Below are positions 1 through 39,293 of a DNA stretch of 39,293 nt, one piece after another. Positions within the stretch are counted from its first letter, which is position 1, and the number at the start of each line of letters is the position of its first letter. This DNA comes from Methanomassiliicoccaceae archaeon (GTDB lineage: Archaea; Thermoplasmatota; Thermoplasmata; Methanomassiliicoccales; Methanomethylophilaceae): the NCBI GenBank assembly GCA_031285205.1, contig JAITWO010000038.1, positions 1-39,293 of the forward strand, written 5' to 3'. The position numbers and the translations under genes are program-made. The notes beneath the pieces are model-generated. The model was not told the DNA's origin and did not search any database. It was given only the letters and a program-made list of their open reading frames with translations.

Positions 1-450
1 GCCCATCTTCTGTATGAACGCCTTTGTTATTGTTTTGTCCACGGTGACAACATATTCCTTCTCGTGGGCATACCTCGACCTTATTATCCTGTTGACAAGG
101 TTGCCGTCATTGGTCATCAATATGAGGCCTTCGGAATCCTTGTCCAATCTTCCTATGGGGAATATCCTTTCTTTATGGTTCACAAAATCCACGATGTTGT
201 TCTTCTCGGCGGGGAATGATGTGCATACGATCCCGACCGGTTTATTCACTGCGATAAGGACGGCCGATGGCCTTTCGGATATACGTTTTCCGTCAATGCG
301 AACGTCCGTACCTTCGGAGACCGTCATGCCCACCGTTGCGGTCATTCCGTTAACGGTCACCCTGCCGTCCCTGACCGCATGGTCGGCCTCACGTCTTGAA
401 CAAAGGCCGGAATCGCTGATGAACTTGTTTATCCTCTTGTCCTGCTCCAC
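1..450 (-). CDS. RluF/RsuA-family 23S rRNA pseudouridine synthase (C-terminal part beyond the window)
   Basis: Read on the minus strand from a GTG at 450; the frame is closed by a TAA shortly upstream and has no ATG. The N-terminal ~60 residues are an S4 RNA-binding domain (RINKFISDSGLCSRREAD, then a GRVTVNG turn). The catalytic motif of the RsuA/RluB/RluE/RluF group follows, GRLDKDSEGLILMTNDG, with the nucleophilic Asp present. The enzyme would isomerise a specific uridine in large-subunit rRNA. The opening resembles bacterial RluF most. This family is common in bacteria and sparse in archaea, so lateral acquisition is plausible but untested. About 150 residues are visible and the rest lies left of base 1. 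The RNA target is not deducible here. Confidence 0.85.
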   Translation of the reverse strand, partial: MEQDKRINKFISDSGLCSRREADHAVRDGRVTVNGMTATVGMTVSEGTDVRIDGKRISERPSAVLIAVNKPVGIVCTSFPAEKNNIVDFVNHKERIFPIGRLDKDSEGLILMTNDGNLVNRIIRSRYAHEKEYVVTVDKTITKAFIQKMG

Positions 451-614
451 GTCAATATATTTACAGCAACGGTAATAATGTTACGCACATCCGCCGGATA
501 ATTTATATGATGTCCGTGAAAGAAAGGGAGGAACATGAATGATGATGATATTGACGATCATCCCATGCTTCCGGCAGGAACAATTCGGGCCGCATAGGCA
601 AATGGCCTGTGCTC

Positions 615-648
615 TGTGTTCAAACTTTTTTTCGAAACTCTGAACACA
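615..648. promoter_or_regulatory. Inverted repeat TGTGTTCA-N18-TGAACACA upstream of icd
   Basis: Two perfect 8-base arms lie about 33 bases upstream of the probable icd TATA box. The spacer contains a T7 run and the palindrome TTTCGAAA. It could be a regulator-binding site for icd, or a hairpin ending transcription from the left. The sequence alone does not decide between these. Confidence 0.4.
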
Positions 649-680
649 CGGAAATTGAGAGAAACGGTTCCTGACCATCA

Positions 681-688
681 TATTTAAG
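681..688 (+). promoter_or_regulatory. Probable TATA box of icd
   Basis: TATTTAAG lies about 37 bases before the icd ATG at 722. This spacing predicts a start near 709 and a leader of about a dozen bases, typical for archaeal promoters. Confidence 0.5.
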
Positions 689-721
689 AATTGTTCGCAT
701 ATCGGATGTACAGGTATTCAA

Positions 722-1945
722 ATGGCTGACGAGACCGCTATAAAGAGGGCGCAGGAGCACTTCGGGAAGCTTCTGAGGAAGCAGATGGAAAGGGTCGAGA
801 GGATGAAAGAGACAAAGGATCCCGTTGACCTATCTAAACTGAAGAAGATAATCATCGGGGTATGCGGAGGGGACGGCATAGGACCGTACATATGCGATTC
901 AGCAAGGATGGTCATGGAACATTTGCTGGCAGACCGTATAAAAAGCGGGAACATAGAGGTAAGGACGATAGACGGCCTCACCATCGAGAGGCGCGTTGAA
1001 GTTATGAAGGCGATACCTGACGACACTTTGAAAGAGCTCAGAAAATGCCACCTGATATTGAAGGGACCTACTACAACACCTAAAAAGGGGGATCCGTGGC
1101 CGAACATCGAGAGCGCCAACGTCGCCATGAGAAAGGAGTTAGACCTTTTTGCGAACGTCCGTCCCGTCAAGGTGCCCGAATTAGGGATAGATTGGATGTT
1201 CTTCCGTGAGAACACCGAGGGAAGCTACGCACTCGGAAGCGACGGAATAGATGTGAACGACGATCTCGCGATAGATTTCTGCGTTGCGACCGCACAGGGC
1301 ACCGAGAGGATAATACGCGCCGGCTTCGAGCATGCCAAGAAGAGCGGCGTCAATTACGTATCGCTTGTGACCAAGGCCAACGTCGTCAAAACGACTGACG
1401 GGAAGTTCCTGAACACTGCTGCAGAGGTCGCAAAGGACTACCCCGGAGTGAAATGGGATGACTGGTTCATTGATATAATGACCGCAAAACTTATCGATCC
1501 GTACAGAAGGAGCGATTTCAAGGTGATGGTATTGCCGAACCTGTACGGCGATATCCTTACTGATGAGGCGGCGCAGATCCAGGGCGGCGTGGGGACCGCA
1601 GGTTCCGCGAACATCGGGACCAAGTATTCGATGTTCGAGGCGATACACGGCTCCGCACCCAGGATGGTCACCGAAGGAAGGGCGCAGTACGCAGACCCGT
1701 CCAGCATGATAAAGGCGGTTGCGTTGATGTTGGGCCACATGGGCGAAACGGAAAAGGCTGGCCAACTGGAGATGGCGCTGGACATCTGCTGCCAGTTCGA
1801 GAAGAAGAAAGTGATGACCGGAAGGTCCAACGGTGCGACCGGTGACGAATTTGCGCAGTACGTGATGGACACCATTGCCAGAAAGGACCTTCAGAAGGTG
1901 TGGAACAAGTACGTCAGCGACGCCGTTGCCGCCGTCAAGAAGTGA
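722..1945 (+). CDS. icd: Isocitrate dehydrogenase (isocitrate/isopropylmalate dehydrogenase family)
   Basis: A 407-residue beta-decarboxylating dehydrogenase that would oxidise isocitrate to 2-oxoglutarate in the cytoplasm, supplying glutamate synthesis. Visible motifs are GDGIGP (about 50-55), KGPTTTP, the SANVAMR segment, RENTEGSYALG, the metal-binding NLYGDILTDEAAQ region and the cofactor-loop start HGSAPR. The S-x-N-V-A-x-R segment matches the isocitrate-recognition signature of isocitrate dehydrogenases rather than isopropylmalate dehydrogenases. A charged N-terminal extension of ~40 residues precedes the core. Arg in HGSAPR, where NAD enzymes usually carry Asp, leaves NAD versus NADP preference open. 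The gene stands alone behind its own TATA box and ends in a hairpin shared with the convergent neighbour. Confidence 0.88.
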   Translation: MADETAIKRAQEHFGKLLRKQMERVERMKETKDPVDLSKLKKIIIGVCGGDGIGPYICDSARMVMEHLLADRIKSGNIEVRTIDGLTIERRVEVMKAIPDDTLKELRKCHLILKGPTTTPKKGDPWPNIESANVAMRKELDLFANVRPVKVPELGIDWMFFRENTEGSYALGSDGIDVNDDLAIDFCVATAQGTERIIRAGFEHAKKSGVNYVSLVTKANVVKTTDGKFLNTAAEVAKDYPGVKWDDWFIDIMTAKLIDPYRRSDFKVMVLPNLYGDILTDEAAQIQGGVGTAGSANIGTKYSMFEAIHGSAPRMVTEGRAQYADPSSMIKAVALMLGHMGETEKAGQLEMALDICCQFEKKKVMTGRSNGATGDEFAQYVMDTIARKDLQKVWNKYVSDAVAAVKK

Positions 1946-1960
1946 TGCTCACGGGCATCA
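1943..1960. terminator. Bidirectional terminator hairpin between icd and the convergent small gene
   Basis: TGATGC-TCACGG-GCATCA is a perfect 6-bp stem with a 6-base loop. It overlaps both stop codons, with a short T-rich stretch just beyond on the plus strand. The geometry fits convergent transcription ends. Confidence 0.5.
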
Positions 1961-2248
1961 TAACTCTTTTATCTTCCTCAGCGAAGCTTCCGCCTGATCC
2001 CATGTATCGCACTCAAGGACATTCGAATCGAACATCGGCACCGTGATGATGCGATAATCCGCCGCGTTGCTGAACTTCAGTAAAAGTATCCTGTAACCGT
2101 CTCCGGAGAACCCTTTTTTCTTCGGATTCGAGACAACGGACGCGCCGTAATCATTCGGGAAATGGAATATCTTGTGAAAACGGTCTCCGTCCATGCAACC
2201 GCACACGCAGTCTGCGTTCAGATCGACCACATATTCCTCTAATCCCAT
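1958..2248 (-). CDS. Small conserved-looking protein of unknown function (96 aa)
   Basis: The 96-residue frame starts with ATG at 2248 and converges on icd, their stops lying 13 bases apart. I do not recognise the family. It has an N-terminal CVCGC cysteine cluster (near residues 15-19), a lysine-rich turn (NPKKKGF), alternating hydrophobic strands and a helical C-terminus with a TWDQAEASLRKI segment. This suggests a small alpha/beta fold. No signal peptide or membrane segment is seen. An AT-rich, TATA-like stretch lies upstream on the minus strand (about 2270-2290). Composition resembles its neighbours and the frame fills the gap cleanly, so it is probably real. The cysteines could bind a metal, but this is a guess. 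Confidence 0.6.
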   Translation of the reverse strand: MGLEEYVVDLNADCVCGCMDGDRFHKIFHFPNDYGASVVSNPKKKGFSGDGYRILLLKFSNAADYRIITVPMFDSNVLECDTWDQAEASLRKIKEL

Positions 2249-2618
2249 ATTCAGACCACGGATATTGGATATTTATCACAGATAATAAAGATGCTGTTCA
2301 TAATCCCCTCTACAGAGAGAAGTTCTGTCACCGAACATCTATCATTTTTGAGCGAAGGACTTCACAGATAGTATTAAATATAAAGCCCTGATTCCATGCC
2401 TTTTTTTCAGGATCTGCCTTTCTTTTTCTATAGGTTGTTAACTGTTTTTTCCTATACTCCCTTTTATATACGCGCGACTTAAGGCCGATTACGATATGAC
2501 AAATATATTGGATTGACCATCCATCCATCTAATCGGATTAAATAGGGTTCTGAGGATTACTTTTGCAGATATATCACCCTTTTTGGGTGCGTATCATTCT
2601 CGCATAGGAGGAGACAAA
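2249..2618. other. Long upstream region of the corrinoid methyltransferase cluster
   Basis: About 370 AT-rich bases without a convincing gene. Several TATA-like elements occur on the plus strand: ATTAAATATAA near 2371-2381, TTTTATATA near 2462-2470 and GGATTAAATAG near 2535-2545. The last is best placed to drive the corrinoid gene. The length and repeated promoter-like motifs suggest a regulated promoter or a long leader. A 66-codon minus-strand frame here (2328-2528) is basic, low-complexity and unconvincing. Confidence 0.5.
2575..2613 (+). promoter_or_regulatory. Leader hairpin and strong Shine-Dalgarno site of the corrinoid protein gene
   Basis: CACCC-TTTTT-GGGTG (2575-2589) is a perfect short hairpin. 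It is followed by AGGAGGAG (2606-2613), five bases before a TTG start at 2619. The strong Shine-Dalgarno site decides for this TTG over the upstream in-frame TTG at 2583, which overlaps the hairpin. Confidence 0.6.
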
Positions 2619-3257
2619 TTGTCAAAAGAAGCAATACTCAACAAACTGAGCGATGCTGTTGTTAGCGGCAAACCGGATCTTGCCAAACAGGGCGCGAACG
2701 AGGCCCTCGCAGCAAAGATAGATGCACTGGATGCCATCAACGGCGGATTGGTCAAGGGGATGTCAATAGTAGGTGACAAATACGCGGCACGTCAGGTATA
2801 CCTGCCTCAGGTACTGATGTCCGCGCACACGATGTACGCCGGCCTTGACATACTTCTGCCCGCCATCCCGAAGGCGGCAATGGCCAACGTGAAGAAATGC
2901 GCCACCGCGGTCGTCGAGGGTGACGTGCATGATATCGGAAAGAACATAGTGAAGACGATGCTGACCGCGGGAGGCTTCGATGTCACGGACCTCGGAAAAG
3001 ATGTACCTATCGCATCTATAGTCAGTGACGCGAAGGCCAAGAAATGGGATATCCTCGCGCTCAGCACCCTCATGACGCCCACGATGGACGGCATGAAGGC
3101 GGCTGTGGACGGACTCATCGAGAACGGCTACAGAAAGAACGTCAAGATATGCATAGGCGGAGCACCGACCTCGCCCGCATTCGCGAAGGAGATCGGCGCT
3201 GATCACAGGGACGCGAACGCACAGGATTGCGTCGCATGGCTGAAAGAGAGGTTTTAA
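2619..3257 (+). CDS. Corrinoid methyl-carrier protein (MtaC/MtbC/MttC-like)
   Basis: A 212-residue methyltransferase corrinoid protein of the cobalamin-binding methionine-synthase fold. It would carry a methyl group on Co(III) between a substrate methyltransferase and a CoM methyltransferase. Residues 1-90 form the four-helix cap. Residues 91-212 are the Rossmann-like B12 domain with GDVHDIG (101-107; His104 would be the lower axial cobalt ligand), LST (148-150) and GGAPTS (180-185). Start TTG is chosen from the Shine-Dalgarno site at 2606-2613. The next gene follows three bases later and is a UroD-fold methyltransferase, so the two should work as a pair. Sequence alone does not tell whether the substrate is methanol, an amine, a thiol or something else. 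Confidence 0.93.
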   Translation: MSKEAILNKLSDAVVSGKPDLAKQGANEALAAKIDALDAINGGLVKGMSIVGDKYAARQVYLPQVLMSAHTMYAGLDILLPAIPKAAMANVKKCATAVVEGDVHDIGKNIVKTMLTAGGFDVTDLGKDVPIASIVSDAKAKKWDILALSTLMTPTMDGMKAAVDGLIENGYRKNVKICIGGAPTSPAFAKEIGADHRDANAQDCVAWLKERF

Positions 3258-3259
3258 AC

Positions 3260-4342
3260 ATGCCGACAAACAAGGAAATCGCATTTGCAGCAGTAATGAA
3301 TGACAAAGCCGGCGGAAGGCTCAGCACATATCCGATCGCATGCGGTGTCAACAGGAAACTCGTGAACGGTGGTATAACATATCGTGACTGGGCGCACGAC
3401 CCGAAGCTGTACGCACAGGCGTTCATCGAAGGCCAGAAGAAATTCAGCTACGACTTCGCGATCGGCCTGATGGACCTTTCCGTCATGGCGGGCGATCTCG
3501 GCGCGGGCGTCAGGATGGACGAGCAGAACACGCCGTTCGTGGACAAACCGATAGTCAACTCTGTTGAGGACTACGAAAAATTAAAGGTCCCGGACATAAA
3601 GAAAGGAAGGTCCTCGGTCATCCTTGAAGGGACCAGGATATTCTCCCAGGCGCTGAACGACCAGGTGGTAACGGCAGGGTTCATCGAGGGGCCGCTGCTC
3701 GTCCTGACCCAGGCGGCAGGCGCAGAGAGAGTGTTCATGGACATGTTCACGAACCCCTCCGCAGTTCACACCGCATTGAAGACCATGACCGCGTTCGATA
3801 CCGAGATGGTCAAAGGATTCGGCAAGACCGGATGCGTCGGGCTTGTATGGGATTACCTTTGGGCCAACTACTCCTGTCTCGGTGACAAGGAGTATGAGGA
3901 GTTCGAGGGCAAATACTGCAGGCCGCTCAACAAGCTCACGGGGACGGAGGGAATGGCCTTCGCCATCCACAGCTGCGCTGACCTTCCGCATCTGGACACC
4001 CAGATATTCGACTTCAAACCTGCCATCTACTCTATGGCCTACTACCCGCTGATCCCCGACTCGCCGTCGGCATCGGAGGCCATCGCGAAAGGATATGCGG
4101 ACAACTGTCTCCTCGCAGGACAGATCGACCCGCAGCTCTTCATCAGAGGATCCGTAGAAAAGATCACCCAGGTGACGAAAGACCTTTGTCAGGAAGTTAA
4201 GACGGCGCTCTGCAAGAAAGGCCTCGGCCCGAGGTACTGCATCGCAAGCGGCTGCGAAGTCCCGCCGGACGTGCACACCAAGATGGAGAACATCGCAGCA
4301 GTCGTCGAAACGACGAAGAAGTTCGGAAAGATCGACTGGTGA
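3260..4342 (+). CDS. UroD-fold zinc methyltransferase (MtbA/MtaA/MtsA-like methylcorrinoid:CoM methyltransferase)
   Basis: A 360-residue protein of the uroporphyrinogen-decarboxylase superfamily. In the CoM methyltransferases of this group a zinc held by His-x-Cys and a distal Cys activates the thiol; here His237, Cys239 (AIHSCAD) and Cys332 (SGCEVPP) are in place. It would move methyl groups from the upstream corrinoid protein to coenzyme M. Alternatively it could be the demethylating enzyme for an unknown substrate, since UroD-type O-demethylases share the fold. The ATG at 3260 is preferred to in-frame ATGs at 3227 and 3236 inside the previous gene. It is cotranscribed with the corrinoid gene and followed by a hairpin with a T-run. 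Confidence 0.88.
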   Translation: MPTNKEIAFAAVMNDKAGGRLSTYPIACGVNRKLVNGGITYRDWAHDPKLYAQAFIEGQKKFSYDFAIGLMDLSVMAGDLGAGVRMDEQNTPFVDKPIVNSVEDYEKLKVPDIKKGRSSVILEGTRIFSQALNDQVVTAGFIEGPLLVLTQAAGAERVFMDMFTNPSAVHTALKTMTAFDTEMVKGFGKTGCVGLVWDYLWANYSCLGDKEYEEFEGKYCRPLNKLTGTEGMAFAIHSCADLPHLDTQIFDFKPAIYSMAYYPLIPDSPSASEAIAKGYADNCLLAGQIDPQLFIRGSVEKITQVTKDLCQEVKTALCKKGLGPRYCIASGCEVPPDVHTKMENIAAVVETTKKFGKIDW

Positions 4343-4345
4343 ACT

Positions 4346-4380
4346 GAAAGCTTTGAAAGGCTTTCTCCTAAACCTTTTTT
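4346..4380 (+). terminator. Hairpin plus T-run after the methyltransferase gene
   Basis: GAAAGC (4346-4351) pairs with GCTTTC (4360-4365) over an 8-base loop. A T6 run at 4375-4380 and further pyrimidine-rich sequence follow. It may end or attenuate transcription between the corrinoid pair and the CobW gene. A TTAAAATATA element at about 4399-4408 could restart it. Confidence 0.5.
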
Positions 4381-4422
4381 ACTATCTTCTTTTATCCCTT
4401 AAAATATAGGATAGTGGATGTA

Positions 4423-5094
4423 ATGAAAGTCTCACAGATCGCAGGATTCTTAGGCAGCGGAAAAACGACCGCTGTCATGAAGATCGTTGACGAGCTCATG
4501 AAAAGGGGGCATAAGATCGCCATAGTTGTGAACGATGTGGGCGAGATAAACGTCGATGCAAAGTTCATAGAGTCGCACGGCCTGAAAGCGAAGGAGATCG
4601 CGGGAGGGTGCATATGCTGCCAGATCGCGGGAACTTTCTCTGAGACGCTGGCGAAGCTGCATGATTCCTTCAACCCGGAGATAGTGATCGTGGAGCCTTC
4701 CGGCGTCGCCATACCGTGGGGATTGAAAAGAGCGGCTGAATATTCCGAGGCAAAGGCGGACATGGTGATCGAACATGCTCCGGTGATCACGCTGGTGGAC
4801 GCGACAAGGATAGACCTTCTCGTAAAGGCCGTCAAACGGTTAGTGGAAACACAGATACGCGAGGCCGATGTGTGCTTCGTGAACAAGGTCGACACCGCAT
4901 CCGCAACAGACATCGCAAAGACGGAAAAACTGATAAAGGACATGAATCCGCGCGCTGAGATATCACATATGTCATCGGAGACCGGACTTGGCATAAAATA
5001 CGCATGCGACCTCATTGAGACGCGGGTATCGCCAAGGTATGATGAAGCGGTGGAGGAAGAGATGCTCAGGAAACAGTACAATAAGGAGGGATGA
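4423..5094 (+). CDS. Short CobW/COG0523-type metal-chaperone GTPase
   Basis: A 223-residue P-loop GTPase. It shows Walker A GFLGSGKTT (8-16), the diagnostic CxCC metal motif GGCICC (Cys63, Cys65, Cys66), EPSG (91-94) and the base-specificity motif NKVD (154-157). COG0523 proteins deliver zinc, cobalt or other metals to client enzymes, and some act in cobalamin assembly. This one is short and lacks the usual C-terminal CobW domain. That missing domain might be replaced by the His-rich protein encoded one base downstream. The ATG at 4423 is chosen because the P-loop strand starts there; an in-frame GTG at 4414 would add three residues. Likely clients are the zinc methyltransferase or the corrinoid protein, judged only from position. 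Confidence 0.85.
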   Translation: MKVSQIAGFLGSGKTTAVMKIVDELMKRGHKIAIVVNDVGEINVDAKFIESHGLKAKEIAGGCICCQIAGTFSETLAKLHDSFNPEIVIVEPSGVAIPWGLKRAAEYSEAKADMVIEHAPVITLVDATRIDLLVKAVKRLVETQIREADVCFVNKVDTASATDIAKTEKLIKDMNPRAEISHMSSETGLGIKYACDLIETRVSPRYDEAVEEEMLRKQYNKEG

Positions 5095-5095
5095 G

Positions 5096-5644
5096 ATGAG
5101 CCATCATCACGACGACCATGAGCACGATGATCATGATGATGACCATGAGCACGATGATGATCATGACGGTCACCACGGGAATCCTGCGGACGAACATGAT
5201 AAATTACATTTAGAGATACACAGGGCAGTCGACGAATTGGGGAAGTATGCGATCGACATAAACGTGGATGCTCCTATGGGGGTCTCCAAAAAGACGGTCC
5301 TGAAATTCCTTGATGACCTGATGGTCGCGGTGACCAAGAGCTGCATGGACAACGGTGCCGATCTTGTGGGTCACGTGAAATCGTTCTTCTCGAACGACGA
5401 CGGAAGCATCATGTGCTCCATTGTCGACCACCGCATCCCGACGAGGATCAAGGACCAGTTCAATTCGGAAACGATATACAAAGCAAGGTTCATGCTACAC
5501 GTGATCGTGCACGGCATATGGGATGACCATGTACGCGAAAGCACATTGGAGGTCCTTGACGGTGTCTTCGGGAAATGGAATATACCTTATGAGATAACAG
5601 CGGACCATTACGATACTGAGAAGAGCATAGCTCACCATGGCTGA
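5096..5644 (+). CDS. His/Asp-rich metal-binding protein of unknown family (182 aa)
   Basis: Starts at ATG 5096, one base after the CobW stop, with AAGGAGGG as ribosome-binding site. The first 28 residues hold 11 His and 11 Asp, in clusters such as MSHHHDDHEHDD; an 18-base DNA unit is repeated within this tail (5114 and 5141). Such tails store or hand over Ni, Zn or Co in HypB, SlyD and CobW-like proteins. The remaining ~145 residues form a folded alpha/beta domain that I do not recognise. It contains one conserved-looking Cys each near AVTKSC and DGSIMCS, and a HVIVHGIWDDH segment. It probably acts as a metal store or donor with the adjacent GTPase. Confidence 0.8.
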   Translation: MSHHHDDHEHDDHDDDHEHDDDHDGHHGNPADEHDKLHLEIHRAVDELGKYAIDINVDAPMGVSKKTVLKFLDDLMVAVTKSCMDNGADLVGHVKSFFSNDDGSIMCSIVDHRIPTRIKDQFNSETIYKARFMLHVIVHGIWDDHVRESTLEVLDGVFGKWNIPYEITADHYDTEKSIAHHG

Positions 5645-5653
5645 GGCGGTAAC

Positions 5654-5968
5654 ATGGCGGACGGATGGATGGAAGCGATGCGGAACAAGGGTTTCTCCTA
5701 TAACACCACCGCATCCCTGAAAAAATTCAAATGCCCGTACTGCGGGTTTGAATTCTCAATGATATATGCCCGCACCTTTGCATGCCAGGGCTGTTCGGAA
5801 GCATGGAAGAATTGCCCCAAGCTCAGATGCGCCAAATGCGACACCGAATTCCCGATAACCGAGACGCCGCAGGTCCATAACGAATATCAGCAGAGAAATA
5901 TCTCAGAACACATATCCCGGATAGTTGTCGATTGGAACGAATCCCAGGGAAAGAAACCGAACAGGTGA
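5654..5968 (+). CDS. Small double zinc-ribbon protein (104 aa)
   Basis: ATG at 5654 with a GAGGCGG site upstream. Three Cys pairs are visible: CPYC, CQGC and a CPKLRCAKC cluster, which would form two zinc-ribbon or rubredoxin-like knuckles between residues ~27 and 65. A FPITETPQVHNEY strand and a charged tail follow. No known enzyme signature is present. It lies nine bases after the His-rich gene and overlaps the next gene by four bases, so translation is probably coupled. A role as metal-carrying adaptor, or a zinc sensor for the cluster, is plausible but inferred. Confidence 0.75.
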   Translation: MADGWMEAMRNKGFSYNTTASLKKFKCPYCGFEFSMIYARTFACQGCSEAWKNCPKLRCAKCDTEFPITETPQVHNEYQQRNISEHISRIVVDWNESQGKKPNR

Positions 5969-8004
5969 GCATTTTGCATATCGGCCTAGGATTTGATACA
6001 GGAGGAACATACACTGACGCCGTCCTTATGGACATGGCGACCAACGGCGTCATCAGAAAATCAAAAGCATTGACGACACGCGATGACCTTTCCGTGGGCA
6101 TAAGGAACACGCTGACCGGTTTTGATGAGAACGTCCTTAACAACGTGGCGATGGTGTCATTATCGTCAACGCTGGCAACAAACTCCATCGTGGAAGGCAA
6201 AGGATGCCGCGTCGGGCTTATATGCGTTGGCGAAGAATTCGAGATGTCCATACCGGTGGACCTTCACATAACAATATCGGGAGGCCACGACCTGGAGGGG
6301 AAGGAGGCCGGAGAACTGGATGAGGAGGCGGCGAGAAGGTTCATGATGTCCGTCAAAGACAAAGTGGATGCGCTGGCCATAAACAGCTATCTCAGCGTCC
6401 GTAACCCTGACCATGAGCTCCGTCTGAAAAAGATCGCGAAAGAGGCCCTCAACATACCTGTGGTGTGCGGCCACGAGTTGTCATCAAGCCTCGGGTACAA
6501 TGAACGTACTGTTACGTCAGTAATGAACTCACGTCTGATCCCGATAATAAGAGAACTGATGGACTCCGTTAAAAAAGTGATGAACGAGCACGGCATAAAG
6601 GCTCCGTTGATGATAGTGAAGGGTGACGGTTCGATCATGAGCGAGGAGGTGGCGCTAGAACGGCCCGTGGAGACCATACTGTCGGGCCCGGCGGCATCCC
6701 TCATCGGGGCGAAGATGCTCACCGGAAGAGAGGACGCCATAGTGATGGATATGGGCGGGACGACGCTGGACATCGGCATCCTCAGGAACGGCTACCCGCG
6801 ATTGGAGAAAGAAGGGGCGATCATCGGCGGCCACAGGACGAGGGTGATGGCCGCAGAGATATCCACATCGGGCATAGGAGGGGACTCGAGGATAATAGTC
6901 AACGGAAGCCGCTTCATGCTGGAAACGGTGCGTGTTGTGCCGTTATGCATAGCGGCATCCAGATGGCCTCAGCTGATCCCCCGTCTGAAAGATGTTTCAG
7001 AGATGAGGTCACGATTCTCACCGGAGAGCATGGACGTGATGAACATCGTCCAGGATACGGAATTCTTCATTAAACTGAAGGACATAAAGAATGTGCTGCT
7101 TAGCCGCGAGGACACCGCTTTGCTCAGCCTTATAGAAAAAGAACCGCTCTCCCTTAAAGAGGCGGGAATGAAACTGAACGTTCACCCGTTCTCATTCAAT
7201 GTTGCCAAGATGGAGAGTCTGGGCATGATACAGCGTATCGGCCTCACACCTACCGATCTTCTGCATGCGGACGGCAGTTATGTGAAATATGATAGGACCG
7301 CGTCTGAATATGCGGTCGCCCACCAGTCGCATAAGATGGGCATGAGCGGAAAAGAGTTCATTGCATTCGCCGGAGAAAGGGTCATTGACAAATTGGCGGA
7401 AGAATTGTTGAGAAAGCTGTTCTTCGAGGAGACCGGCACGTTACGTATAGATGCCGTAGGGATGGACCTTATGGGCAAGGCGATCTCGCGCACGGACGGG
7501 ATGGATTACGGGTGCGTGATAAAACTCAACAAACCGATCGTCGGCATAGGTGCTCCCGTATCTGCGTGGTTCCCCCGGGTGGCCGAGAAATTTGAAACGG
7601 AACTGTTATTGCCGGAGCATTCCGAGGTGGGGAATGCAGTGGGCGCAGTCACCGGAAGCATCGTGGAGAGCATGGACATTCTTTTAAAGCCGGGAGTGGG
7701 CGAGAACGCGCTGGACGACCCGTCGTGCATACTGTTCGCACCGTTCGGGCGCATCGAGTTCGAAAAGCTCAGCCAGGCAGAGGTGTTCGCAGTGGAAGAA
7801 GGAGGAAGGCATCTCAGGGAGCGTGCCAGGAAGGCCGGCGCAGACAATATCGAAGTGCGTTCCGAAAAACGCGAGAAGAAGGTGAGCCTCGGAGAGGGCT
7901 ATGAGGGCCGTATCCTCATAGAGACACAGATAACGGTCATGGCCGTCGGAAAACCGAGACAGTTCAAAATGGAAGAGTACGTCAGCGATTATGTGAAACT
8001 GTGA
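5965..8004 (+). CDS. Hydantoinase/oxoprolinase-family ATPase (HyuA-like)
   Basis: A 679-residue protein starting at GTG 5965 within a GTGA overlap. The N-terminus has the ASKHA phosphate motif DTGGTYTDAVL (11-21). Further motifs are SLSSTLATNSIVEG, the ATPase-core segment VMDMGGTTLDIG and EISTSGIGGDS, all typical of HyuA-type ATPases. A winged-helix-like insertion lies in the middle (segment beginning TALLSLIEKEPLSLKEAG). The well-known activity is ATP-dependent opening of hydantoins or 5-oxoproline. In corrinoid systems, ASKHA relatives such as RamA and other activators reduce Co(II). No C-terminal ferredoxin CxxC cluster is seen, so a RamA-like electron-transfer role is not directly supported. 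Co-location with the methyltransferase suggests a role in substrate handling or activation. Confidence 0.85.
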   Translation: MSILHIGLGFDTGGTYTDAVLMDMATNGVIRKSKALTTRDDLSVGIRNTLTGFDENVLNNVAMVSLSSTLATNSIVEGKGCRVGLICVGEEFEMSIPVDLHITISGGHDLEGKEAGELDEEAARRFMMSVKDKVDALAINSYLSVRNPDHELRLKKIAKEALNIPVVCGHELSSSLGYNERTVTSVMNSRLIPIIRELMDSVKKVMNEHGIKAPLMIVKGDGSIMSEEVALERPVETILSGPAASLIGAKMLTGREDAIVMDMGGTTLDIGILRNGYPRLEKEGAIIGGHRTRVMAAEISTSGIGGDSRIIVNGSRFMLETVRVVPLCIAASRWPQLIPRLKDVSEMRSRFSPESMDVMNIVQDTEFFIKLKDIKNVLLSREDTALLSLIEKEPLSLKEAGMKLNVHPFSFNVAKMESLGMIQRIGLTPTDLLHADGSYVKYDRTASEYAVAHQSHKMGMSGKEFIAFAGERVIDKLAEELLRKLFFEETGTLRIDAVGMDLMGKAISRTDGMDYGCVIKLNKPIVGIGAPVSAWFPRVAEKFETELLLPEHSEVGNAVGAVTGSIVESMDILLKPGVGENALDDPSCILFAPFGRIEFEKLSQAEVFAVEEGGRHLRERARKAGADNIEVRSEKREKKVSLGEGYEGRILIETQITVMAVGKPRQFKMEEYVSDYVKL

Positions 8005-8008
8005 TTAT

Positions 8009-9811
8009 ATGCTCCTTAAGGCGGAATCTGTGACAAAGGCATTCGGTCCTGTCAAGGTTCTTATGAAGGCGGACCTGCAGATCAACCGCGGCGATAGCAT
8101 CGGTCTCATCGGAGTGAACGGAGCCGGCAAGAGCACGTTCATGAAGATATTCCTCGGTGAATTCAAACCCGATACAGGCGAACTGACAAGGAACACACAG
8201 AAGATAGGGTACCTGCCGCAGTTCGCCGAATCGTCATCCGAATACACCGTCCGCGACGTTCTCGGAAGGCCGTACGGGCATGTCGAGAACATAAAGAGGA
8301 GAATGACGGAAATAGATGGCCTCATGGCATCCGGCAGGGACATCGACTGGAACTCGGTGACCGAAGAATACGCCTCTCTGGAAAAGGAACTGGCAAGGTC
8401 CGGCGCAGAGGATGAGGGCCTTCTGCTGTCATCCTTGGGAAAGGTGGGATTGTCAGAGGGGATGATGGAAAGGACGATGGACACGCTCAGCGGCGGCGAG
8501 CGTACCAAAGTCATGTTGGCGAGGGCGCTTGTGCAGGCAGAGGGGTGCGATGTGCTCTTCCTGGACGAGCCGACCAGTCATCTGGACATATCGACCGTTG
8601 AATGGTTGGAGGACCACCTTCTTGAGACGAAGTGCACACTGGTGGTGATAAGCCATGACCGCTACTTCTTGGATAAGGTTGCAACAAGGATGACCGAGAT
8701 CTCTTTCGGAAGGACGAGGGAGTACAAAGGCAATTATTCCGCGTTCGTCATGAAAAAGATGCTTGAGATAGAAAGAATGGAGGCAGAGTACAAAAAATAC
8801 GCAGCCAACAAAAGAAGACAGGAGGAGATCGCCGAGAACATGCACAGGGACCAGTGGTTCTTCTCCACCCATAAGACAAGAAAGAAGATGATCGAACGTC
8901 TTGAGGAAAAGGAATCCCCTGAGGTAAGCAGGGATATCACAGTGAAGATACAGGCGGCACAGAAGTCCGGGAAGAATGTGATCACCGCCAAGAACCTGAA
9001 AATAAAGCTTAACGGGAACGTGATACTGGAGAACGTTGACCTGGATGTGATGAAGGGAGATAAAATAGGCGTGTTCGGGGAGAACGGTGCCGGAAAGAGC
9101 ACACTGATCAAAGCGTTGCTGGGCCAGATACCCTCTGACGGCGAACTGTGGGTCGCCCCTGGCGCAAAGATAGGGTATTTTTCACAAGGTCACGATAAAC
9201 TGAACCTGAACCTGACGGCAGAGGAGCAGATACTTAAGGTCATAGGGAACGAAAGAAGGGCTGAGGCGAGAGGATTGCTGGCAAGGATGCTCCTCACCGG
9301 AGATCAGGTTGATAGACCTATGAGGACCCTGTCGGGAGGCGAGAGAGCCAGGGTAGCACTGACGTTGCTGCTCCTTGATGAGACGAACCTGCTCATCCTG
9401 GACGAGCCCACCAACTATCTGGACATCCCCTCACGGCATGCGGTGGAAGAGGCATTGAACGATTATGAGGGGACGATGATAGTGATAACCCACGACCGTT
9501 ACTTCTTGGATTCCGTGTGCACGAAGGTGTGCCACGTCAGTGACAAAAAAGTGAAGGTGTTCAACGGCACATACTCGCAGATGCGCGGCCGCCCCAATAC
9601 AACGGAGATCGTCATGGATGCTGACGAATACCGTGTGGTCTCACCGTTCACCAACTGGGCGCTCAACCGTAAATATTCGAAGGGCGACAGGGTGCTGATA
9701 GCACCTGCCGAGATGAAGAGCTACGAATGGGCGCTTGACCAGGGTAAACTGAAGAGGACCGGCGGAAGACAGAGAAAGAAGGTCAGCGTTGAGGACGATG
9801 ATGATCAGTGA
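8009..9811 (+). CDS. ABC-F family ATPase (duplicated ABC domains, no membrane segments)
   Basis: A 600-residue soluble protein with two ABC domains. Domain 1 has GVNGAGKST (35-43), the LSGGERTKVMLARAL signature and a FLDEPTSHLD Walker B. Domain 2 has GENGAGKST, LSGGERARVAL and ILDEPTNYLD. A charged linker rich in Lys, Glu and Arg separates them, as in ABC-F factors that act on ribosomes (EttA, Uup, Msr types). No transmembrane partner is adjacent. It starts four bases after the hydantoinase stop and may be cotranscribed with it. Its end overlaps the convergent NifV-like gene by seven bases. It is likely a translation or antibiotic-tolerance factor; the exact subtype is not assignable. Confidence 0.9.
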   Translation: MLLKAESVTKAFGPVKVLMKADLQINRGDSIGLIGVNGAGKSTFMKIFLGEFKPDTGELTRNTQKIGYLPQFAESSSEYTVRDVLGRPYGHVENIKRRMTEIDGLMASGRDIDWNSVTEEYASLEKELARSGAEDEGLLLSSLGKVGLSEGMMERTMDTLSGGERTKVMLARALVQAEGCDVLFLDEPTSHLDISTVEWLEDHLLETKCTLVVISHDRYFLDKVATRMTEISFGRTREYKGNYSAFVMKKMLEIERMEAEYKKYAANKRRQEEIAENMHRDQWFFSTHKTRKKMIERLEEKESPEVSRDITVKIQAAQKSGKNVITAKNLKIKLNGNVILENVDLDVMKGDKIGVFGENGAGKSTLIKALLGQIPSDGELWVAPGAKIGYFSQGHDKLNLNLTAEEQILKVIGNERRAEARGLLARMLLTGDQVDRPMRTLSGGERARVALTLLLLDETNLLILDEPTNYLDIPSRHAVEEALNDYEGTMIVITHDRYFLDSVCTKVCHVSDKKVKVFNGTYSQMRGRPNTTEIVMDADEYRVVSPFTNWALNRKYSKGDRVLIAPAEMKSYEWALDQGKLKRTGGRQRKKVSVEDDDDQ

Positions 9812-10977
9812 TCGAACAGCTCGATGTTCTTGATCAGGTTGTCGTACAGGCTGAATAACTCGTCTGATGTCAGTGCGCGCTTCATCGCTATGGATGCCTT
9901 CCGAACGTTGTTGAGAAGGAGCTGTGCGGTATCATCATCAAGTTCTATTCCCCTCTTCCCGAGGTCGGATATCAGTGTGCTTCTCCCGGAATGCTTTCCG
10001 ATGACGATCGCCCTCTTCAATCCCACTTCCTCCGGGTCGTAAGGCTCGTAGTTCTTGTGATCCTTGATTATCCCGTCGGTGTGTATCCCTGCCTCGTGAG
10101 CGAAACAGTTTGCACCGAGGAACGGCTTTGAAGCGTATATCGGCCTTCCGGATGCCACCGACACGAACTCCGCCAGCGGCCTCAGCTTTGCCGGATCGAC
10201 ACCCGTCTCCATGTTGAGAAGATGCCTGCATGTCATGACGATCTCCTCAAGCGCCGTGTTCCCGCTCCTCTCGCCTATGCCCATCACCGTCGTGCTGACG
10301 AACTTCGCTCCGGCCTTTACACCGGCAAGGGTGTTCGCATTTGCCATCCCGAAATCGTCGTGCGTGTGCATCTCTATGTCAATGCCGACGAGGCTTATTA
10401 TCGTCTTGATCCTCTCAAAGGCGGTGAACGGGTCCTCGCGCCCTATGGTGTCGCAGTATCTGAGTCTCTTTGCACCGGCCTCCTTGGCGGTCCTTGCGAA
10501 CTCGATTAAAAACCCAAGGTCGGCGCGTGATGCGTCCTCTGCATTGCATGATATGTACAATCCGTGGTCTGCGGCGTGCTGCACCGATTCGGATACCTTA
10601 TCGAGCACCCACTGTCTTGTTTTCTTTATCTTGTTCTTTATGTGGATATCAGATGATGACATTGATACCGCTACTGCATCAACATCACAGTCGATGCTGT
10701 CATTCACATCGTGAACATCCGCACGGTTCCATCCAAGGATGGATGCGTCCAATCCCATGTGAGCGATATGCTTCACAGCTGTTTTCTCATCCCCTCCCAT
10801 TGCCGGTATGCCTGCCTCTATCTGCGGAACTCCGGCATCATCAAGCATCTGGGCTATCTTGTACTTCTCTATGTTGGCAAAGACGATACCTGCCGTCTGC
10901 TCCCCGTCGCGGAGCGTGGTGTCACATACTACGACACGGCGGTCCAGTATCTTAAGGACGTCTTCTTTTGTTCTCAT
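9805..10977 (-). CDS. NifV-like (homo)citrate-type synthase; candidate Re-citrate synthase
   Basis: A 390-residue DRE-TIM metallolyase of the LeuA/NifV/AksA family. Visible are DTTLRDGEQ (19-27) with the TAGIVFA segment, QIEAGIPAMGGDEK, the metal-binding HTHDDFGMANA motif, NTALEEIVM and the C-terminal HEAGIHTDG region. The opening is closest in appearance to NifV homocitrate synthases. Three roles are possible: homocitrate synthesis for coenzyme B (AksA), nitrogenase cofactor synthesis (NifV), or Re-citrate synthase, whose known members belong to this family. No nitrogenase gene is visible. The icd gene 8 kb away makes Re-citrate synthase attractive. The C-terminal LeuA allosteric domain is short or absent. 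ATG 10977 has GAGGAATGG upstream. Confidence 0.85.
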   Translation of the reverse strand: MRTKEDVLKILDRRVVVCDTTLRDGEQTAGIVFANIEKYKIAQMLDDAGVPQIEAGIPAMGGDEKTAVKHIAHMGLDASILGWNRADVHDVNDSIDCDVDAVAVSMSSSDIHIKNKIKKTRQWVLDKVSESVQHAADHGLYISCNAEDASRADLGFLIEFARTAKEAGAKRLRYCDTIGREDPFTAFERIKTIISLVGIDIEMHTHDDFGMANANTLAGVKAGAKFVSTTVMGIGERSGNTALEEIVMTCRHLLNMETGVDPAKLRPLAEFVSVASGRPIYASKPFLGANCFAHEAGIHTDGIIKDHKNYEPYDPEEVGLKRAIVIGKHSGRSTLISDLGKRGIELDDDTAQLLLNNVRKASIAMKRALTSDELFSLYDNLIKNIELFDH

Positions 10978-11052
10978 CTTCCATTCCTCTGCTCTACAAA
11001 GCTCGAAACCGACATCATCGGACGAAATCAGCGAAATTGGAGATGGACTTTT

Positions 11053-11063
11053 GTTATAAAAAC
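11053..11063 (-). promoter_or_regulatory. Probable TATA box of the NifV-like gene
   Basis: On the minus strand this reads GTTTTTATAAC. It predicts a start near 11030 and a leader of about 50 bases. Confidence 0.4.
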
Positions 11064-11100
11064 TATTATCCTTCGTTCGACAGTATTCATTGAAAAATTA

Positions 11101-11125
11101 TAAGAAAGATGCCTGATAGGCATCT
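11101..11125 (-). terminator. Terminator hairpin of the InlB-repeat surface protein gene
   Basis: On the minus strand AGATGCC-TATCA-GGCATCT (11107-11125) is a perfect 7-bp stem followed by TTCTTA, 27 bases after the stop codon. The same stem and flanks follow the neighbouring paralogue. Confidence 0.7.
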
Positions 11126-11151
11126 GTTTGTAAGGATGCGGATCCGGTGCC

Positions 11152-14100
11152 TTATTCCTCTTCCTCCTCTTTCTTCCTTCTCCACCAGTCGATCAGCAGC
11201 AGCGAGATCATGATTATGGAGGCGATCAGTATGATCCAAAGTGCGAAGGACTTCTTTGCCTCCGAGAACTCTCCTGTCACATCGACATGGCTGCTCACGG
11301 CGACCGTGTACACAGGCTCCAAGAGCCTCACAGGCCTGCCGTCATCCCATCCTTCGAAATTGTATCCAGACGGGATATTGGCCGTTGCCTCAAGGATCGC
11401 TCCGTACGGTATCGTCAATGTGACACTCGGCGCAGCTGCATCAAGTGTTCCGCTGAATATTACCGTCCCGGCGTCGGTGACCGTGTACGTTAATGTTCCT
11501 CCGTTGCCGCTGTGGCTTATGATCACGGTGAATGTCATGCGCTCCCATTGTGCGTACAGCGTGACCGCATCTCCGTCGACATCTGTGAGGTTGAGGACAT
11601 CTGCTTCGTCGTCGTAAACCACGGATCCGCCGGCAGATGTTGCCCAACCCTTGAACGTCCATCCCGTCAACTCGTACAAATTCATGGTCAATGCGCTCGA
11701 TATGTCGTATACGTGCGTTGAATCCGCTGTTGTTCCGCTGACCGTACCGCTTGCTGTGGCCGGCTCATTGGCATCGTATATCACTGTGTACGTGTTAGCG
11801 GTCCATTGTGCGTACAATGTTATAGTACCGCCCGTTACGATGTTCGGCATCACCGCACCGTCCGCATATGCAACACCGGATCCGTTCGATGCTGTGTTCC
11901 ATCCTGCGAACTCCCATCCAATCAGTGTGAATGCGTTGGTACTCAGTTCACCGGCAGGATCATCGTAATCCAGCGTGGTACTTGCCATTGTTCCACTAAT
12001 CGTGCCGCTCGCCGCAGACGGCTTGTTGGCATCGTACGATACTGTGTACGGTGTCTTTGCCCATACCGCATATATCGTCACCGTACCGGTTGTTGCGATG
12101 TTGGGCTTGACCTCCTCATCATCGTAATCTACGGTTCCGCCTGCAGATGTTGCCCATCCTGCGAACGCCCATCCGGTCAGTGCGAATGCGCTGATCCTCA
12201 GTTTGCCTGTGGGGTCGTCGTATGTTAGCACAGAATTGGCCATTGTTCCGCTTATGGTGCCGGTTGCTGCGGACGGCTTGTTGGAATCGTACACTACGGT
12301 GTATGTGTTCGCCTGCCATATCGCATATAATGTGATCGTTGCTCCGGGCGTTGACGTGAGGTCAAGAACGCTCTGGCCGTTTGTATATGCATCACCCGAA
12401 CCGTCCGTCGCCGTGTTCCATCCGGTGAACGACCATCCTGTCAGCTCATACAGATTCATGATCAATGCGCTTGATGTATCTGATTCGTGCGTCGAATCGT
12501 CCATTGTTCCGCTTACGGTGCCGCTCGCTCCGGACGGCTCATTGGGGAGGTATTCCACATAGTAGATCATCACCGACGTCACCGTAACTTCCACGTTGCC
12601 GATGACGTTCCCAATGGTAAGCATCCCTCCGAATTCATCATATATGTATCCTTCGAAGCTCGCACCGCCCATCGTGACCGTTATCTTCGCAGTGTAACCT
12701 GTCTCCATCTCAAAACTGATGTACAGGTCATAACCGTGCCTCACCACAAGTATCGATTCTGTCGGGGATACAACCCATTCTTCGGCAGACCAGTTCCAGT
12801 TCATTATGTGGGTGTCGGTCGTATCGATCTCCACGGTGTAGACCGCGTCTATGTCGATGATGTAGTTGTCGTGCACGGTCGTTAAGTTGTACTCATACAC
12901 ACCGTCCGACGGAACCGTCGGATAACCGATCCACCATATGACTCCGGTGCCGTAGTTCAGCGTCACCAGCGGGATGCCTCCCGCATATTCCGGACGGAGC
13001 TTGAATGAGAACTCGAAGTCGTCACCGCTTTGTACCACCGTTGACAGTAATCCATCGATCCCCGGCCCCAACGGCGGGTCGCCCGTGAGCGTGCCCGCTA
13101 CATAATGATTTTCGGATGAGGCGCTGAATGTTATGTCATACGCGGTCCTCTCCGCATACACAAAGATAATGATGTCCGTCTGTATCAGATCTACCTTGAT
13201 CGTCTTCTCGGTCCAATCATTTGTGATCACATAGATCTCTCCCGGTGCGATCGTGCCGCCTCGGGATATTGATATTTCCATCTTTACGTACTTTACGTCC
13301 ATTTTGATCTTGAGATCAACTTCACCGTCATATGTGGCAGGCACATTGCCTTCTATCTCCCATTCGAATCCCCCTCTGATTATGCTGGCACTGTCCATCT
13401 CTACATCAAAACCGATACCGGTCGGGAATATCGTATATGCACGCTTCACTTTGGGTATGTTGTTCGCGTATGTGTATGCATCATCTCCGTATATGTCGCT
13501 GTGCTGATACGTAAAACCGGTTCCGCCCGGCGGGAAGGTGTAGAAGTAGTTGCCCACGTGCAACGATATCTCACGATTTTGAACGAACCACTCGAATCTC
13601 GGATTGACCGTGAACGTGTAATCAAATCTCTCGCCCAGGGGCACATAGTATCTTATGTAACCGTTGCCGAGATCTATGTTCCTGTACGTTCCTAACGGTT
13701 CTATTGTGAATCCGGATTCCGACCTTACGGTCACCCACATGAAGATCGTATCGTCTCCTGTGTATGCTATCAGCTTGGGATACTCGTCATATGACAGGGC
13801 GGGGTCCGTTGTCCACAACTTTGAATCATCATTGGCGATGCTCCAGCCCGGGACGACGCCGCTTGGGAACAGCGAGGTGAGTGTGGGTACGGCGGTGTTC
13901 GACTGATTATACGTGCCTACTGTCTTCATCTGAGTTGCGGTCTTGGCACCAGACACCGAACCGGGGTTAGTGACCGTACCGATCCCTGACAGGTTGTTAG
14001 GCGTTGTTGTTATTGAACCGCGGGTGTATGTGATCCTTCCAGTCGTGAAATAGGAGTTGACGATATGTGTCGAACCTGTGGCATTGCCCAGTATCCCTCC

Positions 14101-15570
14101 TATGTTTGCCGTCACATTATTGGTTGTTGTCACTCTTATCATATATTGCTCTTCTGGGTTAGCGGGGGCCTCATCCAGGGCGTAACAGTTGACTATCGCT
14201 GCTGTTGTGGAGTCCATTCTGCCTGCGATGCCGCCTACGTTAAAGGCCGGAACCCCTCCGCCGCCTGTTTTCGTGAAAGAAGAGGTGATCGCTCCGATGT
14301 TGTAGCTGTTATATATCAGCGTACTTGTTCCGACTCCTCTTCCCACTATGCCGCCCAGCGATAACACGCCGCCGTTCATGGGTGAATTGCCCGTTCCTCT
14401 CATTATTACCGATCCGGCATTGAAGCATTCCTCTATGCGTAATGTCCCGTCCGAACCGCCCAGAATGCCGCCGACGCCCATGGTTAATGTATAGTTACCA
14501 TTCTGACCGTTCGATATTGCGGTGATCTGACCGGCATTGACGCTGTCTATTATCGTTGTTGTTCCGTTCGCATAACCCACAAGGCCGCCCAGGTACATCG
14601 TCGTGGTCGCAGATCCTGTTCCCATCGGGGCCGATGTTGCCGTGACAGGGCCGACGGCATAGCATCGCTCTATCGTAACGTTCCCTGTGGTACGGGCGGC
14701 AATGCTGCCTCCGTACACGACTGCGCCGATGTAGGGCGTGATAGACACAAAACTACTGCCCATCAGTCCCAGATTATAGACCTCCGCGCCGTTGCCCAAC
14801 AGTGCGAACATGCCTATGTGCACTCCGCCAGCCGCTTGCCATCTCTCGATGACACCGGCGTATGTCGAATAGCTGAGTCCGATTATTTCCTTGCCGTTAC
14901 CATCGAACTCTCCGGTGAACGCTGCCACCGAATATGTTGGGTTGGCCGCTGTTCCCCCTCTTGTGACGCCTATCGGAAGGAATCCCGAATCTATCTCTAT
15001 CGTTGTGCGGAACGTTCCGGCGCTGTAGGAATAAAGGTCCACCGAGTATGCGAACCTCACCCCTCCTATTATCCCTCCCACCACCATCGTATATTCGCCG
15101 AACGGGAGGTTGTTCACCATGATACGGTCTGTGTTGTTGGCGTTGTACATCCTGTCATCGAACCAGAGATACATTTCTGTGGCTGCTGATGATAATATGA
15201 CCTCGACATTCGCAGTATTGGGGAGACCGGGAGTGAACGGAACAGTGATGGTTAAACTGGACCCTCCGCTGGAGTACGAACTGAGATCCATGTCATCCAT
15301 GAGTATGTATTTTGCACTGAGCGACCACAGCACCCCCGGGAGCTCCGGTATGGTCGTGCCCTTACCTACTCTGTATAGGTCCTCGATCGTGTAGATCGGT
15401 ATGTAGTTCCCGTTCGTATTGTACACTAAGTAATCTGCACCAAGTATCCCATCCTCATCAGCGTCATTGTATGTGCCCACCGGGCCCGATACAATGGCTA
15501 CGAATGAGGATAATAAAAGTATGGATATTGCAGTGACTGACAATAACATGCAAATGTGGTTGTTCTTCAT
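11152..15570 (-). CDS. Giant adhesin-like surface protein with GLUG-like and InlB-type repeats
   Basis: A 1472-residue secreted, membrane-anchored protein. Residues ~5-30 are a hydrophobic signal or anchor (SVTAISILLLSSF). A long N-terminal body holds GLUG-like repeats (GGLVGYANG, GGILGGSDG, GGIVGRGVG). Four InlB-type (Listeria-Bacteroides) repeats of ~86 residues follow, each ending like ITLYAIWQAN (11536-12564). The C-terminus has a domain with GWDDGRPV, one transmembrane helix (IILIASIIMISLLLI) and a WWRRKKEEEEE tail. The ATG at 15570 is chosen for the GGAGGGGGATC site upstream. The protein probably mediates attachment or contact at the cell surface. It is paralogous to the next gene in its N- and C-terminal parts and in its leader. 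Confidence 0.88.
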   Translation of the reverse strand: MKNNHICMLLSVTAISILLLSSFVAIVSGPVGTYNDADEDGILGADYLVYNTNGNYIPIYTIEDLYRVGKGTTIPELPGVLWSLSAKYILMDDMDLSSYSSGGSSLTITVPFTPGLPNTANVEVILSSAATEMYLWFDDRMYNANNTDRIMVNNLPFGEYTMVVGGIIGGVRFAYSVDLYSYSAGTFRTTIEIDSGFLPIGVTRGGTAANPTYSVAAFTGEFDGNGKEIIGLSYSTYAGVIERWQAAGGVHIGMFALLGNGAEVYNLGLMGSSFVSITPYIGAVVYGGSIAARTTGNVTIERCYAVGPVTATSAPMGTGSATTTMYLGGLVGYANGTTTIIDSVNAGQITAISNGQNGNYTLTMGVGGILGGSDGTLRIEECFNAGSVIMRGTGNSPMNGGVLSLGGIVGRGVGTSTLIYNSYNIGAITSSFTKTGGGGVPAFNVGGIAGRMDSTTAAIVNCYALDEAPANPEEQYMIRVTTTNNVTANIGGILGNATGSTHIVNSYFTTGRITYTRGSITTTPNNLSGIGTVTNPGSVSGAKTATQMKTVGTYNQSNTAVPTLTSLFPSGVVPGWSIANDDSKLWTTDPALSYDEYPKLIAYTGDDTIFMWVTVRSESGFTIEPLGTYRNIDLGNGYIRYYVPLGERFDYTFTVNPRFEWFVQNREISLHVGNYFYTFPPGGTGFTYQHSDIYGDDAYTYANNIPKVKRAYTIFPTGIGFDVEMDSASIIRGGFEWEIEGNVPATYDGEVDLKIKMDVKYVKMEISISRGGTIAPGEIYVITNDWTEKTIKVDLIQTDIIIFVYAERTAYDITFSASSENHYVAGTLTGDPPLGPGIDGLLSTVVQSGDDFEFSFKLRPEYAGGIPLVTLNYGTGVIWWIGYPTVPSDGVYEYNLTTVHDNYIIDIDAVYTVEIDTTDTHIMNWNWSAEEWVVSPTESILVVRHGYDLYISFEMETGYTAKITVTMGGASFEGYIYDEFGGMLTIGNVIGNVEVTVTSVMIYYVEYLPNEPSGASGTVSGTMDDSTHESDTSSALIMNLYELTGWSFTGWNTATDGSGDAYTNGQSVLDLTSTPGATITLYAIWQANTYTVVYDSNKPSAATGTISGTMANSVLTYDDPTGKLRISAFALTGWAFAGWATSAGGTVDYDDEEVKPNIATTGTVTIYAVWAKTPYTVSYDANKPSAASGTISGTMASTTLDYDDPAGELSTNAFTLIGWEFAGWNTASNGSGVAYADGAVMPNIVTGGTITLYAQWTANTYTVIYDANEPATASGTVSGTTADSTHVYDISSALTMNLYELTGWTFKGWATSAGGSVVYDDEADVLNLTDVDGDAVTLYAQWERMTFTVIISHSGNGGTLTYTVTDAGTVIFSGTLDAAAPSVTLTIPYGAILEATANIPSGYNFEGWDDGRPVRLLEPVYTVAVSSHVDVTGEFSEAKKSFALWIILIASIIMISLLLIDWWRRKKEEEEE
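11536..12564 (-). repeat. Four tandem InlB-type repeats (85-86 codons each)
   Basis: The units begin (T/P)YTV-Y-(S/A)N(K/E)P, continue through SGT and LTGW-F-GW, and end with LYA-W. They are diverged at DNA level. Units 1 and 4 share the SSALxMNLYELTGW segment, while units 2 and 3 share DDP-GxL, hinting at past pairwise exchange. Confidence 0.85.
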
Positions 15571-15640
15571 TGCGATCCCCCTCCGCTGTGCCGCAATCTT
15601 CAACATCTGTTTCCTTCAGACTCATCCCATCTTGAAAGAT
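15571..15640 (-). promoter_or_regulatory. Leader of the InlB-repeat surface gene with conserved hairpin
   Basis: The minus-strand leader carries TCTTTCA and TGAAGGA arms (15612-15639) around a 14-base loop, then ACAGCGGAGGGGGATC before the ATG. The paralogue at 22863-22945 has the same order: hairpin, then ACAGCGGAAAGGGATC. The pairing is kept through a G-U wobble. Confidence 0.55.
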
Positions 15641-15908
15641 TAAACACTGAGTGCTCTTAGATGTAAAAATACCAATAAATAGTAATAAGTTTATAAATTA
15701 TACAAGGTTTAGCCTCTGTAACTACGTTACAATTAAAGATTAACAATACCAGATAATGAATTTCACCGTGTGGTGACACACATATCCTGACGATTATTTC
15801 ACTGTTTCACATGTTGAGAAATTGTTGTCAGGACGTGACAGTCATCCTGTCCTGTGATGCCGCCTAAATATCATATGCCAGTCAATAAAAATACGGAATA
15901 AGGAAATG
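15641..15908. other. Intergenic region between the two surface protein genes
   Basis: AT-rich, with no gene. It holds the promoter of the InlB-repeat gene (minus-strand AATTTATAAAC near 15690-15700 and other AT-rich boxes). The perfect inverted repeat TGTAAC-TAC-GTTACA lies at 15717-15731, about 20 bases upstream of that box. Two longer-range inverted repeats also occur: TCCTGAC with GTCAGGA, and CAGGAC with GTCCTG, near 15786-15865. These could be regulator sites for surface-gene expression. Confidence 0.45.
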
Positions 15909-15933
15909 TAAGAAAGATGCCGTGAAGGCATCT
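15909..15933 (-). terminator. Terminator hairpin of the 15-repeat surface protein gene
   Basis: On the minus strand AGATGCC-TTCAC-GGCATCT (15915-15933) is followed by TTCTTAC. The stem is identical to that at 11107-11125 and only the loop differs. Confidence 0.7.
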
Positions 15934-15956
15934 GTTTTGATGGTCTGTACGGGATC

Positions 15957-18900
15957 TCACTCCTTCTTCTCCTCCCTCCGCTTTACCAACATGGCTATAC
16001 CTATTATAGAGAACAGGATGATGATCAAGATCAGCAGGAACCCTGAACTTTCCATTAACGCCTCGAACAATGATCTTTTTGTCGGCGAGAATCCTCCCGT
16101 CACGTCGACCGCATCATATATGTCGGCTGCGTAGGTATCATCGGTCATCTTTACCGGTCTGCCGTCATCCCATCCGTCGAACCTGTACCCGTTCGATGGT
16201 CCGGCCAGAATTTCGAGATTGGCGCCGTACTGTACTGTCAGTGTGACACTTGATGTGGCACTGTCAAGTGTCCCGCTGAATATGACGATCCCGTCGTAGG
16301 TGACCGTGTATGTTAACGTTCCCCCTGTACCGCTGTGGCTCAGTGTCACAGGGTATGTGTTCATGGTAACGTCTTCCACGGTGACCGTCATGTCCTCTGT
16401 TATGTTCAATATCGTGTACTCGCCGCTGCTCGCATCGACCGTTACGCCATTCACTTTCACCGCCGGCGATGATGCCGAGTATGCTGTGTCCAATGAGAAC
16501 GTGAAGGTGAACGAGCTACCGTATTCAACAGGTGATGATCCTTCCTTCGCGTTCAGCGCATATCCCGTCCCGCCTGTCAGCGATACGGTGTATGTGTTGA
16601 TCACTACATCTTCCACAGTAACGACGATATCTTCGGTTATGTTCAGTATCGTGTACTCGCCGCTGCTCACATCCACTTCCGTACCATTCACTTTCACTAT
16701 AGCCAGTGATGCTGAGTACGGTGTGTCCAATGAGAACGTGAAGGTGAACGAACTGCCGTAGTCAACGGGTGACGAAGATCCGCTCTTTACATCGATCACA
16801 TATCCCGTCCCGCCTGTCAGCGATACGGTGTATGTGTTTATGACAACCCCTTCGACCGTTACTGTCGTGTCCTCGGTTATGTTGGTGATGGTGTACTCGC
16901 CGCTGCTTGCGTCGACCGTTACACCGTTCACTTTCACCACCGGCGATGATGCCGAGTATGCTACATCCAGTGAGAACGTGAAGGTGAACGAACCGCCGTA
17001 GTTGACCGGTGATGACGATCCGCTCTTTGCATCGATCACATATCCCATCCCGCCTGTCAGCGATACGGTGTATGTGTTTATGACAACCCCTTCGACCGTT
17101 ACTGTCGTGTCCTCGGTTATGTTGGTGATGGTGTACTCACCGCTGCTCACATCCACTTCCGTACCGTTCACTTTCACTATAGCCAGTGATGCTGAGTACG
17201 GTGTGTCCAATGAGAACGTGAAGGTGAACGAACCGCCGTAGTCAACGGGTGACGAAGATCCGCTCTTTACATCGATCACATATCCCGTCCCGCCTGTCAA
17301 CGATACGGTGTATGTGTTTATGACAACCCCTTCGACCGTTACTATCACGTCTTCGGTTATGTTCAGTATCGTGTACTCTCCGTCGATGACCGTTACCGCG
17401 ATGCCATTCACTTTCACCACTGCAGGTGATGCCGAGTATGCTGTCTCCAATGAGAACGTGAACGTGAACTTATCTCCGTATTCCACCGTCGTTGGATCAG
17501 CGGTTGTCATTACATATCCCATCCCGCCTGTCAGCGATACAGTGTATGTGTTTATGACAACCTCCTCGACCGTTACTGTCGTGTTCTCGGTTATGTTGGG
17601 TATGGTGTACTCTCCGCCGATCATGTCGACTTTTGTACCGTTCACTTTGATCACCGGTGACGATGCCGAATATGCTGTCTCCAGTGAGAACGTGAAGGTG
17701 AACGAACCGCCGTAGTTGACCGGCGATGCAGATCCGGGCTTCGCGCCGATCACATATCCCGTCCCGTCTGTCAGCGATACGGTATATGTGTTTATGACAA
17801 CACCATCCACCGTGATGGTCATGGTCTCGGTTATGTTCAGTATCGTGTACTCGCCGCTGCTCACATCCACTTCCATACCGTTCACTTTGATCATCGGCGA
17901 TGCTGCCGAGTATGCTGCATCCAATGAGAACGTGAAGGTGAACGGATCTCCGTGATCAACCGGTGATGACGATCCGTCCTTTGCTTTCAGTGTGTATCCC
18001 GTTCCGCTTTGCAGCATGACGGCGTATGTGTTTATGAGAACGCCTTCCACGCTGACGGTCGTATTCTCTCTTATGCCGGATATTGTGTACTCGCCGCTGC
18101 TCACATCCACTTCCGTGCCGTTCACTTTGATCACCGGCGATGATGCCGAGTATGCTACATCCAAGAAGAACGTGAATGTGTAAGATCCGTCGTACTGTAC
18201 AGGCAGTGACGATCCGCTCTTTGCTTCCATCGTGTAACCTGTTCCTTCTGACAAGGTTACGGTGTATGTGTTAATCACCACATCTTCCACAGTAACGACG
18301 ATATCTTCGGTTATGTTGGTGATGGTGTACTCTCCGCCGCTCACGTCCACTTCCGTACCGTTCACTTTCACTATAGCCAGTGATGCTGAGTACGGTGTGT
18401 TCAATGAGAACGTGAAGGTGAACGAACCGCCGTAGTCAACAGGTGACGAAGATCCGCTCTTTGCATCGATCACATATCCCGTTCCGGTTGTAAGCGAGAC
18501 AGTGTATGTGTTTATCATGACATCTTCCACGGTGACGGTAACCTCCTTGGTTATGTTGGTGATAGTGTACTCGCCGCTGCTTGCATCGACCGTTACGCCA
18601 TTCACTTTCACCACCGGCGATGATGCCGAGTATGCTGTGTCCAATGAGAACGTGAAGGTGAACGAACCGCCGTAGTCAACAGGTGACGAAGATCCGCTCT
18701 TTGCATCGATCACATATCCCGTTCCGGTTGTCAGTGATACAGCGTATGTGTTGATCACCACATCTTCCACAGTAACGACGATATCTTCGGTTATGTTCAG
18801 TATCGTGTACTCGCCGCTGCTCACATCCACTTCCGCGCCGTTCACTTTTACTATAGCCAGTGATGCAGAGTAAGGCGTCTCCAATGAGAACGTGAAGGTG

Positions 18901-21900
18901 AACGAACCGCCGTAGTTGACCGGCGATGCGAATCCGGGCTTCGCACCGATCACATATCCCGTCCCGTCTGTCAGTGATACGGAATACGTGTTGATGACAA
19001 TCCCTTCTACCGTTATGACCTTGTTCTCGGTTATGTTGGTTATGGTGTACTCTCCGCCGCTCACGTCCACTTCCGTACCGTTCACTTTCACTATAGCCAG
19101 TGATGCAGAGTAAGGCGTCTCCAATGAGAACATGAAGGTGAACGAACCTCCGTAGTTGACCGGTGATGACGATCCGCTCTTTGCATCGATAACATATCCC
19201 GTTCCGCCTGTCAGCGATACGGAATAGGTGTTGATGACAACCCCCTCTACCGTTATGACCTTGTTCTCGGTTATGTTGGTTATGGTGTACTCTCCGCCGA
19301 TCATGTCGACCTTTGTACCATTCACTTTGATCACCGGTGATGATGCAGAGTATGCTGCGCCCAGTGAGAACGTGAAGGTGAACGAGCCGTCGTAGTTGAC
19401 CGGTGATACAGATCCGGGCTTCGCGCCGATCACATATCCAGTTCCAGTTGTAAGCGATACGGTGTATGTGTTGATCACCACATCTTCCACAGTAACGACG
19501 ATATCTTCGGTTATGTTGGTTATGGTGTACTCTCCGCCGCTCACGTCCACTTCCGTACCGTTCACTTTCACTGTAGCCAGTGATGCAGAGTACGGTGTGT
19601 CCAATAAGAACGTGAAGGTGAACGAGCCGTCGTAGTCAACGGGTGACGAAGATCCGCTCTTTGCACCAATCACATATCCCGTTCCGGTTGTCAGCGATAC
19701 GGAATACGTGTTGATGATGACCTCCTCTACCGTTATGACCTTGTTCTCGGTTATGTTGGTTATGGTATACTCTCCGTCGATGACCGTTACCGGGGTACCG
19801 TTCACTTTGATCACCGGCGATGATGCCGAGTATGCCGCGTCCAGTGAGAACATGAAGGTGAACGAACCTCCCGATTCCACCTCCGTCGGGCCCTCGGTCG
19901 TCAAAGTGTATCCGGTCTGCGGGGACGGCAGTGTCACATCGAACAGATACTGTATCGCGGTGATCGTTATCACCACATTATCGTTAACTTCGTCTATCGC
20001 GAACGAGCCGTCGCTGCTGTCATAGAAGTATGTTGATACGGGAATTCCGCCCATGGTTACCGTTACCGTATCGGGCAGTTTGTAACAACGGTCCGGCATG
20101 AACACGAAGTATAGACTATCACGGTCATTCACCGGCGGCAAAGCGCCGGATGGTGAGATGTTGTCCCCAATGACGGTGACGGTATATTCTACCGTTATGT
20201 GAACCTCGATGTCGCTGTATATGTCCGATATCCGGTACGTGAACTGGGCATCGCCCGCTGTGCCGCCGGTCCGCTGAACGTTCCCGAGCCCGACGATACT
20301 GACCGACGGAGCATATCCTATGTAACTTCCGTCAAGGGTGATCGTGAAATCGTGTGTGCTGCCCGGCTTTGCGGATGTGTCCTCCGGCAGTGTGCAGTAT
20401 GTTCCCGGACCCTGATAGAAGTCCACATCGTATGCCTCCTTATCAACGGTTATCTTGATCACGATGCTTTCGGTGACGTCCTTTATGTTGTATTTGTACC
20501 TGAACACGGAATTATCGGTGACATTCTGATCCGTGATGTCCGTCCCGTTCACAGAGACCGTCAGTGTCTCCGGTTTGTATCTTGAATTTATCATGATGTC
20601 GAATTCAAAATCGGCATGGTTGCGCAAGGGCACCACACTGCGGTCGAAGTCCACTTCGAATACACCTCTGCTCTGCGGGTCTATCGTCACGTTGTGGCCT
20701 ATGCCTGTCACGAACACTGTGCACGAACGCTTCACTTTTTGTAATGAGTATGTGTACACGTACGAATCTTTTTTGTATATGTCGCTCTTTTGCAGAACGA
20801 AGTTCTTGGCCGTCAGATCGATCACGAGTTCTCCGGTATGCAGTGCGATGTCCCCCAATCCCGGATTAATGAAGTCGCTGTAGTCCGGGTTGACGGTGAG
20901 AGTGAAGGGGAAGCTCATTCCCAGAGGCACGAAGTACGTTATGTACCTGTCATCTATTTTCATATAACCGAATTGTTTCAGCGGCGTCAATGTAAATCCC
21001 GCCTCCGACCTCAGGGTCACTGCCAATGTGATGGATGCATCCCCTGTGAAGGCGGTGATCTTCGGATATCCGTCGAACACCAGATCCGGCCTCATCGTCC
21101 AGAGCTTTTTATCATCATTGGCGATGTCCCATCCGGGGACGGTGCCGCCATTGAAGAGACCGGACAGACCCGGAATGTTCGTTCCGGATGTGTTGTATGT
21201 GGCGATGTCCATCATCTCGGTGTCACTTTTCGGGCCGGATGCCGAACCCGGGTTGTTCACCGTGCCGGAACCGTAGAGTCCCGCTATATATTTCCCATTG
21301 ACGAACAGCTTGTGCACTCCGCCTAGGTTCTCCAGGAAATATGTGTTGACAAGATATGTTGAGTCCCCTGTACCCAGTATCCCTCCGACGTTCGCCGTCC
21401 AGCTGCTTGTTACGGTCATCTTCGAAGTGTCATTCTCGTTGAATATTGAATAACAGTTCACCGCCGCCGTCGTTCCGTTCCTCATGCGGCCGGCTATGCC
21501 GCCGACGGATATGACCGGATTATTCCCTCCTCCGCCGAGCTTCACTGCCGATGCTATTATCGTGGCGGTGTTGTAGCTGTTGTATATCAGTGTTTGATCG
21601 CTTGACAGTCCCGTCCCGTTACCGCCCAATATGCCTCCCACATACAGTTCAGAACTTGTGTTCAGCTTATCCGCGACCATCTTTCCGACCACGCGCCCGA
21701 TATTCGCGCACTCTTCTATCGTTGTCTTACCGTTCGCGCCGCCCAATATGCCGCCTACGTACAGCTTACCGGTGAACATTGCGTTCTGGCCTGTGACCAC
21801 TGCGGTGACAGGTCCGGCGTTGCGGCACTGGAATAGTTTCGTGGTCCCGCTGGCATAGCCGACGATGCTCCCGGCGTACGTGGTCCCGCTGGTGTTACCG

Positions 21901-22862
21901 GTACCGGTGGGCACCGATGCTGCCACCACCGGGCCGATAACGAAGCATTTCTCTATCGTTACGTTCCCTATTATATGGCCTGCGATTCCGCCTACATAGA
22001 CGGTCGCCGTTCCGTATGCCGTGATGACGGTGAAATTGTTACACAGAAGGCCGAGCCCTGTGATCTTTGCGTTATTTCCTAGCTGTGCAAACAGACCGCC
22101 GTACACCGTTCCGGAGGTTGCCGTATTCGGTGTGTTGCTGTATGATGCATAATTCAGCCCTATGATGTTCTTGCCCTCGCCGTTGAACTCTCCCGTGAAC
22201 GGGGATACGGTGAAGGCCCCTGTCGTCTGGTTTGTGATCTTCATGCCTATCGGCGTGAACACACTGGTCTCGAACGTTGTGTTGAACGTTCCCGCATCAA
22301 AAGAGAATATGTCAACGGAATATGCAAAACTCTCGCCCGTGACCAGTTTCCCGCCCAGGATCAATGTGTATTCGCCGAAGGGGATGTTATCGATGGACAC
22401 TCTGTCGGTGTTGGTGCCGCGCTGCATGATGTCATCGATCCATACATACATTTCAGAAGCCATGGCGGACAGGATTATGTCCGCCTTCGCGGTCCCGTTC
22501 TGTGTTCCTTTACTGAACGGAACAGTAAGTCCCAATTTCACTCCGTTACCGATGGATGATGTACAGTCGATATCATTCTTCAGGTCATATTTTCCGTTGA
22601 GCGACCAGATGACACCTTCAGGGTATTTGTCGCCCGTGCCGACCCTCATCAGGTCCTCGAACTTGTATATGGGTATACGGCCGTCGTTATTAGTATAATA
22701 TATCAAGTAGTCCTTCGGATCGTCTCCGAGGTCGTCAAGTGTATCGTCCCTGTCCTCACTTTTGCCTGTGTTCTTAAAAATCATCGCAAAAGTGACCAAC
22801 GGAGATAATAACAACAGTGACACTGCTACGACTGTCAGTATGATTCTGATGTGCTTCTTCAT
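15957..22862 (-). CDS. Giant adhesin-like surface protein with fifteen 80-residue repeats
   Basis: A 2301-residue secreted, membrane-anchored protein. The start is ATG 22862, with GGAAAGGGATC upstream, followed by a hydrophobic signal (IILTVVAVSLLLLSPLV). The N-terminal body (~900 residues) resembles the downstream paralogue segment by segment: TDRVSIDNIPFGEYTLILGG, GLUG-like GGIAGHIIG and GGILGGANG, and WDIANDDKKLWT. Then come fifteen tandem repeats (16368-19953), probably beta-sandwich modules, forming a long stalk. The end has a GWDDGRPV domain, one transmembrane helix (LLILIIILFSIIGIAMLV) and a basic tail (KRREEKKE). The stalk repeats are Thr/Ser/Val-rich and cysteine-free. It probably acts as an extended adhesin. 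I cannot name the repeat family. Confidence 0.88.
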   Translation of the reverse strand: MKKHIRIILTVVAVSLLLLSPLVTFAMIFKNTGKSEDRDDTLDDLGDDPKDYLIYYTNNDGRIPIYKFEDLMRVGTGDKYPEGVIWSLNGKYDLKNDIDCTSSIGNGVKLGLTVPFSKGTQNGTAKADIILSAMASEMYVWIDDIMQRGTNTDRVSIDNIPFGEYTLILGGKLVTGESFAYSVDIFSFDAGTFNTTFETSVFTPIGMKITNQTTGAFTVSPFTGEFNGEGKNIIGLNYASYSNTPNTATSGTVYGGLFAQLGNNAKITGLGLLCNNFTVITAYGTATVYVGGIAGHIIGNVTIEKCFVIGPVVAASVPTGTGNTSGTTYAGSIVGYASGTTKLFQCRNAGPVTAVVTGQNAMFTGKLYVGGILGGANGKTTIEECANIGRVVGKMVADKLNTSSELYVGGILGGNGTGLSSDQTLIYNSYNTATIIASAVKLGGGGNNPVISVGGIAGRMRNGTTAAVNCYSIFNENDTSKMTVTSSWTANVGGILGTGDSTYLVNTYFLENLGGVHKLFVNGKYIAGLYGSGTVNNPGSASGPKSDTEMMDIATYNTSGTNIPGLSGLFNGGTVPGWDIANDDKKLWTMRPDLVFDGYPKITAFTGDASITLAVTLRSEAGFTLTPLKQFGYMKIDDRYITYFVPLGMSFPFTLTVNPDYSDFINPGLGDIALHTGELVIDLTAKNFVLQKSDIYKKDSYVYTYSLQKVKRSCTVFVTGIGHNVTIDPQSRGVFEVDFDRSVVPLRNHADFEFDIMINSRYKPETLTVSVNGTDITDQNVTDNSVFRYKYNIKDVTESIVIKITVDKEAYDVDFYQGPGTYCTLPEDTSAKPGSTHDFTITLDGSYIGYAPSVSIVGLGNVQRTGGTAGDAQFTYRISDIYSDIEVHITVEYTVTVIGDNISPSGALPPVNDRDSLYFVFMPDRCYKLPDTVTVTMGGIPVSTYFYDSSDGSFAIDEVNDNVVITITAIQYLFDVTLPSPQTGYTLTTEGPTEVESGGSFTFMFSLDAAYSASSPVIKVNGTPVTVIDGEYTITNITENKVITVEEVIINTYSVSLTTGTGYVIGAKSGSSSPVDYDGSFTFTFLLDTPYSASLATVKVNGTEVDVSGGEYTITNITEDIVVTVEDVVINTYTVSLTTGTGYVIGAKPGSVSPVNYDGSFTFTFSLGAAYSASSPVIKVNGTKVDMIGGEYTITNITENKVITVEGVVINTYSVSLTGGTGYVIDAKSGSSSPVNYGGSFTFMFSLETPYSASLAIVKVNGTEVDVSGGEYTITNITENKVITVEGIVINTYSVSLTDGTGYVIGAKPGFASPVNYGGSFTFTFSLETPYSASLAIVKVNGAEVDVSSGEYTILNITEDIVVTVEDVVINTYAVSLTTGTGYVIDAKSGSSSPVDYGGSFTFTFSLDTAYSASSPVVKVNGVTVDASSGEYTITNITKEVTVTVEDVMINTYTVSLTTGTGYVIDAKSGSSSPVDYGGSFTFTFSLNTPYSASLAIVKVNGTEVDVSGGEYTITNITEDIVVTVEDVVINTYTVTLSEGTGYTMEAKSGSSLPVQYDGSYTFTFFLDVAYSASSPVIKVNGTEVDVSSGEYTISGIRENTTVSVEGVLINTYAVMLQSGTGYTLKAKDGSSSPVDHGDPFTFTFSLDAAYSAASPMIKVNGMEVDVSSGEYTILNITETMTITVDGVVINTYTVSLTDGTGYVIGAKPGSASPVNYGGSFTFTFSLETAYSASSPVIKVNGTKVDMIGGEYTIPNITENTTVTVEEVVINTYTVSLTGGMGYVMTTADPTTVEYGDKFTFTFSLETAYSASPAVVKVNGIAVTVIDGEYTILNITEDVIVTVEGVVINTYTVSLTGGTGYVIDVKSGSSSPVDYGGSFTFTFSLDTPYSASLAIVKVNGTEVDVSSGEYTITNITEDTTVTVEGVVINTYTVSLTGGMGYVIDAKSGSSSPVNYGGSFTFTFSLDVAYSASSPVVKVNGVTVDASSGEYTITNITEDTTVTVEGVVINTYTVSLTGGTGYVIDVKSGSSSPVDYGSSFTFTFSLDTPYSASLAIVKVNGTEVDVSSGEYTILNITEDIVVTVEDVVINTYTVSLTGGTGYALNAKEGSSPVEYGSSFTFTFSLDTAYSASSPAVKVNGVTVDASSGEYTILNITEDMTVTVEDVTMNTYPVTLSHSGTGGTLTYTVTYDGIVIFSGTLDSATSSVTLTVQYGANLEILAGPSNGYRFDGWDDGRPVKMTDDTYAADIYDAVDVTGGFSPTKRSLFEALMESSGFLLILIIILFSIIGIAMLVKRREEKKE
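16368..19953 (-). repeat. Fifteen tandem ~240-base coding repeats
   Basis: Each unit encodes about 80 residues: INTYTVSL, then TGYVI, SPV-YGGSFTFTFSL, YSAS, KVNG, GEYTI and NITE-VTVE. The first (upstream-most) unit is the most diverged, one unit is shortened (the one with TTADPTTVEYGDKF), and some units are nearly identical. Two sub-types alternate: type A (TPYSASLAIVKVNGTEVD) and type B (AYSASSPVVKVNGVTVD). This is a protein-coding tandem array, not CRISPR, since units abut without spacers. Confidence 0.95.
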
Positions 22863-22990
22863 TATGATCCCTTTCCGCTGTGTCGTATCCTTCTGCACAT
22901 CCGTATTGCTCTTTCAGACCTCCTCCTCCCCCTTTGAAAGATCTCGACACCGAGCAATAGAGGATAGCTGATAGAGAATATATACTCTGT
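22863..22990 (-). promoter_or_regulatory. Leader and promoter of the 15-repeat surface gene
   Basis: The minus-strand arms TCTTTCA and TGAAAGA (22910-22941) form a perfect 7-bp stem with a 15-base purine-rich loop (AAGGGGGAGGAGGTC). This leader is the counterpart of the one at 15571-15640. A TATATA element at 22978-22984 predicts a start near 22953 and a leader of ~90 bases, unusually long for this window. Confidence 0.55.
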
Positions 22991-23087
22991 GGTGTAAACC
23001 TGCTATAAAATCAATAGTTGGATGCTCAAAAAATGTTCACATATATATAATTAATGTTTATCCATTTTGACTGCCGCTATGGAAATA
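22991..23087. other. Spacer between Pelota and the surface gene promoter
   Basis: About 100 AT-rich bases with an ATATATATAATTAAT stretch near 23041. No gene is seen. It may contribute upstream promoter elements for the surface gene. Confidence 0.35.
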
Positions 23088-24128
23088 TCACCCTGTTCTG
23101 TATCTTAAGATGGCCGCGATGCCTCCCAGCGCCGCCAGTTGACGGCCTGCATCATGCTTCTCGGAAACGATTATCACATTCCCCTTCTGAGATTCCGCAT
23201 CCTTCACAACAGCATCATGGTCCTTCTCCCTTATCCTCGAATCCAATATCAGCAACGTTTCCACAGCGCCCGCTCTTGCCGCATCCTCGACCTGTTTCGG
23301 TCCGTATGTTGCCAACCCGTCCTTGCCTATCTCTTCCATCAGTTTCTCCACGGATTCCATCTCGGCGGCGACCCGTGATTCGCGGAGGATTTCCGCGCCC
23401 ATTCCCTTCTTCATAAGTTCGTTTATCCCTGCCATACCGGATTGGCCCGTATGGTGCACATGCGCCTTTGAGAACAGCAACGGCGCCGTTCTCTTCCCTG
23501 ATTCCGCTAACGCTTCCTTTTCGAATCCCGGACCGAGGATCACCAGCGGCATCCCCTCCTCCGCCGTCGCCGCCAGCTTCGATATTATCTCGTCGTGGTA
23601 TACAGATGCCGTTTCCTTCTCCTGATATTGTTTCCCTGACCGCATTGATCTTATCGTTGCCATCTCCTTTAATCCGTACTGCCTGAGGACGGCTATCGAG
23701 GCCTCGTCCTGGTCCAATGAAACGAATACGACCATCGGCCTCTTTGATTCGAATACTGCCTTCCTGAGCCGTTCCAGCTGTGTCTCGCGCCACCTTTCCT
23801 TCGTTATCGTCAATGTCTCGCCGACCTCGAAGATCAGCGTATGGTGCTGCCCTATGTCCTGCGGGCCTTCCGTTATCGTACCGAGCACCCTCAGTCTTAA
23901 TTCTGCGTCCGAGAACTCGATCTTCTCCGTTCTTACGGACAGCGTCATCCGTTTCTTTTCCGCTCTCTCTGCCCTCAGCTTATCCGTCTGCTTTTCATCG
24001 CGCCGCGTTGTTGACGCCGTTAATATGTCATTTGTATCGATCACATTGAACAGATGCCAAATGTCATCCTCCGTTTCTATTTGTACTCTCATGGACCCGT
24101 TTACAGGGTCCTGGTCCAGCAGGCGCAT
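23088..24128 (-). CDS. pelA: Pelota/Dom34 homologue, mRNA surveillance factor
   Basis: A 346-residue archaeal Pelota that rescues ribosomes stalled on aberrant mRNA, acting with aEF1A and ABCE1. The N-terminal Sm-like domain shows EDDIWHLFNVI and ILTAS, and the centre QHHTLIFEVGETLTI. The C-terminal domain is release-factor-like (TLLILDSRIR near 280). No GGQ motif is present, as expected for Pelota rather than aRF1. The ATG at 24128 is chosen because Pelota proteins begin with a short MR-L segment; in-frame upstream starts at 24197 and around 24140 would add 4-23 unconserved residues. Length is normal for archaea. It is divergent from carA, with the two promoters sharing 24129-24266. Confidence 0.92.
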   Translation of the reverse strand: MRLLDQDPVNGSMRVQIETEDDIWHLFNVIDTNDILTASTTRRDEKQTDKLRAERAEKKRMTLSVRTEKIEFSDAELRLRVLGTITEGPQDIGQHHTLIFEVGETLTITKERWRETQLERLRKAVFESKRPMVVFVSLDQDEASIAVLRQYGLKEMATIRSMRSGKQYQEKETASVYHDEIISKLAATAEEGMPLVILGPGFEKEALAESGKRTAPLLFSKAHVHHTGQSGMAGINELMKKGMGAEILRESRVAAEMESVEKLMEEIGKDGLATYGPKQVEDAARAGAVETLLILDSRIREKDHDAVVKDAESQKGNVIIVSEKHDAGRQLAALGGIAAILRYRTG

Positions 24129-24233
24129 GCCATCCCATTGCATCATCACGTTTTTATGTTTCGTTATTTTAACGGCGTTTTGTCTATGGAGAGACAACCT
24201 GAACTCACTGCTGTATTACTCCATGTGCACCCA

Positions 24234-24243
24234 TTAAATATAA
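24234..24243 (+). promoter_or_regulatory. TATA box of carAB
   Basis: TTAAATATAA lies 24-33 bases before the tandem ATGs at 24267 and 24270. This spacing implies an almost leaderless transcript. Confidence 0.6.
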
Positions 24244-24266
24244 TCCAATGGTACTGTGTAAACCCG

Positions 24267-25340
24267 ATGATGCGCTGTTTCCTTGTGATCGGGGACGGGA
24301 CAGTGTTTGAGGGAATGTCCTTCGGACATCAGTGCGCTGTTCTCGGAGAGATCGTTTTTACAACATCCATGTCCGGATATCAGGAGAGTATCACAGACCC
24401 TGCGTATAAAGGTCAGATACTTGTCTCCGCATACCCGCTGATCGGAGATTACGGGATCAATGAAAAATATGCTATGTCCGACGGGATCCATACCGCCGGC
24501 TTGGTCGTGCGTGAATATTGTCATGAACCGTCAGACATGTACGGCGGAAGGACACTGGACTCATACATGAAAGAACACATGATCCCCGGGATATCAGGGA
24601 TCTATACAAGGGACGTTATCAAAATAATACGCGACAACGGCACCATGAACGCCGCGATAGTGTATGATGAGAAGGACATTGATGCGGTAAAGAAGAAATT
24701 GAAGAAGAAGATCGAACCGCGATGCCTTGTGCCCTCCGTGTCCGTGAAGAAGGCCGAGAAGATAGACAACGGAAAGGGCATCTCCATTGGGATCGTAGAT
24801 TGCGGCACGGTGCGCAGCATGATATCCGATCTTTCGGAAAAGTATGACATAATGATGTTCCCGTATGACACGAAAGCATCCGAGATAACAGATTCCGGTG
24901 TGAAAGGTCTGATAATATCAAGCGGCCCGGGGGATCCGGGGGATCCCGTGATAACGGCTACCGTTGTAAGGACGGTGAAGGACCTTTCCTCGAAGATGCC
25001 CATAGCCGGCGTGGCCTTCGGTGCGCAGGCGATCGCGGCGGCCTTCGGCTGTAAGATGATGAAGATGAAATTCGGGCACCACGGCTCAAGCCAGCCGGTG
25101 AGGTCCGGGAAAAGGGCGTATATAACTTCACAGAACCATCTTTACACCATAGACCCGGATTCGGTCAAAGGGACAGATATAATAGTGGACCAAACGAACG
25201 TGAACGACCTTACCGTTGAGGGTTTCAGCCACAGAACATTACCGATATTCGGGATCATGTATTATCCTCCGTCACTGAGGTTCGGAGAGGGTTCATACTT
25301 TTATGAGAAATTCGATAAGATGATGGAGGCCCGGAGATGA
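24267..25340 (+). CDS. carA: Carbamoyl-phosphate synthase small subunit with degenerate glutaminase triad
   Basis: A 357-residue CarA-type protein overlapping carB by ATGA. The N-terminal CarA domain is normal (GDGTVFEG, TTSMSGYQESITDPAY, YPLIGDYGIN). The class I amidotransferase domain keeps ISSGPGDPGDP and KMKFGHHG, so alignment is unambiguous. The nucleophile motif, normally G-x-C-x-G-x-Q, reads GVAFGAQ (codon 25014-25016 is GCC, Ala), and the usual HPE reads YPP (Tyr at 25263-25265, Pro at 25269-25271). Cys, His and Glu of the triad are therefore all missing. Numbered from ATG 24270 these are Ala249, Tyr332 and Pro334. The protein should not hydrolyse glutamine; CarB would depend on free ammonia, with CarA structural or regulatory. 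The frame is intact, so this is not simple decay. Confidence 0.93.
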   Translation: MMRCFLVIGDGTVFEGMSFGHQCAVLGEIVFTTSMSGYQESITDPAYKGQILVSAYPLIGDYGINEKYAMSDGIHTAGLVVREYCHEPSDMYGGRTLDSYMKEHMIPGISGIYTRDVIKIIRDNGTMNAAIVYDEKDIDAVKKKLKKKIEPRCLVPSVSVKKAEKIDNGKGISIGIVDCGTVRSMISDLSEKYDIMMFPYDTKASEITDSGVKGLIISSGPGDPGDPVITATVVRTVKDLSSKMPIAGVAFGAQAIAAAFGCKMMKMKFGHHGSSQPVRSGKRAYITSQNHLYTIDPDSVKGTDIIVDQTNVNDLTVEGFSHRTLPIFGIMYYPPSLRFGEGSYFYEKFDKMMEARR

Positions 25341-28300
25341 AGAAGAAGTACCGTAAGCTCATGATAATCGGTTCCGGGCCGATAACGATCGGTCAGGCCG
25401 CCGAATTTGATTTCTCGGGTTCGCAGGCATGCAAATCAATGACTGAAGAAGGATACAAGACGGTGCTCGTGAACTCGAACCCGGCGACCATCCAGACCGA
25501 TCTGGATATGGCCGACAGCGTTTACATAGAACCGTTACAGGCCGATGTCATAGAAAAAATAATAGAGAAGGAGAAGGTGGACGGCATATTGTCTGGCATG
25601 GGAGGGCAGACAGCACTGAACCTGTGCTCCGAGCTGGCTGAGCGAGGCATACTGAAGAAGCATGGTGTCGAACTGCTCGGAACGCAGCCGGATGCCATCG
25701 CGATGTCCGAGGACCGTGAATTGTTCAAGCAGACCATGATAAAGATCGGCGAGCCCGTTCCGAAGAGCAGGACCGTGAACAGCATCGGCGAAGCACTGAA
25801 AGCGGTCGATGAGATAGGTGCGTATCCCGTTCTGATAAGGCCCGCATACACCCTTGGGGGCACCGGCGGAGGGATAGCGTATGACGAGGACGAATTGAAA
25901 GAGATATGCGCCCGCGGTCTCGCCTATTCGAGGATCCATCAGGTGCTCATCGAAGAAAGCGTGTTAGGATGGAAGGAATATGAATACGAGGTCATGAGGG
26001 ACAAGAATGACAACTGCATCATAATATGCAACATGGAGAACCTTGACGCCATGGGCATCCATACCGGCGAGAGCATAGTATGTGCGCCATGCCTCACGCT
26101 GTCCGATGATGACCACAAACGCCTGAAGGCCGCATCCCTGAAGGTGATACGCGCGCTTCATATCGAGGGCGGATGTAATGTACAGTTCGCGTTCAATCCC
26201 GCGAACGGTGAATACAGGCTGATAGAGGTGAACCCGCGTGTATCCAGGTCGTCGGCGCTGGCATCAAAGGCGACGGGGTACCCGATCGCACGTGTCTCCG
26301 CGAAGATAGCCGTAGGGTATGCGCTTGACGAAATAAAGAATAAGGTCACCGGGACGACGTACGCATCGTTCGAACCCTCAATAGATTACGTCGTGGTGAA
26401 GATCCCGAGATGGCCGTTCGATAAGTTCCGGATGGTGGATCGTCATCTGGGAACACAGATGAAGAGCACCGGGGAGACCATGTCCATAGGACGGACGTTC
26501 GAGGAGGCCCTGTTGAAAGGGGTGCGCTCGCTGGAGATCGGTGTGACGGGATTGGACCGTGTGTCCATGAGCGACGCGGAGATAGACGATGAACTGAGGA
26601 ACGCAACGGACAAACGCCTCTTTGTGATCGCGGAGGCCATCCGAAGGGGGATGAGCATTGAAAGGATCTCCGACATGACGAAATGGGACCGCTTCTTCGT
26701 GCTGAAGATAAAGAACATCGTTGAGATGGAAGATTTATTGAAGAGGGGGCTTACCCCTGAGAACTTACGCAAAGCGAAGGGGATGGGCTTTGCCGATCCC
26801 GTTATCGCAGCCCTTTCCGGAACGGACGAGATGAATGTCCGCGAGCTGAGGAAAAAGAATGACATCGTGCCGTCGTACAAGATGGTGGACACCTGCGCCG
26901 GTGAGTACGAAGCAAGAACTCCGTACTTCTACTCCACTTACGGCGGGAGATGCGAGGTCGCCCGTGACAAGAAGAAGAAGAACGTGGTGATCATAGGCGG
27001 CGGGCCGATAAGGATCGGTCAGGGGATCGAATTCGATTACAGCTGTGTGCACGGCGTCATGACCATACAGGACGAGGGGTTCGATGCGGTCATCATCAAC
27101 AACAATCCGGAGACCGTCTCAACCGATTACGACATCTCGGACCGCTTATACTTTGAGCCGCTGACGCTGGAGGATGTGCTCAACATAATTGAAAAGGAGG
27201 ATGCGTACGGCGTGATCGTCCAGTACGGAGGACAGACGAGCGTGAACCTGGCCATCGATCTGGAGAAGGCGCTGGAGGGATCGAGGACGAAGATATTGGG
27301 CACCAGCCCGGATATGATGGATGTTGCCGAAGACCGAAAAAGATTCTCGAAACTGATGGACGACCTGAACATCAGCCAGCCTGATTCCGGGACAGGATAT
27401 TCATTCGATGACGTCAGGGGGATAGCGGAACGCATCGGTTATCCGGTCCTTGTAAGGCCGTCATACGTCCTTGGAGGGCGCGCAATGGAGATCGTGTATT
27501 CAGAGGACGAACTGAGGACCTATGTGGAAACGGCGGTGAAGGTCTCCCGTAAACATCCCATTCTGGTCGACAAATATCTCACGGAGGCGATAGAGATAGA
27601 TGTGGACCTTGTCTCTGACGGTAAAGACGTGTTCATAGGCGGGATAATGGAACACATAGAATATGCGGGCGTGCATTCCGGGGATGCAACGATGGTGTTG
27701 CCTCCGTTCTCGCTCAGCGACAAGATAATAGAGGATATCAAGGACATATCATCGCGCGTTGCGCTTGCGCTTCAGGTCAAGGGCATGCTGAACTTACAAC
27801 TCGCGGTGAAAGATAACATCGTGTGGATGATCGAGGCCAATCCGCGATCATCGCGCACCATACCGTTCATCTCAAAGGCGATAGGCGTACCGTTGGCGAA
27901 GATAGGCACGAAGGTCATGTTGGGGAAGAGCCTGAAGAAACAGGGATTCGTCGGGTACAGGGATATAGATCATTATGCTGTCAAAGCGTCGGTGTTCCCC
28001 TTCCTTAAGCTTCCCGGAGTTGATTCGATACTGACGCCGGAGATGAAGAGCACCGGCGAGGTGATGGGGATAGACGAGGACCTTGACATCGCCTGCTATA
28101 AGGCCCTCATCGCCGCCGGTAACAAACTGCCGAAGAGCGGTGGGGTGTATCTGACCGTCAACGATAATGACAAACCCGAGATCATAGATTCTGCCAGGTC
28201 ATTGAAGGAGATGGGATTCACATTATATGCAACGAAAGGGACGTCAACATACCTCCGCGAGAACGGCATCGACGTCACAACGGTGTTCAGGGTCAGCGAC

Positions 28301-28534
28301 AAACAGAATCCGAATGCGATCGGGCTGATGCGCGAAGGGAAGATAAACCTCATAATCAACACGCCGTCGATGCACTCCGGCGCGAGGAGGGACGGTTACA
28401 TGATGCGCCGCCTTGCCGTTGAATTGGAGATCCCCTTCGTGACGTCGGTCAACGGGGCAAATGCGGCGGTCGGCGCCATCAAGAACGCCGGCAGCAAGAA
28501 ATTGAGCGTCAGAAGTATGAAAGAATTCCACTGA
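25337..28534 (+). CDS. carB: Carbamoyl-phosphate synthase large subunit
   Basis: A 1065-residue full-length CarB that makes carbamoyl phosphate from bicarbonate, ammonia and two ATP for pyrimidine and arginine synthesis. Both halves show the biotin-carboxylase-like start (IGSGPITIGQAAEFD; IGGGPIRIGQGIEFDY), the ATP-grasp signatures (RPAYTLGGTGGG; RPSYVLGGRAME) and acidic metal sites (EVNPRVSRSSALASKATGY; EANPRSSRTIPFISKA). An MGS-like regulatory domain closes the protein (~930-1065). Nothing is missing, in contrast to its CarA partner. Start ATG 25337 overlaps the carA stop, giving coupled translation. It abuts the convergent ACT gene without spacer. Confidence 0.97.
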   Translation: MKKKYRKLMIIGSGPITIGQAAEFDFSGSQACKSMTEEGYKTVLVNSNPATIQTDLDMADSVYIEPLQADVIEKIIEKEKVDGILSGMGGQTALNLCSELAERGILKKHGVELLGTQPDAIAMSEDRELFKQTMIKIGEPVPKSRTVNSIGEALKAVDEIGAYPVLIRPAYTLGGTGGGIAYDEDELKEICARGLAYSRIHQVLIEESVLGWKEYEYEVMRDKNDNCIIICNMENLDAMGIHTGESIVCAPCLTLSDDDHKRLKAASLKVIRALHIEGGCNVQFAFNPANGEYRLIEVNPRVSRSSALASKATGYPIARVSAKIAVGYALDEIKNKVTGTTYASFEPSIDYVVVKIPRWPFDKFRMVDRHLGTQMKSTGETMSIGRTFEEALLKGVRSLEIGVTGLDRVSMSDAEIDDELRNATDKRLFVIAEAIRRGMSIERISDMTKWDRFFVLKIKNIVEMEDLLKRGLTPENLRKAKGMGFADPVIAALSGTDEMNVRELRKKNDIVPSYKMVDTCAGEYEARTPYFYSTYGGRCEVARDKKKKNVVIIGGGPIRIGQGIEFDYSCVHGVMTIQDEGFDAVIINNNPETVSTDYDISDRLYFEPLTLEDVLNIIEKEDAYGVIVQYGGQTSVNLAIDLEKALEGSRTKILGTSPDMMDVAEDRKRFSKLMDDLNISQPDSGTGYSFDDVRGIAERIGYPVLVRPSYVLGGRAMEIVYSEDELRTYVETAVKVSRKHPILVDKYLTEAIEIDVDLVSDGKDVFIGGIMEHIEYAGVHSGDATMVLPPFSLSDKIIEDIKDISSRVALALQVKGMLNLQLAVKDNIVWMIEANPRSSRTIPFISKAIGVPLAKIGTKVMLGKSLKKQGFVGYRDIDHYAVKASVFPFLKLPGVDSILTPEMKSTGEVMGIDEDLDIACYKALIAAGNKLPKSGGVYLTVNDNDKPEIIDSARSLKEMGFTLYATKGTSTYLRENGIDVTTVFRVSDKQNPNAIGLMREGKINLIINTPSMHSGARRDGYMMRRLAVELEIPFVTSVNGANAAVGAIKNAGSKKLSVRSMKEFH

Positions 28535-29029
28535 TCATCTGAGGATCAGTGACGCCACCCCTCTGCAGTTCCTCATCGCCGGTATGAACTCCGCCGGAAG
28601 GTTGCCGTCAAGCACTATGAGCAGGTGTGCGCTCTTTCCGTCCGGATCGTCAATGACCGCCTGCCTTATGCTTATGCCCGCCGCAAGGGCCACCGCCGAT
28701 ACATCGGCCAGTATGCCCGGGATCTTTGCATCCGTCGGCAATATCTCAAGCACCGAACACCCTATCTGATGGGCGACATCCGACAGCAGAGCTATCGGTT
28801 TAAGGTTGGCGTAGAACATACTTAGCTCGCGGTCCTTCGATATCCTGTTTATTGCGGACCTTGCGACACGCCTGTCTGCACCCGCCGCCCTCCCGACGGC
28901 GACGTCCGACAGCTCAACGGGGCCGCAATATGCCTTCCCGTCCCTGACCGACGTTCCGAGGCGGAGCATCATCCTTGCAACCATCTCCTGCATCGGGAAT
29001 CCGGAGAACACTTCAGAGAGTCTTTCCAC
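28535..29029 (-). CDS. Amino-acid-binding ACT-domain regulator (164 aa)
   Basis: Starts at GTG 29029 and has its TGA directly abutting the carB stop. The N-terminal ~75 residues look like a helix-turn-helix-type unit (VELSDVAVGRAAGADRRVARSAINRI). The rest looks like an ACT domain, with the GILADVSAVALAAGISIRQAVIDD pattern visible in part (LADVSAVALAAGISIRQ) and a later HLLIVLDG strand. It resembles the archaeal 'regulator of amino acid metabolism, contains ACT domain' family. It probably senses an amino acid. DNA binding is inferred from the N-terminal part and its target is unknown; carAB is only a positional candidate. Confidence 0.75.
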   Translation of the reverse strand: MERLSEVFSGFPMQEMVARMMLRLGTSVRDGKAYCGPVELSDVAVGRAAGADRRVARSAINRISKDRELSMFYANLKPIALLSDVAHQIGCSVLEILPTDAKIPGILADVSAVALAAGISIRQAVIDDPDGKSAHLLIVLDGNLPAEFIPAMRNCRGVASLILR

Positions 29030-29226
29030 GGGTCATCATCCGCAAAGTCGGTAAAAAACATTCGCATCCGTCCCTGTGATACTTTGGCGCATCTCACGGA
29101 GATGCGGACGGACAACCGAACAGCACCGCATCGTGATCACACCCGATGCTGACCACGGTCCCTCGGTCATTCGATGCACTGTCCGCTGAATACTCCCTTT
29201 CCTGCTGGCGACCTGCGCCGTTCTGA
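29030..29226. other. Intergenic region between the ACT regulator and the STAND NTPase
   Basis: About 200 bases with no convincing gene. It contains the perfect hairpin at 29088-29106 and, on the minus strand, a T6 run at about 29053-29058 just upstream of the ACT gene. Confidence 0.4.
29088..29106 (-). terminator. Hairpin downstream of the STAND NTPase gene
   Basis: CGCATCTC-ACG-GAGATGCG is a perfect 8-bp stem with a 3-base loop, about 120 bases after the NTPase stop. The nearest T-run on the minus strand is ~30 bases further on, so terminator function is only probable. Confidence 0.45.
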
Positions 29227-31629
29227 TCAGCGGTACATGAAATTCCAGTCCTCTGCCGGCGTAGGGCTTCTGTATTCCGAGTACACCTCATCGCCGTTTC
29301 CCAGGATCTTTTGTATGTACGATACCATCTCATACGCCGCCATGGTGTCCGGGTGGTCCGCGCCTGCTGTCCTGTTCATTATCTCCATCGCTTTGACCGC
29401 ACTCTCCAGCGCTTTGATGTGGGCACCGGTGCGCAGGTGCGCCACCCCGATGTTACTGTGCGTTGCCGCCGTGTAATAATGATCGCTTCCGAACACCTTT
29501 TCCCTTATCTTCAGCGCCTTGCCGTAGTACTCTATCGCCTTGCCGTACTCTCCGCTGTCGGAATATGCGTTCCCCATGCTGTTGTAAGTCGCTGCAGTGT
29601 CCTCGTGACCTATGCTCAGCACCCTCTCCCTTATCTCCAGCGCCTTGCCGTAATACTCTATCGCCTTTCCGTACTCCTCCCTTTCCGCATACGCCGTCCC
29701 TACATTGTTGTATGTGGATGCGATGCTCGGATCGTTTATCCCGCTCATCCTCCCGCTGACCCTCAGTGCCTTGATGTAATACTCCACGGCCTTATCGTAA
29801 TCCCCTTTATCGGAGTACACATTCCCTATCCCCGTGTACATGGGTGCGATGCCCGGATGCTCCGCGCCGAACATCCCTATCCTGAGGTCCAATGCCTTGA
29901 AGTAGTATCTCAGAGAGGCATCATAATTTCCGGAACCGCGCAGATATCGTCCCGCCAATGAATTCAGCGTCGGCGCGTAAATGCCTTCTGCTGCCGCATC
30001 GGCAGCCGATATCAGCACCGGAAGGACATCCATCTTCTCCGCCCAGTTGTTGAACGCACGGCCCAGGTCGAAGAATCTTTCCACCGATCTGAAGAACGCC
30101 GCGCATTCATCCTCTCCTGGGCTGAAGTCTCTGCGCAATATGTCCGCGATCATGGGGTTCACGGATATCATATCATCATCGGTGCGGTCGATATGCGTCA
30201 GTTCCGCCCAGCCTTTGTCCTCCAGCGACCTCAGCACATCGCCGTCCCTCCTGCTGTCAAGTCCTGAGAATTCTATGAACCTCCCGAGCGGCATGCCTGA
30301 TGCCGGCAGCATTGACAGTACTTTCAGTATCTCCCTTTCCCTGCCGTCCAATGATGACATGGCCATCAGCATTGAAAGGCGAGCGGCGATCATCTCATCA
30401 TCGCCTGCGGGCCGCGAGGCCGTGCCGGCCGCGGACATCCTCCTCAGTATCCTTGGCTTTGTCCCGTGCATGTTGATGTGGCGTGCGATCTGCGCTACCG
30501 TCAGTGTGTGGTAACATGCATGGGATAGCAGGCTGTGTACCTCTCTTTCCCTCTGCCTCGCCCATCTTCTTTTGCTGTCGCTCAGTATCCTGAGCAGCAT
30601 CTCTGCCGCCGTTCCCTCAGAGAGCGTTCCTATCTCCATGCCGACATTCCTTTTCAGATACCCGGGATCCCTGCTGATGAATATCTTCTTGAACCTGTAT
30701 TGCAGGACGGCGCTCAAGTGCGTGTCATCCTGAGCGTTGAGATCATCTATGACCATCAGCGTCCTCGGGTTGTCGGCAAGGACGGACAGTTTGTATCGGA
30801 AGAGGGTCTCCTCATTCAGTATCGTCCCTTCCTCTATTCCTTCGACCTTGAGGTGCCAGGCGATGGTCGACCTCAGATCTCCGTCGTATGCCAGCCATAT
30901 CACCGGCCTTTTGCCTATATTGCTGTCATCATCCTCCGTATCGGCCCATCCTTCAGCAAATTTTCTGCACATCTCCGTTTTTCCTATGCCGGCAGGACCG
31001 CAGACGAAGACGGCGTCACTCCTCTCCGCCAGTAATGAGAGTTGTAGCAGTTCCGTCTCCCTTCCCATGAATGTATCTGACGGGCGGGGGTATGATGTCA
31101 TCACCGGGCCTCCTGCGGGCCTCTGCGATCCGCCTTTATCATGAACGGCAATGAGCTCCCTCATCACGTCCATGAGGTCCGTCCGGATGCTGCCCTGAAC
31201 TTCGCATCGGCCCATCTTCTCCTCCGTTCCGGGCTGCGCCCATATCCTGTCATGGACGGTGAGCATGAGCTCCTTGATCTCCCTCAGCACCTTTTCTTTG
31301 ATATCAGTGTCATTGAGATACTCCATCTCCGACGGGTCAACGCGCCTCGTCGGTTCCGTGTCCCTTATGAATATGCATCCGCAAATGAGCCTTCGGTTCT
31401 TCTCACTGCCCAACACCTTTCCCACGTTCTCGGTCATCCTCAGGCCTGAGAGGGCGGATGCGACCTCGCCGTCCATCGTCTCTCCTTTCTGTGACCTTTT
31501 GATCTTTCTGCCGAATACGGAAAGATATGACCCTTCTATCTTTGCGGACGCATATCCGGACAGCAGTGCCGCAAATTTTTCCAACAGTACGTCCTTCATC
31601 GGTATCAGTGCTTGATACTGTATGCGCAC
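29227..31629 (-). CDS. STAND-like NTPase with C-terminal TPR repeats
   Basis: About 800 residues from GTG 31629; ATG 31599 would give 790. The N-terminal ~180 residues are unrecognised. The NB-ARC/STAND-like core follows: FMGRETEL (187-194), Walker A GPAGIGKTE (211-219), Walker B LMVIDDL (291-297) and a sensor-like FISRDPG. A helical, winged-helix-like region lies at ~430-530. The C-terminus (~560-790) has about five 42-residue TPRs of the kinesin-light-chain type (YGKAIEYYGKALEIRERVL). STAND proteins oligomerise on ligand binding and serve in signalling, transcription control or antiviral defence. No effector domain (nuclease, TIR, protease, transmembrane) is visible, and the genomic setting is housekeeping. 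The function is therefore open. Confidence 0.85.
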   Translation of the reverse strand: MRIQYQALIPMKDVLLEKFAALLSGYASAKIEGSYLSVFGRKIKRSQKGETMDGEVASALSGLRMTENVGKVLGSEKNRRLICGCIFIRDTEPTRRVDPSEMEYLNDTDIKEKVLREIKELMLTVHDRIWAQPGTEEKMGRCEVQGSIRTDLMDVMRELIAVHDKGGSQRPAGGPVMTSYPRPSDTFMGRETELLQLSLLAERSDAVFVCGPAGIGKTEMCRKFAEGWADTEDDDSNIGKRPVIWLAYDGDLRSTIAWHLKVEGIEEGTILNEETLFRYKLSVLADNPRTLMVIDDLNAQDDTHLSAVLQYRFKKIFISRDPGYLKRNVGMEIGTLSEGTAAEMLLRILSDSKRRWARQREREVHSLLSHACYHTLTVAQIARHINMHGTKPRILRRMSAAGTASRPAGDDEMIAARLSMLMAMSSLDGREREILKVLSMLPASGMPLGRFIEFSGLDSRRDGDVLRSLEDKGWAELTHIDRTDDDMISVNPMIADILRRDFSPGEDECAAFFRSVERFFDLGRAFNNWAEKMDVLPVLISAADAAAEGIYAPTLNSLAGRYLRGSGNYDASLRYYFKALDLRIGMFGAEHPGIAPMYTGIGNVYSDKGDYDKAVEYYIKALRVSGRMSGINDPSIASTYNNVGTAYAEREEYGKAIEYYGKALEIRERVLSIGHEDTAATYNSMGNAYSDSGEYGKAIEYYGKALKIREKVFGSDHYYTAATHSNIGVAHLRTGAHIKALESAVKAMEIMNRTAGADHPDTMAAYEMVSYIQKILGNGDEVYSEYRSPTPAEDWNFMYR

Positions 31630-31755
31630 TGTTGATTATGACCTTTGGCCCTCTAGATGCGGCGGCATCCTTCGGAATTTTGTGATCGGCGTTTAGATGT
31701 ATACGAATTTTTTAATATTGAAATATTCTGTAAAGAATAATAATGACAAAAGAGG

Positions 31756-31795
31756 TTTTAATCATTGATGTTCTACGTGCGTTACGATATTCGTA
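31756..31795 (+). promoter_or_regulatory. asd operon promoter with possible operator
   Basis: TTTTAATC at 31756-31763 is a reasonable TATA element, with a start expected near 31786. TACGA-TAT-TCGTA (31783-31795), an inverted repeat, sits on that start and could be a repressor site. Another AT-rich box lies at about 31709-31726. Confidence 0.4.
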
Positions 31796-31809
31796 GCGGA
31801 GAATAGAAA

Positions 31810-32871
31810 ATGAGCAAGATACGCGTTGCCGTGCTAGGCGCCACAGGAATGATAGGACAGAGATTCGTGCAGATGCTTGAGGGCCACCCTTACTTTGAGA
31901 TAGAAGGGCTGTATGCATCCGACCGGTCCGATGGAAAGAAACTGAAGGACGTCCTTAAGGTGAGAGATTTTGAATACAAGAACGAGACGCTTGATATGAA
32001 GATGGAAACAATGGACCTCAAGAAGATCGCGAAGAACGCAAGGGTGGCATTCAGCGGTCTGCCGTCCGACCTTGCAGGAAAGACCGAGAGCGACCTTGCC
32101 GAGGGCGGTATCGCAGTGTTCAGCAACGCCGGCGCGCACAGAATGGACAAGGACGTTTCGATACTCATTCCGGAAGTGAACCCATCTCATCTTGATTCGG
32201 TGAAGGACCAGGCGACATACGGGAACGGCGGGTACATAGTCACGAATGCCAATTGTTCAACGACCGGCATAGCGCCGCCACTGGCTGCGGTACGCGATGC
32301 ATACGGCCTCGATTTCGTGTCTGTATCAACATATCAGGCGCTTTCCGGCGCCGGATACCCCGGAGTACCGTCGCTTGACGCCGTAGGGAACGTCATACCT
32401 TTCATAGGCGGCGAAGAGGAGAAGATGGAAGCGGAGATCGTAAAGATACTGGGAACATATGAGGACAGATCGTTCAATTACGCGAAGTTCAGAATGCTCG
32501 CCAACTGTGCCAGGGTGCCGGTCATCGACGGCCATCTGGAATCGCTGGTCATCAAGATGGATGATACGCCGTCCGTTGAAGAATTGATAAGGACGTTGAG
32601 TTCATACAAGGGTGAGCCACAATCGCTTAAATTACCATCAGCGCCGGTGCAGCCGATAATAGTGCGCACCGAGAACAACAGGCCGCAGCCTGCGCTGGAC
32701 TCAATGGCCGGCTCCCCCGAAAGGGCGAGAGGGATGTCCGTTGTTGCCGGCAGGATCAGAAAAAGTGACGAATATTACAAATTGTTCGTCTTATCGCACA
32801 ACACCATGAGGGGCGGGGCCGGCGGTTCCCTCCTGAATGCGGAACTGGCGAAAGCGAAGAAGTTACTGTGA
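31810..32871 (+). CDS. asd: Aspartate-semialdehyde dehydrogenase
   Basis: A 353-residue enzyme reducing aspartyl phosphate to aspartate semialdehyde with NADPH. It has the N-terminal Rossmann motif GATGMIG (10-16), the nucleophile motif NANCSTTG (Cys149) and the downstream catalytic-His segment VIDGHLES. The last ~25 residues hold HNTMRGGAGGS. It belongs to the archaeal/fungal type of Asd. It heads a tight group with three homocysteine-synthesis genes (gap 16, then two 4-base overlaps), so its product probably feeds homocysteine as well as lysine and threonine. Confidence 0.95.
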   Translation: MSKIRVAVLGATGMIGQRFVQMLEGHPYFEIEGLYASDRSDGKKLKDVLKVRDFEYKNETLDMKMETMDLKKIAKNARVAFSGLPSDLAGKTESDLAEGGIAVFSNAGAHRMDKDVSILIPEVNPSHLDSVKDQATYGNGGYIVTNANCSTTGIAPPLAAVRDAYGLDFVSVSTYQALSGAGYPGVPSLDAVGNVIPFIGGEEEKMEAEIVKILGTYEDRSFNYAKFRMLANCARVPVIDGHLESLVIKMDDTPSVEELIRTLSSYKGEPQSLKLPSAPVQPIIVRTENNRPQPALDSMAGSPERARGMSVVAGRIRKSDEYYKLFVLSHNTMRGGAGGSLLNAELAKAKKLL

Positions 32872-32887
32872 AGATATGGTGAATACA

Positions 32888-34030
32888 ATGAAAAGAACGT
32901 ACAGCGAGATCAACGAGAAGATAAGGAAACGGAAGGCTGTCGTTCTTACCGCCGAAGAGGTGATAGACGTTGTCAATGACAAGGGCATCAAAGGCGCGGC
33001 GGAGGAAGTGGATGTCGTTACCACGGGGACATTCGGTGCAATGTGCTCTTCCGGCGCGTTCCTGAACTTCGGGCACAGCGACCCTCCGATACGGATGGCC
33101 AACATCTCCCTCAACGGTGTGCAGGCATACGGCGGATTGGCGGCGGTGGACACGTACATCGGCGCCACGCAGATGACGGACAAGAAGGGTGGAGGTTACG
33201 GCGGAGGGCATGTGATAGAGGACCTGGTCGCCGGAAAGAAGATACATCTCGTCGCATCCGGCCCCGGGACCGACTGCTATACAAGGAAGAGCATTGAGAC
33301 GACCGTGTCGTTGAGCACCATGAATGAGGCCTACATGTACAACCCCCGCAATGTGTACCAGAACTACGCTGCTGCAACGAACTCCACTGATAAGACGCTG
33401 CACACATACCTTGGCAAGCTGCTGCCCAACTTCAAGAACGTCACGTACAGCTCCGCCGGTCAGCTGTCCCCGCTGATGAACGATCCCCATCTGGATACCA
33501 CGGGCATCGGCACGAGGATCTTCCTGGGCGGAGGGGAAGGTTATGTGACGTGGTCAGGGACGCAGTTCAGCACCGCTGCGGAAGAACAGAACGGGGTGCC
33601 CACTGGCAGCTCAAGGACGCTGGCACTGATAGGCAACCTCAGAGGGATGGACCGGGAGTTCGTACGCGGCCTTGATATATTCGGGTACGGGACATCGTTA
33701 GCGGTGGGAGTGGGCATCCCTATACCGATACTGAACGAAGGCGTCATGGAAAGGTGCGCCATAACCGATGATAAGATATTCACGCATGTATTCGATTACG
33801 GCATCCCGTCAAGAACAAGGCCTGTCATCGGTAAGGTCAGTTACGCCGACCTCAGGTCAGGAAAGGTGGAGATGGGAGGACGTGTGATGAGAACGTCGTC
33901 ATTATCATCGTACAAATATGCAAAGAAGGTCGCCGAGAAGCTGAAGGGCTGGATATCGAATGATAAGTTCCAGCTTACGATACCGTCGTTGCCGTTGCCC
34001 AAAGAGGGTTCCGTGAAGGGGCTGAGATGA
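32888..34030 (+). CDS. Homocysteine biosynthesis protein (COG1900/DUF39)
   Basis: A 380-residue COG1900/DUF39 protein of the type genetically linked in methanogens (MA1821 in Methanosarcina) to making homocysteine from aspartate semialdehyde and sulfide. Visible are FGAMCSSGAFLNFGHSDPPI, GGGYGGGHVIEDLVAG, ASGPGTDCYTR and FLGGGEGYVTWSGTQ. The Cys in AMCSSG and the one in GTDCYT are candidate sulfur-carrying residues. The ATG at 32888 is favoured by GGTGA five bases upstream; the in-frame ATG at 32876 would add four residues. It overlaps the next gene by ATGA. The role is from family knowledge; the exact chemistry is not settled. Confidence 0.9.
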   Translation: MKRTYSEINEKIRKRKAVVLTAEEVIDVVNDKGIKGAAEEVDVVTTGTFGAMCSSGAFLNFGHSDPPIRMANISLNGVQAYGGLAAVDTYIGATQMTDKKGGGYGGGHVIEDLVAGKKIHLVASGPGTDCYTRKSIETTVSLSTMNEAYMYNPRNVYQNYAAATNSTDKTLHTYLGKLLPNFKNVTYSSAGQLSPLMNDPHLDTTGIGTRIFLGGGEGYVTWSGTQFSTAAEEQNGVPTGSSRTLALIGNLRGMDREFVRGLDIFGYGTSLAVGVGIPIPILNEGVMERCAITDDKIFTHVFDYGIPSRTRPVIGKVSYADLRSGKVEMGGRVMRTSSLSSYKYAKKVAEKLKGWISNDKFQLTIPSLPLPKEGSVKGLR

Positions 34031-34434
34031 TGGACAAGAAATTCAAGCTGAAATTCAACAACAGCAATCTGCATGAATCGGTGTCATACATCCTTGTGTC
34101 CAAGTTCGACATAAAGCCGAACGTGCTCCAGGCGAAGATCGACGGCAGCGGAGGACGTATGATACTGTCGATGAGAGGTAGCGAGAAGAACATAGAGAAT
34201 GCGATATCCTATCTTGAATCGGCGGACATAGTTGTGGAGGAAGCCGACGACATAAAGATGGATAAGAAGAGATGCATCGACTGCGGCTCCTGTGTTTCGA
34301 TATGTCCCACGTTCGCGTTCGAGATCGATAAGAGCACGTGGGATGTCAGCCTTGACACCGGCAAATGCGTGGCATGCGGAACATGCATATCGGCATGTCC
34401 GACGCACGCCATCTCGCTGAAGATGAATCTATGA
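34027..34434 (+). CDS. NIL-domain ferredoxin of homocysteine biosynthesis
   Basis: A 135-residue protein. Residues 1-75 form a NIL domain (FKLKFNNSNLHESVSYI and the ILSMRG strand). Residues 78-135 are a two-cluster ferredoxin with CIDCGSCVSICP and CVACGTCISACP, each binding one 4Fe-4S cluster. It corresponds to MA1822, the Fe-S partner of the COG1900 protein in Methanosarcina, and probably delivers electrons or sulfur for thiol formation. Tandem ATGs at 34027 and 34030 are equivalent starts. It overlaps the genes on both sides by four bases. Confidence 0.9.
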   Translation: MMDKKFKLKFNNSNLHESVSYILVSKFDIKPNVLQAKIDGSGGRMILSMRGSEKNIENAISYLESADIVVEEADDIKMDKKRCIDCGSCVSICPTFAFEIDKSTWDVSLDTGKCVACGTCISACPTHAISLKMNL

Positions 34435-35150
34435 TCAGGGAGCATTTCGAAGTCAATCAGACGGCTGTCACCATAATCGCTTACCGCAACGTCCATGTGA
34501 AGGCTGCTAAGGAAGCGATATTCGACGCCCGTGAACAGATAGAGCGCAAGATATCGCAGGACCGTTATTTCCAAACCACATATGAGCCGTACATCGCCTC
34601 CCCTTATGACGGTCATGTCGTCAAACGCATGTGCGGTGCATCGATATTGGCGGATGTCGGGCCGATGGCAGCGGTCGCCGGCGCCATCGCCGAACATGCC
34701 GTTGAGCGGATGATGAGGGAAGGGGCGGAATATGCCATTGTGGACAACGGCGGTGACATCGCCCTGATATCGGACAGGGATGTGCGCATAGGGATGTACG
34801 CTGACGTGAACGGCCATCGGCTGTCGCTGCTTGTCCCTCCTTCCAGGAACATATTAGGGATATGCTCATCCTCCGGGTCCGTCGGGCCGTCGGTGTCGTT
34901 CGGAAGGAGCGACATATCAACGGTCATATCAAATGACGTCTCATTGGCCGATGCCTGCGCGACCGCGCTCGGCAACATGGTAAAAGAACGGAGCGGCATG
35001 GCCGAACATCTGGAGAAGATATGTTCAATCAAAGGCATAATAGGATGTCTGGCATATTGCGACTCCTCGTTGGCCGTATGCGGCGATGTCCCTGAACTCG
35101 TCAGGTCGGATGCGAAGGACGACATCATCACGAAGGTCCTGCTGATCTGA
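34431..35150 (+). CDS. ApbE-like UPF0280/COG2122 protein, homocysteine pathway
   Basis: A 239-residue UPF0280/COG2122 protein (MA1715-like), distantly related to ApbE flavin transferases. Visible are SILADVGPMAAVAGAIAEHA, EYAIVDNGGDIAL, ICSSSGSVGPSVSFG and DACATALGN, which matches the ApbE-type C-terminal metal site. In Methanosarcina this family supports homocysteine formation with COG1900 and the NIL ferredoxin. The start ATG 34431 lies in an ATGA overlap. All three pathway components plus asd are adjacent here, which strengthens the assignment. Confidence 0.88.
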   Translation: MIREHFEVNQTAVTIIAYRNVHVKAAKEAIFDAREQIERKISQDRYFQTTYEPYIASPYDGHVVKRMCGASILADVGPMAAVAGAIAEHAVERMMREGAEYAIVDNGGDIALISDRDVRIGMYADVNGHRLSLLVPPSRNILGICSSSGSVGPSVSFGRSDISTVISNDVSLADACATALGNMVKERSGMAEHLEKICSIKGIIGCLAYCDSSLAVCGDVPELVRSDAKDDIITKVLLI

Positions 35151-35362
35151 CCCGTACGGCAGAAGACTCGGTGAGTGATAACACTCGAAGGCGATGATCA
35201 GCGAGACGTTTCTCAGAATGGAGAAGGAAACATACAGCATGGTCTATCCCGGAGAGCGCTAGAGGGCGATATGCGTGTTGAGGAAGTAAAACAGAAGCTG
35301 CAGTGACGCCGTGAAATACGGCAACTTTTTATCCTTCATCAATATGGGCTGATGTGAGATAT
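35151..35362. other. Spacer between the homocysteine genes and the his operon
   Basis: About 210 bases. A 22-codon ORF at 35194-35262 (ends TAG) and an 11-codon ORF right after it have no clear meaning; they could be a decayed remnant. The hairpin GCCGT-GAAAT-ACGGC (35308-35322) is followed by T5, and CTTTTTATCC (35325-35334) doubles as a TATA candidate for hisG with a start near 35355. Confidence 0.4.
35308..35330 (+). terminator. Hairpin with T-run before hisG
   Basis: A 5-bp stem GCCGT/ACGGC with a 5-base loop, then AACTTTTT. It probably ends the homocysteine transcript, immediately before the his promoter. Confidence 0.45.
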
Positions 35363-36226
35363 ATGACACTCAAGATAGCGGTCCCTAATAAAGGGCGGTT
35401 GAACGAAAGGGCGGTCGAGCTCCTTCAGAGCTCCGGGCTTGACCTCGGAGAGGGATGGGGCAGACGCCTCTACGTCACCGTTCAGAACCAGGATATCGAA
35501 GTGATCTTCGTGCGCGCGCAGGACATCCCCGAATTCGTGGCAGGCGGCTCGATAGATATGGGGATCACGGGCCAGGATCAGGTGGCCGAGTCCGGACAGG
35601 AGGTCGAATGCCTCATGGGCCTCGATTTCGGACACTGCAGGCTTTGCGTCGCGGTACCGGAGACGTCCGGGATCAAGGATGTCGGCGAACTGAAGGCCGG
35701 GTGCAGAGTGGCAACCTCTTTCCCAAATCTCACAAAGAGATTCTTTGAATCGAAGAAAAAGAAGGTGGAGGTGGTCAACGTCTCCGGGGCGGCGGAGATA
35801 ATGCCGTATCTCGGCGTCTCAGATATAATAGTGGACCTTGTGTCGAGCGGTTCAACGCTAAAGACGAACAGACTGACGGTGATCGAGGACATCATGGAAT
35901 CTCAGGCGGTCATCGTCTGCAACAAGAGAGCGATCAAGACGAAAAAGGACGCCGTGAACGGCATTGTGGATTCGGTAAGGAGCGTCATAGTCGCGGAGAA
36001 CAAGACATATCTGATGGCGGACGTCCCGAAAAGGAAACTTACCAAGATCCAGGAACTGTTCCCGGGCGTCGCCGGACCGACGGTGATGAACATCGCCGGG
36101 AACGATGACATGGTGGCGATGCATGTGGTCATCGATAAGAAGGATGTTTACGATTCAGTTAACACATTAAAGAAGATGGGCGCCAAAGGGATATTGACAT
36201 TGCCTATAGACAGGTTGGTGCCTTGA
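35363..36226 (+). CDS. hisG: ATP phosphoribosyltransferase, long form
   Basis: A 287-residue HisG catalysing the first step of histidine synthesis, joining ATP and PRPP. It opens with KIAVPNKGRL and continues with DMGITGQDQV, the SGAAEIMPYLGVSDIIVDLVSSG pattern (in part AAEIMPYLGVSD) and the PRPP-loop-like SGSTLKTN. Its length and the last ~75 residues (ending with the VNTLKKMGAKGILTLPI strand) mark the long form with the C-terminal ACT-like domain, which binds histidine for feedback control and needs no HisZ. ATG 35363 is preferred; a GTG at 35354 would add three residues. Confidence 0.95.
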   Translation: MTLKIAVPNKGRLNERAVELLQSSGLDLGEGWGRRLYVTVQNQDIEVIFVRAQDIPEFVAGGSIDMGITGQDQVAESGQEVECLMGLDFGHCRLCVAVPETSGIKDVGELKAGCRVATSFPNLTKRFFESKKKKVEVVNVSGAAEIMPYLGVSDIIVDLVSSGSTLKTNRLTVIEDIMESQAVIVCNKRAIKTKKDAVNGIVDSVRSVIVAENKTYLMADVPKRKLTKIQELFPGVAGPTVMNIAGNDDMVAMHVVIDKKDVYDSVNTLKKMGAKGILTLPIDRLVP

Positions 36227-36228
36227 CC

Positions 36229-37278
36229 ATGGACAGAGAGCGGATGAGGAGCACCGCGAGGCACTTCCAGAGATATTACAATCCTGAAGTGGGCAACGCC
36301 ATACGTATGGACACGAACACCAACGTATTGGGCTCCAATCCCGCTGCCGCGAAATTCCTCGCATCACAGAAGATGGATGTGAATGATTACCCTAACACCT
36401 ATTCCGACGGCCTGAGGGACGCACTCGCCGACCTCTATGACCTTGAACGGGAGAACTTCGTTGCCGGTTCCGGTTCGGATGAGCTGTTGGACGTGGCGTT
36501 CAAGACATTCACCGAATGGAACGATAACATAACGGTGCCTGTTCCCTCATACACGCTGTATGATTACTTCGTGAGCATGAACGGAGGGAAGGCATGCGCC
36601 GTTGACCTGACGGATGATTTCCAGCTGGATGTTGATGCCTTGCTCAGGCCGGACTCCAAGATCATAATAATGCCATCCCCTAACAACCCGACCGGCAATT
36701 CGTTCAGGCCCAAGGACATAGAAGAGATATTGGAAAGGTCCGAGGGGCTGGTCGTTGTTGATGAGGCGTACGGCGAGTACGCAGGAACATCGATGATACC
36801 GAGGGTCGATGAGTTCGATAACCTCATTGTCATGAGAACATTCTCCAAAGCATACGCCATGGCCGGCCTTCGTGTAGGCTACAGCGTCTCCAATAAGAAC
36901 ATCTCGGACATGATGAACTGCGTCAAGATACCGTATTCGCTGAACATGATCAGCGAGGGTGCCGCGATAGCCGCCGTCGGGGACCAGGACTTCATACGGA
37001 GAAGTGTGAAATTGGTCAACGACAATCGCACACCGTTATCCGACGGATTGATAAAACTCGGTTTCGAACCTTTCCCGTCGGATTCGAACTTCATATTGGC
37101 ACGTTCTCCGATAGATCATAAGGCAATGACGGAAGGGCTGAAGAAGAAGGGCGTCCTGATAAGGGACTTCGGATCGAAAAGAAGGACGGAGAACTGTGTC
37201 AGGACGACCATCGGAACGAAGGAACTGAATGACATCCTCTTGGCTAAGGCCGAGGAAGTGATCTCCGGGAAGAAATGA
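36229..37278 (+). CDS. hisC: Histidinol-phosphate aminotransferase
   Basis: A 349-residue PLP-dependent class I/II aminotransferase. Visible are the substrate-side DTNTNVLGSNP, the PLP-binding GSGSDELLD loop, PNNPTGNSF, VVDEAYGEYAG and the Schiff-base Lys in RTFSKAYAMAGLRVGY. The C-terminal FGSKRRTENCVRTTIGT is typical of HisC. It converts imidazole-acetol phosphate to histidinol phosphate. ATG 36229 lies two bases after the hisG stop; the overlapping TTG at 36223 is less likely. Confidence 0.94.
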   Translation: MDRERMRSTARHFQRYYNPEVGNAIRMDTNTNVLGSNPAAAKFLASQKMDVNDYPNTYSDGLRDALADLYDLERENFVAGSGSDELLDVAFKTFTEWNDNITVPVPSYTLYDYFVSMNGGKACAVDLTDDFQLDVDALLRPDSKIIIMPSPNNPTGNSFRPKDIEEILERSEGLVVVDEAYGEYAGTSMIPRVDEFDNLIVMRTFSKAYAMAGLRVGYSVSNKNISDMMNCVKIPYSLNMISEGAAIAAVGDQDFIRRSVKLVNDNRTPLSDGLIKLGFEPFPSDSNFILARSPIDHKAMTEGLKKKGVLIRDFGSKRRTENCVRTTIGTKELNDILLAKAEEVISGKK

Positions 37279-37288
37279 GGTTCTGGCA

Positions 37289-38008
37289 ATGTTGATAATC
37301 CCTGCCGTGGACATAATGGACCGTCGGGTGGTACAACTCGTTGGCGGAGTTCCCGGGACAGAGAAGATAACCATGCCGGACCCTGTGAAAGCGGCTGGTG
37401 TGTGGGTGTCCAAGGGCGCCAAAGCATTGCACATAATCGATCTGGACAGCGCGTTCGGAAAAGAGAACAACATACCCGTGATAAAAGAAATAATAAGAAC
37501 GTACGATGTCCCGGTGGAGGTCGGCGGAGGCATAAGGAACGAGGAGACGATAAGGGAGCTTCTCGATGCCGGAGCCGATAAGGTCATCGTCGGTACGAAG
37601 GCCATCACCGAGCGCGGCTGGCTGAGTGAGATGGCAGCGAAGTTCCCCGGAAGATTACTGTTGGCGATGGACACCAAGAAAGGCAGGATAGCGGTGAAAG
37701 GATGGCAGGAGGATTCTCTGATGTCCGTGGATGAGATGTTCAGCATCATCGCTGACATGCCGCTTGCCGGCATCCTGAACACCAACGTTGACGTTGAGGG
37801 GCAGGGAAAGGGGATAGACGAAGCACAGGCCAGGGATTTCATCTCAAAATGCCCGCACCCCGTGATCGCGTCCGGAGGCGTTACCGATGAGGGTGATGCA
37901 AGGAAGCTTGCCGCAGCGGGTGCCGCAGCGGCGGTCGTGGGTGTTGCGATATATACCGGAACCATGGAGCCGTGGAACTGGGATTCCCCTTGGATATCTA
38001 ATATCTAA
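37289..38008 (+). CDS. hisA: ProFAR isomerase
   Basis: A 239-residue (beta-alpha)8 barrel performing the Amadori rearrangement of ProFAR to PRFAR. Catalytic Asp is present in IPAVDIMDRRVVQL and in LAMDTKKGRIAVKGW, and the first phosphate site in VEVGGGIRNEET. In the third motif the usual T-x-I-x-x-D-G reads TNVDVEGQG; the Thr is kept and the Asp is Glu. ATG 37289 follows hisC after ten bases. It ends the first his transcript segment; a promoter and regulator gene come next. Confidence 0.93.
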   Translation: MLIIPAVDIMDRRVVQLVGGVPGTEKITMPDPVKAAGVWVSKGAKALHIIDLDSAFGKENNIPVIKEIIRTYDVPVEVGGGIRNEETIRELLDAGADKVIVGTKAITERGWLSEMAAKFPGRLLLAMDTKKGRIAVKGWQEDSLMSVDEMFSIIADMPLAGILNTNVDVEGQGKGIDEAQARDFISKCPHPVIASGGVTDEGDARKLAAAGAAAAVVGVAIYTGTMEPWNWDSPWISNI

Positions 38009-38015
38009 ATGATAC

Positions 38016-38042
38016 TATTATATATGTTCAACGCATATGCGT
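38016..38042 (+). promoter_or_regulatory. Promoter with 12-base palindromic operator before the his regulator
   Basis: The TATA element TTATATAT (38018-38025) lies ~25 bases before ATG 38047, implying a nearly leaderless mRNA. The perfect palindrome ACGCATATGCGT (38031-38042) sits between TATA and start, where a bound protein would block transcription. Confidence 0.6.
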
Positions 38043-38046
38043 GACC

Positions 38047-38430
38047 ATGAGACTTCCCTGTGAAACGATAATCGTGGAGATCCTGCCGATAATGAGAAAA
38101 AAACTGGCCCTCGATCTCATAGAAACACACAGAATGCGCAAAGCTGATGTTGCCAGGCTGTTCGGCGTGTCCGGTACGGCCATATCACAGTACGTCTACG
38201 GAATGAGAGGCAATAACTCACTGCTGGAGGATAGTCCCCATTACGAACGGTTCGTGAAGGAGATATCCCTTTCTGCGGAGAAGGTCGCGGAAAAGAAGAG
38301 CAACGTTACTGATGAGTTATGCCGCCTGTGCGACCTTGTGAAATGCATCGGCATGGTCGACGGCATCTACGATAACAAGAAAGGATACATTCCCGTCATA
38401 AAATGCGCCGAGTGCCCCCGTAGCGGTTAA
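38047..38430 (+). CDS. Archaeal HTH regulator with C-terminal cysteine cluster
   Basis: A 127-residue XRE-like regulator of the archaeal COG2522 type. It opens with RLPCETIIVEILP, then the HTH (MRKADVARLFGVSGTAISQYVYG, of which VARLFGVSGTAISQYV is the core, ~35-50). The C-terminal part has Cys92, Cys95, Cys100, Cys120 and Cys123 (CRLC, KC and CAEC), which may bind zinc or an Fe-S cluster. It lies inside the his operon between hisA and hisB, with its own TATA and palindrome, suggesting autoregulation and control of hisB-hisF or the whole operon. ATG 38047 is preferred; a GTG at 38041 overlaps the palindrome. The ligand is unknown. Confidence 0.85.
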   Translation: MRLPCETIIVEILPIMRKKLALDLIETHRMRKADVARLFGVSGTAISQYVYGMRGNNSLLEDSPHYERFVKEISLSAEKVAEKKSNVTDELCRLCDLVKCIGMVDGIYDNKKGYIPVIKCAECPRSG

Positions 38431-38525
38431 GCGGTCGATGTGTTCAGCGCACCGCATCTGCGCACGTTATAACATATTGGATAAAACAATTCTTATACGA
38501 ACTCCCCGATAATGTCCCGATACCA
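38431..38525 (+). promoter_or_regulatory. Spacer with probable hisB promoter
   Basis: TTATAC at 38492-38497 (also ATAAAACAATT near 38480) lies about 30 bases before the hisB ATG. This suggests a separate, nearly leaderless hisB-hisF transcript. No palindrome like that before the regulator gene is seen here. Confidence 0.4.
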
Positions 38526-39080
38526 ATGAAAGGAAGAGTATCGAAGATAGAGCGCAGGACGAAGGAGACCGACGTCTCTGTGAGCATCGGCATAGACGGC
38601 AAAGGGATATATGATGTCACGTGCAGCAACCGTTTTCTGAAGCACATGATCGAGACGCTGTCCAGATACTCGTCCGCCGACATATGTGTGAAAGTGACGG
38701 GCGATGATGAGCACCATATAATTGAGGATGTCGGTATAACCATGGGCACGGCGTTTAAGGACGCTCTCAAGGACATCCCGATTGAAAGGATGGCAACGAA
38801 GACCGTCGTCATGGACGATGCGATGGTGACCGTCTCGCTGGACATCATAGACAGACCGTATGCGGAGATAGACTGCCCTGACCCGCTTTATCACCACTTC
38901 TTCAGAAGCTTCGCGATGTCCTCCGGAATGACGCTGCACATACTTGTGATAAGAGGGTTCGACGACCACCACATCGTGGAAGCATCATTCAAAGCGCTGG
39001 GAAGGGCCTTGAAAGAAGCTGTCAGGAAAAGGGACGCAGAGCTGAGCACCAAGGAGAAGGCTTCGCTTAAGGGTGTTTGA
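38526..39080 (+). CDS. hisB: Imidazoleglycerol-phosphate dehydratase
   Basis: A 184-residue IGPD with the two manganese motifs HHIIED (His63, His64, Glu67) and HHIVEA, plus YHHFFRSFA and GMTLHI in the C-terminal half. The first motif region departs from the usual form: the common TGIGFLDHM reads CSNRFLKHM (Lys39 for Asp, His40 kept), and the stretch before HHIIED is three to four residues shorter than usual. Activity is still likely from the intact metal ligands. It is followed two bases later by hisF. Confidence 0.9.
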
Positions 39081-39081
39081 C

Positions 39082-39293
39082 GTGACCGTGAAAAAGATAA
39101 TCCCTTGCCTTGATATGAAGGACGGGAAGGTAGTCAAAGGGGTCAGGTTCGTTAACATACGGGATGTTGGAGATCCACCCGCACTTGCCTCCAAATATGA
39201 ACATGACGGGGCTGACGAGGTTGCGTTCCTTGACATATCGGCAACTATCGAAGGACGGAAGACCATGCTCAGGGCGGTCTCAGCGACCGCAAA
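39082..39293 (+). CDS. hisF: Imidazole glycerol phosphate synthase cyclase subunit (N-terminal part)
   Basis: About 70 residues are visible before the window ends. [14 protein letters not shown] carries the catalytic Asp, followed by [14 protein letters not shown] and [11 protein letters not shown], which define HisF rather than HisA. It would cyclise PRFAR with ammonia supplied by HisH. GTG 39082 is taken as start, with GTG 39088 as an alternative two residues later. It probably shares a transcript with hisB. Confidence 0.93.

Follow-up and report, generated by a model that had tools for sequence, protein, structure and literature searches.

The six-gene cluster described here may be a lineage-specific, corrinoid-dependent system for methyl entry, with a Zn/UroD methyltransferase of the thiol type, a reading to which a probability of about 45% is given. 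It was found in the genome of a Methanomassiliicoccaceae archaeon, in a stretch of 39,293 nucleotides (hereafter the window), and the module is specific to the Methanomassiliicoccales, being common to about half of the order. It may be an overlooked methane route in guts, wetlands, digesters and soda-lake sediments, and it is also a lead on the role of orphan HyuA-type ATPases.

Gene order and conservation of the module

All six proteins were found on one strand and in the order given by the initial annotation (Table 1). The same annotation described the genes as mostly overlapping or separated by tiny gaps, which fits HyuA, whose start overlaps the end of the 7-cysteine gene by 4 nt, but not the UroD-CobW junction, which spans around 80 nt and contains a T-rich run. 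Since this T-rich junction recurs in homologous loci, the corrinoid protein and UroD are probably transcribed separately from the genes running from CobW to HyuA. The absence of MtaB, MtmB, MtbB, MttB and RamA was confirmed within the window. Besides, a gene coding for a 96-aa protein, missing from the earlier description, is a conserved divergent neighbour located close to the module in 23 of 68 loci.

Table 1. Features of the module and its surroundings in the window.
Feature	Position	Strand	Remarks
Conserved 96-aa protein, DLNAxCxCGC...H motif	1958..2248	-	Alignment; without Pfam or NCBIfam match
Corrinoid (methyl-carrier) protein, MttC/MtbC-like	2619..3257	+	TTG start; PF02607 80 bits, PF02310 82 bits
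UroD-fold methyltransferase, predicted Zn triad H237-x-C239...C332	3260..4342	+	PF01208 148 bits
UroD-CobW junction with T-rich run; probable transcription break	4343..4422	.	Recurs in ~24 homologous loci
CobW/COG0523 GTPase, CICC motif, predicted cobalt metallochaperone	4423..5094	+	PF02492 136 bits
His/Asp-rich protein: variable tail and conserved alpha/beta domain	5096..5644	+	Without Pfam match
Small 7-cysteine (zinc-ribbon-like) protein	5654..5968	+	Without Pfam match
HyuA-type ASKHA ATPase without HyuB	5965..8004	+	GTG start; PF05378 and PF01968

Of the 147 Methanomassiliicoccales genomes, 76 have an ortholog of this UroD, and 24 of the 30 genera are represented; when 84,980 species were scanned, 68 loci were obtained, essentially all of them from this order. 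The core gene set is kept in three families. The genes found near these 68 orthologous UroD loci were those of the corrinoid protein (60), the 7-cysteine protein (56), HyuA (51), CobW (42) and the His-domain protein (37), counts that are not explained by chance. The constant core consists of the corrinoid protein, UroD, the 7-cysteine protein and HyuA, to which CobW and the His-domain protein add an accessory pair that can move; in the loci L210, L214 and L267-L269 the four core genes lie together with no CobW or cobalt genes in their vicinity. DUF1638, known as a B12-reactivation-associated family in bacteria (PMC5764234), was found near 25 of the 68 loci, and RamA near only one. The view of the cluster as a corrinoid methyl-transfer module is upheld, the module being conserved and having no linked substrate methyltransferase of a known type; it may serve a methylotrophic (catabolic) pathway. 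A literature search, with subscription papers outside its scope, found no described module of such content.

Properties of the encoded proteins

The zinc triad of the UroD-fold enzyme (H237, C239 and C332) is invariant in 21 of 21 orthologs and aligns with the HICG...PGC motifs of the MtaA-like paralogs, which gives the Zn-binding H-x-C...C pattern of the SCMT type. The best PDB match was a methylcobalamin:CoM methyltransferase (4ay7, E 4e-8). In a tree that took in 20 module orthologs, these form a clade with support 100/100 and a long stem (1.45), and the MtaA-like paralogs are placed elsewhere, the root and deep order of the tree being weakly supported. The NCBIfam scores are far below the cut-offs (in brackets) for TIGR01463, 66.7 (235.4), PRK06252, 65.6 (244), MtbA, 51.9 (600), and MtaA, 31.9 (400), and no MtsA-named NCBIfam match was listed. 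Judged by its sequence, the enzyme is to be classed as neither MtaA nor MtbA. The initial annotation was to be given up if UroD fell firmly within these families and served their usual partners; tree and family scores place it outside them, and the presence of the module is independent of MtaB, so that this refutation fails in both its halves. The corrinoid protein is nearest to carriers of the MttC/MtbC/MtgC type, it scores 201 bits with TIGR02370 (just below the cut-off of 215) and its cobalamin motif GDVHDIGKNIV is conserved in the alignment.

HyuA shows the phosphate motifs DTGGTYTD and GGTTxDIG and is homologous to 5-oxoprolinase and to the ATPase subunits of hydantoinases. However, HyuB (PF02538) was found in none of the 18 genomes examined, versus 6 of 14 control genomes, and HyuA is accordingly classed, on gene content, as no hydantoinase. 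A HyuA paralog lies within a second operon together with a corrinoid protein, an MtaA-like UroD and RamA; this, in addition to the missing HyuB, makes HyuA look corrinoid-related, and since RamA sits in that other operon HyuA would not simply replace it. Neither is HyuA a member of the RamA/RACo group, as it matches PF05378/PF01968, with no PF14574 or Fer4. One may speculate that it is a methyltransferase activation protein (MAP). The constant neighbour of HyuA is the small protein first taken for a double zinc ribbon, which has seven conserved cysteines (C27, C30, C44, C47, C54, C59 and C62) and not eight. These are invariant in 23 sequences, and the protein gave no fold match in the PDB.

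The CobW protein (223 aa) is a G3E GTPase with a conserved CxCC motif (GGCICC) that comprises the N-domain only and has no CobW C-terminal domain. In relatives, the module loci of five genomes (L036/L203, L040/L208, L221, L224 and L240) also contain CobN (TIGR02257, 922 bits, cut-off 822), which does not occur in the window itself, and ChlI/ChlID; CbiM (262 bits, cut-off 184) and CbiQ (125 bits, cut-off 112) are found in about 11 loci. A FUR-type regulator clusters with CobW, the His-domain protein and all these cobalt genes in some genomes. The module does have metal-handling genes, as initially annotated, but because of their linkage with CobN (about five genomes), ChlI/ChlID and CbiM/CbiQ they point to cobalt for the corrinoid, and not zinc for the methyltransferase, as the metal handled. 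The His/Asp-rich protein, a constant neighbour of CobW, was also found; its His/Asp tail is lineage-specific, whereas the conserved part is a His-rich core domain with H42, H93, H135 and H139 invariant in a 33-sequence alignment and an AF2 core pLDDT above 90. Foldseek gave no match with E < 0.001 for this protein, and YjiA, of the CobW family, was matched weakly (E ~0.01, TM ~0.3). An in-frame TGA in a second His-domain paralog, considered as selenocysteine, turned out to be the CobW stop read through ahead of the true start.

Proposed function and alternative explanations

According to the mechanism proposed, UroD would work as MtsA does and use its zinc triad to move a methyl group between the cobalt carried by the corrinoid protein and a compound of the thiol type, which may be a methylated thiol or thioether (donor), coenzyme M (acceptor) or both. 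The triad is common to SCMTs, which only methylate CoM, and for this reason the step could run only toward CoM methylation. The methyl group would then be passed to coenzyme M, by UroD directly or by an MtaA/MtbA-like enzyme encoded near MCR, and reduced to methane. The HyuA ATPase and its 7-cysteine partner may keep the corrinoid protein active (loading, exchange, reactivation), acting beside the general activase RamA, which is encoded elsewhere in the genome. Finally, gene linkage supports a role of CobW and the His-rich protein paired with it in delivering cobalt for corrinoid synthesis; in relatives, the chelatase genes (CobN/ChlI/ChlID) and the transport genes (CbiM/CbiQ) found at the module would take part in the same supply.

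Outside the window, the same genome encodes two MtmB (C16) and RamA (C21 and C16), so the module is not the only methyl entry of this organism; no MtaB, MttB or MtbB turned up in it, at a genome completeness of 87%. An MtaA/MtbA-like enzyme is also present (PRK06252, 320 bits, above the cut-off). Across the genomes, module presence is independent of MtaB (both 50, module only 26, MtaB only 47, neither 24; odds ratio 0.98) and is not positively linked to MttB. MtaB, MtmB, MtbB and MttB were not found in 11 module genomes (G026, G103, G104, G106, G129, G132, G136, G137, G142, G144 and G145), four of which are 95-99% complete and nine of which have MCR. In G142, G144 and G145 the corrinoid protein of the module is one of just two with PF02607. 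Minimal genomes such as G142 also contain MtrAH and other UroD-fold proteins, and for this reason other methyl routes are possible in them. A TAG in MtrH of three genomes, tried as pyrrolysine, is a normal stop near the frame end (294-aa ORF). According to a broader proposal, methyl groups from an unrecognised class of substrates would enter methanogenesis in Methanomassiliicoccales through this module, which would be the main entry in methanogens such as G142, G144, G145 and G026, whose genomes yielded no methyltransferase for methanol or methylamines; HyuA and the 7-cysteine protein would form a maintenance ATPase of a new kind for corrinoid proteins. As a whole, this is rather unlikely. A probable Methanomassiliicoccus luminyensis genome (G015) has an intact module, whereas the expression study already published dealt with nine corrinoid genes, those of the systems for methanol and methylamines (MtaC x3, MttC, MtbC, MtmC x4; PMC5688252); a test in pure culture is therefore possible.

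The zinc triad, the match with 4ay7 and the MttC/MtbC/MtgC-like carrier would equally suit a UroD that acts only as second methyltransferase, from the corrinoid protein to CoM in analogy with MtaA/MtbA, the substrate-specific enzyme being encoded elsewhere. This is doubtful, though it keeps some weight: UroD lies outside the MtaA/MtbA-like clade, the window's genome already has such an enzyme, and the module is independent of MtaB, without positive link to MttB, and is kept in genomes without MtaB, MtmB, MtbB and MttB. An anabolic or salvage system, in which the corrinoid protein would exchange methyl groups with a partner from biosynthesis (MesB, tetrahydrofolate, CODH/ACS) or which would serve methylthio/methylseleno salvage as proposed for bacterial mlp clusters, is unlikely. 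It would agree with the in vitro methylation of selenide by Mlp2, from the UroD/corrinoid system of bacterial type-1 MGCs (PMC10418091), with the methyl donor needed by MesB, the sole methionine synthase of Methanomassiliicoccales (PMC7857596), and with a module present in only about half of the genomes, often alongside methanol or methylamine enzymes. Nevertheless, a module needed for biosynthesis should occur in nearly all genomes, and the 68 loci, whose flanks are partly annotated, have no methionine, selenium, folate or CODH gene among those scored.

The clustering of CobW, the His-domain protein, CobN, ChlI/ChlID, CbiMQ and a FUR-type regulator in some genomes could suggest that the locus is mainly an island for cobalt and corrinoid homeostasis, with a minor or non-catalytic UroD; this is very unlikely, as UroD is strongly conserved with its triad intact and the core genes stay together where cobalt genes are not nearby. 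The least probable explanation, with hardly any weight left, is the one offered initially for HyuA, as a hydantoinase-like ATPase that prepares the substrate, for example by ring or amide opening: homology is on its side, but none of 18 genomes has the catalytic HyuB and the paralog belongs to a corrinoid-UroD-RamA operon.

Comparison with known systems

The thiol-type methyl-entry system preferred here resembles MtsA/MtsB of Methanosarcina, which reportedly consist of a UroD-fold zinc enzyme and one corrinoid protein and need no separate substrate methyltransferase. The module also has one UroD and a corrinoid protein, and its gene content is compatible with that description, but its UroD is far below the MtaA/CmuA-family cut-offs. 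HyuA, 7-cysteine and CobW/His-domain genes are not known to occur in mts loci. With MtaA and MtbA the module shares fold, zinc triad and corrinoid partner, whereas its UroD forms a separate clade (100/100) with family scores below the cut-offs.

Type-1 mlp clusters contain two or three Mlps and a Ram/RACE activase (Kountz and Balskus, PMC10418091). They also combine UroD proteins and a corrinoid protein with no known substrate enzyme; the module, on the other hand, has one UroD instead of Mlp2 and Mlp3, and a HyuA-type ATPase in place of Ram/RACE. In the Cdm, Mec and Cmu halomethane systems a UroD-fold enzyme demethylates the substrate onto a corrinoid protein, CdmB needs no zinc and a tetrahydrofolate methyltransferase is included (PMC13222342, PMC9768040); the module, known from its genes, has the same pair of proteins, but no tetrahydrofolate methyltransferase was seen with it. 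Finally, the CobW GTPase with CxCC and the linkage of CobN in relatives recall CobW-CobN cobalt insertion (PMC7895991, PMC10206600), although the CobW of the module has no C-terminal domain and a His-rich protein is encoded separately as its partner.

Gene order and distribution of the module

The six genes listed in the initial annotation (Table) are confirmed in that order on a single strand, and the best account of them is a corrinoid methyl-transfer system in which UroD is the predicted zinc enzyme, the ATPase would maintain the corrinoid protein and an accessory part would supply cobalt. The tight spacing also described there holds only in part: the HyuA gene, most likely starting at GTG 5965, overlaps the stop of the preceding gene by 4 nt, but UroD and CobW (start ATG 4423) are separated by a T-rich junction of about 80 nt. 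Since this junction recurs in about 24 homologous loci, the locus, judged from its sequence, is probably expressed as at least two transcripts. The ABC-F ATPase gene directly downstream of HyuA (6 of 68 loci, close relatives only) and the isocitrate/homoisocitrate-dehydrogenase-like gene upstream (3 of 68) lie outside the module.

UroD orthologs (E up to 1e-30) are present in 76 of the 147 Methanomassiliicoccales genomes compared, covering 24 of 30 genera, and a scan of 84,980 species yielded 68 loci. These carry the names Methanomassiliicoccales or, generically, Thermoplasmata, Euryarchaeota or archaeon, with two exceptions: one MAG labelled Methanomicrobia DTU008 and one labelled Clostridiales, which is taken to be mis-binned. 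The flanks of the 68 loci, some on truncated contigs, contain genes for the corrinoid protein (60), 7-Cys protein (56), HyuA (51), CobW (42), His-domain protein (37), DUF1638 (25), a 96-aa protein (23), a GAF sensor kinase (20) and CbiMQ (11). The CobW and His-domain genes travel as a pair, sometimes on the opposite side of the module; a second such pair stands beside MtrA-MtrH or alone, and four-gene versions have no CobW nearby (L267-L269). Genome G015 has the intact six-gene order with two DGC-domain genes, three MtaB, and MttB on contig 23; from its MtaB and MttB features, as described in PMC5688252, it appears to be M. luminyensis.

Coordinates of the module and of other features in the window and in related loci
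Feature	Location	Strand	Remarks
Corrinoid protein, UroD-fold protein, CobW-type GTPase, His/Asp-rich protein, 7-cysteine protein, HyuA-type ATPase	window 2619-8004	plus	in this order
ABC-F ATPase	window 8009-9811
Two very large proteins	window 11152-15606; 15957-22898	minus	probably secreted; 1484 aa (repeats resembling InlB B-repeats, by eye) and 2313 aa
Aspartate-semialdehyde dehydrogenase-like gene, then three genes	window 31810-35150		~24 kb from module; the three (DUF39, NIL/ferredoxin, UPF0280) resemble, by eye, the archaeal homocysteine-synthesis set
Second operon: corrinoid protein	G000:C21 (L131) 8830-9468	minus	near MCR; conserved
Second operon: HyuA paralog	G000:C21 (L131) 6491-8701	minus
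Second operon: MtaA/MtbA-like UroD	G000:C21 (L131) 5353-6381	minus
Second operon: RamA	G000:C21 (L131) 3587-5212	minus	TIGR04270, 704 bits
DGC-domain (PF08859) proteins, putatively metal-binding	L045 7013-7740; L266 5337-6046		two, adjoining the module in ~10 loci; two families
MtrA-MtrH beside second CobW/His-domain pair	L042 7865-9531 (G104); L046 11716-13456 (G142); L194 1231-2911 (G026)		membrane subunits MtrB-G reported absent from the order despite these pairs
Radical SAM protein adjoining second corrinoid gene	L125 7117-8232; L126 12889-14007		G142; probably also G145 and others, judged from its size and where it lies
Distant 7-Cys paralog near a different, divergent UroD	C44 (L134) 4198-4542, 7935-9053; L192 6479-7645, 9646-9951		own genome and G142; two families in all

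Relation to known methyl-substrate enzymes

The genome of the window (1.23 Mb, 87% complete, which limits absences) contains MCR and two MtmB genes, and no MtaB, MttB or MtbB was found in it. Among the 147 genomes, module and MtaB occur together in 50, the module only in 26, MtaB only in 47 and neither in 24; the odds ratios, obtained from related and thus non-independent genomes, are 0.98 for MtaB and 0.54 (P 0.07) for MttB. At the thresholds used, MtaB, MttB, MtmB and MtbB were not found in 11 module genomes (G026, G103, G104, G106, G129, G132, G136, G137, G142, G144, G145), nine of which have MCR (not found in G132 and G137) and four of which (G142, G145, G104, G136) are 95-99% complete. 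G142, G144 and G145 encode only two PF02607 corrinoid proteins, that of the module and one in the second HyuA-UroD-RamA locus. They also have several other UroD-fold proteins and MtrAH, proposed as a methyl-THF:CoM route (PMC6147122), so the module is only a candidate for methyl entry where the known substrate enzymes were not found.

The module UroD scores far below the cut-offs for MtaA, MtbA and the MtaA/CmuA family, its best solved relative being a methylcobalamin:CoM methyltransferase (4ay7). When 49 UroD proteins of the order are placed in one tree, the 20 module orthologs form a single 100/100 clade (stem 1.45) apart, with weakly supported deep branching, from the MtaA/MtbA-like clade, which contains the own-genome paralog encoded near MCR. 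Residues H237, C239 and C332, invariant in 21 orthologs, align with the zinc ligands of MtaA-like paralogs. The tree does not place the UroD protein within MtaA or MtbA, the module occurs irrespective of MtaB, and the linkage of its other genes is conserved, so the initial observation of a corrinoid module not linked to any known substrate methyltransferase holds.

Proposed metal supply and the HyuA ATPase

The initial annotation gave the module its own metal-handling genes; this is borne out, and linkage favours cobalt as the metal. CobN (TIGR02257, 922 bits; cut-off 822) and ChlI/ChlID are found in the module locus of five genomes, and CbiM-CbiQ (over NCBIfam cut-offs), an ABC ATPase and a FUR-type regulator in those of others. 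CobW is established as the cobalt metallochaperone in the CobN route (PMC7895991, PMC10206600), and these genes therefore more probably serve to provide the corrinoid with cobalt than UroD with zinc. Only some members of one family have the His/Asp tail; conservation lies instead in a domain where H42, H93, H135 and H139 are invariant. This domain is confidently folded in the predicted structure and resembles the CobW-family protein YjiA only weakly. Speculatively, it may stand in for the C-terminal domain that the short CobW lacks.

Near the distant 7-Cys and divergent UroD pairs no corrinoid gene was recognised; they are perhaps another related system.

HyuA, with its ASKHA phosphate motifs intact, is a homologue of the ATPase subunits of oxoprolinase/hydantoinase enzymes. 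The initial alternative of a hydantoinase-like ATPase that prepares the substrate is nevertheless disfavoured: HyuB was absent from 18 of 18 genomes searched (positive in 6 of 14 controls, two methanogens among them), and a HyuA paralog lies in the corrinoid/RamA operon of contig C21 of the window's own genome, where a DUF169 gene comes after RamA. This operon is also found in G110 (L193), with no corrinoid gene recognised there. We infer that HyuA acts ATP-dependently on the corrinoid protein. With RamA also encoded in the C21 operon, a role for HyuA simply as the reductase is unlikely. The weak similarity of HyuA to MutL/GlmL, an accessory family of B12 enzymes, is no proof of a corrinoid role but fits it.
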